A stretch of 64,000 nt of DNA from Favolaschia claudopus (Eukaryota; Basidiomycota; Agaricomycetes; Agaricales; Mycenaceae): positions 310,001 to 374,000 of the forward strand of contig JAWWNJ010000060.1 of NCBI GenBank assembly GCA_037176885.1, written 5' to 3'. The notes beneath the pieces were generated by a model. The model did not search any database. It saw only the letters and a program-made list of their open reading frames with translations, and was not told where the DNA came from. Numbering within the stretch: position 1 is the stretch's first letter; every line of letters starts with the position of its first letter. Shown here piece by piece: positions 1 through 64,000 of the stretch. Position numbers and translations under genes: made by a program.

Positions 1-16
1 GGCACGGGACGTGACA
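1..16 (-). repeat. Start of the 3' LTR (cut by the window edge)
   Basis: These 16 nt are identical to 7663-7678, the outer end of the 5' LTR. On the minus strand the sequence starts with TG and directly follows a polypurine tract, which is how a 3' LTR begins. The rest lies to the left of the window. Confidence 0.85.
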
Positions 17-17
17 G

Positions 18-30
18 TATCCCCCTCTTA
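18..30 (-). other. Polypurine tract priming plus-strand DNA synthesis
   Basis: On the minus strand this reads TAAGAGGGGGATA and ends one base before the TGTCACG start of the 3' LTR, the usual position of the purine primer for second-strand synthesis in Ty3/gypsy elements. Confidence 0.8.
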
Positions 31-93
31 GCGCCGAGCCCCGAGGCGTGAGAATAGAAGTTGATGCGGCATCTCCGTGCCGCTTCTAGCTCG

Positions 94-101
94 TATTTAA
101 A
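94..101 (+). promoter_or_regulatory. TATA-like box of the opposite-strand gene
   Basis: TATTTAAA lies 75 bp before the ATG at 176 and is followed by a CT-rich stretch with a CACC-ATG start context. This suggests the opposite-strand gene has its own promoter, just inside the retrotransposon next to the 3' LTR. Confidence 0.5.
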
Positions 102-175
102 CTTTTTCCGCAGCCTGTCGGAGTTAAAACCTCTCTTGTTCTCTTACCACCACCATCTCCAAAAAACACCCCACC

Positions 176-1271
176 ATGCCCTTCCGCCGCGACAACGAAA
201 CCCACGACGACTACACCCGCCGCCTCGCTGAGGTCTCGGAGGCCGACCTCCTTGACATGGTTCGCAAGGGGGAGGCGACGGCGCAGGAGATGAAGGATTG
301 GTGGGCGGTGCATGACTTGTTGAAGAAGGCGAAGGCGGAGAAGGCCGCGGAGGCGGAAAAGGCAAGACGCTTCAAGATGGCGGAGGCGCTTGCGGCGGTG
401 GAGAAGCAGAGGATAGAGGAGGAGAGAGCCAAGGAGGAGGCGCGGAAGGAGAAGGAGCGGAAGAAGAAGGCGGCGGAGAAGGCGGCGGAGAAGAAGAAGG
501 AAAAGAAGAGGGATCGGGAGTCGTCGGAGGAGGTGGAGGTGGAAGAGATCACCAGGGTGCGTCGCAGTCCGGAGTACGGACTCCACTGACTTTGACTTAC
601 AGTGCGAACGGTGCGTCTCGGACAACGCCAAGTGCGAGCGGCGTTCCGGAGGACGCGCCTCGGCTTGCGCACGCTGCGCTGGCAAGAAGCTCGGCTGTTC
701 GTTCGGTCCGAACCACGAGAACAAGAGGCAGCGAACGTCGGAGCACGGAGCTCCGCCGGCGTCGGAGCCCGCTCGTGGCGGTCCAGCCATGACGGAGCTG
801 GCGCGCGTGCTGGAGACCTTCAGCAGCCACTTCGTGGAGCACACCGTCCACCGCTCGCAGCTCACGGAGGAGACCAACGCGCACCTGGACAACATTGCGG
901 CGAGCTTGCGCGGAGTAGCGACCGGGGTCCGACGGATGGAGCAGCGGTTGGCGGCGATAGAGGTGCGGATGGGGGAGGTGTCGGATCGGGTTCGGATGAC
1001 GACGGTCCGGGAGGAATCTCCGGGATTGGAGTACGTGGCGGACACGCGGGGTCCGGTTGCGCCGTCGGAGGACGATGAAGAGGAAGAGGAAGACTCGGAG
1101 TCGGATGCGGAGGAGAAGAAGAAGAAGAAGACGGAGGAGTCGTCGTCGGGCTCCGATTCCGACTCGGAGGAGGAGGAAGGTCCGGTGTATGGGCCGGTGG
1201 AGGAGCCAGATGCGCTCGGAGAGGACGAGGAGACGGAGGCCGGTGGGTCGGGGACGGCCACCGGAAATTAG
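176..1271 (+). CDS. Opposite-strand accessory protein of the retrotransposon, zinc-cluster and coiled-coil
   Basis: Two exons, 176-556 and 603-1271, joined by a 46 bp intron (GTGCGT...ACAG, phase 0), give 349 residues. About 40-125 is a lysine/glutamate/alanine-rich helical stretch. Residues 128-159 hold six cysteines spaced C-x2-C-x6-C-x10-C-x2-C-x6-C, like a fungal Zn2Cys6 cluster. A predicted helical or coiled-coil segment (about 190-245) and a very acidic Ser/Glu/Asp-rich tail follow. The ring is created only by splicing: unspliced, the frame stops after 137 codons. The gene runs against gag-pol, between the end of pol and the 3' LTR. The layout (basic helix, cysteine cluster, acidic tail) suggests a DNA-binding regulator or an RNA/protein adaptor, but no function is established. 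It could be an element-encoded regulator or a captured host gene. Confidence 0.75.
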
Positions 1272-1548
1272 TCGCAGAAACGGACTGCCGGAGTCGGGGG
1301 CCAAAGAGCCCGTAGAATACTTGTGCGCGCTGGGCCCGCTTGGCCCAAAAAAATGTAAATATAATATCTTGAACTGCGCACGGAATCCGAACCGGAAGAA
1401 GGTGGTGATACAGAGGTGGCCGGAAGTGATACAGAGGTGGCCGGGGATGAGATAAGAGAGAGAAGGGGAACGAGACGACAGGGAGGAAGTCGAGGCAGAC
1501 GATAGAGACACAGAGGTTAGAGCGCACCGGAGTCCGGACGGAGTCCGG

Positions 1549-4500
1549 TCAAAGCGGTAACGGACCAGGCAAGTCCGGATGCGCCTTGTGAAAGTCCTCA
1601 ATGGCCTCTTGAGCATTCCCGAGTTCATCCGCGCGCATCCAATCGTACTCCTGAGGTAATCCCTCGTACCCGTCCCAACGAACAAGGTACATGAGCGGAG
1701 GTTTCCGCCGGCGGTCGAGTTTGCTACTAACAATCTCTTTGATAGTCCATTCCAGTTCTCCGTCGACTTCGATCGGCGGAGGCGGAGGTTGGACCCGACC
1801 GGGGATTTGATTAGGATGGCTGAGTTCGAGTTGGGATATGTGGAAGACGGGATGAATCAGGTGCTTATCTTTTGGAAGCTCGACGGTGAAAGAAGCGGGA
1901 CCGGGCTGCGCCAGGACCTTGTAAGGGCCGTAGAACAACTCCGTAAAGGACTTCCCGGGGCGAGCGGAGCGGAATCCGGCGGCGCTGATGTAGACTTCGT
2001 CACCGATGTTGATCTTCGGATCCGGAGTCCGGCGCTTGTCCGCAGGACCTTGATAACGTTTCTGAGCGGCGGACATCTGCTTTCGGAGTTCCTGGTGCAG
2101 TTCGTCCAAGTCCGTAACGTAGTCGCGGGCGCGCGCGGAGACCAAGTCGCGCTCGGGGTGAACATCAATAGAAGGATTAAATCCCTTGTTGGCGAAGAAC
2201 GGAGATACTCCGGTAGTGTCGGACGGAGCATTGTTGTAAGCGAATTCGCCGAGAGGGAGAAGCGGAGCCCAGTTAGACTGCTGGTAGTTGCAATAGATAC
2301 GGAGGTACTGCTCGATAGTCTGGTTGACGCGCTCGGTTTGTCCGTCGGCAGATGGGTGATAGCCAGCGGTGTAGTGAATTTTCATTCCGAGAGCATCTCC
2401 GAGAGACCGGAAGAACTGAGCGATGAATTCCGTACCGCGGTCGCAAGTAGCGTGTCGGGGAACTCCGTGTTTGGAGAAGACGTGAAGGATGAAGAGATGG
2501 GCAAGCTCGGAGGCGTTAATCTTTCCGCGACAGGGGATGAACAACCCCATCTTGGACAGCCGGTCAACGATAACGAGGATGCTGGTATATCCGTCGGACA
2601 TAGGCAGCTGTTCGATGAAGTCCATGGAAATGGAGTCCCACGGACGTTCAGGAACTGGAAGTTGCCGGAGTAAGCCATACGGTTTGTGACGGGCGTACTT
2701 GCCTCGTTTGCAAGATACGCAGGATCGGACATAGTCCTTAACGAAAGTCCGGAGTCCGGGCCACACGTACTCCTGTCGGACCAGGGCCAGGGTTTTATTC
2801 TGTCCCCAGTGTCCAGCGAGTTGGTGATCGTGTTTGTCGAGGAGGACCCGGAGGCGGAGATCGCCGGAGTCCGGTACGAAGATTCGTCCGTCTTGGTATA
2901 GAAGACCGTCATGAGTAACCCATCGTGGATTGGAAGAGGTATTAGAATGGAGCTTAGCAATAGGATCGGAAGGAATAGCCGCTCGGATATCCGCGTGGAG
3001 CTGAGTAACGTCCATGAGTTGACCTGCCCGGAGGGCCGGAGTCCACACAGCGGAGGCCCGGAGCGAAGCGCTGAGCTGATGCTGAGTGAATACAGGTCGG
3101 AAGTTATGCGGATTAACACTGGCGTAGCCACTATCCCCCTCTTTTGGGTAGACGTCCCAACGGCGAGTAAGGGCATCGGGCTTGCCTCCGAGGCGACCAG
3201 GGCGGAAGCGGAGAATGAAATTGAAGGCGGAGAGGAGCTCCGACCAGCGAGCCTGTCGCCGAGTCAGGAGTTTGGTGGTGGAAAAGTACTCCAGATTCTT
3301 GTGGTCCGTGACGACGTCGATCGGAGGAACGGCGCCCTCGAGGTAGCGTCGCCAGACGCGGAAAGCCTCGAAAATAGCCAAGAGTTCTTTGTCGTGCGTG
3401 TCGTAGTTCAACTCCGAGGTGACCAAAGTCCGAGAGTGGAAAGCGATCGGACGGATAAGGCCGTTGGGGCAGACTTGCGACAGAATGGCCGCAATGGCGT
3501 AGTCGGAGGCGTCGGACTCCAGAATGAGTTGGGCTCCCGGAGTCCAGTGAGTGAGAATCGGAGCAGTGGTGAAAGCAAGTTTAAGCGCGTCGAAGGCCTC
3601 CTGGCAAGCCGGAGACCAGAGCCACTTCTCGGACTTCCGCGTGAGGCGCGTAAGAGGGACAACGATGTCCGAGTAGTTGGCAATGAAGCGCCTATAGAAA
3701 TTAGCGAAGCCAAGGAAAGACTGAACGTCCTTGACTTTACGGGGTTCCGGCCAATCGCGGATGACCTTGACCTTCGACTCGTCCATGCGGAGTCCGGCCG
3801 GAGAAATGATGTAGCCGAGGAATTCGATGGTGTCGACGCTGAAGTCACACTTCTTGAGCGAAGCGTACATTCCAGCCTTGCGGAGACGCCGGAGAACTTC
3901 CCGGACATGTTTCTTGTGGTCCGCCGGGTTGTCGGAGAAGATGAGGACGTCGTCGAGGTAGACAACCACGTAGACGTCGAGAAGGTCGGAGAAGAGGTCG
4001 TTCATGAAGCGCTGAAAAGCGGCCGGAGCGTTGGTGAGACCTTCCGGCATAACAAGCCATTCGTAAGAGCCGTAGCGCGTCCGGAAAGTGGTCTTCCATT
4101 CGTCGCCGTCGGCAATACGGACAAGGTGATAGGCGTGTTTAAGGTCTATTTTGGTGAAGATTTTAGCACTCCGACCGGCATCCAACAAATCGGAGATAAG
4201 AGGAAGAGGATACCGGTCCTTCCGGGTGATTCGGTTCAAAGCCCGGAAGTCAACGCAAAGCCGGAGTTCACCGGACTTTTTCTTGACGAAGAGAATCGGA
4301 GCGCCGTGCGGGGAGGTGGATTGCCGGATGAAGCCGTTGTTTAGGTTCTTGTCGAGAAACTCGCGCAAGGCCTTCAACTCGAGCTGGGAAAGGGAATAGA
4401 TAGGACCGGGCGGCGGAGCAGCCCCGTCCTCGAGTTCGATCTTGAGATCGTATGGCCGATGTGGTGCCAACTTCTCCGCCTCGGTGGGCGAAAAGACGTC

Positions 4501-5262
4501 GGCGTAGTCCTGGTACTCCGGAGGGATCCCCGAAAGGTCCGGAGGATCGGAGATACCGGAGGACTTGCCTGAGACCTCGGAGAGGCCCAGACGAAACACC
4601 GCGTTGCCCTTGTCCCGAAGGGCAGAGGCGAACGCAGCGGCTCCGATGATAGAGATGGAAGGAGGAGTCGGAAGTGGTTTGGAAGGGAGAGACGGCGGAG
4701 GAGGCATCGGAGCAACAGGAGGCTCCACTGAAGGAGGAACAGGATCGGACTTCACCGATGGAGAGACTCCGGACGAAGCCGGAGTTGGAACAGCGGAGCA
4801 GGGCGAACGGAAAATGATTTGGCTAGAGACCCAGTCAATCAACGGATTGTGTCGGGTAAGCCAATTGTATCCAAGGACGACGGAGCAGGCGGAATCCAGA
4901 GGTGTGACGTAGAGTTCAACCGGAGTCGAGTCACCAGAGGGAAATGAGATATCTATGTGGACACTCTCAGATATGGTGGTCCCGGAGGAGCCATCAAACA
5001 GACGGAGTCCGATCGGAGGAATAGAAACGCGCGTGAGATTATTGGATGTACAAAAAACAGAGTCTATAAAGCAGTGCGACGAACCGGAGTCAACGAGAGT
5101 CCGGAAGTCGACGGCAATTTGGGGAGAGGAAAGTACAGGGCATAGAGCATTAGGATCAGAGAGAGCGGAAGCGTTAAGTCGTAAAATGGGAAGAGCCGCG
5201 CGATCGGGAGTAGCGTCGCGACCCTCGGGTCGCGCGGACGGAGTCCGAGGGTCGCTGCTCAT
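1549..5262 (-). CDS. pol: Pol polyprotein (protease, RT, RNase H, integrase, chromodomain)
   Basis: The preferred start is the ATG at 5262, which overlaps the gag stop as ATGA; the open frame extends a little further upstream. The product is about 1237 residues. Visible in order: retropepsin DSG motif (about 58-60), reverse transcriptase with YLDD, RNase H beginning ILESDASD, an integrase HHCC zinc finger (HDHQLAGH...CVSC), an integrase D,D,E core (MDFIE, CDRGTEF, GQTERVN) and a C-terminal chromodomain around LVRWDGY. The chromodomain of this group is known to read histone marks and direct integration to heterochromatin. No frameshift or stop is visible. Expression is probably by stop-restart translation after gag. 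Confidence 0.95.
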   Translation of the reverse strand: MSSDPRTPSARPEGRDATPDRAALPILRLNASALSDPNALCPVLSSPQIAVDFRTLVDSGSSHCFIDSVFCTSNNLTRVSIPPIGLRLFDGSSGTTISESVHIDISFPSGDSTPVELYVTPLDSACSVVLGYNWLTRHNPLIDWVSSQIIFRSPCSAVPTPASSGVSPSVKSDPVPPSVEPPVAPMPPPPSLPSKPLPTPPSISIIGAAAFASALRDKGNAVFRLGLSEVSGKSSGISDPPDLSGIPPEYQDYADVFSPTEAEKLAPHRPYDLKIELEDGAAPPPGPIYSLSQLELKALREFLDKNLNNGFIRQSTSPHGAPILFVKKKSGELRLCVDFRALNRITRKDRYPLPLISDLLDAGRSAKIFTKIDLKHAYHLVRIADGDEWKTTFRTRYGSYEWLVMPEGLTNAPAAFQRFMNDLFSDLLDVYVVVYLDDVLIFSDNPADHKKHVREVLRRLRKAGMYASLKKCDFSVDTIEFLGYIISPAGLRMDESKVKVIRDWPEPRKVKDVQSFLGFANFYRRFIANYSDIVVPLTRLTRKSEKWLWSPACQEAFDALKLAFTTAPILTHWTPGAQLILESDASDYAIAAILSQVCPNGLIRPIAFHSRTLVTSELNYDTHDKELLAIFEAFRVWRRYLEGAVPPIDVVTDHKNLEYFSTTKLLTRRQARWSELLSAFNFILRFRPGRLGGKPDALTRRWDVYPKEGDSGYASVNPHNFRPVFTQHQLSASLRASAVWTPALRAGQLMDVTQLHADIRAAIPSDPIAKLHSNTSSNPRWVTHDGLLYQDGRIFVPDSGDLRLRVLLDKHDHQLAGHWGQNKTLALVRQEYVWPGLRTFVKDYVRSCVSCKRGKYARHKPYGLLRQLPVPERPWDSISMDFIEQLPMSDGYTSILVIVDRLSKMGLFIPCRGKINASELAHLFILHVFSKHGVPRHATCDRGTEFIAQFFRSLGDALGMKIHYTAGYHPSADGQTERVNQTIEQYLRIYCNYQQSNWAPLLPLGEFAYNNAPSDTTGVSPFFANKGFNPSIDVHPERDLVSARARDYVTDLDELHQELRKQMSAAQKRYQGPADKRRTPDPKINIGDEVYISAAGFRSARPGKSFTELFYGPYKVLAQPGPASFTVELPKDKHLIHPVFHISQLELSHPNQIPGRVQPPPPPIEVDGELEWTIKEIVSSKLDRRRKPPLMYLVRWDGYEGLPQEYDWMRADELGNAQEAIEDFHKAHPDLPGPLPL

Positions 5263-7085
5263 TTTCCCGGCTCGGTAGCGGGAGCGGCAGCCGGAGTTGT
5301 AGCTGCGCGAGCGGCGGCGGACTTCTTCTTCGGGCACTCATCGGCACGGTGACCCTTACCTCCGCACAGGAGGCAGAGATTCTCCGCGATGCGACGAGCG
5401 CGTTCGGCGGGCAGGAGTTTCCCATCGGCGCCCAAGTGCTTCTTGTAGGGTTTCTCCGCGGCCGGAGCAGGAGTCGCAGCTTGAGCGGGGGATCCACCGG
5501 CGTTCCCGCCGTTCCCCCCGCCGCCACCGGACTTCTGCTTCTTCCTGCGGTTTCCACCCGCAACAGCAGCGGTGGTCGCGTTAGGCTGGTTACCGGAGGT
5601 ACCGGTGTTGCCGGGCTTACCGGGCTTGTCCTTCGGCGAAGGCTGAGCACCCCGGTGAGCCGTGCGGAGTTTCTGTTCCTTCTGCCATTCCCAGTGGCTC
5701 GCATCGATGGTCTGAGCTGCCATTTTCATGGTGTCAAGACCAGTCGGAAGTCCACCGGGGAGGTCTCGGAGTTTAATCCGAATGCGCTCCGGAAGACCGT
5801 CGTAAAAGGTCTTGCGGAGGGCCATCGCATTCCAGCCGGTAAGCTGCGATAGCTTGTTGAACCGGACAAGGTAGCGCTGGATTTTTTGGCTGTCGGCCAT
5901 GGAGAGGGCGACGATCTCGTTTTCGGCGTCCTGGCGGGCGTCGTAAACTCCGAAGTTGACCTGGAGTTCGCGGACAAAGACGTCGTAGTCCGAGAACCAA
6001 GCCGGAGTTGGCTCGAGAGGATCGGGATCGACAATGGAGGGTTCAAACCAACCGAGCGCGTCGCCAGTGAGGTAGGAAATCATGTAGTTGATTTTCTGGC
6101 GGTCGCTCCGGAAAGCGCTGGGGCGGTCGTTGAAATTGAGCAAGCCCTGGAACAGGAAAGTCCGAAGCTTGTCCGGATCCTTGCCATCGAAAGTGTCGGG
6201 GTCGCGAACGCGGGCCCGGGACTTGTCGGAGGAGCCGGTGTTACCGGTGATGGCAGTTCCAATAGCCTGACCGAGAGATTGGTTGAATGTCGCGAGGAGA
6301 GCCTGCATGTCGTTCATAGTGAAGGGTTGGCGACCGAAACGCGGAGGGAGAGGAGAAGGTGGATTGCGGGGTCCGAAAGGACCATCTCCACCGCCTCCGT
6401 CATCACCCCCGTCATCACCACCTCCGTCACCGCCGGGGCCCGGCGGAGGAGCGGAGCCTTCGCGGAACGGATTGTGAGAACGAGGGCCCCGAGGAGGGCT
6501 CGGAGACCGAGAGAATGCAGACCCATGATCCTCAGGACGGTGATAAGGCCCAGCACCGCCGAAGATACGCTGGGAGGAGTGAACTGACCGTTGATCCTCG
6601 TCCGCCTCCCGAAGAACGGAGGTCGGACCAGCTGGCACAAAGCGGGATCGATCGTGAGGAGCGTTGGACGCGGAGTCCATGGGGTGAACCGGAGCCGTAG
6701 GCAAAGTGGTAGTGGTGGTTTGGGTTATGGTGGGCATGGTCGGAGGAATACCGGAGACGTGCCCGGTCTGGCGTTGTTGGTGTGCGGCGCGAGCAGCGGC
6801 TTCGGAGGTCCGCCGGAGATTCGCTGAGAAGACTTCCCTAGAGTAGATTTCCGTCGGATGAGAAGCCTGGTAAGCAGCCCAGCGACTTTGATCGAAGTTA
6901 TCCGTAAGACGTCGAGATTCCGCTTCCCGAGCGGCAATGCCAGAAGATGTGGTGAGGAAAGAAGTTCGGACCGGAGAAACTGGTTGAGGAGCAATGAGCT
7001 GACTGCGGTGGTGCCGGGCTGCAGCACGTTGTTCGCGGTCGGCTTGTTGTTTCGGGAGAGGTCCGATGAAAGGCTCCCGATTCAT
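5259..7085 (-). CDS. gag: Gag nucleocapsid polyprotein
   Basis: A 608-residue ORF starts about 20 nt inside the 5' LTR boundary. The N-terminal half is Ser/Pro/Gly-rich. The middle (about 310-480) has the Retrotrans_gag pattern, with an aromatic stretch near GWFEPS and a helical region around the WNAMAL segment. A CCHC zinc knuckle, CLLCGGKGHRADEC, lies near residues 571-584 and ends a basic, glycine-rich segment. The stop TGA at 5259-5261 overlaps the pol ATG. It forms the virus-like particle that packages element RNA. Confidence 0.93.
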   Translation of the reverse strand: MNREPFIGPLPKQQADREQRAAARHHRSQLIAPQPVSPVRTSFLTTSSGIAAREAESRRLTDNFDQSRWAAYQASHPTEIYSREVFSANLRRTSEAAARAAHQQRQTGHVSGIPPTMPTITQTTTTTLPTAPVHPMDSASNAPHDRSRFVPAGPTSVLREADEDQRSVHSSQRIFGGAGPYHRPEDHGSAFSRSPSPPRGPRSHNPFREGSAPPPGPGGDGGGDDGGDDGGGGDGPFGPRNPPSPLPPRFGRQPFTMNDMQALLATFNQSLGQAIGTAITGNTGSSDKSRARVRDPDTFDGKDPDKLRTFLFQGLLNFNDRPSAFRSDRQKINYMISYLTGDALGWFEPSIVDPDPLEPTPAWFSDYDVFVRELQVNFGVYDARQDAENEIVALSMADSQKIQRYLVRFNKLSQLTGWNAMALRKTFYDGLPERIRIKLRDLPGGLPTGLDTMKMAAQTIDASHWEWQKEQKLRTAHRGAQPSPKDKPGKPGNTGTSGNQPNATTAAVAGGNRRKKQKSGGGGGNGGNAGGSPAQAATPAPAAEKPYKKHLGADGKLLPAERARRIAENLCLLCGGKGHRADECPKKKSAAARAATTPAAAPATEPGK

Positions 7086-7104
7086 AGACAGTGGGCGTCA
7101 GAAG

Positions 7105-7678
7105 TGTAGTCTGAATATACTGTCAAGTACCGTGTACGGACTCAAAGGGCAAAGTCCGCGGATCGGAACCGGAGGTCGGAGATCGGAGATCGGAGTCCGA
7201 GGTGTCGGAGTGGGCTTGGCTTCAGCTCGTGCGCTGCGCCCTTCCGAACGCCCAAGGCCCAATTTGCGGAGCGGAGTCGGAGCGGAGTTCGGACGGAGTC
7301 AAACAAAGATAGAGACAGACTTAGTCGATATTCAGACTAAAGTACATAGACGGAATACAGAAGTATTTATACTAAGTAGAAAGTCCGGAGTAAGTCCGGT
7401 GGAGAACAATAAGAACAATAAGGAGTCCGGACGGAAATGGTAAGTGTTAAGCGAAGACAATAACGGAGGATGGATGTCGGTGATGCATAAGTCATAGGAA
7501 CATACATGAGGCAAGAGACAATAAGAATGCCAAGACGGTTATACGGGAAAACGCTCAGAAGACCTTCATTGCGTAAAACCCGGAGTCCGAAGGCAAGTCC
7601 GAGTCCGGTCGGTGTTTGACGTGGGGCCGGAGTTCGGAGTCGGAGTTCGGAGTGCCGTAAGGGGCACGGGACGTGACA
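7105..7678 (-). repeat. 5' LTR of the chromovirus
   Basis: The outer end on minus is TGTCACGTCCCG and the inner end ...ACTACA, so the repeat is bounded by TG/CA dinucleotides. Length is about 574 bp. The inner edge (7105) is my best guess; the primer binding site should lie at about 7104 downward, but no clear tRNA match was recognised, which would be compatible with self-priming as in Tf1. The LTR has many CCGGAGTCCG-like motifs. Confidence 0.75.
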
Positions 7679-8430
7679 GCGGGGTCGTGAACGTCACGCA
7701 TGAAGTTGGGGTCGTCGGGGATGCCTGCCACCACACTGACAACCTTGTTGGTCGTGTCGATGATGGGCCGTGTTTTGCTATGCGGGTGACAAGTCAGAGG
7801 GGGCAATAGAAAAGAAGATATTGTTACACACGGAGTGGTGAAAGCGACATATTGGAAGTTGTGGAACCTGGCCTTGGGCCCAAAGAAGTCGGGAAGGCGA
7901 TGGGTCGGGGATACCCCACATTCCACCCGGTCTGCCTGCACCTCATCGGCGAAGACCCCGTCATCTCGAAGTCCGATCCAGCCCGTCGCCGCAATGCGGG
8001 TCTTTCGAAGAGAAAAGGAGGCGCGGATAGGCTGGAGTTGAGTGCGTACCAAATGACGGGCGTGGCGACGACGCTGACCATCGAGAAGGTCAACTTGAGC
8101 CTTCTCCGAGGCACGTCTGGCGGCGCGGTTCTTCTTGGAGTGTTCTTTGTTCTTCTCCTTCCGAGACTTCTTGGGAGCCGTGGAAGTCGTGGAAGCGGGC
8201 TCGGTGGAGGGCGTGGAGGTGAAGGGCATGGTGGAAGAAGAAAGACTGAGGGCTGCTAAAGCAGCCAGGGGAGGACCGGTGTCCAGTTCTGCGAGGTCCT
8301 CCTCTTGGCCTGCATTGACCGCCATTGAGTGGGCCAACGCGGTCGCGATGTCGAAGGTGGTGGTGCTAATGGTCCCCCACTCAGCAAAGCAACGGCCAGA
8401 GCGCGTTGTACGGAACTTGAACGCGTCCAT
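7679..8430 (-). pseudogene. Agaricomycete orphan-family gene truncated by the LTR insertion
   Basis: Minus strand from the ATG at 8430 (a further upstream exon is possible). A 54 bp intron, 7778-7831 (GTGTGT...CATAG), is phase 2. The protein has the layout of a large Agaricomycete-only family: an N-terminal segment with AEWGTI, a Ser/Thr-rich low-complexity stretch, a Lys/Arg-rich segment, a GWIGLRDDG motif, then IIDTTNKVVSVVAGIPDDP. It breaks off at DPAV, where the LTR begins; the frame continues into the LTR and stops at 7555. The 3' part should lie to the left of the retrotransposon, outside the window. The family has no known function. Confidence 0.7.
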
Positions 8431-8939
8431 GGTCGGGTCAAGCCCTGAGAAAGAAAAAAAATCAGCTCAGGGTCCGAGTTATAGAGAAAAGAGGCATTAG
8501 TGAGTGGCACACGTCATTTCTTCCTCCTAGCAAACACTGTATTCCCCGGCAGGAGTACACAGGGCATGCTAAGAGGATTTGACGCGTCCTCCTGGACTGG
8601 CATGCCGTACCATTCTCCATAGACGAGCAATTTCCGGGCACGGATACTGCTCATGGAGGCGGTGGCATGGAAGCCGTGGAGAGGGGAAGAAGGAAGGGAG
8701 GAGGGAGGCACTCTGACCTTGAAGTTTGAGGGAGAGACGCATGAGCGTAGGAAGTGTGTGTGTGTGGCAGAAGGCAAAGAGCAAGAATGCCCAAACAAAG
8801 TCGGCTTGTGGTCATGTGCTCGTTATTTGGTGATGGCTTCCACAGCTTCCACCAATTCCGTGGCTTCGGACCTTCCACCGAACGGGGTAAACGGTCATGT
8901 GACAGTAACCAAACGCGACTCTGTTTTTTGTCCAACACT
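8431..8939. other. Spacer with TGGAAG-type repeats, no gene seen
   Basis: No convincing ORF. It contains forward motifs near 8632-8690 (ATGGAAGCCGTGGAG) and reverse-oriented ones near 8828-8870 (CTTCCACAGCTTCCAC), the same motif family that follows the KDZ transposase gene. This may be the left subterminal region of that element. Confidence 0.45.
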
Positions 8940-11900
8940 ATGCCAAAGGCTGGGGCAGCCCCGAAGCGCACCAGAGGCACGAATGTTCGAATGCCAGTCC
9001 AGACTGTCAATGCTGCAGGAGCCAAGGTCACCAAAATGAAGAGCATGAGTGCCAAGGCTCGAGCTGCTTTGCAGGAAGTCACAAACCAAGAGATATTGGA
9101 CCACTTACACGGTGCGACACGGCTGTTATGGGGGGAAGATGATTTTGACTGTGTGTGCAGGTCTTCCCTCCGACAAGAAGCAAACTTTTTGACCGTCTTC
9201 GTGAACTTTCTGCCACGGCACCGGACTCGACTGAGGAGGTCTATACTTACGACGATGTTGCGCAAGGGAGAGCTCCCATCAACCTCAGTCATGAGGGAGG
9301 CGAAATGGACAATCTCAGAGAGGGTATAGCAGCCAACGTGTCTCAGTGAGTCGTTTGTCAGTGCTTCAAATATGAGAAGACTGAAATGCGGCAGGAAAAA
9401 ATATGTTGATAGGCGCAATCGTCGGGACCGAACACAGAAGCATGTGCTTGCCTTCCGATCGCAACTGAAAGCCATGACGACTGCATATATGAAGTGGGCA
9501 ACTACACAGGAGGGATTTGGAGCTGAGGTCGCTTCTGACACGGTTACCATGGAAGGCGTGGAAGGGTGGCTGAAAGTGAAGGTTGTCGACATATTCAGTG
9601 AGTTTTTGAAGCCCTGTTGGTGCCCTCAGTGTTACTGATCAGCATGTCAGAAACCTACAAGACTACTCTTGCAATGACGGCGGATGATGTTCTCCCTTCG
9701 ACATGCCTCATATCCCAGGGACTGATCCCCTCCTCTCCCACACGTCCACAAATGGCATTCTCCATCCGGCTTCTGGAGATATACCGAGTAGCCCGACTTC
9801 GTACTCCGACACTCACCATTGAGCCCTGGCTCAAGACTCTGGCGGATCTTCATGGAGATGTATTTACGCCTTATACATCAAAGCTATTCTCGCAGGCTTT
9901 TGATGTCTACCTGGAGATTCAAAGAATGGTTGACGAGAGGGTGAAACGGGTCTTGGGCCGTGGCGCTGCGGATTGGCGGATGAAGAATTGCTGTCCAGCG
10001 TGTACATATAAGTTGGAGGGGGAGATGAAATTAGTGTTCCAAATGCTCCTGACGATGGATGGCAATGATTCCTTGAAGAGGGTTTTGAGGAAGGACAAGG
10101 GAGTGAATGAGAATGGGGAGTCAACAAGAGGGGAATGCGAGAGACCTGATCCGAGGGCGGAGGATGCGGGAGGAACCTACTTTCTGAGGCGTGATGAGGT
10201 AGATAAGTGGGCAAAAGAGGTGTTGGCAACTCTGGTCAAGAAGCCGGTATGGTATTTTGAAAACTTGTCTCTGAGTTGGCTAACTGTATCTGCAGAAGGG
10301 CTCGACGAAGGAGGAGGAGTCAGAGTGTCAGGAACGGTGGAAGAACATGTCGGAGGAGCTGACCGCAAAGATGTGGGGGGTCTTTGATGAGACGGGGGTT
10401 TTCCTGGCTCTATGTCGCCATGGCTTTGTGATACTCATTGCAGACATGGTCAAGAGTGGGGAGCTGTGAGTGCCATAGTTACCGTGGAAGCCATGGAAGA
10501 AATTGACCTTGTATATACAGAGCCAAGTACGGACTTGCCGTCACAAATGCGATTCTGGAGGCGTTTGGCCCGGATCTCGGCATTGGCTATGACATTGGCT
10601 GTGGCTTCTGCATCACCATCCGAAACTCCCCTCTTGGCGAGAAAGCGAAAGCTCTCAACCTGAAGACTTTAGTGGGAGCATTCCATGGTCATGCACACAA
10701 CCGCTTGTGTCAACTCAAGTACCTGGCAACCTACGTTAACGGGCTGGGACTTGAGGACCTAGAGGGATGTGAGCGGTTCTTCTCTAAATCAAACTCCCTT
10801 TCTCGGGCAGTGCGATACGCCAGCGTGTTCCACCGAAGACAGTCTATAGCCACATACTTGGCGCATACTGACACCTTTGACACATACGCTAATCTGAGTA
10901 AGTTGTTCCCTCTCAAGACACCACATAGCCTGATTGAAGTTCAGGTACTTTCCTAATCAACAACTACAAGCAGGCGCTGGAGCTTTTGGGCTTGGAGCCC
11001 TCCCTCAAGTTCGCGATGCAACAGGCGGGGATTCCAAATAAGGATGTGTTCAAGGAGAGGCTGAGGATGGAGGACGAGTATCTCAGAAAGCTGATTAAGG
11101 AGCCCGAGGAGGAGACGGACCAGATGGAGTATTACAGGCGGATAACAGTCTTGGAAGAGAAAAGGTGGATCGGCCTTCCACAGTTTCCATGGGACATTGA
11201 TTCCATGCCTTCCACAGAAAACGAAAAAACCAGGTGTGTGCTCGGGATTCCCCTGCCAAGCCCGTTGTTAGAAGGCATGCTTGGGAGGGCTATCTGAGAG
11301 CAATCAGGGCGTGCGAGGAATTGGAGGTGAAGATGGATATTGAGCGGTGGTGGACCGGTCAAGAGGAATACATAAAAGCTGGAGAGCTAGTGGCCACCCG
11401 GGATTATAGACTCGCTGTCAACAAACTGGAGGAGCTAGTGGTGAAGCGGTTGTTTGAGCTGACGAAGATGAACATGTCTGGGACAGGTATGCCGATCCTT
11501 GATCTCAAAGGCTCAATCTAATTGCTTTACAGGGTACAAATTGAGGAAGCACATTGCAAAGGCTCTTCAAACTCGGTCCAAGACTATCCGACGGGCTCTG
11601 GAGCGCTATAACAAGGCTGCTAAAGCTCTGGTTCCCCCTCGGCGACAGCTTGAGTGGGACGAGGTGATTGACTACGCATTTCTCTCCTATTTCGACATCC
11701 TTCGTGACCCCGAGGCAAACGCGATAATCAGGCCGTGGGCTACACCAGCTGCCCGCCAGATGATGGACACCTACTTTAAGATTGAGCGGGCGAAAGAGGA
11801 GATTGAGAGGCTGAATGTCGAGATACGCCGGCTGGTGACCTATATCAAGGATGAGCGGGAGTTTCTGCTCAAGAAGGTAGCAGAGTTGCAGGAGACTGAC

Positions 11901-12230
11901 CCTCAGCTGGCCTTCTTTGTGGAGAGGTATCGTATGGAGCGCGGCCGTTTTGATGGAGTTCACATGGAGCGCTTGCAAGCCTTTGCAAAACAATATGGCC
12001 GTCGCTTTACTGGGACGCTGAGGCCTGGGGTGAGGATGAAGGAGGAGTCTGGGGGGCAGGGGAACGAAGAGGTGCAGGAGGACTCTGATGTGGAAATAGT
12101 GTCTGACGATGAGGGAGACTGGGAAACGGATGAGGAGGATGAGGAGGAGATGGAAGAGCGTGTGTCCGAGGTGGTGGAGAGGATCATGGCATTTGCTACG
12201 GACAAGGAGGCTGTGAGCGATGATGAGTAG
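8940..12230 (+). CDS. KDZ-superfamily transposase with CxC1-like cysteine cluster
   Basis: Exons assembled with consistent phase: 9161-9345, 9395-9597, 9651-10246, 10296-10465, 10521-10897, 10945-11164, 11218-11486 and 11533-12230. Introns are 46-55 bp. A first exon from the ATG at 8940 to about 9111 is likely, but its junction to 9161 does not keep frame as I read it, so the 5' end is unresolved or damaged. Family hallmarks in order: NLSHEGGE, the basic RRNRRDRT segment, CCPACTYKLEGE with LLTMDGNDSLKR, GVFDETGVFLALCRHGF, GYDIGCGFCIT, AFHGHAHNRLCQL, a FFSKSNSLS segment, LFELTKMNMSGTG and a long acidic C-terminal tail. KDZ transposases (RNase H fold) are expanded in Agaricomycetes. The downstream exons look intact, so activity depends on the N-terminus. 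Confidence 0.88.
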
Positions 12231-12239
12231 AATATGAAT

Positions 12240-12625
12240 TTCTTTTTGGATGTGGAAGGGGTGGAAGGGTGGGGTGTCATGGAAGCAGTGGAAGGTTACC
12301 TAATGAAAGGATATTCCGAATTAAAGTCGAATATTCTCATGGAAGCGGTGGAAGATCAAATCACCACCTATATACATGCTACAAGTCCCTCATGGAAGCG
12401 GTGGAAGGGTATACTAACCCTATTACAACTTTGTTACCACATGGAAGTCATGGAAGGGTATACAAAATCTGATGGAAGTCATGGAATTCATTAGTACCCT
12501 TTAAAGGGGGTTTTTGTAGCGGGAAAAGGCATGGAAACAGTGGAAAAATCTCATTTTTCGCTCCGGACAAGTCCTCTGTGGAAGCCGTGGAGATGCCATT
12601 CCGTGGATGTCATGGAAGATAGTTC
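12240..12625 (+). repeat. Cluster of TGGAAG-type direct repeats after the KDZ gene
   Basis: At least seven copies of a motif close to ATGGAAGCNGTGGAAG occur here, for example near 12280, 12340, 12392, 12442 and 12472, with degenerate ones near 12530 and 12580. Spacing is irregular. The same motif occurs in two introns and one exon of the transposase gene and upstream of it. Subterminal repeats bound by the transposase are the simplest reading. Confidence 0.6.
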
Positions 12626-12628
12626 TAC

Positions 12629-12676
12629 CTATAACTATAGCTTTCATGTGAACAATATGGGAGCTATAACTATAGG
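12629..12676. repeat. Imperfect inverted repeat (ACCTATAACTATAGCT)
   Basis: The 16 nt sequence ACCTATAACTATAGCT and its near-complement AGCTATAACTATAGGT are separated by about 16 nt. They pair at 14 of 16 positions. It lies between the KDZ repeats and the next transposon, so it may mark an element end. Confidence 0.5.
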
Positions 12677-12701
12677 TAAATATTGGGCACCACAGGTGCT
12701 A

Positions 12702-14284
12702 TGACGGTTCGTTTGTACAAATAAACATTTACGCGCGCGATCAGTCATTTTGCGCGCGCGAACAACAAACGCGCGCGCGCGAGTAAATCAAATACATCGT
12801 GCTCTACAGTAGTCATCCAATATCGTCCATCCTTATACAGGCTGAGCATGTGCACAAGCAATATAAGTATTGCTCGGTCTCTGGCGGGCCAGCGGTTCGG
12901 AGAATGAGACCCGCTCCCAAAATCGCAACTCGTTCACTCGCTTCACACCTTCGCCGCGACCTCGGACCTGACACATCCAAAGGCTGGAGTGCGGTGAAAT
13001 GCCATTGAAATAGATGTGAGACGTCAGCCGATGGGAGCGAAAAAGTCGAGGGCCAAAGCACAGAGTAGATGGAGCAGCGCGAAGCGCAAGCACAGCGCTA
13101 GGCAGCACCCGTAGTGACGCAGATGATGGCTGAATGCTGAACTACCGGCTTCAAGTTGAAGGTGGTGTTCAGACTTTCAGTGTCTCGACGTCGTGCGACG
13201 TGGTGGCAGACGTGGGGAGAGACCTTGGAGACGTAATGTCACGGTCCGTCACGACCGTCACATAGGGAGGATTTTCTGAATGCCAATCAACGGAGGTGCG
13301 GCAAATGCCGGATATCGCAAAAGCCAATTGATGAGGCTGAATTTTGAACGCAAACAAGTGCCTCGTCGAGAAAAAATTGGATAAGACCCATGATGAGGAG
13401 GATATTTTGTGATTGCTCGCGGGATGCGATCGGTTTAATTTAATTGTCATGCACATACTTATGGTTGACATATAGTACGAAGTTGTGCAAAAGACGGTGT
13501 GAGGATACCTGTCTCTATACTCCGTCACAAGTACCTTTACTGTAAGCGGTACTGAGAAACTTGAAGAAATCGTAAATTCCAGACCTGATATGAGATGCAT
13601 GCGTTGGGATGGAATATGAATACAATTTTATCTTGGGCAGCCAATCAGTGAGCAGTCAGCTCCGTCCAGACCAGTGAGCATAGACTTGACTTGCCTCCAC
13701 CCCAATTTAGTCTCTATCTCCTGCCGCCTACAGACAATTGCTTCGCTCTTAAGTCCTTTGGTCAACCGACTGTCGCACTCCAGCCCTCTGCCGCTTGACG
13801 CCGCTCCTCCTTCAGCGCGAGTTGTAATTCATGAGCCCAAGACACTTTGTTAATTCAACGAAAGTTATTTGACCAAAAGATACAAGTTGAAGCAAGGCTG
13901 GTGACGGTGATGTTATCTCATGAGCGATTACAGAGGGGATTCAGGGAAGGCACCACCATACAGACAGAGCAGGTACCAGGAGAATAAAGCGTATAGAGGA
14001 ACATTGAAAGGCATAATGTGAAAATGCCTTGCGTTCCGATGCTGCTGTGCGCAAGCGGTAAGCATGATCACATTTTGAGAAGACAGCAGACTCTGCCCAG
14101 GAGGTATTCGGGAGGATTCCGACAGTGTAGAGAACAAGGGAGTATCATAATACAGGAACGCGAAAGAGAGAGATATTAGCTTAGACTGTGACAGCAGCGG
14201 TCCCTTGCGCGCGCTTGTGTTGTTTGCGCGCGCGCGCAAGATTGATCGCGCGCGTAATTGTTTATTTGTACAAACGAACCGTCA
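12702..14284. mobile_element. 1.58 kb inverted-repeat element flanked by TA (non-autonomous)
   Basis: The ends are inverted repeats of roughly 44 bp or more starting TGACGGTTCGTTTGTAC, followed by CG-rich alternating GCGCGC runs. Only about two mismatches occur in the first 44 positions. Each end abuts a TA dinucleotide (12700-12701 and 14285-14286), the target preference of the Tc1/mariner group. The interior has no convincing coding region. It sits 78 bp upstream of the DUF3472-like pseudogene ATG and separates that gene from most of its promoter. Confidence 0.85.
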
Positions 14285-15379
14285 TACCGTCGACGTCCTG
14301 ATCTACAAGTGAGTGCGCAGAAATCCACGCAAGATGAGAGATATTCACCAGTGCTTGTAGAATGAAACTCTCTCTCAACACAGTTATGCTGGCCCTCGCT
14401 GTCGGTGCAAACGCGTTCATAGGGGCCGTCCATTAGTCCATGGCCAATGTCCCCTCAACCGGCCTCATGGACATCACCTTTCCCATGGCCATCCTCGAAG
14501 CCGACCACATCTCCGGCTACTACTTCGCCCAGCAATTTGACTTCACCGACTCGTCCGCCCAACAGTGGAAGTAAAGTAAAGCCTACATGTCAGGCTGTAG
14601 CCTAAATGTAAATTGTTTATTTGCGTGGAGCCAGCCAGGCCCTAGCTAGGCTTAAAATCGTACCTTTTAGTTTCTTTGCGTGGACCCAGCCAGGCCCAGT
14701 CAGGCTCAAAATCATGCCTTTTGAGCGTGGGGGATTGCCGCCGCATTCGGCGTCAGGGGACTTGATCCTTTTGATGCTGCGATCAGGAAAGAAAAAAGGA
14801 TTTTGGCAGTATAAAAATTATTCCATTGTTTTTGGTATAATAAATTCTATTTCTACATAATTCCTTAGATTGCTTTGAGTAGTATTATTAATGCATTCAA
14901 AAAAAGAAAAAACAGAAAAAAAAACATATATAATTCATTTGATGCTCGTGTTACGCTAAAAAAAGCTCGTTCGCCGTCCTTTCGCTGCGCGCTAAAAAAT
15001 CTGATAGACCGCATCCGAGCGCGCGCCACGCACAGCGAAGTGTGTGTGCGCGCATCAATCCCGTGCCGCGAAAAAAGACCCGACGTGGCGATCCCAACCG
15101 CCGTCATCATCGTCCCCAGCCCACCCTCCCACTTCTCTACGCTCACCGGTGACCTGGTCGCACTCGACCATACACCCCGTCTCCCCCGCCACCACCCAAT
15201 ACGGACCACGTACCGCCAGGCGTCGACGCCGCCCCGGAAAACGTGCTCCGATGCCAGTGAGAATACATCCCATGCCTGTTCGTTCCCATTCCGATCGAGA
15301 GCATTCGCCTGCGTCGCAGCGCCTCATGCACTCGGCGGCCCACTGACAACACCATCTCAACAGGCATAGCGAGCATCGC

Positions 15380-18300
15380 GTCATCTATGCCCTCGTCATC
15401 GTTCTGCGAGCCTGCCGCGGCGGGCAAGAAGGGCGGAAGCCCATTGCTGTTCCTCCAACACCTGCTCATACAGAAGACGATGTTGAGGAATTCGGGTATG
15501 CGTGGCGGAGGGAGCGCTTCGATGCGGTCGCGTACCTTGTCGGAGACTTCCCCGTACCCGCTGGATACACTGCTTCGTTACCGTGCCTTCAGCGGGGGCG
15601 GCGGGTGGGGCGGAGCGTTTGGATGGAGAGGGAGTGGAAACGGCGGAGCCACCTGGAGCAGCGTACATCACGACGTCGCGAGCAGCGTAAACAGGTGTCT
15701 ATCATGGAATAGAATATTAGAATGAATGATTGTCCGAAAGCGAACAGACTCACAGCAACTCCGCCATTTCTCTGGGAAGCTCGCTCGCTGTCGTTCGTGA
15801 GTCCGGATTATGAGTCGGGGAAGTTGTCAATAAGATAACGGAAATACAGATCTAGTGACGGCGTTTGTGAGCTGGGATGCTGAGGTAAAACGAGAAGATA
15901 ACTTACGCGTATGTCGCAGAATGACCGAGACAGAGGAAGGGCGGATCTGGATACAGAGTATATCTAGAGGAAATGAAATGAGAGAGGTACTTACGAAATA
16001 TCTTGAAGGAAAACTAACGAATCGCGCAAATGATCGATGAGGCCGTCGAGGTGCTTGAAATTGTTGCTGAATGAGGCGGCACTTTTGAGGTGACACGCCT
16101 GAAGTCCAGAAATCAAAACCAAGATTCCGATACCTGGAAGAGAAAAGAAGATACCTGACTTCCAAGTTCGGGTATTGGGCGGGAATCGTCCCTGAAATAA
16201 AACGAAGTTAGTATAATAAGATCTTCGCATTGAGGTGAGCGATCGATTATCACCTGTGCATGATCATCGCGTTCCCCAGCCTTACGACTGCTGCCCTCAC
16301 ATCCAACGGCCAACCCGAATACACAAACGGCATCACCAACCCTGTCTTCTTCATCTACCACACATCCTCCTCCACAGCAGCCGGCGTGGCGGCCGAGCTA
16401 TCGAATTGTTCTTTCTCCTTGAGCGCGGACGTGAAAAGCGGGGTGGGTGTCGCGCAAGAAGGGGGAGATGGCATTAGCACCGGGTGGGTAGCGGGACTGT
16501 CCGATGTCATATTGTAAGCGTCGATACTGAGCCAAAACGAGACGAGCTCACTTATATATATATGTCGCGGAGTAGTCGACTGAGGCAGCGTCGATGAAGA
16601 GCGGTTGGGTACGGTGAGCCGAGTATATCTCGGGGGGGATGATATAAGGATATCCGAAATAGCTTGATTGAAAAGAGCTGTTATGGGATAAAAGAAAGGT
16701 GGCTGCATGGGCGGTGAGATTGGGGAGTATGAAGGGAAATAGAATGGGTTAGACGAGAAGAGAGGAAGACGATTGGAAGGTAGGAAATCAAACGACATAC
16801 GATTTCACGCATTCATCGCCAAAGCAGAACCGATCGACCATTCGTTTGCATCACTCCACAGCAACGGGGTTATCAAGTCGCTTGGCGATGTCGACTGTAT
16901 CGTGGGGGGCGTTGACATACGTTTACCGTTGCGTGATGGTGTAGCGTGCAAACTGAGCGAGCGGCGGTGTGGCAGCGGGTTTGGTAAAAAAGCGTAACGA
17001 AAGCACAGAGCAAAGGAGAACTCTAACGGATTGCGAGTCTTTGCGAGTGCGGCCGGTGGCCGTCGAAGTGGTCAACGTCCTAGTTCTCGTAGTTGGCGTG
17101 GAGGACTAGGCGAACGAGAAGTCGTGTAAAGATGTTTGTTGAGCAAAGATAGGAGCCGAAGCGCTCGACAGCCGTTGCGTTGGTTGGAAGAAAGAAGGGA
17201 ATGGGGCGGGAGTCGGGAGTGTCAAGGAACGATGGGAGATGGTTGGGAGATGGTGCGCTGGCGAGCGTGACTGCGCGACACCTGTGACTCACAGCCTCGG
17301 TATACCTTCCGATTGGCTGCGGGCTTCGGTCCGATCACCGTTACTCAACGCTTTCTTCCGGATTAGGAAGGCGCGTTGAGTAATTGAGCATTTCGAAGAA
17401 ATACTGGACCTGTGAACGATATAAGAGACATAGCCTTGCCGCTACTGCGTATTTAAAGCGTACGGGCTTCTGCATCTCAGAAGGATGCGCACTCAAAGCC
17501 TTTTCTTCATTGTATTTGCCCTCTGCACGGAGAACCTGAAGTGTAGTCGATCTTCTGAGCTTGCTGATCGCATGGTTCTACTTTACAATGGATACCTGAG
17601 TAAATCCTGCACTATGGTGGTAAAAACTTGCATCTCCGACGCAAACATTTGAAATGATACATTCTGTCGAGGATTTCGTCCATTCTGAAGCGTTGACGGC
17701 CAATGGTGCGTGCTATAAAGATAAATATCAATGAATAAAGACTAACGTGCAGCAAACTTAGGTTTCTCGACAATTTTAATTTGGTGACGCAGAATAACCG
17801 ACACATGAACACTGGCTACCTAGTGAAACTAACCTGCAAGGCAGTTCAAGTTGAGCGGTTTGAAAATTAACAAGATTGGTTGAATATTTGGGCAAGAAAG
17901 TTATCGGATACTGTATATATTACTCTAATAGCCCAAATGAATACTTCTGCCGACTCTCTGAGAGCTGCGTGGCCTCAAAATCGACGAAGAACTTTGCCAT
18001 CAGAGGTGAATTTGTACAGTTCGTCATCGGAAACCTATTTTGAAGTGAAAACCGTGTCTCTGAGTGTATAAGTGTTATATGCTATTCAAATGAGTTGTAG
18101 ATGTAATTCCGGATAGCTAGACGCGTCAAAAACGCGTCCGATCTCGTTGAACGCGTCGACCTCGTCGAGAGGCACGGCAATCGGACCGTCGTCCCAGCCA
18201 ATAGGATGGCGTTCCGACAAAGCCGAACATTCGGCCGGGACGCATTTCGACTCATTTCTACACCGTTTCTCTCAAGGCTGACTCAAATAATGCCTTCAAG

Positions 18301-19212
18301 CTCATCGTAGTGAGGGTATTTGCTGCATAAACATGATAGGTAGTCACGGAGTAAGTATTGTGTAATAACTCAATAGACTAAAGGTGGTATATGCAAGATT
18401 CGGCGTGGCAAAGGAGCACAGGGATGGGGATTCAGCAACGCGGGACAACGAAAACGATGGGAAGTGGGCGGGAAGAAAGATTATTGGTAAATCAGTGCTG
18501 CCCAGGCGAGGTTTGGCATCATGAGAATGGTAGGTAGAAGCGGCGGTGTTGAGCAGGATGCTTCGGACCGAGGGGAGGGGGAGAGCACCAAAATATCGTC
18601 CGAGAAGGAGGGAAGTAAGGAGGGAGGTAGGAGGTAGAAGAACAGGAGGGACTCACGCTGTAAAACTTGGCAATTCACTCACCCATCTCTCACATCCCAC
18701 CTCCCCGCCCCTTCACCCCTCTACCGCTGCGGCGCTGCTCAGCATCTCCGCCGTCTTCTTCATCATTACTCGCTCACACGCCGAACGCGCTCGGTGTTTC
18801 GGCCTGTGAATTTCGAGCGTCAAGCGATTTCTTGTAGAGGTGAGACAAAGAATGGGAAGACGAGAGGGAGGCGAAGAGGTCGAGGTGGGAAATGGAGGTC
18901 TCAAGACGGGAGGCGGCGGAGGAGAAAGGTGATGTAGAGGGGACAGTCGCTCGGGTCGTCGTGAACGGAGGCAGAGAGAAGAAATGAAAGGAAGATGAGG
19001 TGTTGGTAAGCGTGATGAGCGTCGGTGTTGACGGAGGCGTAAGACGAAACAACGGTGAGCGTAGGTGACGCCAATAGTTGGCGCTTGAGACGAGATCTGG
19101 GAAGAAGTCGAGGGGTGACGGAGTGACGGGAGGGCAGAGCTGAGGAGACGGTATCCGCAAAGTGAGGGAGAAGGAGACGATCTTGCTCGCTAGCGGTTGA
19201 TAGTGAACGCAA
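15380..19212. other. Interior of the 5.9 kb element with coding-like fragments
   Basis: Several stretches look more coding-like than random, but none could be joined into a gene or assigned: minus 18901-19212 (starts MRSLSTASEQDRLLLPHF), minus 17080-17292, minus 16355-16798 and plus 16260-16517. Splice-like signals occur between them. They may be host gene pieces captured by the element, or chance ORFs. Confidence 0.3.
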
Positions 19213-20418
19213 TGCGTAATCGCAAGGGTTGACTACCTACGGCTCGCGGACAATCTCGTGCACAGAATATGACGGCGTGGCGCCTCTTGCAGCGTGCTTT
19301 ATAATGAAGCTTGATGGTGTGCACGCAGGGGAGCTGAGACCCGTGTGTTTAGGGATGTCGGACTGATCGAGGGCGTACATCGAGGGCGCGAGTGCGGGTT
19401 TGCGTGGAATGTGGTATGAAACAGAAGAGTCGAGGGAATTCAGAAGGAGTTAACGGCAGGCGCGGATAGAGTACTTATAGGAGCGTCTTAGTAAATCAAG
19501 GTCAGCGAGAGAGAGTGCAGACTGGGCAAGGAAGACTTACCTGGATTGTGCACCTCCCATCTGCACAGCGTTCTCTCCAAGCCCCAAGACTCTCTAATCC
19601 ACCTCTCCTCGTCTTAACCATGCAGAAGTTTGGTTGGCGGCGAAAATTGACGGGAATGAAATTCCTTGGTACTGCATGTGTCGGCACTGAGCCTGGGTAC
19701 AAATTTGGTGGTATGAGTTAAAGAAGCAAGCTTGCAGATCAGGTCATGTTGTTTGTGCAAAAGCAAGAAAGTTCAAGGTCGCAGATTCATCGAGGAAAGG
19801 GAAAGAGCAAGGCACAAAGGGACTTGGAAAGTAGAGATGAGCTGGCACCACATGCCACTGCCAAACAGAGACAAATGTATAGCCGCCAATGCTTACAGAG
19901 GGCTAGAGGGCCAGGGCTGCCACTTCAAGTTCCCCACACAGTTTGCATGGAATGCCCGCTATAGAAATAGAACGATATGGCTTCTACAAACTTGGAGCTG
20001 AGATTACTAAGTAAACAATCACAGATAAGGAGACTTTCACTGCTCAGTCTTCCATTGATGGCAATTTGATGCTGAAGCCAAGCTGAAGCTGGAGGCGGAG
20101 TTCAACTTGTATTTCTGTGTATATATTGATTACTGTTTTATTCACCCAATTATGGGGTTAACTGATATGTTTTCCCTTATCCCTAATTGATGGAAAGGGG
20201 AAAATATCGTAAGCTAAGTAGTGGATACCTAAGTGGTAAGGCTATGTAATGATGGAAGCCGAGGTGCCGGCCCTCATCACAACCATCAAAAGGCAATCAA
20301 AAAGGGCCGGCAGGGAGCCAAAAAAAGGTGTCAGCCAGGGCCTGGCTAGCTCCACGCAAATAAACAATTTACATTTAGGCTAGGGCCAGGCCATTTAGTC
20401 TAAATATTACATCTAGGG
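19213..20418. other. Right part of the 5.9 kb element, no gene seen
   Basis: No convincing ORF or RNA gene. The last 110 bp are the right inverted repeat. Confidence 0.4.
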
Positions 20419-21402
20419 CTCGTCCGCCTTCGGATACACAGGCCTTCAGCCGCGCCCCGACCGCAACGGTAACACGGTGCTGCACGCTGCCTTCTCGAGC
20501 TTCACCGATGGGACTACCAGCACCGACGCAAACTGCCATAACGGGGGCAGACGGGGGGCCAGGCGTATCCTGCAGCGTCGAGTGGAACGGTGTCTACGGA
20601 CGCACCTACAATTTGGAGGTTGTATACGAGCCGTCCTCGAAAAATTGGGTCGGTACCGTCATCGACACCGTCACAGGCCAGCGAGTGCATATGGGAAGTT
20701 ACAAGCTTCCTTCGAGGGGCGAGCCGGCGGACCATTGCGCAAAGCTGCCGTATCAGAAGACCTTCTTTGGCGTCCCTACGACGACGCACGAGCTGTCGAA
20801 GGGTACGGAGAACTTGGCTTTCGAGATTGGGGATTGCAAAGGGCAAGTCGATTTCTCAACTACGAAGGTCGAAGGTGGAGTGCAAGTCACCTCTGGGTTC
20901 AAGGGTCAGACTGGAGAGTAGAAATGAATTCGCTGGCCTTAAGGCCGCACTTGCAAGAGATCTTGTTCGGACTGCTTGGGATGCAGCCATTCGTTGTTAC
21001 CATTGCTAGTTATGGTGAACTGTGTGGCGCACCATGAATCATGAAACCATCTGTATTCATTCTATTGTACTACAACACTTCGATTGAGAACTTTGCCGCG
21101 CGCAACGCTGAAAATCCAGGGTTTCTTCGACGAATCAATAAAACGATAAAGATTGGCTTGCTAGCAGACGTACCTCAAAGCCCACCAAGTCAGCTTTTAA
21201 TACTTACTCCAGGAATTCAGGAATTCGAGCAGCCGAAGCAGGAATGAATACACTTAGTACAGAGGAGAAATTTTGTGGAATTGAGTTGACTGTTGAGATT
21301 GAGCCCTCGTCGTCAACTCGTCGTCGGATTCTTGCCAGTGCTAACTGCCAAGTACTAAGGCTAAGTAGGTAGTACTGTAGTATTTCGGTCAATTCGCCCG
21401 GC

Positions 21403-22025
21403 TAGTGTTGCCGGGGTTCGGTTAGGTTCGGTTTTTTGGCAAAAAATCCGAACCCCGAACCGCACCTGGGGTTCGGTTCGGCCAATTTGGTGAACCCCGA
21501 ACCTAACCCGAGGTTCGGTTCGCTACAGGTTCGCACAGGTTCGAACCTTTTCGAACCCGAGAATATTTCCCACAGTTCAAATGGACGAATTTTGGGTTCG
21601 GCTGTCTATTAGTGCTATGTTTTCTCGGTATTTCATTGTTCTAACTGGCTGCATTGTTGAATACACCCATGAAACCCCTCAATGCCGCAACATATCACTG
21701 CGCAAATGGATACCATATGAGAAATTGAAGTGGTTTTGAATCATACTGACCATTGTTCAGGTGTTTGGAGAGCTTTACAACCAAGAAGGCACTGTGCAAT
21801 GAGAAATAAACCACAAGTTATTGAGAATTCACCTCATTTCCAATGAAAATTCTTCGTTTTTGAGTATGGGTTCGCACCGGTGCGAACCTCTTCCAAAATC
21901 CCCGAACCCCGAACCGCACCTAGGGTTCAGTTCGGTGCAGCCAGCCCTTCCGAACCTGAATTCAGGTGCGGTTCAGGTTCGGTTCAGGTTCGGAATCGGT
22001 TCCGAACCTAACCGCGGCAACACTA
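21403..22025. mobile_element. hAT-type MITE (623 bp) with 8 bp target duplication
   Basis: The ends are TAGTGTTGCCG at the left and its inverted counterpart CGGCAACACTA at the right. The element is flanked on both sides by CGCCCGGC (21395-21402 and 22026-22033), an exact 8 bp duplication typical of hAT elements. The inside is built of GGTTCGG-like repeats near both ends and has no coding region. Confidence 0.9.
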
Positions 22026-22033
22026 CGCCCGGC

Positions 22034-22829
22034 CTGTGACCTGTGACACACCGGAACGAAATTTGACATTCGTCAATGGACCAAAAGCACCGTGACACGC
22101 AAAAATATTCGTCTATTGCCTGAAAACCGACCACTTTCCTCCACCCTTTGAGAAGATTATTAGAAGCGAAAACGGGGCAGAAATTGAAGATTTTCTGCTA
22201 ATCATTCATTTAAGCAGCATTGCCGTCAAAAGCGCCTGATTGACGGTGATGGCGCCTCGGCTGGCTTGATTTGGTATGAAAAGCCGTCATTTTCCGTCGT
22301 TCCGTGTCAACGGCGATCAGGTGAAAGAATTGGCCGCAAATTGCGCGCGGTTGAGCGCGCAGGAAGAAAAATACGCTTTTTCGACCATTTTTTCGGGATT
22401 TTGCGACTCTTTTGTCACATTCGTCAATCGGCGCGGTGACCTGTGACATGCACGAAAAATTTCGTCAATTCAGGTCCCTGTGACGCGTGACAGGCGAATT
22501 GATCGAAATAGTACAGTATACCGCGCTGTGCGTGTTGAGGTCAGGAACAGGCCGTATCCGAATCCTGTGCTGTCGGGAAACTTGGGCCACAGAATTTGCA
22601 CAGAATGGCCTGGGGACGCCTGACTCGCGGCCTGAGACTCTCGGAGTCAAGGCGCCGGAAGTTCCCAAAAGACGACAACGCGGTCACGTGGGTTTACGTA
22701 CTGTTTTCCACTTACCGTCAACCCACCCACTACCTCCCCGCTCCAAAGACTATACTCTATGTGCATCAGTCTAATTTCCTGAGCATAACCTTCCTTATTC
22801 ATTGCATTACATACGAGAAAGTACAGGGT
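22034..22829. other. Intergenic, no gene seen
   Basis: No convincing ORF. A phrase close to GACCTGTGACA occurs near 22037 and again near 22439, about 400 bp apart, perhaps an old repeat. Confidence 0.4.
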
Positions 22830-22990
22830 TTAAGAGAGAAAATTGAATGGTCGAGACAACACGAGGAGGGAAATCGTTGAAACACCGGCTACACCACTAC
22901 TTGATCCTTACTTCAGAAATGTGCCAATCGGGAGCGCAATCTATAGCTTTGGATAACACGGCGCGTTTGCATGTGCGCATACATGCAGCT

Positions 22991-25313
22991 TTACGCCAGT
23001 TGAGCGCGGCGAATCATCTCTTCAGCCGCTTTTGACCGAGGTATGATATCGCACTCATGAGGAATGGGGTAGCTGTGTAAGACGCGGAGAGATAAGTCCG
23101 GCGCAGAACGAAGTACGCAGAACTTACCACAGCATTCCTGACGTATATTCACCCGAAGGGTCGATTGGCATTCCGTTCTTGTCGAGACTCTTGGTGATAT
23201 TGAAAACCGAAAGAATGGATGCAGCGGAGATCCAGACACTCCACTGTGCCATATCTCTGCCCTGTATGGATAAGATTTGAGTGAATCAATGTTAGTAGAC
23301 CAAAGCTAGGTTTGAAATCTGACCGGACATATACGTCTGCCGAATCCGAAGGCTGGACTAGAGTCGGGCATTGTCGTGTTCACTTTCCCGTCTGCAGTTA
23401 GCCATCGCTCGGGAACAAACTGGTCTGTGTTTGGCCCATAGGTCGCCTCATCGTGAAGAATTGCCCTGCATAAAGTAAATCACGATGGTAAGAAAGTAGC
23501 ATGTATGTAGGAGCTACCATGTATTGCCAACCACGACGGACCCAGCGGGAATATAGTAACCTTGGTATATATCATCTTCCATAACGGCGTGAGGGACACC
23601 TAAAAAAAGTGTAAAGGCGTAGGAAGGTCAACTGGAAAACTCTCAAGATGTGATCATCGGGTACGTACTCAGCGGAGCGACTGGCCGCCATCTCAAGACC
23701 TCGTGCACAACGGCATCGATATACGGGATATTGTCCTCAAAATTTGGCAGACGACCGTGGCCTACAACTTCTTCGATAGCAGCTTGAGCCTTCCTCTGGA
23801 CCTCGGGATACAGTGTCATCGCTAGTATGAAGGTTCCAAGCGCCGAGACAGTCTGTTCCAGAGTCAGTCAACATATTGCGGCGCGGGTGCCAACAAAAAG
23901 CTGCACCGTATCAGCGCCGGCTTGTGTGAACATAATTCAAGTTGAGCGAATGTAGTACGACAATTTGGGGGCGATACTTACCGGCTATGAGTGAGGCCAT
24001 TAGAGCGAAAAGAATGAAAGAAATTTTCGCAAACGCTCACCATAACATGTGCCTAGAACATTCCTCAAAGTCAATTCATGGCCCTGCCGGGTATCGTCTT
24101 CAACACTTTCTTGCATCTCATCCAACACTCGCGACGCGATCGACGACTGAGCTGTTCCAGCGGCCTGTCATGGTACTTGGTTAAAGGTTGTAGGGAATTG
24201 AACACAAAAATTTACCCTGGCTTTCTTCACGAAATCGTACGGCAAATCGGGCATGGAATTTACGACGCTGAACCATTCCCGCGCCTGTTTCTTGAAGCCC
24301 GCGCCCGGCAAAAATTCTGGGACATATTTGAGGCTAACAGTGTGAACGTCAAGTACTATGGTAGAGCCGCGGGCGACTTACAATGGCAGGGAATCTACAA
24401 GGTACGCCCCTGGGTTGGCGGTAGCGGCCATAGCTTGGAGAGCTTTCTCGGATATTTCGACGTAGGGATCATTCTCCTCTAGGATGTCGATGCCATAGGC
24501 TGTCGATAAGATGATCATCCCAGCCATGCTAAAATTCAAGATTGACTCTTTCCAGGACAGTCCTGTAGTCACAAGAACTCACTGTCGCATGTGCCTTTCA
24601 TACTTGTGCGGTGAATCAAGAAGGAGCCGAAGCAACGCCCGTGCAGCTTCTAGTTCCTTGGGACGATGTAACAGGATTTCGGATGGTTGAAATTGCCTCA
24701 TGAAGAGCTTGCGATGCTCTGAGATATATATCAAGCCAGTTTGTCCAATCACAGGAGGTATGATCACCTTTCCATCTCGATCCATAACGCATGAATGCAA
24801 TATTCCAGTGGAATCCGACGCTTTAAATTCGGAGTTCAGTAACCGAAGCACAAGAAAGGCTTTTCACCGCACAGATCATTGAGCATCGGGAAAGGGGGTC
24901 TGAATCGCGAGCTTGAATCGAAAATATGTAGGCAAAAAAACAGCGAAATAAATACCGATCGGAATATATGGCGGATCTATTCTCCAGCAAATCAGTCGCT
25001 GCGGTGCGTGAATTGAGCACTACGACGGTGTCTCCAGCTAGGTTCACGCTGATCATATCGGAATCTACAGTAGATATGAGCCAGGTCTGATTTCCATTTG
25101 GCTTAGAGTCAACGTACCATATTTGCGAGACATCTCGATGTACCACAACCAGTTCCGAGTCTTGGGAACATCGAAGAGATTTCCTACAAAAGGAAGGCCT
25201 CTTGGTCCAGGAGGGAGTGGCTTTCCAGGGTGCCTGAAAGTTTGTATAACACGGGATAACACCAAAGGAAGCAAGAGGAGGCTAGCAGTCCAGACCCAGG
25301 ATGGAAATGCCAT
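22991..25313 (-). CDS. Cytochrome P450 monooxygenase, copy A
   Basis: The paralogue of copy B (37603-39938), with the same exon structure. The start is the ATG at 25313 (N-terminal membrane anchor beginning MAFPSWVWTASLLLLP) followed by a proline-rich hinge KPLPPGPRGLP. Also present: WxxHR-type WKEHRKLF, an I-helix AGADTT encoded over tiny exons, ExxR in the K-helix and the FGFGRR heme-binding loop at about 23340. It ends in IRRAQLA at 22991. A 3 nt exon (23982-23984) and a 14 nt exon (23907-23920) lie between short introns. The family is a microsomal class E P450 resembling fungal O-methylsterigmatocystin oxidoreductase-like enzymes; the substrate is unknown. It is divergent from the DUF3472-like gene fragment. 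No stop or frameshift was noticed. Confidence 0.88.
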
Positions 25314-25554
25314 CGCTGGGGGATTGAATAGAGACAGGATGAGGCCCGGGAAAATGAGTCGCTTCGAGTTAAATATGTCAGTACTGGTGCAACAGCCTTG
25401 GGAATCGCTTGGAGGAGGCGAAGAAGGTCCATACTGCCAGTACCGTGCTTTGGCCATTAAAGAAGCAGCTGCAAGGAGTTCCGAGTTCCCTCGAGTTCCG
25501 CGAATCGGATGAAGAAGCCACGCATTCGCAGTTACCAAATAGACCGAGAAAGAA

Positions 25555-25776
25555 CTTCAAACTTCCCAGCAAGCACCCGAAAAGATCCAAGTGTGCTTGC
25601 ATACTACGAGATGGCTGCCATTATGATTCGTCGCTCTTGGATATAAAGCGGAGTTGTCGAACGAGGCTGAGGCTAACTAGAACGCTCCCCGTCAACGTTA
25701 TATCTTCACAATCGTTCAAACAGGATGCAAGCCATTTGCCTCACCGGTGCTTGTAGAATGAGACTCTCTCCCAGCA
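25555..25776 (+). pseudogene. Promoter and first codons of a lost DUF3472-like gene
   Basis: This region aligns with the promoter of the intact DUF3472-like gene (36100-36310 on minus), including AGCACCCGAAAAGA, a TATAAAG box (25642-25648), the CCCCGT-AACGTT block and CACCGGTGCTTG just before the ATG. The ATG at 25758 is followed by about six matching codons (MRLSPS) and then unrelated sequence. Confidence 0.8.
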
Positions 25777-25852
25777 ATGATGGTGGTTTGAGCCAAAAGT
25801 GTTGGGTGAGCGGCAGATGCCGACTCGGAAAACACATCATGATCTGATATCA

Positions 25853-25946
25853 GTTGAACTTTCCCATGGTTGTTTCAGTTGAACTTTCCCATGGTTGAAC
25901 GTTGAACGTTGAACGTTGAACGTTAACGTTGAACGTTGAACGTTGA
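25853..25946 (+). repeat. AACGTTG 7-mer tandem repeat
   Basis: About seven near-perfect copies of AACGTTG at 25895-25946, preceded by a duplicated 22 bp phrase containing TTGAACTTTCCCATGG. It starts within about 80 bp of the break point of the DUF3472-like gene fragment. Confidence 0.85.
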
Positions 25947-26105
25947 GCACCTACAAGCGCAGAGACAAAGATTCAACTACAAATAGGTCCCGAGAGGTGG
26001 AAAAAAGGGGTTGAGTACGTTGAGTGGTTGAAGTTTGGTAACTAAATAGCAGGATGTCCCCGATACAAGAAATCGAACCGTGGGAGAAAGCACTTGTGTA
26101 TTTTG

Positions 26106-26621
26106 TAGTGTACATGGCAGAACTGTTTCAGGTCAGTTCTGCCGGTCTGCCAGGCAGAACGGCAATTGCCGGATTTCGGCAGAATTGGCAGAACCTAATA
26201 AGGAAATTATCCACGGAGCGCAAGTGCAGCCAATTTTGGTGCAAAATAACACTAAAGATGCAGTGTGTGGACTCAGTGAAGATATTCCAGACTGTATACC
26301 ACTCTACATCTGGTACCATATTGCAACCAGTGGTCGATTTGGTGGAAACCCTTTCTCTCACGTGACATTCGGCGAGCTGCCGCTTACTCGGCTAACCTTT
26401 CAGAATTGTTTCAGCTTTTGTTGAGTGCAGGAATCAACTCGCATCGGCCCTAAGGAGCCAAGATGCCCTCCCGGAACATCAATCAGGGCTCTCCGGCATT
26501 CACGGAAGGCATTAGCCGAGGGGTTCTGCCAGGTTCTGCCCAAGCTCCTCGAGCTACTGCCGGCAATTGCCAGGTTGGCAGAATTGATGGGCAGAACTCT
26601 GCCATTCTGCCAGCCACACTA
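26106..26621. mobile_element. hAT-type MITE (516 bp) with 8 bp target duplication
   Basis: The ends are TAGTGTACATGGCAGAA and its inverted counterpart ending TTCTGCCAGCCACACTA. The flanks carry an exact 8 bp duplication, GTATTTTG (26098-26105 and 26622-26629). Subterminal regions are made of many GGCAGAA motifs in both orientations, as expected for hAT transposase binding. No coding region. Confidence 0.9.
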
Positions 26622-27069
26622 GTATTTTGATCCTACATTCAAGACTCCCACATTCGAAGACGAAAATTGCGGAAACAGGCAATGTTACTGTACGAATACC
26701 GACATTTCATTTACTCATACTCATGTCGCATCACTGCTAGCAACAGATTGGAGGGATCCGACCCCCCCGCAAGTGCTTCATACCGATTATCTGGTTATCT
26801 GGCCAGCTCTTCTTTTGCTCAAACTTTGTAAGAGCCCGTTCACCAAACCATTGACGATTATTTAATTGGCTGACACGAAGGAATGCGGAAGGAATCAAGT
26901 CGGACCGATCTCCATAAATATCTAATATGCGCTTCATCGGCGGGCAGTTGAACCGTGGGAAAGGCTTCGATTTCGTGTTGAAAGATCATGAACTCCGGCA
27001 TTTTCGTGGGCAAGACTATGAACCCCTCTTCCTCCTCCTCCCGATTCGTTTCTGGTTGCAGTAGAGCCA

Positions 27070-27166
27070 GCACCAGTAATGTCTGGGCACACACACCTGC
27101 TTGATTTTGGCTTGCATGATTGAAATCTGAAGGTGTATATGGTGGGTTCGATTCCCAACTGGTGCT
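27070..27166 (+). ncRNA. tRNA-like unit A1
   Basis: A perfect 7 bp acceptor stem closes the unit (GCACCAG at the start, CTGGTGC before the last base). The T-arm has the box B sequence GGTTCGATTCC with a stem of TGGG/CCCA. The D-arm region is TAATGTCTGGG. The centre is longer than a normal anticodon arm. Unlike the others it has only TTTCTT downstream, not a clean T-run. Confidence 0.55.
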
Positions 27167-27492
27167 TAAGCAGGTATCTAGTGTGTGAATCTTTCTTGTT
27201 GGGTGGGATTTGAAATTAATTAATTTTGCATGAAGACTTAGGCTTCGATTTGTGTATTGGTTCGGATGAGGTTTGACAATTTGACAAGTCAAACCGAAGC
27301 GCTAGCATTGTACCAGGATTTTTGGCTCCGAGAATTTGTCCATGTCTGCCTTGGCGCGCGAGAGAGTAATACCGTGTCAGTGGATCTCTGGAAACACGAC
27401 AGTCTAGCCGCCGTATTGGACTCGACGTAGATCTATAAATGAGCATATGCATTGGTGATGTCTGAGAACATTAATATAGTTACTTGACAAGT

Positions 27493-27590
27493 ATGTTGGT
27501 GACGTCTCTCAGGCATAGTACGTTCACCAGATAAATACCTGGATATCTGGAGTAGCTATATCGCAAAGGGTTCGATTCCCTGCTGGTGTA
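27493..27590 (+). ncRNA. tRNA-like unit A2
   Basis: The acceptor is degenerate (ATGTTGG with CTGGTGT, mostly wobble pairs). The TGACGTCT start of the D region and box B (GGTTCGATTCC) match the cluster. A central hairpin pairs CCAGATA with TATCTGG. A T6 run at 27609-27614 could end Pol III transcription. Confidence 0.5.
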
Positions 27591-27965
27591 TTGGGTGGAA
27601 GATGGTGATTTTTTGTTAGATTCCCCTTCGTTGATTTTTGAAAACGAGATTGCTATTATATTCAGAACTATAGAGACTTTCAAGCCTAATGGACTCGAAG
27701 TTCTGCAGATAAAGTGCGCTCACATTCGCACCGGTGCATGACAGATAGAGCGATAGAGTCTTTTTTAAGCGGTTTGCTGAATTTTCGTTGATTTATCGTT
27801 CGCCGACTTGGGCCATGTTCATTAATGCGCATAAGTACAGCCTGATGGATAGAGTCAGGGAAAGAAGATTTAAGGAGGTCGGTGGATAAGCAATACCTGA
27901 TCTAAGAAGTAGAAGATCCGGCACAGTTGAAACAGAGGACTGAGGATTTTACTTCGATAGATCGT

Positions 27966-28057
27966 GCGTCGGTAACGTCTGGGACGTGCATAGATTCCGT
28001 GAGTAGAAGTCGTGAAAACTTACACCGAGTGAAAGGGTTCGATTCCCTGCTGGCGCG
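27966..28057 (+). ncRNA. tRNA-like unit A3
   Basis: The acceptor stem is GCGTCGG with CTGGCGC (two wobble pairs). The D-arm is ACGT-CTGGG-ACGT. Box B is GGTTCGATTCC in a 4 bp AGGG/CCCT stem. A TTTATTTTT run lies about 20 nt downstream. Confidence 0.55.
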
Positions 28058-28376
28058 TGTGCCGGAAGCCTGTGATTTATTTTTGCCTTTGTTTGATTCA
28101 AATTGGTTGTTGAATCTTAATATATTTTCTCTTTCTCAGAAAGAAGGATGAAACTTGAAGAATTGAGCGGTAGACTCCTTGAGAGGGATTGGGATGAGGA
28201 CGCGGAGGGCTTGCGGAAGAGGTAAGTGGGCCGTAGAGAGATAGAGTAGATCTAGACAGAGCAGACACTTTGAGTTGAATCTGAATTTACCAGATGTGAT
28301 GACATACCAGGCAAGGTAGTAGAGATGCGAGTTAGTTCATGCAGTGGTACTACTTCAGAGTCATTGACAAGTACTT

Positions 28377-28472
28377 ACGCCGGTGCCGTCTGCCAGGTTC
28401 GCCAATTCGATACTAGAACTTCAGAACGGTGCGGCTGCCTGGCGTGGAAGGGTTCGATTCCCTGCCGGCGCG
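28377..28472 (+). ncRNA. tRNA-like unit A4
   Basis: The acceptor is ACGCCGG with CCGGCGC (six of seven pairs). It shares GTTCGCCAATTCGA after the D region with units A5 and A7. Box B is GGTTCGATTCC. A T5 run lies about 25-30 nt past the 3' end. Confidence 0.55.
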
Positions 28473-28713
28473 TGTGTAAGCTTCTTCAAATGAGTAGTTT
28501 TTCCCCCTTTCATGTTTGATTTTCTTACTTGATTTGGTTTTTTGACTTTTGGAGTTTCGAGACGTGTTTCAAATAATCCACTGGACCAGGGATGCGGAGG
28601 GTTGGAGGGGTTGCAAATGGAAATAGAGAATTGAGGATACTTGAACAGATCGGACAATGTCTTGAAGCTGTGGCTTGATCGACCATTATACCAGGAATTT
28701 ACAGAGACCCAGT

Positions 28714-28802
28714 GCGCCGCCAGTGACGTCTGGGATGTTCGCCAATTCGATGCGAAGGGCGTGGCTTTATGGCGTGAAAGGGTTCGATTCCCTGTTGGCG
28801 CG
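28714..28802 (+). ncRNA. tRNA-like unit A5
   Basis: The 3' acceptor strand TTGGCGC pairs with GCGCC at the start, with a 2-3 nt insertion relative to A7. D-arm TGACGTCTGGGAT, box B GGTTCGATTCC, downstream T5 run about 25 nt away. Confidence 0.5.
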
Positions 28803-29067
28803 TAGGGCAATTGAAAACAACGGGTTTTTCCCTCTCATGGTTTTTTGTGCCAGAGGGTCCCTGACTTTTGGAGTCTCTTCGAGTCGGATCGGAAGAAATG
28901 TAAGTAGTTAGTCGTCGGCGTGCCTCGGATAAACCTTTGGATGGGGGACGTAGATGATCGGAACGGTAGCGAAGTTGAGACAGAAATTGCGGCTACTTGA
29001 ACAGATCGGACAATGGCTTGGGCATGGTTTGATAGAGCATTATGCCAGCTATGTCCAGAGACCAAGT

Positions 29068-29147
29068 GCGCCGGCGACGTCTGGGACGTCCGCTGACTCA
29101 GTGTATAGAGTCAGGAGTATGGAAGGGTTCGACTCCCTGCTGGCGCG
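29068..29147 (+). ncRNA. tRNA-like unit A6
   Basis: The shortest unit (80 nt) and the most tRNA-like fold: acceptor GCGCCGG with CTGGCGC, D-arm GACG-TCTGGGA-CGTC, a central 7 bp hairpin CTGACTC/GAGTCAG with an 8 nt loop, and a T-arm with GGTTCGACTCC. A T6 run lies about 20 nt downstream. Confidence 0.6.
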
Positions 29148-29530
29148 TAAAGTGGCTGATAACTTTTTTGTCGCTCTCACAGTGTTTGGTTCCGGGAGTT
29201 TCCTAGCTTGACTCTTCAAGCTTCGAGTTGCAATCGGATTCCAACGAACGTAGATCGTCGAGTCGGCGTCACAATATCTTGGATAATCCATTGGACGGGG
29301 AACGCGGAGGGTCGGAGTGGTTGTGGAACGGCACGGCAAGTCCGCTGTAGACTGAACTAGTACTGTGAGTTACGAGCGTATTAACGTACACGAGAAGTAC
29401 AGTTTCTTCATTGTAATGTGGCGGACAGTGGCTCGAGGGTATTGCTTGGCGCCTAGCAGGGGACTCCAAGCAGCTGCGGCTTATTAGAATTTTAGCTTTA
29501 CATTTATGCTGAGTAGCTCCAGAGCCAAGT

Positions 29531-29618
29531 GCGCCGGTGACGTCTGAGAGGTTCGCCAGTTCGACAGATCCAAGAGTGCCGCTGTGTGAGTGGGAGGGTT
29601 CGATTCCCTGCTGGCGCG
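29531..29618 (+). ncRNA. tRNA-like unit A7
   Basis: Acceptor GCGCCGG with CTGGCGC (one wobble pair), D region TGACGTCTGAGAGG, box B GGTTCGATTCC, T6 run about 25 nt downstream. It lies about 550 bp before the GET5-like gene. Confidence 0.55.
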
Positions 29619-29997
29619 TAAAAGGGTCCGAGAGGGCGATCTTTTTTCCCCTCAAGTTTGATTCGAGTTGGTTTCAAACGAGCTGACTTGCGAACTTTCA
29701 GGAAGTCAAACCAGAAGCTCGTCCCGTCCCGCAGGCAGACCACCATTAGAAAGGGACGCGGAGGGTCGGAGCGGTTGCGGAACAGTCAGGTAAGTCAGCG
29801 GTAGACACGCAAGAACGGGTCGAGCGTTTCGAGGAGTATCGGCTATATGTCCAAGACGTACTCGACGTCACTTCAGGTTCATGCTTCACAGTTATAGTTA
29901 AATGAATTGCGGTACACATTCGCAGTGGCACAAAGGAAGTTGGAACGGACGAAAGTCCGAGTCCGAATTTGTAATTTTGATGAATTCGAAGTGAATG

Positions 29998-30021
29998 CTG
30001 AGCGCTGAGCGCTGAGCGCCG
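29998..30021. repeat. Short GAGCGCT repeat upstream of the GET5-like gene
   Basis: Three to four copies of a 7-mer (GAGCGCT) in tandem, the last degenerate, about 150 bp before the start codon. Confidence 0.6.
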
Positions 30022-30169
30022 AGTTGGACTCGCTTGAGGCGGGAAAAGGAACGGAGGCCAGCCGGCTACTGCGAACGGCGGGAGTCGTGAACGGAGAGAC
30101 AAATGACTCGGCGTTGTTTGGCAGTGTTGTTGCTGTTACCAAAAAAGGCAACTGACGACAGCTTATTGG

Positions 30170-31522
30170 ATGGCAGAACAGGCGGAAGTCGCGTTTCTTC
30201 GAGTTTACCTCAACACCCTCTCATCCCAACCACTAACATACAACGACAACTACCAGCAACCACCACAGAACTCTCTCAAGAAGGTCCCAGTCTTACAGGT
30301 CATCGCTTCATCCATCGATTATCTCCTCCTCGTCTCTCATACTCACAACAGATCTCTCTCCCCCCGCCTCCCGTTCGTGCTTCTGCAGCAGCAGCAGCTG
30401 ATACAGCGAGCACCCTCACCCTGACCTTCAAATCCCTCAAACCCGCCGCCACCTTCTCCCTCTCCGCAATCCACCCCGCCGACTCCATCCACTCCCTCAA
30501 ACAACGCATCGCAGCCGAGCCAAACGGGCCCCCCGTCTCTGCCCAGCGCCTCCTCTTCAAAGGCAAAGCCCTCGCAGACGCCAAGCTCGTCAAAGAGTAC
30601 CCCAACCTCCTCAGCGGCGAGACAGTCAATCTCGTTTTGAAGCCCACCACTAGCTCTACGACTGAAGCATCTCCCGCGATGGACAACAACACCCTTCCCG
30701 CACCCAAACCGACTCTGTCGACAGGCGACCGCCCCGTCGTCTCCGCAGCCGAGGCAGCTGCGCATCCGCGGCGCCACACCCGCATCCCCTCCGTCGTCCT
30801 CTCCCCCTCCCCGTCCCACGACAACGCCGCCGGCTCCCCCGCCGCCAGCGTCACAGACATCACCCTCACGCTAGATAATATCGACACCGAGCCTGGTTTG
30901 GCTGCGGCCGAGTTGAGCACGTACCATGAGAAGCTGGCCGAGCCTGAATTTTGGGAGGCGTTGTTGGTGTTTTTGAAGTGCGTGGTTTTCTTCGTTTGCT
31001 TTTTTTGCTACCTCTACCTCCATTTTCACTTGTACGACACTCCCTTCCCTCCATTCCTCCCTCCCTCCTCCACTTCATCGTCACGCCCCATCCATCGCCT
31101 CCTTTCCTCCTTATACGCGGTTACATCCACCTCGTCATCACCATCTTCCCGCCCTTTACCCTACGTACCTCCGCTTCCCCTTCGTCTCCCTTACACACAC
31201 CTACCTTCGCCAACATCACCCTTCATTCTACCTCGCCTCCCCTCCCCCTCTTATTGTCCTTCCGCTCAGCCTTTTGCTTGGTTTCTTCATATATTCGAAT
31301 CTTCCCCCCATTCTCCCAATTCTCCTCTTCCCCATCCTCTCTTCCCCCCCTTCTCTCCTCCCATCACTAACACCTCCTCCTTGCAGCGCCTCCTTCCCCG
31401 CCCCCGCCGACGCCGCGCGCGCCTGGGAGGACTTTCTGCGCGCCAGCAAGAACACACTGACCGCGAGCGAGGTCGCAAGGATCAGGGATCGGTGTGGGGT
31501 TAGTGGGATGGCGGGGACGTAG
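30170..31522 (+). CDS. GET5: GET complex subunit Get5/Mdy2-like, ubiquitin-like domain
   Basis: Exons 30170-30298, 30352-30977 and 31387-31522 give 296 residues. The N-terminal part (about 1-43) resembles the Get4-binding region. A ubiquitin-like domain (about 60-135) contains LTLTFKSL, DSIHSLKQRIA, QRLLFKGKALAD and the ETVNLVLKP strand. A Ser/Pro linker follows. The C-terminus (FW...FLNASF, RAWEDFLRASK, EVARIRDRCGVSGMAGT) resembles the Get5 dimerisation segment. Get5 bridges Get4 and Sgt2 and helps deliver tail-anchored proteins to the ER. The first intron donor is GTCATC, which is weak. The second intron is 409 bp and very pyrimidine-rich, far longer than the others here. The gene lies between the two tRNA-like clusters. 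Confidence 0.75.
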
Positions 31523-31863
31523 GGAAGGAAATTCAAGGGAGGGGGAGTTCGGAGGGGAGATAAGAGCAGGAATACGTTGAGCGGGGTGAGGCGGCGACAG
31601 CGATGACGAGGGTTAGGTGTAGGGTTCGTGGCATGGCGGGATGTAAGTGGTGTCACGGGAAAAGGGTGGGGGAGGAGTGAAGAGAGGCGAAGGGAAGAGG
31701 GTGAACAGCACGAAGGTGAAGATAAAGAAGGAGAGAGGGTATGAGTCGCGAGGGAGCGACAAGGCGAGTGCGCCGCAAGAGCGTAAGGTGGTGATGGTTT
31801 CCGTTGTTTTTTCTCTTTCTCTCTGTCCTGTCTGGTTTTTGCGAATTCGAATCGCATACATTA

Positions 31864-33156
31864 GTACCGTTCAGAGTAGCCGCTGCTGGCAGCGGCAGCG
31901 GCAGGCAGTTCCCATAAGCGGTCATGTGTTGGCGTGACAAATGTCACACTTTTGATCAATCGTGAAATTAACGCGTCTAACTGACTGAATTCTGGATGCA
32001 GGAGTCAGTCAAAAGAATGAGTACATGTACAGATTGTATCCCACACCTCAGACGGGTCTTTTTTCCCTATAATTACAAGCCGATTATATTTTTTCTCCAC
32101 CTCCGCGAACATTTTCCGAAGTAAATTATGGTTATCAGCTTCCCAGGTATGGCGGTCAGTTTGTAGTTTTAATCAAATTCGTATAAAGTGTGATTTTGGT
32201 GTAGAAAATGTTCAAAATGAAGACATACACAAGAAAACTTACCTTGCCATCTTTTCACCGCAGTGCGTAAAGTTTTTCACGGCGAAGTGTAAAAACTTTT
32301 TGTGTTTGAGTGTAAAAAGTTTGTATCGGTCCGAGCTCCGATGGCTGTACACTTTGATGATGAATTGATCTCTAACTCGGCATGTGGACTTGAACAGAGC
32401 TTTGTTCAACTCGGTTTACTGGTGCCTTTGAGATTGCCTGTCAGCTCATAAAGGGAGTAAACACTGCTGATTAGGCTGCATTTTGAGCTGGAGGAGGGGA
32501 CAGCAACAACCCAAGGTGTTGATTTAGGTCCCCTCCTCCAGTGCATTGTCACAATCTTAGGTTGAGTGCCACCCCTTGAGCTAAAAGAAGCAAATTTAAA
32601 GCTCCTTTATATGGCTCTGTGTACTGGCCCTACCTGAGCAAGAAATACTACCTAGCCCCCCACTGAACGCAATAGGTTGAATATTTAAACATCTCGGCCA
32701 TCACCTCGCATCAAATACGCAGCCACCGGACTTCGGACCGACCCAAACTTTTATGCTGACGGGCAAAAACTTTCACTCGACTACTCAAACACTTTCTACT
32801 CTACTTGAGTGAAAGTTTTTACATTTGTAAAAAAAAGCTAAGTTTTGAAGGTTTTGCTCTTTCTTTTTCTCCTTTGCCTCAGAATGGACATTTTATATTG
32901 ATTTGATTAAAACGACATACTGACCGCCATACCCAGGAGATAGGTGCGAGAGTGGGGCCATTTTTTCTAGGGGGCATGGCAGTGTATTGCGTCGAAATAT
33001 CAAGAGAAAAGCACAAGAGGAGGCGCGTAGAGAGAGTACAAAGAATATTGGAAGAGAGTGAGACGAAAAAGGAAGGTGATGGGTGTGACAGCACATGGCC
33101 ACTTATGGGAAGTGCCTGCCGCTGCCGCTGCCAGCAGCGGCTACTCTGAACGGTAC
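31864..33156. mobile_element. 1.29 kb inverted-repeat element flanked by TA
   Basis: The terminal inverted repeats are about 60 bp, beginning GTACCGTTCAGAGTAGCC and continuing with a CTGCTGGCAGCGGCAGCGG stretch, with only a few mismatches. Both ends abut TA (31862-31863 and 33157-33158). It has no coding region of its own and hosts a second element. It starts about 340 bp after the GET5-like stop. Confidence 0.88.
32150..32929. mobile_element. 0.78 kb TA-flanked inverted-repeat element nested in the previous one
   Basis: The ends are TGGCGGTCAGTTTGTAG and its inverted counterpart, followed by GTTTTAATCAAAT in both. TA dinucleotides flank (32148-32149 and 32930-32931). Internal AGTTTTTACA-like segments also pair in inverted order. 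No coding region. Being inside 31864-33156, it is the younger insertion, unless both moved as one composite. Confidence 0.75.
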
Positions 33157-33400
33157 TATTGTACAAAGCTGCTGTTCTCGTGATCGTACTCTACCAAAGA
33201 TTCCAATAATGTCAAACATACCTGGCCAGTACTTAAGTTACCACGGATGTGACTACCAGGTCAGCTGCTCTCGAAACGCTGGGTCATTCATCTTTTCGAA
33301 TCGGAATGGTCTCGCGATATTCCTTGTCGAATTGTCGAATTATAAAAGAGAAGAAAGAAAGAAGAAGAAGAAAAAAAATTTGAAACTGAGTGGAAGTGTC

Positions 33401-33496
33401 TGCACCGGTGGGGAGTCGAACCCCTTCCCGCCATCGTATGACCACTTCCACATTCTACGCATCAATACGGCGCATGTATCCGTACAACACCGGTGC
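33401..33496 (-). ncRNA. tRNA-like unit B1
   Basis: A perfect 7 bp acceptor (GCACCGG/CCGGTGC, discriminator A). The D-arm is TGT-ACGGAT-ACA, with box A-like A14 and GG positions. The T-arm is GGGGTTCGACTCCCC. The central stretch of about 45 nt is closed by CGCC/GGCG. A T8 run follows about 25 nt downstream on minus. Confidence 0.65.
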
Positions 33497-33742
33497 GTGT
33501 TTGGGCTGAACGAATTCAATTAGGATAGAGCGAGTGGTTGGGATGGGAAACCTCGTTCTACTAGAAAGAGGAGGAGGTAATGAGGCGGGGAAGTTCGATG
33601 TGAATTCATGTACCTAATTTGAGAAAAGTCCATTGGTTTACTCAGGTTGAACTGGACTACTGTAAGTACATACTTAGACTTTTTCGAAACAGCACATCGG
33701 AGAAAAGAAAAATGGGGTGAAAAACATGCCGAATTGAACATA

Positions 33743-33835
33743 TGCACCGGTGGGGAGTCGAACCCCTTCCCGCCGTGGGAGAATGCATCGTTCTACTCTA
33801 AGTAGCGCGGCGGATGTATCCGTACACACCGGTGC
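33743..33835 (-). ncRNA. tRNA-like unit B2
   Basis: The acceptor and T-arm are identical to B1. The D-arm is TGT-ACGGAT-ACA. The centre is enclosed by a 5 bp stem CCGCC/GGCGG, like an anticodon stem carrying an intron or a long loop of about 33 nt. T5 runs follow downstream on minus. The best preserved of the second cluster. Confidence 0.65.
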
Positions 33836-34091
33836 TTGTAAATTGGGTTGAATCTCTGGGGAGTTGTTGAGAATGACTCAGATGGGAGTTGATTTTTTAT
33901 TAGTACAAGAGTCAAGACTGAGCGTAGAGTTCTGAACTTTCAAGTTGACAAGGTTGGTTGATTTCTATGTGAATTTATTCAAAGTGTTACAGTGGGAGTT
34001 GAAGTTGAAGTGGACTACTTTTTCCATACAATAGCCTGAGCATATTGGGGGAAAACAAGGGATTGAAAAATATCTCAACCAGGGCATACAA

Positions 34092-34205
34092 CGGCGGGGA
34101 GTTGAACCCCTTCCCGTGAATCATACATAGTTATTTCCCATGTAAATGTTGACAAACCCGGTCCAGGCGAATGCATCCATAGAAATGGTTCCTGCCCAGG
34201 ACGTG
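34092..34205 (-). ncRNA. tRNA-like unit B3 (degenerate)
   Basis: The T-arm (GGGGTTCAACTCCCC) and a downstream T5 run fit the family, but the acceptor does not pair well and the 5' boundary is uncertain. Confidence 0.35.
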
Positions 34206-34414
34206 TTTGCTTTTCTCGGACATGATATAATTGAATTACAGATTCGACCATGCATAGATCTCGTCAGGTATGTTGAAACTTTCGGGTTGATCACTTTGAA
34301 TTCATCATAAGTAATCTACGAGCCGTTGAACTTGGAGGATTGAACGATAGTCGAGGCTTTTCAGTGGATTTTTACTTGCTGATAGTGCAAAAAAGAGGGT
34401 ATTCCAGATTATGC

Positions 34415-34514
34415 AACACTAGCGGGGAGTCGAATCCCTTGACTCTGTTGCTCAGCATTTACAGGTGGTGTATACTAGTAAATGCAAAATGTCTGTAGCC
34501 TACAGAACCAGTGC
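34415..34514 (-). ncRNA. tRNA-like unit B4
   Basis: The acceptor GCACTGG pairs with CTAGTGT (two wobble pairs). The D-arm hairpin is CTGTA-GGC-TACAG. The central 8 bp hairpin is GCATTTAC/GTAAATGC. The T-arm is GGGATTCGACTCCCC. A T6 run follows about 20 nt downstream on minus. Confidence 0.5.
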
Positions 34515-34529
34515 TTGTTTCAAGCTAAG

Positions 34530-35319
34530 TATTCCCTTTATTTGAAACTATTCCGAAGCTCAGAATCTATTGAATCAAACTGATGCTACAGACACTGAAC
34601 CCTCCCGGCACTGCTTTGGATGGTAGGACTACCAATACAAGAGCTTTCCCACGGTTCGATTTCTTCTTGAGTACGATCTTCTTCCGAGAGGCACCTGGTC
34701 ACCAAGATACACTCACTCATAGGTATATTCTTAAGCCGCGAGGCATTTTCGCATCACAGCAAGTCGAGATTATGATTGAATTCTTTGTCTTTGATATTTT
34801 TTGCGCTCAGCGAAAGTTCAACTGTTCAACTGATGTCGCATCATGGTGCCTTCGGCATCTGCCGTCAACAAGCTTCACTTTGGCTCAAACCATCATCGTC
34901 CAACGCGAACTCAGCTGCTTCCTCGTTCGTCTCGATCTTTTGCGTGCACAGAATGCATTTATGCGCGCCTCTATCTACCCTGCTACTTGGTACAATCATT
35001 CAACGATACTGACGACAGTGAGCGGCGGGCCGGGCCCTTGAAGTTCGGTTTCGCCCGTTGACTGTTTTCCTCCGGCGGCTGCCGCCACTCGAGTTCTTGG
35101 AGAACAGAATGATAATCAGTCAACGCTTTTTGAAGTACGTCTGCTACCGATTCTACTGCTCATCGATTCATTTATTCAAGACACTCTGGGCAAGTTTGCG
35201 CGCGGCAATCATCGACGACGTGTTTTATGCAAGGGAAAAATGACCGAATTCATGGTTTATGGTGCGCTACACACTTTATCATATTGCTATTGGCGCATTC
35301 AACAACTGACTATGAGCGC
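34530..35319. other. Intergenic, no gene recognised
   Basis: A plus-strand frame (34583-35041, 152 codons) is open but shows no family resemblance or splice structure that I can support. Confidence 0.35.
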
Positions 35320-36114
35320 TCAGAACAAAATCTCTTGGAAGTTCGGCTTTGAAGCCAGCGCGCCCATTTTCACCTCGCCAGTCTCACCCTTGAACCCGCA
35401 GTTGACCTGCACTCCACCGTTAACCTTCTGAGCCGAGAAATCAACTTGCCCTTTGCAGTCCCCATACTCATAAGGCAAGTCGACCGTCCCCTTCGACCCC
35501 CAATGCGTCGTCGTGGGGTTGCCAAAGAAGGTCTTCTGATACGGCAGCTTTGCGCAGTGGTCCGCCGGCTCACCCCCATTCCAGGGATACCACTCGACGA
35601 ATCCAACCTGACTACTGGTGATACCGCCCACCCCGGAAGGCAGCTTATAACTCCCGATGTGCACCCGGGCATGGGTGACCGTGTCGACGACGGTGCCGAC
35701 CCAGTGCCCCGACCACACTTGATACACCACCTCCAAATTGTAGGTGCGGCCGTACACCCCATTCCACTCGACGCTGCAGGATACACCCGCGCCGCCGTCT
35801 GCGCCGTCGGAGCAATTCGAGTCGGTGCTCGTTGTGCCGGCGATGAAGCTCGAGAAGGCGGCGTGCAGCACTGATTTGCCGTTGCTGTCGGGACGGGGCT
35901 GGAGGCCGGTGTATCCGATGTCGGTGGTGCCTGTGAAGGCGAATTGCTGGGCGAAGTAGTAGCCGGAGATGTGGTCGGCTTCGAGGATGGCGATGGGGAA
36001 GGTGATCTCTGTGAGCCCGGTCGCGGGGACGTTGGTCATGGACCAGCTGGAGCCTACTAGCGCGTTTGCGCCGAGAGCGAGGGCTAGGATGACAGTGTTG
36101 AGAGAGAGTTTCAT
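35320..36114 (-). CDS. Secreted DUF3472-like protein
   Basis: A single-exon gene of 264 residues. Residues 1-19 form a signal peptide (hydrophobic core VILALALGANALVG). The body has IAILEADHISGYYFAQQF, GYTGLQPRPDSNG, the LHAAFSSF strand and NGVYGRTYNLEV, then HIGSYKLPSG, WYPWNG and YEYGDCKGQVDF. This order resembles DUF3472-type beta-sandwich proteins; that assignment is from memory of the pattern. A secreted carbohydrate- or surface-binding role is possible but unproven. It is divergent from P450 copy B. Two other copies exist in the window: the pseudogene split at 14362-21020 and the promoter fragment at 25555-25776. This is the only intact one. Confidence 0.75.
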   Translation of the reverse strand: MKLSLNTVILALALGANALVGSSWSMTNVPATGLTEITFPIAILEADHISGYYFAQQFAFTGTTDIGYTGLQPRPDSNGKSVLHAAFSSFIAGTTSTDSNCSDGADGGAGVSCSVEWNGVYGRTYNLEVVYQVWSGHWVGTVVDTVTHARVHIGSYKLPSGVGGITSSQVGFVEWYPWNGGEPADHCAKLPYQKTFFGNPTTTHWGSKGTVDLPYEYGDCKGQVDFSAQKVNGGVQVNCGFKGETGEVKMGALASKPNFQEILF

Positions 36115-36225
36115 TCTGCAAGCACCGGTGAATCAATTAGATTTCATCCTGTTTGAGCGTCTGCTTACCGGTGAAGATAGAACGTTAACGGGGAGTGTCC
36201 TAGTCAGCATGTTTCGACGACTCCG

Positions 36226-36232
36226 CTTTATA
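36226..36232 (-). promoter_or_regulatory. TATA box of the intact DUF3472-like gene
   Basis: TATAAAG on minus, about 112 bp before the ATG. The same box at the same distance is kept in the left-arm fragment. Confidence 0.6.
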
Positions 36233-36319
36233 GAGAAAGAACGACGAATGGCAGGCATCTGGAATGCAAGCATATTTGGGTCTTTTCGGGTGCTTGTTCG
36301 GAAATTGCCCCCATTTCAC

Positions 36320-37602
36320 GTCGTTCTTCACATACCCCAGCAACGTGCGACAATTCAGCCGTTCCCCCCACTTCGTCAATCGTTCGATTTCGCTTCGGAC
36401 GTAACACGACTGGACCGCTTGCAAAAGGTCACTCTGAGGAGCGAGCATCTGACGTGGACGGAGAATGGAGAACAGCCCGGAAACGAAGAGGGAATACACA
36501 CTGGCATTCGAATTCGCAACACCGCTTAAGCTCAAGTGAATCTGATGTGATACACGAAGTCAGAAATAAAAGCGGGAATAAGAGGGTAACGAATGTCAAA
36601 CTTGGCTGTTTGCTGAAAAAAGACATGATTCGTGCTCAATCGGTGTAGAGCGGAATCATCCCACATCTAAATGTGGTTGTCGAAAGCTAGATCCCGAGCA
36701 TTTTGCAGAATCTGAATTGTTTCTGAACATCTAAAGTAGTGGTGTTTCACAGTTTGAACTCGTCGCGTTTTCTAAAGCATTCAATCTCTCTACTCGAATT
36801 GATCATGAAACAATGCAATCAAACCGGAAGTACCTTGCAAGGGTATTGTTGTTCAAGTTGATAGTTCGTACCACCATTGCGATAGATTCACTGAGTATAC
36901 CGTCTGTTGCGCCACCGAACCGCGTCTCGTACACTTTTATCTTAATTAAACCAGAACGGGGACGATCACCTTGACGTCATGACGCGGATGTGCACAATAG
37001 CACGTGACCGTGTTCCGGGATCCTCTCCTTTGAATATTTGAATCCTCATCGTCACCAGTGACCACCGAGGCGGCATAAGTACGCCAACCTCTGCCAGGGA
37101 AGTAGAGACTCTACCATACGAAGAGACCTCAAGAGAGGCATGTGGCAAGCCTATACTGTCCTTTAGGCTCGCGAAGCTCCATGAAGTTCCCGTGCCACCT
37201 GAGCTTCAAGCGCTTCAAGCACTTCAAGTTTAAATGAAGTGAAGTCTCCCCGCCACCTGCCTTCCACTGCAACGGTTTTTGGGAAACGCGCTCTCGAAGG
37301 GGCTCGACCTGATTCTTTGAAATTATTCTTGGCAAGCAGTTCCCCAGCATCGATGTCTCAGAGAGTCCATGATTTTTTGGGCAGAAAGGCATTTCGAAAC
37401 TGGAGTCTCACCCTCCTCGTATTAGTGCGGGTGGGCGCACTTCTCTTCTTCTTTCTCGATCGCTGTAAATGAGTAGCTCCTCCTTAGATTCGCGGATGCT
37501 CGCTTCTAAACGCGCCGGCGGATCCCAAATAATTTGTACTGCCGTATTTAAAGCAATTCGCCAGCGCTCCCCTCCATCCTGCCTCTATTCCATCCCTCAG
37601 CG
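36320..37602. other. Intergenic between divergent genes, no gene seen
   Basis: No convincing ORF. It carries the P450 promoter at its right end. It is largely absent from the left duplication arm, so it was inserted here or deleted there. Confidence 0.4.
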
Positions 37603-39938
37603 ATGGCATTACCATCCTGGGTTTGGACTGCTAGTCTCCTCTTGCTTCCTTTGGCGATATCGCGTGTCATCCAAAACTTGGCGCGCCGTCGACTCGGAAA
37701 GCCTCTCCCTCCTGGCCCGAGAGGTCTTCCACTTGTTGGGAATCTTTTCGATGTACCCAAGACGCAGGATTGGTTGTGTTACATTGAGATGTCTCGCAAG
37801 TATGGTACGTGGACTCACACTGAGTGGGGATTTAAACTCATGCATACCTGCTGCAGACTCCGATATCATCAGCGTCAATCTAGCTGGAAATACCGTCATA
37901 GTTCTCAATTCACTCACCGCAGCAAATGATCTGCTGGAGAATAGATCCTCAATATACTCTGACCGGTATGAGACTAGGTACTCCGCTGATTTACTAAATC
38001 GAAATTTGCGGTCCAGTCCGCCATTTCCGATGCTCAACGATCTGTATGTCATGCTAATCGTCTTTCCGTGACTTGCCTGCTACAATTTCAATTCATAGTG
38101 TCGGATTCCACTGGCACATTGCCTTCATGCGTTATGGGCCGAGATGGAAAGGTAGCTTGATCATTCTCAATCTGGAGGCACTGGCCATAACGCTTTGTCA
38201 TATATTGAAGAGCATCGCAAGGTCTTCATGAAACAGTTTCAACCCTCCCAAGTCTTGTTGCATCGTCCAAAGGAACTCAAAGCTGCGCGGGTGTTGCTTC
38301 GGTTGCTTCTTGATTCGCCGCACAAATACGAAAGGCATATGCGACAGTGAGTTCTTGTGACTACAGGACTGTTCTGGAATGGGTGAATCCTGAATTTCAG
38401 CATGGCTGGGATGATCATCTTATCGACGGCATATGGCATCGACATTCTGGAGGAAAATGATCCCTACGTCGGGATATCCGAGAAAGCTCTGCAGGCTATG
38501 GCCACTGCCGCCAACCCAGGGGCATACCTTGTGGATTCCCTCCCTATGTAAGTCGCCCGCGGCTATACTTACTGGTAGCAGACTTGATGTTCATACTGAT
38601 TAGCCTCAAATACGTTCCAGATTTTTTTCCCGGTGCGGGATTCAAGAAACAGGCGAGGGAATGGTTCAAAGTAGTAGATATTATGCCTCGTCTGCCGTAC
38701 GACTTTGTGAAGACAGCCAGGGTGAGTTTTTGCATTCAACCGCCGACGAGTTTGACCGAGTATCACGGCAGGCGGCTGGAACGGCTCAGTCCTCAATCGC
38801 GTCGCGAGTGTTGGATGAGATTCAAGAGAATGCTGAAGACGACGTTCGGCGCGACCATGAATTGACGCTGAAGAATGTTCTTGGCACATGCTACGGTACG
38901 CGTTTGAAACATCGTTTCCTCTCTAGTACTTCTGACCGCCTCATTCACAGCCGGTAAGTTTTGTTTGGAAAGTGTCGGGCTTCATTCACTGAATTACATT
39001 CGCGCAAGCCGGGGCTGATACGGTGCGATTCTTCCTTTGGAGCGATTTTCGCACTGGTATATTCATGTATCGACAGACTGTATCTGCGCTTGGTACCTTT
39101 ATACTTGCGATGACCATGTATCCCGAGGTCCAGAAGAAAGCTCGAGCTGCTATCGACGAAGTTGTAGGCCGCGATCGTCTGCCAGATTTTGAGGACAGTA
39201 TCCCGTATATTGATGCCCTTGTGCATGAGGTCCTAAGATGGCGTCCAGTCACTCCACTCAGTACGTACCCGAAGATCAAATCTTCAGAGTTTTCATGTTT
39301 AACTTGCTACGCTTTTACAATCTCAGGTGTCACTCACGCCGTTATGGAAGATGATATATATAACGGTTACCATATTCCCGCTGGGTCCGTCGTGGTTGGC
39401 AATGCATGGTAGGTCCTATGTACATGCTGCTATCTTCCTGTCGTGATTTATCCGAGTCTCCATGCAGGGCAATCCTTCACGATGAGGCGACTTATGGGCC
39501 AATGACAGACGAGTTTGTTCCCGAGCGATGGCTAACAGCGGACGGGAAATTGAACACGGAAATACCTGACTCTAGTCCAGCCTTCGGATTCGGCAGACGT
39601 ATATGTCCGGTCAGACTACATCCCTGTGTCTTCCTGTTTCTCCTGCTTAATGATTCCTCAGGGTAGAGACATGGCGCAGTGGAGTGTTTGGATCTCCGCT
39701 GCCTCCATTCTTTCAGTTTTCAACATCAACAAGAGCCTCGACAAGAACGGAATGCCAATCGAGCCCTCTGGTGAATATACATCAGGAATGCTGTGGTGGG
39801 TCCTTGACTACTTTGTTCTTCACCGGTTTGACCCTCCCCGCCTCACACATGTACAGCTACCCCATTCCTCATGAGTGCGATATCATACCTCGGTCAAAAG
39901 CGGCTGAAGAGATAGTTCGCCGCGCTCAACTGGCGTAA
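37603..39938 (+). CDS. Cytochrome P450 monooxygenase, copy B
   Basis: Fifteen phase-consistent exons: 37603-37804, 37857-37965, 38017-38043, 38099-38151, 38211-38346, 38401-38547, 38604-38721, 38772-38895, 38951-38953, 39009-39022, 39077-39260, 39327-39408, 39468-39609, 39662-39795, 39857-39938; 518 residues, a normal P450 length. Features: N-terminal membrane anchor, KPLPPGPRGLP hinge, WKEHRK C-helix, I-helix AAGADTTVSALG, ExxR in EVLRWRP, PERW and the FGFGRRICPG heme loop. It should be an ER-anchored heme-thiolate oxygenase needing a P450 reductase; the substrate is unknown. The exons of 3 nt and 14 nt encode the I-helix core. One donor (39610) is GTCAGA, slightly unusual. It is the paralogue of copy A, in opposite orientation. 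Confidence 0.9.
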
Positions 39939-40438
39939 AGCTGTATGTATGTGCACATACAAACGTGTCGTGTAATGTTGTCTAATGTTATAGAACGCGC
40001 TCCCGATTTGCACATTTCTGAAGTAAGTATCAAGTAGACTGAGTGGTGTTTCGACGATTTCCTTCCTCGTGTTTTCTAGACTATCAATTTCTCTCCTGAA
40101 CTGTCTACTTTCTTGAATGCAATGCAATCAAGGAAGTTCAACTCGCAAGGGTTTTGTTGACCATCATGAGTAGAGTCCGAATTTGAACAACACGGCAGAA
40201 GCGCGAGTTCACGTGATCGCGTTGCCCTCATCCCTTGCCTCATTCTCCGTCTTGAGACTTGCTTGAGACCTCCCATTTTTGTGGCCGCGCTTTTCCTTCA
40301 CAGTCCATCCTGCAAATTGGAATTCGTTGCGAATGGTTTCCCGACAGCAGAATCCAGACACAGCCCCGACACGCCGAGTCACTCCATCATGATGTCCTTT
40401 GGCAGGCGGGCGCCCATCCTCAAGCTTTCTCCTTAACC

Positions 40439-42508
40439 ATGTTACTAGCCTGCAAGCTACCAATTCCACTCTTTCTAACGACTCTTTCTCTCCTCTCTTT
40501 CGCCCGTGCATCTGCTGCGTCCACTGCCTCGTTCCCCCTCGATCGTCTGCTCACTAATGACAATTTCGCTGTAACAACAGCCACTGGTCTCTGGTTTATC
40601 GAGTTTTTCTCCCCATACTGCGGGCACTGCCGTGTCTTTGCTCCTACCTGGCGAAGACTGGTGGAGGACAGCGACCTTTCGCCCGATGTGAACCTTGCTC
40701 GTGTCGACTGCTCCATTCACGGAGGTACGGTGTTCTTGAATCGATGATCGTGCACTGACGAACCCGCACAGACCTCTGCAATGCCAATAATGTCATCGGG
40801 TACCCACAAATGAACTTCTACCAAGATGGCGCCTTTGTGGAAACGTTTGTAGGAAAGCGGGACTACGGCCTGCTCTTCAATTACCTGGCGAGCCCGCCCG
40901 TGGCGGCTCTCCCCACAACTCCCGCTCCCGACGGCGTACTCACCGCCAAGACTCCCGCCGAATTCACTAACGCTATCGGCGACGGACTTTGGTTTGTGCT
41001 ATACTCCACCTCGTGGTGCGGCCACTGCAAATGGTTTGCTCCCACTTGGGAGAGGCTAGTTGCAAGCACCGACATCGTGGATGCTGGTGTGCGGCTTGCG
41101 CGCGTTGATTGTGAAAAGAGCTCCGGTAAGAACGATTCCGCGCGAGACTCGATATGACGGGTATTAACTCGCGCGCCCCTTTTATCTAGATGTCTGCTAC
41201 GCCAACGATATCAAGGGATACCCGCAATTGAATCTCTATCGCAAGGGCGTACTTGTCGACGCCTACAGCGGCTCACGGGACTTTGGGGTGCTTTCTGACT
41301 ACCTCTTCGAACACGCAAATACTGTGCACGACCGACCCACGGCGGTCAAGGTCCCCAACCCTCACGGCGAAGTCTCGCTTCTAACCTCAGCAAACTTCAC
41401 CCAAGGTGTCGCAAATGGCCCTACCTTTATTCACTTTCAAACAAGCACTCTCGACCTTTCTGTTTGGTCAGAGCTTGCTGCGGCCCTGACGGGTAAGGCG
41501 ACGATCGCAGAAGTGCCGTATAGCAACGGGTGGGGCGAACGGGCGCTCTACTTTGCCTACGGCGTTGACATCTCTCGACTGGCTCAACTGGCAGGAGAGG
41601 AGCCAGTGCTCATGTACTTCCCCGCAAGACGTAACACCAAACCCATACAATACTTTGGTCCGCGTACTCTCGAGGCGCTGCAGTCGTTTGTTGAGGCCGA
41701 CGGAGAAACACCTGCGGTGAAGTTGACTGCGGAGACATATCAAGCCGCTCTGGTCGCTCCGTTCTTGGTTATGGTGTTCCCGAAGAAGGATGCGGTCGGC
41801 ACTGCTGTGGAACGGCTGAACGAGCTTGCGGGTGTGTGGCGGCTGCGTACTGGGGAGAACGGGGACAAGGTGATGTTCGCTTGGGATGGCAGCATGAATG
41901 CGAAAGATATTGGTGGGCACAGAGGGCAAGGACGCGCGTTGGAGGTCATCCGCGAGGGTGACTATCTCCTGCGGCCGGAGGTGATGATCATTGAGCGCAA
42001 CAAGGTTAGCTGGGTTACGCTTTCTAACGCCATCATGTACTCATTGTTGCCCCAGGATCGATACGAGCAGGTCCTCCTCCAGGACCCGCAGGGGTCGTCG
42101 ATTCAGTTGACGGAGGAGAGCCTGTTTTCTTCTCTGCAGGAGCTGACTGGTATCTTTCCAGCGCCTCAAGCCACCGCCGTCGTCGACGACGAGAGTGTAG
42201 AAGGTGCAGAAGGTGTTAGAGAGCGCGTTATGGAGGTACGATCATCTTCTCTTTTCTTCTTATCTGTCAGGGTGTCCAGCGCGCTCACCTGCTCGCAGTT
42301 CTTCTACGCTGCCGACACGTACGTCGCAACGCACCCGTGGCAGACATTAAACTTGTTCACTGCACTTCTCACCGTGATGTATCTTTTGATGAGGCGGGTT
42401 GTGAAGGCGCCAGAAGAGGTCGTGGCGAAGCCGGAGAGCGAGGTGGAAGCAACGGCTTCAGAGGCGGAGGTCGAGGCAGAGGAAGGGAAGGGGAGGATGG
42501 ATGTCTGA
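40439..42508 (+). CDS. Protein disulfide isomerase-like, two CGHC thioredoxin domains, membrane-anchored
   Basis: Exons 40439-40724, 40772-41125, 41190-42235 and 42299-42508, 631 residues, all phases consistent. The signal peptide is about 1-28. Thioredoxin domain 1 has SPYCGHCRVFAP (CGHC near 61-64) and domain 2 has TSWCGHCKWFAP. Each is followed by the GYPQ(M/L)N cis-proline segment. A long thioredoxin-like region without a CxxC follows. Near the C-terminus LNLFTALLTVMYLL is a membrane helix, then an acidic Glu/Ala-rich tail, presumably cytosolic. This fits an ER membrane oxidoreductase acting on secretory proteins; the architecture resembles fungal PDI-type TMX/Mpd-like proteins rather than classic Pdi1, and there is no KDEL-type tail. 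Confidence 0.88.
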
Positions 42509-42800
42509 GGTCTTGGTGATGTTCTGGCCGGCGTGCTTTTCATACTGTTATCTATCAGACGGACGCTGCGTATTGTACTAGTTCGGGCGAGGTTTCGCCC
42601 TGGTGTCGTTTTTATCTGGGCGACAGCGTGCTTGAGTTAGTTCTTAACAGGGAAAAGCGTACTGTCAAAACTTGGTCAAAACGCAGAAAGGTCGCCATTG
42701 TCACGCCATGTGATGTGACCGCTCGCGAGAACTGTTCTGTAAACTTTCCTCTTACCTTCGTCTCCATCCTCATATTCTCCCAGCTCTCGATTCCCCTGAG

Positions 42801-43459
42801 ATGTCCGCCTTCATTGATACTTTCCTCAAGCGCAAGGTTCATTCGTGTCTTTTCTCGCTCCTTGCAACACTTCTTACTTCTCTTTTGACTTTGACTTCCG
42901 ACCGCTTAGCGCACTGTCGACGGCGACGATGAATACGCGCCTGCGAAGAAATCCAAGCCGAAAGCATCTGCTGCTGTGGCGGGTGGACAATGCTCGCTGA
43001 ACAAGAAAGAATTCGGAGACAAAATTAAAGCTGCGCTGAGACTGGAGAAATACGAGGTGCAGAAAATGCGTTTCAATGTACGTCCACGTCTCTCTAGATC
43101 TCTCTCAGTTCATTTATTCAAAAGATATGCTGCTAAACGATTGTTTACTGCCAGGTAACAATGGACGTCGCGTTTTTCCGCTCTTTCTTCGGTGGAAACG
43201 CGTCCATTACCCCCGCAGGTGCGTTTTGCTTTCTCGCCTGTGCGTTTGGTATAGAATTCCTGAGTCCTATTCGTGCTGGCCAGATTTCTCGCAGGACTCC
43301 CCCGTCGTCGTCGCGGAGCTCAACAACAGCCAAGCCGGCACTGTCTTTGGCGTCAGCAAGATCAAGAACGGGAATCGTATGGAGACAATCCACTTGAGCA
43401 GCATGATGGTGGTGTTTTATCCGTCGAAGGGGAAGGCGAGCGTTTGGTTGAGTGTATGA
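42801..43459 (+). CDS. Small protein of unknown function
   Basis: Exons 42801-42836, 42910-43077, 43155-43218 and 43284-43459 give 147 residues with consistent phases. A very short first exon encodes MSAFIDTFLKRK. A lysine-rich segment (KKSKPKAS) could be a nuclear signal. The rest is a compact domain with DKIKAALRLEKYEVQKMRF, DVAFFRSFFGG, SPVVVAELN and a final VVFYPSKGKASVWL strand. I do not recognise the family, though the layout suggests a conserved single-domain fungal protein. It lies about 300 bp after the PDI-like gene on the same strand. Confidence 0.7.
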
Positions 43460-44117
43460 ATGTCTGGAGTATAGCAGGAGGATAGGATGGATTGAAGTCT
43501 GGGAAGAAACATATACCGCGCGGCGCTACTAGTAAGCTTACCTGACTCTGGACTGTAAATAATTCTTGACCATGACCATGATGGGTGTTGGTCACCGACA
43601 CCGTAATAACAACAGCATTCTAGTCTTTTCATATGTAACCTAGGAAATCGATAAGTGATTGGGAGGAAAGCTTCGGAGACGCTTCTGTACATAGTGTCTC
43701 CACATATTTCATGGTGGGTCGAAGCGTAAATACATAGGCATGTCTCGTACGAGCGAGGGTGGTGATACATAAGAGCACAACGATGGTACAAGTACATACA
43801 CACAACGTCAGACATTCCGGCAATATCGTGCAGTAACCGACGACAATGAGATGATTGGGATCAGGAGAGTATCAAGGAAAAAGTGAGAAAGGCACAACAC
43901 GAAGGAACACAAGGACAGTGAGGATGAAAGGGAACTAACTGACTTCGAAAGCACAAGAGCCATTGGACACCACGCAGACAGCGTCCAGTAATTAGGCACT
44001 GTCCGAGGTCAAATGACTGGTGAGCTCTAGATGTCGCGCGCAGGTGTGATGTCAGCAGGGAATCAAAAATACTTTGTGCAACAGTCAATGCTCAACGCAA
44101 ATGGGAGAATAGTCATA
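43460..44117. other. Convergent intergenic region, no gene seen
   Basis: Between the 3' ends of the small plus-strand gene and the minus-strand zinc-cluster gene. Only short, low-quality ORFs. Confidence 0.5.
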
Positions 44118-45370
44118 TTAGGCATCTTCCCCATCTGCATCAGCATCCTCGTCCGCCAGATCTTGGTCGTTAACGCTGTTCTCAGTCGCTACCGTAGATG
44201 TAGTGGAAGCACCATTGGCGCCGTCAAGGTTATTGACGACGCCAGCGGTGCTGCTAACTGCAGCAGTTGGAGCGACGTCGCCGTTCGTCTGCATCTTCCC
44301 CGGTTTGTCCTTGTTCTCCGCCGACACCTTCTTTGCATTGGCAACAGTGACAGGCACAGGAACGGGATGCGCAGAGCCGGGGGGAATAGCTACACCTACA
44401 GGCACTAAAGCACCAGGCAATGTGGCAGAGGCACCAGGAGGAGCGGCCATTGTAGGGTACACCCCGAACGGCGTGTAAGGCAAGAGATAGTGTACCGGGG
44501 GCGCTCCTTCTTCAGCGCCTGGCGGAGGTGCAAAGACGAAACCCATGGGCGGATAGAAAGTGTGCTGATAGCCTTCAGGTAGGACGGGGAATGGATGGGG
44601 AATTGGCATAGAAGCGGGAGGTGCTCCTGGCGCAGGTGCAGGAGCCAGCGCGGTGGCAGTAGCTGATGTAGAAGAAATTGTGGCGGTTGGAGCGACGGTG
44701 GTAGCAGGGATGGGGGCGGATGAGGCAGGTGTTCCGTTCGCATTGGTCCACTCCGCAGGCGCTACAGCGGGAGCGACACCATCACCTGCATCGGCGGCAA
44801 ACGATCCGGGGGGACTGTCGCCTTCCCTCGGTCGACGCTTGTATGGACCGCGCTTGATACCTTTCTTTCGTTCCTTGCGTTGTCCGTCAACACACTTGTC
44901 TGCAAGGCTGTACTTCACGCAGCGCGTACAGGGCCGCTTTTCGTCACATCGCTTGCATGCTACGGCGCAGTTAGTGCACTATGAGAGAAGTATGCTCGGG
45001 TGAACGATCGACGTAAGGCATATGAGAATTGAATGCTTACAGCCATTTTTACTTGACTGCGTTTGGGACGCGGACCAGGTGACGTGGGTACAGGAGCTTG
45101 AGGCTGTTGGCCGGGCGGAGGTTGGAATCCCGCTGGTGGAAACGTGTAGAACAGGCCTCCTGGAGGTCCCGGATAAGGAACTATGTACGGTCCTGAAGAA
45201 GGAGCGCCATTAGATTCTGAGTTTGCAGCATCCGTAGGAGGTGGAAAGGTGAAGAATGGCGGGGGATACGTTGCTCCTGCAGCGGGTGGAGCAAAAGGAT
45301 ACGCATAAACAGGTTGCTCTGGAGGTGCAGCTGCCGCAGGAGCTTTCGCCGTCGCATCTTCGGTCGCCAT
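44118..45370 (-). CDS. Atypical zinc-cluster transcription regulator
   Basis: Exons 45041-45370 and 44118-44978 (62 bp intron, phase 0) give 396 residues. About 1-100 is Pro/Ala/Tyr-rich. The cluster starts at the splice junction, near residue 111: C-x2-C-x3-C-x2-C-x5-C-x2-C-x8-C, with CKRCDEKRPCTRC. It is followed by CVDGQRKERKKGIKRGPYKR, a basic stretch strongly resembling a known basidiomycete/ascomycete family of atypical Zn2Cys6-like regulators. The rest is Ala/Pro-rich with an acidic C-terminus (EDADADGEDA), probably an activation domain. It should act in the nucleus; target genes are unknown. Confidence 0.82.
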
Positions 45371-46935
45371 TATGACGTGGTGAGTCCAACAGCTAGTACT
45401 AGTAGAATGCTCTCCAACGCAGAATTTGGAATATTATAGTTTGCTGGACTCGAGCAAGTGGATCTTCTAGTACTTGTGTAGATTTCCTAGAGATATTTTG
45501 AGGTGTGGAGTGTGCTGGGAGGCACAGAAGAGGCGTTGGGCTCCTTGACTTTCGGATAACTTCATGGTAGGACGATGGAATGAGAAGAGCAGATGGAGGT
45601 AGAGCACAAGACGCACCGGGTTTCTGGTCGGCGATGGCAGTTGGGAGTCCGCTTGTGAGTCCGATTCAGAGCCAGCAGCGGAGCTTGAATTTTTCGATGT
45701 CCTAGTCAAGCAGAGCCAAATAGACGGTTCAAACCCTCCCAAATCCTCCAACAATCCTCCACTCGAGGAGTTGTCGCTCAGCGTCGCCCGCAGAGAATCT
45801 TACGCCGGCTACTTCCTTTTGAGCGCCGGGTATAGCGTCCTGAGAGTTAGACCTCCAGAATTCACGGTCCGACTCCAAAAAACTTGCGGCTTTTCAATTC
45901 CTCTGCCTCGGCGTAGCGCCATATTCGCGGCCAGCGTGTCTCTACCTACCTGCATTCACCTTCTCGTTCCAGATTTACTATCATAAGCCGGCGGACTCTA
46001 TTACTCTGCCTTTACCGAAGTCAAGTCTGCAGCCCTGCCTCAGCCGCCCATGCCGCTTCCCATTTGTTAGAAGGTCTCTGGAAATACCACCCCTTTCAGC
46101 CTAGCATGTACCAGCTTATCTGTATCATGATGCATTCTTGCAACGAAGGAACTTCCTTGGGAGCCGTGGAGACATTCGTCCGCACACTGCGGAACCTCGC
46201 CGGAGACTCGCGCCAACGAGTACCTGGAGACTGGTAGTTCCAAATGCGGCCTCTAACTAACTACAGAGCAGCTCCTTCGTTTGTCTTACTTCGTTTTCTA
46301 TACCCCTGTTGTCAAGCTCCCAAAATCAATTCTGCTTACTAGACTGCGACCTAGGAAAGCGTCTGACCAATGCTTCAATCAACGAGGACTGTATTTTCTC
46401 TCAGGCTCGGCCATTCAAGCGGAAATAGTGTGCACGTCCGGAATCTGGTGGGTCTCGAAAAACATCCAGGACAGCCTTTCGCGATATGGTGGCAGGCAGG
46501 GGCGAGCTCAAGGCGAATTGAAGGGACACCGACACTCTCACGAAACATACCTCGGCCCGACGTTGTGCATACATTTATCGCTGTAAAGCAACATTCAAGC
46601 TGTCGAAGATCCCGTCGACTTCTCCCGCGAACATTCTGTGGTTGGGAACGGTATGGGAAATTCAGCATTTGTTTGATGTTAGCAGATTTGAATTTTGGCG
46701 CTCCGACATTAATTCTGCAACCAAATTCCCGGGTGCCATGATCGGTAAGTACACCATCCTCGCCTTGCCGCTCTGGGCTGCCTTTTCATTTTCCCGTCTC
46801 CACACCTGGTTCTGGTTGCCAAGGTTGTATCAAATGAACGAAAGAACCTCTTCATGTTGACTTGTATGCAAGCAAGCGAAGAGCTGGCTATGTATATTGA
46901 CTTTGAGAATTTTCCAACAATTCGGCACTCATTGA
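45371..46935. other. 1.5 kb without a recognised gene
   Basis: Open frames at 45467-45754 (minus), 45771-45986 and 46281-46741 (plus) overlap in conflicting ways and show no family motif. The left end should hold the promoter of the zinc-cluster gene. Confidence 0.4.
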
Positions 46936-47489
46936 CTACACGTCATAACACGCGACAGAGCTCGCCCAATCACCATAGTCGACAAAGCGCCCATCCCCAT
47001 CTTCGATTCTGGTCAAGTCATGCGGTCCTTCATTGAGGTAGAGTTCATCATACTTTCCACCCTCCTTGACGCCCGCCGCCTCACAGTCAAATTTCCTTTA
47101 CAGCGAAGAAAGTGAGCAGTCTACTTACATTACTGCAAAAGGTGATATGAACTCACTGATATAATAGGCACAAGACGTTCTTGGGGACAACCGCAGCCTT
47201 GACGTTCTCGAGGAGATAGCTGTAACTACCGCGGAAGTTCGCGCAGCGTTTCTCGCTAGCGAATTCAAGTTCGACGCAATTAGCCCGTGGATGAGCTGCG
47301 CCGATGCAGAGTTCGACCTTTGAACTGGCGGCGGTGTTCTGCTTTCATACGGAACAGAGCGAATTAGTACTGATGCAAGCGAAGGAAATCTATGCGCACC
47401 GCAGGCGCGGGAGCGGCCGGGTTTGCGGAAGCAAAGCCTGAGATTGCCACAACAGCAATAAGGACAGCTCGGGATAAGGATTTGAACAT
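46936..47489 (-). CDS. Small secreted cysteine protein, paralogue 1
   Basis: Exons 47400-47489, 47157-47338 and 46936-47095 give 143 residues. The signal peptide begins MFKSLSRAVLIAVVAISGFASA. The mature part has VELCIGAA, ANCVELEF, RCANF, a NVLCLLYQ strand, then DELYLNEGPHDLTRIED and WASSVACYDV. Both introns (61 bp each) sit at the same codon positions as in paralogues 2 and 3. The FC-LY...G...L...S--CY ending recalls a beta/gamma-crystallin-like fold, an inference from pattern only. A secreted effector, adhesin or defence protein is possible. Confidence 0.8.
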
Positions 47490-47639
47490 CGCGTAGAAAG
47501 TGAGTGGGGTTTACAACGAGCTGAAACGGCCTCCCTTTTGAAGATGCTACGGTAAGGAGAAGCACAGCGCTCCTACCGAAGAAATTGTGGTGCCATTTTT
47601 CAGAATCCCGCATTATTCGCCTTCGGCTCAATGGGAAGG

Positions 47640-47725
47640 AGGATCAAACTGGGAATCCCGCCTCAAGCTTCGCAGCTAAGTTACATCGAATAAGGCGCTG
47701 AGTTACAGCGCCCTCCGCTATATCG
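47640..47725 (-). ncRNA. Degenerate tRNA-like sequence upstream of paralogue 1
   Basis: On minus it has GTAACTCAGC (box A-like) and CAGTTTGATCC (degraded box B). A copy at 48615-48712 stands at the same place before paralogue 2. The acceptor ends do not pair, so it is a relic at best. Confidence 0.3.
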
Positions 47726-47867
47726 CCTCGTACGTGACGCACTGTTTCGGTTCCCATCTCCTGCCAGTTGCAAACGTTCCATATTCTCATGAGATTAATG
47801 AAACAAAGGCGGACAGTGGAAGGATGTCTCCAACTTCTATGCAAGCAACCACGAAAAGACATGTCGA

Positions 47868-48459
47868 CTAATCGATCAGTTCATAGCATTTGACAGAGCG
47901 CGCCCAATCCCTCAAATCAACAAAGTCCCCAGTACGGATCTCCTCGATTCTGGACAAATCGTACTTTCCCTCCGGAAAGTAGAGTTCACCGTGCTGAGGG
48001 CTTTTTCGGTCCAATTCGCAACCAAGGTTGCTGTGCATCGGAAAAATGTGAAGGGTGTTGTCAGTGACAGTCTTTTCAAGTTTGTGTATGCACCATGAAT
48101 GTAACTTACCGATATAAAAGGCAAAACACGTCCTCGGGCACAACTACCTCCTTGACCTTCTCGTAAAGATGTTTTTCAGCGCCGACAAAGTTGACACAGA
48201 TTCCATTCTTAGGCTGGAGGTCAAAACAATCGTTTGCTGCGCCGGTGCACAGTTTAACAGATATACTTATTGTCTGTGGTGTTCTCGTTTTAATTTCATA
48301 TTCAACAAGGCGAAATTGTATCGATGACCATTGAAGCAGGAAAATTATGCGCACCTCAGGCGCGGAATCACCTTGCGTTACTGGGTTTGCTGAAGCAAAG
48401 CCTGAGATCGCCGCCATGACAGCAACAATAAGGAAAGCCCGGGAAGAGGATTTGAACAT
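47868..48459 (-). CDS. Small secreted cysteine protein, paralogue 2
   Basis: Exons 48355-48459, 48110-48273 and 47868-48030 give 143 residues. Signal peptide MFKSSSRAFLIVAVMAAISG. Mature part: VKLCTGAANDCFDL, GICVNF, VPEDVFCLLYR-NLGCELD, GELYFPEGKYDLSRIEE, and WARSVKCYELID. Introns are 81 and 79 bp. It is close to paralogue 1 in length, cysteine spacing and intron positions; promoters also align (for example TAATGCGGGATTCTG about 160 bp before each ATG), so this is a tandem duplication. Confidence 0.82.
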
Positions 48460-48614
48460 CGTGTTGCGCGCACTGAGTGGCGTTTCCAGTGAGCTGAAGG
48501 CTGGAATGGTCTCCCTTTTAAAGATACTACGATAATAATGAGAAGCATATCGTACCGAAGAAACTGTGGTGCCAGTTTCCAGAATCCCGCATTATCGTCA
48601 AATTGTCGTCTTTA

Positions 48615-48712
48615 GTCGACGGGGAGGAGGATCGAACTGGGACTTCCGTCTCAACATTGGCAGCTAAGTAAATCAAATGAGACCTAGTCGCTGAATTAGA
48701 GAGGCCATCGAG
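48615..48712 (-). ncRNA. Degenerate tRNA-like sequence upstream of paralogue 2
   Basis: On minus: CTCTAATTCAGCGAC as a box A-like region and CCAGTTCGATCCTCC as box B. Neither acceptor nor T-stem pairs well. It duplicates the sequence at 47640-47725 and was probably carried along with the gene. Confidence 0.35.
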
Positions 48713-48715
48713 GAA

Positions 48716-49297
48716 ATTATAATAAATTTGCGCCTCACAATGCTAGCAAAATTCCGCGCGTCAGTGTCGGTTCTTGGTCTTCAATACACCCATTCATCAT
48801 GCCTGCTCCACAAAGTTCTTCTCTCTTTCTCGGATGTCAAGCGCAGGTGTTTCGAAGACTTGGAGACTTCAATGCTTGATGTCCGAGTTATAGCTCGACT
48901 TTTCAAGCGACGATTCGGGCCCCATATTGTGAAGGGTCAATTCTTCCTTCCTTAAAAACCAGAAATCCCGGCGTTAGTGCAACGTTAGTTTTGTCTGAGA
49001 TTGAATAAGCAAATACGAGTCGGTTTTGAGGCGCGGTATGATGGTCTCTCAGGCTCAGACACTGCGATTGTCCTAGCTCATGGCTCGCTCCGTTAGCTGA
49101 GCGGCTGCAGCCTGAGGTTTTCGAAGCAACTTGAAAATGAAGGCGATGGTATATTGTGGACTTCTCCGGCGCATTTTACAAGGACAAAAAGTTGAACGTG
49201 ATCCAGGCAAAGAATGATAATAGGACGACCCTAGATATTGACATACAGCAGCCCGAAACCCCAAGAAAAAATCCCCGCAGTAATGGGGTCGAGCAGG
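48716..49297. other. Intergenic, no gene recognised
   Basis: A plus frame at 48728-48955 (75 codons) has no support beyond being open. Confidence 0.4.
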
Positions 49298-49810
49298 CTA
49301 GAGAGGAGAGCAGCTGAACGAGCTCGTCAAGTCATTGAAGTCGGTAGGACCCGCCAACCCGGGCACATTGAAGAAGGACCAGGTGCCTTGCGTCAAGGCG
49401 ACCTCGCGATCTGTGCCCCCGTTGCCCGTGCCAATTCCGAGACAACCAAAGTCCCTGCAAGGTAGCAGTTAGTGGGTTTAAGATATGCGTATGTCAGAGC
49501 AGCCCTACTCGAAGAAGGTGCAGATGAATCCACCGGGTATGACTGCATGAGAAATCTCCTTGTTGAGGAAGCTGAGTCCTCCGGTGAGGTTGATGCAGGA
49601 GTCAGACACCGTTGGGACGTTGACGCAGCCACTGGGCGGGTTAGCGCCTCCGGTGCAGACCTCAACGGTGACACTGGCATCCTGGATCGAAAGATGAGCG
49701 TGAAGCAGCGATGAAGAGTGTGCGCTTACAGTCCCTGGGTTCACCGGGCTGGCTACAGCGACGGAGATGGCAGCAAAAATCGCAAAGAGGAGAGCTTTAG
49801 AGCTGAACAT
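49298..49810 (-). CDS. Small secreted cysteine protein, paralogue 3
   Basis: Exons 49730-49810, 49509-49681 and 49298-49454 give 136 residues. Signal peptide MFSSKALLFAIFAAISVAVA. Mature part: VTVEVCTGGANPPSGCVNV, SCINL, GGFICTFFE-DFGCLG, LTQGTWSFFNVPG and LTSSFSCSP. More diverged than paralogues 1 and 2, but with the same three-exon structure and cysteine order. Introns are 48 and 54 bp. Confidence 0.78.
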
Positions 49811-50326
49811 TTCGAGGCGGGTAGTTGCTACTTTGCAGACTGAGGATGGGATGCAGAATACGATGGTTTTTATATGTTTTCCGAATTTGCTTCCAGGAAA
49901 TTTGTGATGTGGTTCGCTTGTTTGTTTTAAAATATACGTCTTGAATGACACGCCGGAGGGCAGTACAGTCCGAGGGGCCATGCGCTACCCACTGGCAGTC
50001 GTGGTGATTGCGCAGAAAGAGGCTTCCAATCGGTGGAAAGAAATATTCAGGTGAACATTCGACCAAGCATATAGACAGAGCGCATGGTTGAAAAGCCTCC
50101 GGCGCAGCCTCTCCATAGGCTGGCGTTGTGACTGAGGTCCCGACTTTGAGGAAATTTGACTGTTTTCAGGGCGCTGGTCACCGCAATGAGAACAACGCCG
50201 GAAAGAACATTGACATCTTGCATGTAAGTATTTCCCAAGAGTTTGATCTCATTATAGGTTGCGCGAGAATAGGCTGAACCCCTCGAGAAGGCGCTGGACG
50301 CTGTCTGCAAATTCTGAGGCGAAAGC
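49811..50326. other. Intergenic promoter region between divergent genes
   Basis: No ORF with support. Contains the promoter of paralogue 3 (minus) and of the F-box-like gene (plus). Confidence 0.45.
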
Positions 50327-51190
50327 TTGGGCGAAAGTCAAGAACAAGAGTTGGAGCACAGCCACCCATCCCTCTTGCCCTTAACTTTCATGTCCACACT
50401 GCTCAGTATACCGCCGGAGGTTCGCGGGGTAATTCTCGACTTTTGCTTCCCTCCTCCGCAGGCATACATTCAAATAGTTCCATATCGAACTACTTTGGCT
50501 GCTTGTCGACTCAATCTACCTGTCGAATTATATCGCGTTTGCAAGCTGATTCACTCTGAACTCGAGCCGCTTCCTGCAAAGCTTCGGCGCCTCGATTTAA
50601 CGTATATCATACGCGGTCCTCTCTTGCCCGGTTATTGGCGCCCCGAATATGGCGTCAAGCATCCCGACGACCGCGAAAATTTCCCCTTCATCATGCGTTA
50701 CGCCGAGCGCGTTCGCCTCGTCGGTGCCGGTCCAGTCTCCTCCCGCGGCCGTGGTCTAAGTGCACCGTCTCGTATCCTCAAACCTGGACCAGAGTGTGCT
50801 CTGAAAGTGCTAGAGGTGCAGCCGCGTTGCTGGCGGAGGTGGTCTGTGGCCAGAGTCATGCTCAATCATTTGGGCCCGTTGACGACGCACCCTGAGGTGG
50901 CCGAGCGGCTTGAAGTGCGTCTAATCAGGGACCCAGACGACCCTTTCGTAGACGATGAAGAGATCAAGACTTATCTACGCAACTACGAGGCGCGAAGAGT
51001 GGCGGAGGAGTGGGAGGGTCCGATCTGGGTCGATGTTGCTGCGTTGGACGAGCCGGTGAAGGAGCCGAGAACAAATGTTCGGAAGATCGAGGCGTGGTTG
51101 AAGAAGTTCCAGAATGTTAAGGACAAGAAGCACCGCATGGATAAGGCAGGGCCGCTGGGGGGATACAATGACAGTGACGATTCCGAGTGA
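50327..51190 (+). CDS. F-box/2EXR-like protein of unknown role
   Basis: An intronless ORF of 287 residues from the first ATG; the ATG at 50390 (MSTLLSIPPEVRG) is equally likely and gives 266. The start LLSIPPEVRGVILDFCFP matches the short F-box-like or 2EXR signature seen in many fungal proteins, followed by VCKLIHSELEPL and a segment LRRLDLTYIIRG. The C-terminus is charged, ending in DSDDSE. Such proteins can be SCF substrate receptors or orphan paralogues. I cannot say which. Confidence 0.7.
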   Translation: MGESQEQELEHSHPSLLPLTFMSTLLSIPPEVRGVILDFCFPPPQAYIQIVPYRTTLAACRLNLPVELYRVCKLIHSELEPLPAKLRRLDLTYIIRGPLLPGYWRPEYGVKHPDDRENFPFIMRYAERVRLVGAGPVSSRGRGLSAPSRILKPGPECALKVLEVQPRCWRRWSVARVMLNHLGPLTTHPEVAERLEVRLIRDPDDPFVDDEEIKTYLRNYEARRVAEEWEGPIWVDVAALDEPVKEPRTNVRKIEAWLKKFQNVKDKKHRMDKAGPLGGYNDSDDSE

Positions 51191-51769
51191 ACTCGCTGCG
51201 TGTCCGAGTCTTCACTAGACAGTCTCTACCCCGGGTTGGGAAAATATAGGCATACATTCCCTCTTCGGGCGATACCAATGGTTCACGACCGAGGCTTCTG
51301 ATACACGCATTGCTGAAGATGTGGTGGCACGAAGAAGAGCGTGCCTGAGAATTCGCGCACTATATCACGAGGTAAGTATATTGTCAAGCGCTGCAAACCC
51401 AACGTCTGTGCGATGTCTTTGAAGTCGTCCTTCTCCCCGGCTCAGCCTTGCAGCACAATGTTAGTCGTTTGTGCTTAGAGCTGTCGTTCTTGACGTGTCC
51501 TAGGCAATAGTTTTGCCACCATCTCTCCAGGCGCCAAAGAATAAAACAGGTTTTCGATTCAATTTTTGTACAAGCGAAGTGAACCCTCTACAATAAAAAG
51601 AAACTATGGTCTTGAGCCTTGGAGCTCCAAGAGGCTAGCAAGTACAGCAATATACAACAATATACAGAGTCCATTCCCCATTGCAAGTCTAAGCAACGGT
51701 CTATAATATAGAGGTAAGAGATGTCATGCGCGAGAGCGATCGTGTATCGAAGAAGCAAGCGGGTGCACA
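51191..51769. other. Convergent intergenic region, no gene seen
   Basis: Between the 3' ends of the F-box-like gene and the trehalose gene. No convincing ORF. Confidence 0.5.
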
Positions 51770-54700
51770 TCAAAGGTTGCTCTGGGCCGCCTGACTCTCT
51801 TCAGCAGGCTGAGCACCCACAAGCCCCAGCATATGATCCACGATCTCATGCGGCGTCGTAACATGCCAGCTCGCCAGCGTCCGCTTGCTGCTGTGCCCCA
51901 CGGCGGTGGTGAACACGCATTCGGGGCGGATCGCGAGATCGACGGGCGGCGCGTCGGCCTTGTCTTCGAAGAGCGTAACACTGAGCGGGGCAGGCATCGT
52001 GGCCTTTGTTGCACCGGTTTCGAAGAGGATGAGTGCGCGGAACATGTCTTCGTCCGTCTGTGATGATGCGTGAGCGAGTGTATGCAGCCGGAGGAGGAGT
52101 AGGAGACACACCTTGTCGTCGCCGGCACAGAAGATGAACTCCGCATCCGGGTTTTGGTACAATAAACCCTTGACGATCTCGCCCTGCATTAAGTCTATCA
52201 GAGAAGTCCCACTATGAGCCCGCGCAGACGCACCTTGTTCACCGCCCTAGGTCGGACTTCCAAGTTCTTCTTCCCCACCAACACTGCACCGGACAGTTAG
52301 TCGGCCATATGCGACGGACGCCCATGACAACGTACCCTCAATCGGCCGCTTGTGCGCAAGGTTATTCTCAAGCAAATCCTGACACTGGTGGCACTGGAAC
52401 AGCCTAGCATACGCCATTTAGCGTCCCTCCCGCATTAGAAACGAGACGTTCAACGCACCCCCACTCAGGATCACTTCCCCGATAATGCCACGTAATCGAG
52501 CTCTTCTTCATCTCCACAGCACTCCCCGTCGTACGCTTCATGATATCAGCACCTCTCACGAAATTTGTTTGCAAGTAAACGCACCTCAGTATAATACTTG
52601 AAAATTTCCTCCACCTCCCCCATCCAGCTCATATCCAACTTCTCCGTCAAGTTCACCCACTCCTTCGCGCCGGGCGAGCGCATGAAGCCCCCGTGCTCCG
52701 CGCTGAAGCCGAGGCGCGGGAGGTGTCCGAGGTGCTGGTCGAGGAAGGCACCGTCGCGGCCGGAGATGATGTATACGAGGTTACGCTCGTCGGCGCAGAG
52801 CCGCTCGAGGGCGTCGAGCGTCGCGGCGGAGGGGACGGCCATAGAGGGCGTTTTGACGATGGGTGCGAGTGTGCCCTGTGGAGAAAAAAGGGTTAGGGCT
52901 AAGATCGAAAGAAAATGGCGACTGGGGAGAAGAAAGGACATACGTCGTAGTCGAAGAAGAACAGCCGTTTCTTCGCGTCATGGTATCTGGTCTCCAGGAC
53001 TTCGCGGGGAATATACGGTGTCCGTCTCGCAGTTTCCTACACACACCACACACACATCAATTCTCCGTACGACTGCATTCAAACCCAGTCGAAGAAACGC
53101 TGCGTACCTTCCCACCCAACTGCCCAAGCAACATCTTGACGAGCACAGCAGCCCACGTATGTGACGTGTGCGTCGTAACGACCTTATGTAGCGCCGCATG
53201 TCTTGCCTCCTTCTCCGGTGCCGACATCAAGAGGCCCTCGTTTATCGCCGCTGCGACGTCCTGGAAAGAAAGTCGAAGGTAATGAGTACATCAATACATT
53301 ACTATTACTATAGTAAGTAAGGGCGAGAAGGGAACGCACCCCAAGGTTCCACGGATTCACCATGAGCGCTTGTTCCATGTGCTTGCTGATGCCCATAAAC
53401 TCACTCAATACAACCGGGGATTTGTTTGTTTTTGCCTAAGATGGAGTTAGCATTAATTATGTCGACATATAAGAAGTGAAGAGAGGGCTGGAGCGTGATT
53501 CAAACCTACCTGCGCGATAACAAACTCCATACTCGTCGTATTCATACCATCGCGAAGCGGTGTAATGACTGCCAGGTCCGCAACGCTGAGGAGGGCGTAG
53601 AATTCGTCTTTCTTGAGAGTTTGGTGACTAGTAAAGTATGAGCATGAGTATCGTGTATCAGAACTTGAGCGAGACGCTACTCACTAGTGATGCACCGGTA
53701 CGAAATCGAGACTCCCAAACTCGCCGTTGATGTTGGCAACGAGCTCGCTGATTTGACGCTCGAGTTTAGGCGAGTCCGTCAGCGAGGGGGAGGTGACCTG
53801 TCAACAAAGTATTTTAAGTTGATTCTCTCCGTGGAATTTATAACAAAGCAGAAAAGAAAAAGAAACAGAAACAGAGAAATAGCCCCACCTGAATCAAGAC
53901 CACATTCCCCACCCACCCGGGGTACGTCCTCAACAGCTTCTGAAACGCCTGCAACTTCTGCAAAACACCCTTAACGACGTCGAGCTTGTCTCGCCCGACG
54001 ATGATCTTCTTGTTTTGGTAGTGCGAGCGGAGGGCATGGATTGCGGGGGGGATGCCGGGTCGGAGGCTGCCATCATGATATCATTCCGTTAGCAAAAAAG
54101 ATAGCGGGATGAGATGGGAGAGAAACGTACATATCACGAGCGACGCGTTCTGCGTCAACGCCTACGGGGCAATGGGTAACAGCGGTGACGTGTCCCTCTG
54201 CGTCGATACCGCGCGGAGTGACTTCGTACCCGCAGACACGGATGCAGGTCGACAAGAAGTGTCTTTCGAGTTATTTTCGTCAATACAGACAAGTAACAGA
54301 ATCAAGGAACAACGAAAAACGCACCTGCTATACGAATATGTCTGGAAACACACTAAATCAGCGCCGACCATCCCGTCCAATATTTCTTTCCTCCTGGGTA
54401 GACACCGGAACACTTCGCTGCTGGGGAAGGGCGTATGGACGAACAAGCCGATGACAGCGTCGGGGACGATGGCGCGGAGAAGCTTTGGAACAAGGAGGAG
54501 GTGGTAGTCGTGTACCCATATCAAGTCGCCCGGCTCGTATACATTGGCGATGGTTTGTGCGAATGCAGCGTTGGCGGCGGCGTAGGCTTTGTAGTGCGAG
54601 TCTTGGGAAACGTCCTCCGAAGCGATATCTTGCCAGAGGAGATAGTGGAAGAGTGGCCACAGCGCTACGTATCGTGTATTAGGATAGATAGCGTGGATTC

Positions 54701-55283
54701 GAGAAAAACAAGGAGACGTACTCTGCTTGCAATATCCGTCATAATGCCCGTGCGCAACGCCATCTTCTAGCCATACGGGTTCGTACAGCGTCTTCTTATC
54801 GTCGTCCGGGTCAGATTCTTTCGGTTGGTACGTCTTCAACGCATCTTTGAGCGCCGAACGTTGCTCCTCCGGAATCGATGCAACAGGCACCCTCCCCTCA
54901 GGATTCTTCGCAGCCTGAATATCGCCCGTCCAACCAATGATAATCTGCTCGTGCGTCGCCGCAAGCGAACGGATGCCAGAGATCATAGCAGCATGTCCAT
55001 AGCGAGGAACAAGCGTCCAAACCGCATCGGATTCCTTGGATGGAGTCGCAAGAGGCTCTTCGGAGGGATTCATGGGCGGCGGAGTCGCCGGTGGACTAAG
55101 CACCCCAGATGTCGTGTTGAGCGTCGCGGTAATGGGCAGATAGTGGCAGACATGAAGAACGCGACCAGAGAGCGGGATTCCAGCGGCCTTGTGGTCGGCT
55201 TCGAGGGCGCGTACTTGCGCGCGGACCTCATCGAGCGAAATATCGTCGCCAATCCGGGTATAGGGCTCTGCGAAGCTATCCAT
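51770..55283 (-). CDS. TPS2: Trehalose-6-phosphate phosphatase with synthase-like domain
   Basis: An intron-rich gene (about a dozen exons) starting at the ATG at 55283. The N-terminal part is a GT20 (trehalose phosphate synthase-like) domain: RVLHVCHYLPI, GWTGDI, LWPLFHYLLWQD, WVHDYHLLLVP, FVHTPFPSSE and LRDGMNTTSMEFV. The C-terminal part is a HAD-type phosphatase: FFFDYD-GTLAP (split by an intron between DYD and GT), YIISGRD and CAGDDKTDEDMF. This is the layout of yeast Tps2, where the synthase-like half is structural and the phosphatase half turns trehalose-6-phosphate into trehalose, a stress protectant, within the TPS complex. No break was noticed in the exons inspected. Confidence 0.9.
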
Positions 55284-55552
55284 GGCGAAAAGAGGGTATT
55301 ACCCAGATATATACGTCTGATTATAAGCCTTTTGAAGGCGGATTATATCGTGGTTATCGTGATTTGGGTGGATCGCTGCAAAGGGATGAAAGCAAGTGCT
55401 TTTAGGGACAACTTCCGGTTTAGGTCATAGGTGACGATGCGATCGTCGAAGCATCGACCTGATTTCCCTTTCGACCGAGGTACCCCCGCCAAGTAAAATT
55501 TCAAAGTACAGCTAGCAGGTCCTATCTATCTGTCCCAGTAATTATTTGCATT

Positions 55553-55890
55553 TCACAGACAGCTTGTACGCTTCACGCCCTTGATTTTCCAAAATACAGA
55601 GGTACAGGTTGGTATCACATCTACAGCAACACGGCGCGCAAAGGTCATTTGAACGTGCGCCTCGTCGGCACAGAAACACGTTTCACGGTCAAATCGAAGG
55701 TCTTCCAACGTCGCTACGAATTGGCCTAGAGCGCGAAATTTGCCGATTACCATCGCCCGCATGCAGATCAACTCAAGACTCGGTCGGATTCCATTCGGGC
55801 AAACCTTTCGAGTTATCTTGAGGTAGCCAGCACATACAGCGACGGACACGTTCGCTCGCTCGTGTGTCGGCGTTGAAGAGGGTCTAGGCA
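55553..55890 (-). CDS. Possible fourth member of the small secreted protein family (diverged)
   Basis: The frame reads ANVSVAVCAG, KVCPNG, LICMR, FVATLEDL, FDRETCFCADE and ends VKRTSCL at 55553. The order of VxVC-G, C, C, (F/T)C and a final xC follows the three paralogues at 46.9-49.8 kb. No clear signal peptide exon could be joined, so it may be partial or a relic. Confidence 0.35.
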
Positions 55891-56029
55891 GCGGTGCCGA
55901 CCCTGGTAATAATGATGCACGAATGAGCAAAATATAGTTGATGGAGGATTGATGACACGTATGATCACAACATTGCTCCTGTGCAGGCTTTCCCAGTATG
56001 CAACGCCGTCGACGACATACTATACACAT

Positions 56030-56724
56030 TGTATCGTGCTAACGAGCAGCGAAAAAACGTCCGTGCGGGAGCGACGCCGGAGCGTGCCCTCCGTAGACCG
56101 TTAACGATTGCCCAATACTGGGGAATCTGGACGAGAATAAGGAGATGCTGGACTCGGACGGATCACAGCAGGCGCTGGTCGAAGACTCGAAGGGACCAGA
56201 AGGGCAACCGCGTCGTCATTGTGAACGGCCCACGAACGCCGCTCGGCCCGCCCCGTTGACTTGGCATGTGCACCTCGTCGTCGTCTCCGGTATCGATTGA
56301 GGCAGTAGGATTGAGGTAATGACCTGAGGCAGCGCAAGCCTTGGCCAATTGCAGACTGTGGTGCTGCAAAGTGAGACGAAACAATGCCCCTGCCAGAGCG
56401 ACAGTGTAGGCGGAGAGTACGCATGCGGTCAACTCGCGTCTTTCAGAGAGGACGAGGAGATGCGCCGTAAGCGATAGGATGTCGCCCAAGATTGCACCGT
56501 CAACGCCCCATGAGTGTCTAGCCGTACGGCACCCTCGAAAAGCCACATCGAGGAGAATGTGTCGGGATCAAAGACTGACAGAGGAGTAGCTGCAGTCGTT
56601 ACGATGGCTAGCCTCGCGAAGAACAGAGGCGTGGAATAGCTGCGCCGTCGGCGAAGGTGTAAGTCTTAACCCTGGATTGAAGACGAAGTTAAAGCGAAGC
56701 GACTTCTTGATACATGTGAGGCAG
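56030..56724. other. Intergenic, no gene recognised
   Basis: A minus frame at 56163-56546 is open for 127 codons but overlaps another frame and has no family motif. Confidence 0.35.
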
Positions 56725-56905
56725 AAGCAGGCTAAGGTGTAACAGGTGGCAGCTTGCAGTCTTGTGGAAAGGAGACCACTGTGCCTTCAGCGAGGTGGCA
56801 AACCCGGTAAAGCAGTAGGCAGCCCGGATCGTTCCTCGAGTACTGGTAGAACATGACCTGAATCAGAGTCCCTTGGCTTGCAGCGTCTTGACACTAGAGC
56901 CAAAT
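56725..56905 (+). repeat. Direct duplication, copy 1
   Basis: Shares with 56979-57170 the blocks GCAGTCTTGTGG, GTAGGCAGCCC, CGTTCCTCGAGTAC, AGCATGACCTGAATCAG-type and CTTGGCTTGCAGC, in the same order, with scattered differences. Confidence 0.8.
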
Positions 56906-56978
56906 CCGCGGTCGCCCATCTTGTCCCTTGGTACTGCGAAGTGGGGTGAGGTACGCGAAGAGTCCGTATAGAGCGACG

Positions 56979-57170
56979 AAGCAGGGATAAGGTGAACCAA
57001 GCAGTAGCCTGCAGTCTTGTGGTAAAGGGACCGTGGTACCTTTGGCGAAATCAGTCGCATGAATCGGCAGAGTAGTAGGCAGCCCAGACCGTTCCTCGAG
57101 TACCAGTAGAGCATGACCTGAATCAGGGTCCCTTCCCCTCGGCTTGCAGCATCTTGATACCAGAGCCAGT
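56979..57170 (+). repeat. Direct duplication, copy 2
   Basis: Second copy, about 254 bp downstream of the first, about 80 percent similar by eye. No coding content seen in either. Confidence 0.8.
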
Positions 57171-58930
57171 CGCATACCCAAGACGTCGACAAACCTGCGC
57201 AGGAGCGTCAAAAGAAAGTATCAAGAAGATCTTAAGGTCCAACGCATGCAGCGATCACGAGAAGGAAGAGTCGCTTCCGCGGCAGCTTGATGCAGAAGCC
57301 TCAGCCTACCAAGAGAGAAAAGCTGCACATGTAGACACTACATTTGGGCACCCGAGACCTGAAAGCCTTGAATCGATAAGACCTTGAGCCGTTACGGTTG
57401 CTTGAATCATATGGACACCAAAGACGAAGAAGGACATTCGAAGACTCAACGACCGACGGCAGAAAGAATCAACCGCGAGAGCTTGCGGAATGGTAGTTAC
57501 TGTTTTGCCACAGCTCAAATGGTACCTTGAAGCTCAATGGGTGGCATTCGAGTTGTTTTCTTTCTCCGTCTTGAAGTTTGAAGCTGGATTTGCTTTCCAA
57601 TTGAGGAGTGACGGGGTGCTTCTGCTTGATAGCCAGTGGCCTACGCTTGAGTGGAGGCTACATTCATTCCATGCTGGAACAGGAGACTGGCGATAACTCT
57701 GACGCTGCCAGTGGCAGCAAGGCAGTAAAGTTGTTGCTTGGGGCGAAGAGGGTTGGAGAGGGTCGATTGGGTGGCAGTGCTTCCACTGGCAGCCGCATGA
57801 TTGCATCATGATGGCCGTCTCGGCAAGCACCCACTTCACCCTCATTTTCCGATTCGTCTTTTAGATGTATTCAGTCGCGGGCCTTCCACTGAACCGACTC
57901 GCTCTGGCGTCTTTGTCTAGCAGCGTTCAAATGGAGTGCTCCAATGCACTTCAATTGAGCTTGTTCGGAACATTCAAGCCAGGTGCTTTACACAGTCAAT
58001 CCCAGCATCCAAATCTGCCACTCAAGCTCCTCATCTGAAACGGCGTCGAAGCACTCCATCTGAGCGTTCCAACGCACTCCACCTGAGCGCTTTTCAAGTA
58101 CTCAAATGAAGTTCTTTTACTTCCCGCAGTACAAGTATTCGCCGCATCGAATGGAAAGCCCGGCGGATGGCTTTTGTCCTTTCCTTCTTCGCCTTTAAGC
58201 TGAGTTCCTTTCGAGATGGCGAATGAGTGGCCGGATGTTTCTGCTCAAACGCTAGCGGGGTGCGAGGCTCGATCAGCCCCATGAAAGCCATTCAGGCACT
58301 GGAAACAGCTCGAAACTGGCGGGGTCGCACGGTGTCGCAAGGCATTGGCGGGGTTCACTGAGGCGGTTCGGAAGAGATACTACGTTCGTTGGAGTCCGTC
58401 TATCTTCGGACTCTTCCGACTTTGACTCGCGGAATCTCATCAAGCTCCGACCAGTCACTTCCTGTTCCTTCTGTGAGCGTAGGTTATTAGCGTAATAGCC
58501 TCAGCTACCAACTCACGGGGCGAAAGAACTGAAGGTACGTATGAGGTTTGAACGAATGATAGTCAAGAACGCTAACACCTTCAGCTAGGATAGCCTAGGA
58601 AAGGGCAATGTATGCTTTTCTATTTCCGACGACCGCCAAGTTCCATGCGTCCAGAATGCGATGAGCGACGAAGTGGGCGAAATCAATCGAGGCCCGTATG
58701 GACACCGAATCGAATGAAAGCTCAGCTTAAGCAAGGCAAGGCAAAGTCAATCCAAAAGCAAAAGCAAGCAAACCCGGAATGAAGCGTCTGGGAAGCTATC
58801 TAGCAGGGTATTGAAGAAGGCAAGAAGGAAGTACGAGGTAGCATCTTTCCGCGTCCCTCCCCTTCTTTCTTTTCGTTCTCAATCTAGAAAGCCGCTTGGG
58901 AGTCGTCAGAAGGTCCTCTCGGGACCACAG
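57171..58930. other. 1.7 kb intergenic region, no gene recognised
   Basis: Only short frames. Near 58045-58100 GCACTCCATCTGAGCG and GCACTCCACCTGAGCG repeat in tandem; GCTGCCAGTGG occurs inverted near 57710 and 57785. Confidence 0.4.
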
Positions 58931-58937
58931 TATAAAA
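58931..58937 (+). promoter_or_regulatory. TATA box of the decarboxylase gene
   Basis: TATAAAA, 56 bp before the ATG at 58987, followed by a pyrimidine-rich stretch. Confidence 0.6.
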
Positions 58938-58986
58938 CAGAGGTGGACCACTCACCCTTTTACCATCCTCTGTGCCTCCGCAATCA

Positions 58987-60869
58987 ATGGCCAGCTACGA
59001 ACCTCCTCGTCTTAATGACTTTCTCGATACCGAGATCATCCCACCTGCACCGGGCTTCTCTGAACTCGTGGGTACGTATCCCATTTTTTTGTTATGCTGC
59101 GGTACCCTCTGATGATTTATAGACCCTCGCGAAAGATTCAACCGCATGGGCTCATGGTTTTTGGGAAACCACGCCGAGAACTCCACGACGTTCGCACAGC
59201 TTCTCTCCTCCGTTGTCGAAGGGATCAGAGTCGGCCGCGAGCGAATATGGCCCCACGATGAGGTGCGCGTCTCTTTCCGACTTTTCGTCTGCGTATCTGA
59301 CGCTCATGCCTGCCGTAGAACATGATCACATCATCCATGATCGAATCCCCAGATTTCAAAGACGAAGTGGAGCACCTCCAGAAGACCCTTGAATCTGTCG
59401 CAGGCCACCTCTCTGAGCACAGCGTCCCTTTCTACTCGTTTCGATATGCGGGTCATATGTCGATGGATGTGTCTTGTTTGTATTTCTTGAATCCGTAGTA
59501 ACGAGTCTGAGCATATCATTTAGTGCCCGCCGTACTCGGTTATGTCCTGGCTCAGCAGTTCAATCAGAACAATGTTACGCCTGAGGCAGGCTCGCTCACA
59601 AGCGCTATGGAATACGTGGTCGGGCAGCAGCTCTGCTACATCATGGGCTTTGCGACAGATACATCCCCGCAATCAGCCTCTTCTCTTCCCGTAGGCTGGG
59701 GCCACATCACCGCCGACGGCTCCATCGCGAATTTGGAATCCATGTGGTACGTTGTTCTTGCGTCTCAAGTCCGTTCGGCTTGCTCACGAGAAAAAACACC
59801 TGATAGGATCGGTACGTCCACCTTTGCATTTATGAGAGCCTCAAACTGATAACGACGTCCGCAATTTCTACAGCTCGCAACCTGAAGTATTACGCGCTCT
59901 CGCTCAAGCTCGCGATACAACCTGACCAAGAGTTGTCTTTCATCGCGTCCACGTTTATCATCGAGCTTGCGGACGGCACGAGAAAGCTACTACGCGATTG
60001 CACCGCGTGGGAGCTTCTCAACTTGTCGTTGTTGACGGTGGCCACTATCCCGCTGTGTTTATACGAACAATATGGGATCTCCTCCGATGCGCTCTCTGCG
60101 GCGCTTCAGCCGTTCAGCATCCAAACAATCGGAATGGAGGAGTTGAATCGTCGTTTCGACATTTCCCAGCCAGCGCAATACATGGTCTCCGTCTCGAATC
60201 ACTACAGCTGGCCCAAGGGGTGCGCAATCGTGGGCATTGGCAAGGAGAACCTTGTCGAGATCGGTGTCGACCTAGATATTCACATGGACATAACACATCT
60301 CAAGACAAAGCTCGAAGAGTGTTTAGCACGTAAACAGGCAGTGTTCTGTGTTGTCGCAGTTTGCGGTATGCTCCGGACGTCGTTCCTCTCTTAGCTGGGA
60401 TTGACCGTCATCTGTGTCAGGTACCACTGAGCACGGTGCGGTTGATCCTGTGGATCAGATTCTCGAGCTACGCAAAGAGATGGCGATGAAGGGCATGTCG
60501 TTCATGATACACGCCGATGCAGCCTGGGGCGGCTACTTCGCAACAAAGGTCACGTATAAGTATCCAACGCCGAGGCGACCGTCCTACGCGTTTTCTATTC
60601 CACTCAACGACTGGACGAATAAGCAGCTCTACCATCTTCGATTCGTCGAGTGAGTCTCGAATTCCTTTCTCGGCTCGAGGTCATCCCTGATCATCCTCTG
60701 GTAGTACGATCACGGTTGACCCGCACAAGTCGGGTTACATACCGTACTCAGCAGGAGCGCTCTGCATGCGCGACAGCCGCTTGAAATTTTTGACAACGTG
60801 GACGAGCGCGTATATCAACACTGAAGGGGTCGACGATCTGAATATGGGGATCTATGGTGTGGAGGGAAG
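58987..60869 (+). pseudogene. PLP-dependent amino acid decarboxylase (AAAD type), 3' part displaced
   Basis: Exons include 58987-59071, 59123-59262 and 59319-59475, then more up to 60869. Motifs: [93 protein letters not shown] and DPHKSGYIPYS, whose Lys is the pyridoxal phosphate anchor. These fit the non-canonical aromatic amino acid decarboxylases of agarics, which turn tyrosine, tryptophan or similar into amines. The visible part is open, but after GVEG the sequence switches to a Tnp2-type transposon. The last codons lead into AG-GTAACA, which could be an intron donor, so the element may lie in an intron; either way the C-terminal third is outside the window. Confidence 0.82.
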
Positions 60870-63800
60870 GTAACACAGGCGGCATGCCGCATGGCTTATA
60901 CGCAAATATTCCGCAGTGGTTTATTGTCGGATTTCACGCGGCTTACCGGCGGCTTCCGGATGGCTTACACCGCGGACTTTGTGACAATGTGTGACAAAAT
61001 GTACCCCATCAGTTCAATCTGTTCCGCAGATGATGTTTGATATCAGTGGCGAAATGATATATCAGGCTAATCAGTCCACAGTAGATTGCCCTTAAATGGG
61101 TGAGGTTCGTTGTAAGTGTCTATTCCTCTTCCCCTCTCTTCCCACCCACTTGTTACATGGGTTCCGGCAAGAGATACCCTTGCGTCTGCTCAAAATGTGG
61201 TCTCCAGACTTATATTGACAATGACTCTGGGCGGACATTACCTGGAACTCTTGTCAGCTTGTCTACACTACACGAGCACAAAAATCGGGATGAGCTGGCT
61301 GCCTTACGGAATAACAGTAGAGATGACAACAATGACGAATACCATCTTCCTAATGTCGAAGAACAAACTACAAATGAACCGGAGAATGAACTTGATCCAA
61401 TAAATCACGCACTGCAACAAGGTTTTTCTTTATTCTCCCTACAACAAATTGCGAGAGAGGTTGACAAAGTTTATAGCTATGGAACCAATCATCACCTTTT
61501 GCTTCATGTTAGCAGCCTGGCTGAATCTTCATGTCGGTACCAGCCGTGAAAACACTACCATCTTCCTCAAGGCTTTGCAATTCATCATATCTGGAACTAT
61601 CAGCGCGATCTTTAGTGTCTTGAGTCAAGCAGGCTTCCGATTCACTGGGCCCATTATAGATATACCTGCAGACATTCGAACTGTTCATAAACAGGGACTA
61701 GAGCCAGATATCATTCGCATCCCTTGCTGTCCAACATGCTACAAACCTTACACTACAGGGACTCTGCCTGATATTTGTGACTGGAGAAAGTCTCCCAAAG
61801 CTTGGCCCTGTGGGACTGTTCTTTATAAACAGGTGGAAAATCAAGATGGCACCTCAAAACGGGTCCCAAAGAGCTTGTATACTATGCAGTCATTTGAATC
61901 TTGGCTACGATTTTTCCTGGCTAGACCTCAAGTCGAAGAGCAACTCGAAAAATCTTTTCAAGCAGAGCAGATCAGACAAAATATGCCACAGTCTGAGATC
62001 ATGCGAGATATTCAAGACAGCCCTGCTTGGCGAGCCCTAGGCAATTACTTGCGGACTCGATATCATCTTGTTTTTGGCTTCTACATTGATTGGTTCAATC
62101 CGTTGACAAATAAAACTGCAGGTAAAATAAGATGTTCTGGCTATTCAAATGCACTCATATTGTTTTCAGGTGCTATTGTTTCCTGTGGAGCCATTGTGCT
62201 GTATTGTCTCAGCCTTCCGATTGAAGTTCGATTTCTACTGGAAAACATTTTTATCCTCGGCATGATTCCTGGTCCAGGAATGCCTGATGTCTGGACAATA
62301 AGTCATATTCTTCTCTCATTTGCCAAAATGGTGAACGAGTTTGCCAGCCCGGGGAAAAAATTGCCAACACACAGGAACCCGCTTGGTGTCAATGTAGCTG
62401 CTCAGATTCTTCCCCTCATAGCTGATCTTCAAGCTATCCGCAAAGTAGCAGGCTATATGGCCTTCAACGCTACAATGTTTTGTAACTGGTGCCTGCTTAA
62501 ACTTGACCAGATCGAAGATCTGGAGTATAAAACTTGGATGCTACGTGATTCGCAAACTGTTTCAAAGCAAGCCCAAGCGTGGCATAAAGCAATCAGTATC
62601 AAAGACAAGACTGCATTATCCAAGAAATCTGGGGTACGCTGGACACCTTTTCATGATGTATATCACTGGGATCCTGTTAAAAACATTGTACTTGGCTTCA
62701 TGCACAACTGGTTGGAAGGTGCACTCCAACATCATCTTCGAGTTTATTTGGGAATCGGGCGCCCAAAGAGGATAACCACAGATTCAAGTAACCTTGGCAT
62801 CGTTGAGGATATTGGGGGTGATTCTCAATCTGAAATGTCGGACATGTCTGACTCTGGGAGCGAAATGAATTACCCTCTGCATACACCCTCACAAGGACAA
62901 CTTGAAAACTTGACTTCATCCAATATGGACTCCGGCGATGAAACCGATGACTCTGCGACTCCTACCCCTGAGAATTTTCTCAATGCTCCTCCTGGAAATG
63001 ATGACAATGATGAAGAGGACGAGCCTATTTTTGATGCCCCTGGAATGTTCAACTTCACTTCTCCTGAATTGGGCAGCATACGAACTTGTATTCGCAATAT
63101 ATCTCTTCCGACCTGGGTAGCTCGTCCACCAACAAATCTTGGAGAGTCCTCTCATGGCAAGCTGAAAGCTGAGGAATATCTGCTCCTTTTCACAGTGATC
63201 CTACCGTTGATACTCCCTGAACTCTGGTGGCAAAAAGGGACTTTTGAAACGGAATTGTTGAACAACCTTCATCATCTTGTTGGTTCAACAAACATTCTAG
63301 CTTCGTTTACAACGACAAATACAGAAGCCGACCAGTATACAGATCTCTATGTGAAATATCGGAAGGCTCTTCCAAGGTTGTTTCCAGTAAAGTTCAAGTC
63401 TGTTCCAAATCATCATTTTGCGATGCATAATGCTTCATTGCTCAAGCATTGGGGTCCTTTCCCTGCGCTGAGTGAGTTTGCTGGCGAACGAATGAATGGC
63501 ATGCTGCAGAAAATTAAAACTAATAAGAAAATGGGTCAGTATAATTATATATCTCTATGGATTCATAACTCATGGCAAACCATCTTAGAGGATATGCCGC
63601 TCACTATGCTTCGACAAATGGCCCGACGTGGGCGTTTAGAAGCACAATTGAGTGATGGCCAGCTGAAAGCTGGAGCTTTGGGCCAATTTTCTGAAATACT
63701 TCAGCCAACTATAGCTGCTAGCCGAAAACAAGCCAAACCCCTGTCAGATCTGGCAGTAGCAAAAATTCTCAAAGTCTCAAAGGAACTTCCTGAGGAAGAC

Positions 63801-64000
63801 TACGAATTGTTATTGCAATATCAGAGATCCAAAGGACAGCCTTGGAGATCTTGGTTGGATCTTCCACAACCACATGGTGCTCTTATACTGCCTCCAGCAG
63901 TACTGTACTCAAGGCATTTTAAAATTGGAGACCATACATTCAGTCGGATCAAATCCAGAAAGAAAAACAGTCGCATCCAGTTCAAAGACCCAGAAGACAG
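60870..64000 (+). mobile_element. Tnp2-type (CACTA-like) DNA transposon, left part
   Basis: Starts at the break in the decarboxylase gene. The first 150 bp are rich in short subterminal motifs (GCGGCATGCCGC palindrome, repeated GGCTTA(C/T) and GCGGCTT), which is usual for CACTA elements. A transposase gene follows and continues past the window edge. CACAG occurs at 60874-60878 and may be the terminal motif; the target duplication cannot be checked. Confidence 0.8.
61157..64000 (+). CDS. Tnp2-family transposase (partial, runs off the edge)
   Basis: From the ATG at 61157 the N-terminus is a cysteine finger (PCVCSKCG). An intron must lie between about 61410 and 61470, where the frame changes; its exact ends are unresolved. 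The frame then continues with MLAAWLNLHVGTSR, GLEPDIIRIPCCPTC, FESWLRFFLARP, DSPAWRAL, IDWFNP, a 48 bp intron (62122-62169), VSCGAIVLYC, FLLENIFILGMIPGPGMPD, LPLIADLQAIRKVAGYMA, NWCLL, FMHNWLEGALQHHLRV and an acidic linker, up to FSRIKSRKKNS at the edge. No stop follows before position 64000. The pattern is the agaric Tnp2/CACTA transposase (RNase H fold DDE). Apparently intact within the window. Confidence 0.85.

What the first reader, a model, noticed from the sequence alone, without database searches (positions are those of the whole stretch)
27070..34514. Two opposed arrays of tRNA-like units with a variable centre and downstream T-runs
Seven units on plus (27070-29618, spaced about 340-470 bp) and four on minus (33401-34514, spaced about 310-370 bp) share a tRNA frame: a GCxCCxG/CxGGxGC acceptor stem, a D-arm-like hairpin and a box B T-loop (GGTTCGANTCC). 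Ten of eleven have a run of five or more T within about 30 nt after the 3' end. The middle 35-45 nt differ strongly between units. Box A is weak (C instead of A14) in the plus cluster and better in the minus cluster; the T-stem has a consistent 49-65 mismatch. This is not a normal tRNA gene set. It could be a Pol III-transcribed tRNA-like RNA family, amplified with its flanks, that holds a variable insert; or decayed tRNA duplicates or SINE heads. The variable-insert idea is inference.
Basis: partly seen in the sequence, partly recalled or inferred. Interest (0 to 1): 0.88.

Follow-up and report, generated by a model that had tools for sequence, protein, structure and literature searches.

The report
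Mushroom tRNA-mimic RNA gene arrays
A wood-decay mushroom carries arrays of genes that look built to make tRNA-shaped RNAs that are not tRNAs: evolution has kept the tRNA frame, while a large loop that replaces the anticodon loop is much freer to change.

Summary
In detail: 11 units at the stated places, 10 with a downstream T-run. The window lies in the mushroom Favolaschia claudopus, and the units belong to a larger family: 83 curated copies on 11 contigs. Across 81 copies 92.5% of stem cells pair and 16 of 20 base pairs show two-sided changes. Frames are more conserved than flanks in 21 of 21 paralogue pairs. A T5+ run follows within 40 nt in 73 of 90 units (random 9.9%), 70 of the 73 starting at 16-29 nt, and never lies inside a unit (0 of 90). 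They are not ordinary tRNAs: intron-tolerant ARAGORN of 83, with scattered isotypes, against 30 of 30 canonical tRNAs of this genome. The "variable insert" is a loop of mostly 20-35 nt on a covarying 5-bp stem. It evolves only moderately more slowly than flanking DNA, shows no unusual folding, and two conserved loops match nothing else in the genome, so a cassette or guide reading is unsupported. Best reading: a new family of Pol III-transcribed, tRNA-shaped noncoding RNAs. Transcription, processing and function are inferred; other species could not be searched.

The parts
27070..27165 (+). tRNA-mimic unit (type P1)
   Evidence: R1 68.7 bits; acceptor 7/7; no T5 run downstream
27449..27475 (+). 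remnant, 5' half of a unit like C16:1199227
   Evidence: read; drawn into a composite model match 27449-27589
27493..27589 (+). tRNA-mimic unit
   Evidence: acceptor 7/7, T5+ run 19 nt after the 3' end; composite match 44.3 bits
27718..27740 (+). internally deleted remnant of a unit (ends approximate)
   Evidence: compare L022 and L024 copies
27966..28056 (+). tRNA-mimic unit (type P4)
   Evidence: R1 74.8 bits; T5+ run at 23 nt
28377..28471 (+). tRNA-mimic unit
   Evidence: R1 67.0 bits; T5+ run at 26 nt
28717..28801 (+). tRNA-mimic unit
   Evidence: R1 72.6 bits; acceptor 6/7; T5+ run at 23 nt
29068..29146 (+). tRNA-mimic unit
   Evidence: R1 67.2 bits; T5+ run at 17 nt; Rfam tRNA-Sec 30.4 bits, below cut-off 47
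29531..29617 (+). tRNA-mimic unit
   Evidence: R1 68.2 bits; T5+ run at 24 nt
30388..31522 (+). ubiquitin-like domain gene between the two arrays (limits approximate); its paralogues lie beside the C11 and C16 arrays
   Evidence: PF00240 E 9.1e-12 on 30388-30981; synteny
33402..33496 (-). tRNA-mimic unit (type M)
   Evidence: R1 78.3 bits; T5+ run at 23 nt
33744..33835 (-). tRNA-mimic unit (type M)
   Evidence: R1 72.0 bits; T5+ run at 19 nt
34088..34174 (-). divergent unit (type M3)
   Evidence: R1 20.0 bits, E 0.03; T5 run 17 nt downstream by reading; paralogue C11:448896
34416..34514 (-). divergent unit (type M4)
   Evidence: R1 32.7 bits; T5+ run at 21 nt; paralogues C11:448560 and C16:1209990

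Best explanation
The units are genes of a family of structured noncoding RNAs that imitate tRNA. Shown from sequence: a 7-bp acceptor stem; a 4-bp D-like hairpin with a short loop that keeps GG in most copies; a 4-bp T-arm with a TTCGAYT loop; and, in place of the anticodon arm, a stem of about 5 bp carrying a loop of mostly 20-35 nt. Inferred: RNA polymerase III with TFIIIC reads box A and box B, starts near a CAA a few bases upstream, and stops at the T-run about 20 nt past the acceptor. The RNA folds into a tRNA-like elbow through the D-loop GG and the T-loop, and RNase P and tRNase Z may trim it to about 90 nt ending at a purine discriminator. Inferred with less confidence: the mature RNA works as a protein-binding regulatory RNA, like vault RNAs. 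The frame gives stability, export and a constant binding face, and the open loop is a loosely constrained second face that lets paralogues diverge. Identity as a selected Pol III-type tRNA-mimic family: about 0.8. This particular function: about 0.35.
For: Covariation: 81 model-aligned copies, 92.5% of 1591 cells paired, 16 of 20 pairs with two-sided changes, 240 such cells against 78 shuffled and 14-26 slid; on the structure-free MAFFT alignment of 31 hand-picked copies 90.1%, 14 of 20 pairs, 84 cells against 25.7. Selection: frame identity above flank in 21 of 21 mutual-best pairs, 0.920 against 0.663 with gaps counted against; between types frame 0.66-0.75 while centre and flanks sit near the shuffled baseline. 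Terminator: T5+ within 40 nt of 73 of 90, random 9.9%, 0 of 88 in the 40 nt upstream, 0 of 90 inside against 21.7% of same-length random windows. T-runs are avoided in centres too: TTTT in 6 against 12.6 shuffled. Start: CAA in the 15 nt upstream in 45 of 83, canonical tRNAs 20 of 30, random 22.8%. Elbow: TTCGAYT in 75 of 90, GG in the D-loop in 69 of 90. Purine after the acceptor in 69 of 83.
Against: No transcript was seen. Single-sequence folding does not favour the form strongly: mean z of whole units -1.39 and, by my reading, only 1 of the 6 minimum-energy folds printed shows all four arms. Box A is weak, with position 14 A in 55 of 83. Eleven of the 90 copies score under 30 bits, where model R1 also gives canonical tRNAs up to 29.6 bits. 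The structure was drawn by me from the copies on which it was then counted. The genome paper reports 86.8% duplicated BUSCO genes, so copies may include alleles and are not fully independent. Distribution in other species is untested.
Confidence: 0.72

Rival explanations
1. Intron-bearing or odd tRNA genes: the centre is an anticodon arm with an intron that splicing removes.
For: tRNA frame, box A/B, terminators; several plus units begin the loop with A-T-T-C-G-A, as an anticodon loop could. ARAGORN with introns of 83.
Against: The six calls name five isotypes (Arg twice, Lys, Gly, Asn, Phe), while 30 of 30 canonical tRNAs of the same genome are called (these 30 were chosen by the tRNA model, which favours the control). 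The U33 column has T in 12 of 31 aligned copies. The D-loop is 4-6 nt in most copies. Terminators lie farther out, first T4 at a median of 21 nt against 6 nt in 30 canonical tRNAs.
Confidence: 0.06
2. Decayed tRNA duplicates or SINE heads without a function.
For: Truncated copies exist (27449-27475, 27718-27740); tandem duplication with flanks is visible.
Against: Two-sided stem changes, frame above flank in 21 of 21 pairs, terminators kept and internal T-runs avoided. No shared body beyond the head: flanks of different types are at the shuffled baseline. Target-site duplications were not tested.
Confidence: 0.1
3. Precursors of small RNAs: tRNase Z would release a trailer of about 20-28 nt ending in U, or Dicer would cut the central arm, as in Pol III-made tRNA-miRNA fusions.
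For: The distance from acceptor to T-run is narrow, 16-29 nt in 70 of the 73 units with a T5 run, and differs from canonical tRNAs.
Against: Trailer sequence is about as variable as flank, 0.707 against 0.663, 13 of 21 pairs, p 0.055. The centre does not fold better than shuffled letters, mean z -0.19, so it is no pre-miRNA-like hairpin.
Confidence: 0.12

Closest known systems
Vault RNAs (animal)
   Same: Pol III type 2 genes with box A and box B, few clustered paralogues; a central domain with a paralogue-specific role (passages of PMC7904556). Terminal stem and variable centre are recalled.
   Different: Here D-like and T-like arms form a full tRNA frame in tens of copies. No major vault protein match was found (PF01505), but no control genome rang either.
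Dictyostelid Class I RNAs
   Same: Many clustered intergenic genes; a terminal stem with compensatory changes and a remainder variable in sequence and structure (passages of PMC7919456).
   Different: Class I RNAs are 42-65 nt with an 11-nt motif and a DUSE promoter element; these are about 90 nt with a tRNA frame and box B.
Gammaherpesvirus tRNA-miRNA-encoded RNAs
   Same: tRNA-like Pol III transcripts in arrays (abstracts in the listing; details recalled).
   Different: No second hairpin follows the tRNA part here, and the centre shows no excess folding.
Y RNAs and bacterial YrlA
   Same: tRNA-like module or Pol III small RNA (recalled; the search gave no paper that I read).
   Different: No TROVE/Ro60 domain was found in the genome (1 of 14 control genomes rang).
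tRNA-Sec (RF01852)
   Same: Best sub-threshold Rfam match of the units, up to 31.1 bits.
   Different: Below the cut-off of 47; many divergent copies; 7-bp acceptor; no constant anticodon loop.

Membership tests
Canonical nuclear tRNA | 7-nt anticodon loop with U33 and a defined anticodon, intron allowed | tested here: not met
   ARAGORN with introns 6 of 83, five isotypes; U33 column T in 12 of 31; control 30 of 30
Canonical nuclear tRNA | T-loop TTCRANY and acceptor stem | tested here: met
   TTCGAYT in 75 of 90; at least 6 of 7 acceptor pairs in 85 of 90
Pol III type 2 gene | internal box A and box B | tested here: inconclusive
   box B matches the consensus in the window; box A degenerate, A14 in 55 of 83
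Pol III type 2 gene | downstream T-run and none inside | tested here: met
   73 of 90 downstream, 0 of 90 inside, random 9.9% and 21.7%
Pol III type 2 gene | transcription by Pol III | not testable with these tools
   no expression data held
tRNA-Sec | Rfam RF01852 gathering score 47 | tested here: not met
   best 30.4 bits in the window and 31.1 in 18 other loci searched
Vault RNA | major vault protein in the genome | tested here: inconclusive
   0 matches to PF01505, no control genome rang
Y RNA / YrlA | Ro60 (TROVE) partner | tested here: not met
   0 matches, 1 of 14 controls rang; six-frame search without introns
SINE | shared body or tail beyond the tRNA head | tested here: not met
   48 nt on either side of different types alike only at about the shuffled baseline
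SINE | target-site duplications | not tested
   not examined
Dictyostelid Class I RNA | 11-nt motif beside the 5' stem; 42-65 nt; DUSE element | tested here: not met
   length only: mean 91 nt; motif and DUSE not searched

The most novel reading that the evidence does not exclude
A tRNA-scaffolded system in a mushroom: tens of paralogous tRNA-shaped RNAs each display a different single-stranded loop of mostly 20-35 nt, which pairs with or binds its own target (mRNA, transposon RNA or protein), so that the arrays are a diversified repertoire on a constant, Pol III-made scaffold.
Probability: 0.1. Interest if true: 0.92.

Novelty: new variant of a known kind. Interest (0 to 1): 0.74.

Why it matters
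If transcribed, this is a large, undescribed family of tRNA-shaped noncoding RNAs in fungi, with as many as several dozen gene copies in one genome, none of them matching an Rfam family at its cut-off in the loci searched. It would be a natural test of what a cell does with many tRNA mimics: how RNase P, tRNase Z, CCA addition, export and quality control treat them, and whether the anticodon arm is the place where a tRNA frame is turned into a regulatory RNA. Such genes can be mistaken for pseudo-tRNAs or missed by standard annotation, so they may be widespread.

Tried and rejected
Intron-containing tRNA: rejected. tRNA-Sec: rejected on score. Extended pre-miRNA-like centre: centre z -0.19 in 83 units, loop z -0.09 in 80. 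Leader-trailer pairing as a general feature: mean duplex energy -5.90 against -6.15 for mismatched partners, n 89; one strong case, C11:448896, -25.9. Upstream TATA: 0 of 82, canonical 0 of 30, random 0.8%. Loop targets: two conserved loops, up to 3 mismatches, hit only their own two copies. Short matches of 80 loops to ten held stretches outside curated units: 120 against 93 for one shuffle. The best real hit lies in a family copy outside the curated set (L020:9888-9985); I did not filter the rest further, so this is inconclusive. Partner proteins: vault and TROVE. Papers: ten searches listed no paper that I recognised as describing this family; only open-licence papers are held, so this does not prove that it is unpublished.

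Rows dropped: searches gave 55 and 40 matches at E up to 1; five were left out (L020:4311-4374, L020:7508-7594, L022:8352-8448, L082:75-139, L069:1-35) and one composite (27449-27589) was trimmed to 27493-27589, giving 90. Seven more were dropped for weak acceptor or T-loop, giving the 83. A1 holds 31 hand-picked copies. The five types (M, P, L, K, T) are my own sorting by place and T-arm.

Full report
What is there. The window is bases 310001-374000 of contig C60 of a 264.6-Mb, 460-contig genome. A protein encoded beside the arrays (35320-36132, -) is 96% identical to one of Favolaschia claudopus on a contig of 2,527,184 bases, exactly the length of contig C16 of this genome. The published F. 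claudopus genome is 265 Mbp with 86.8% duplicated BUSCO genes (PMC10905254, first of two parts of its text read). So the host is this mushroom (Mycenaceae), and some of the copies counted below may be alleles.

The eleven units are real. A 23-nt T-arm/acceptor pattern from the plus units has 19 places in the whole genome with up to 3 mismatches and none for the reversed control; one from the minus units has 51 and none; a D-arm pattern of a further type has 9 and none; a looser degenerate pattern has 135 against 42. Places lie on C1, C3, C7, C8, C11, C15, C16, C48, C60, C69, C106 and a few others. Around them I fetched 27 stretches and found 90 usable copies with a covariance model, 83 after stricter curation, on 11 contigs. 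Genome-wide counts are lower bounds because the model itself could not be run on the genome. Of the 90, 11 score below 30 bits, a range in which the model also touches canonical tRNAs (best 29.6 bits).

Anatomy. Acceptor stem of 7 bp, 7/7 paired in 58 and 6/7 in 27 of 90; D-like hairpin with 4 bp in 72 of 90 and mostly a 4-6-nt loop, GG in 69 of 90; T-loop TTCGACT or TTCGATT in 75 of 90. D-stems change in step: ATGT/ACAT, GTGC/GCAC, GTGT/ACAC, ACGT/ACGT, CTGT/ACAG, GTGA/TCAC. In place of the anticodon arm there is a stem of about 5 bp and a loop, mostly 20-35 nt by the fixed trimming used.

Is it selected? On a plain MAFFT alignment of 31 hand-picked copies, 90.1% of cells pair, 14 of 20 pairs change on both sides, 84 cells against 25.7 shuffled and 7-28 in slid versions. 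On 81 model-aligned copies the figures are 92.5%, 16 of 20, 240 against 78 and 14-26; that alignment leans to the structure. In 21 mutual-best pairs with flanks, identity with gaps counted against is 0.920 in the frame, 0.759 in the loop, 0.707 in the first 30 nt downstream and 0.663 in flanks; frame exceeds flank in 21 of 21 and loop exceeds flank in 15 of 21, p 0.0025. Between the five types the frame keeps 0.66-0.75 identity while centre and flanks are near the shuffled baseline. So the frame is under purifying selection and the loop under weak constraint. There is no sign of faster-than-flank change.

Is it a Pol III gene? A T5+ run begins within 40 nt of 73 of 90 units, at 16-29 nt in 70 of these; random windows of the same loci 9.9%; 40 nt upstream 0 of 88. 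Inside units T5 occurs in 0 of 90 (random windows of the same length 21.7%) and T4 in 10 of 90 (36.9%). Thirty canonical tRNAs of this genome have their first T4 at a median of 6 nt, the family at 21 nt, with 3 of 90 having none within 60 nt. CAA within 15 nt upstream: 45 of 83, canonical 20 of 30, random 22.8%; the base after the acceptor is a purine in 69 of 83 and the next is T in 75 of 83. Box A is degenerate. No upstream TATA was seen. Transcription itself is inferred.

Is it a tRNA? No, by the tests available. ARAGORN with introns of 83, naming five isotypes, against 30 of 30 canonical loci; the U33 column has T in 12 of 31. Rfam: nothing at gathering scores in the window; tRNA-Sec at 18.7-31.1 bits against a cut-off of 47.

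How it may work. The constant part is what RNase P, tRNase Z, export factors and elbow-binding proteins read in a tRNA (established knowledge of tRNA biology, recalled). The variable part sits where the anticodon would be. A simple reading is a protein-binding or riboregulatory RNA with a fixed tRNA face and a loosely constrained loop, working like vault RNAs, whose central domain carries paralogue-specific effects (passages of PMC7904556), and evolving like dictyostelid Class I RNAs, many clustered genes with a covarying stem and a variable remainder (passages of PMC7919456). It is not filed as a member of either. No TROVE domain was found, and the vault protein search had no working control.

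Evidence against my reading. Minimum-energy folds of six representative units show all four arms together in one (C48:1492512), by my reading; whole-unit z averages only -1.39. The structure was derived from the same copies. Alleles may inflate counts. Loop matches outside units, 120 against 93 for one shuffle, remain unexplained in part. Presence in other fungi could not be searched here.

Verdict. The window holds a real, unusual and apparently undescribed family of Pol III-type tRNA-mimic RNA genes; ten paper searches listed no description that I recognised. The repertoire idea for the loops remains open but unsupported.

Noticed in passing
window 31857-33163: A 1.3-kb element with 75-nt inverted terminal arms (93%) and nested inverted repeats. 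The C11 paralogue is uninterrupted at this place, with an overlap of about 10 nt that may be the target duplication (C11:450643-450652).
   Followed up: partly
window 22516-24984 and 38001-40131: Both stretches align to C16:1193.7-1196.2k in opposite orientation, so an inverted duplication flanks the arrays.
   Followed up: no
window 20379-20921 (+) and 35320-36132 (-): Two related secreted-type proteins; relatives of the second carry PF11958 in Mycena and other fungi, though neither protein gave a Pfam match at E 0.001.
   Followed up: partly
C11:448896, window 34088-34174, C16:1209650: In the C11 copy of this divergent type the terminal stem seems to extend about 11 bp into leader and trailer (duplex -25.9 kcal/mol); the C16 copy is weaker (-10.8) and the window copy looks partial.
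   Followed up: partly
L020:4311-4374 and L025:3275-3335: Two paralogous units of only about 60 nt that seem to lack the central arm, with a stem ending in CCTGCCAT.
   Followed up: no
window 1549-7097 (-): Long ORFs that look like gag and pol of a Ty3/gypsy-type retrotransposon (recognised from memory of motifs, not searched).
   Followed up: no
units genome-wide: No T5 run in the 40 nt upstream of 88 units against 9.9% in random windows: T-runs seem avoided before the units as well.
   Followed up: no
window 54165-55298 (-): Trehalose-phosphate synthase-like gene fragment (PF00982, E 1.5e-53).
   Followed up: no
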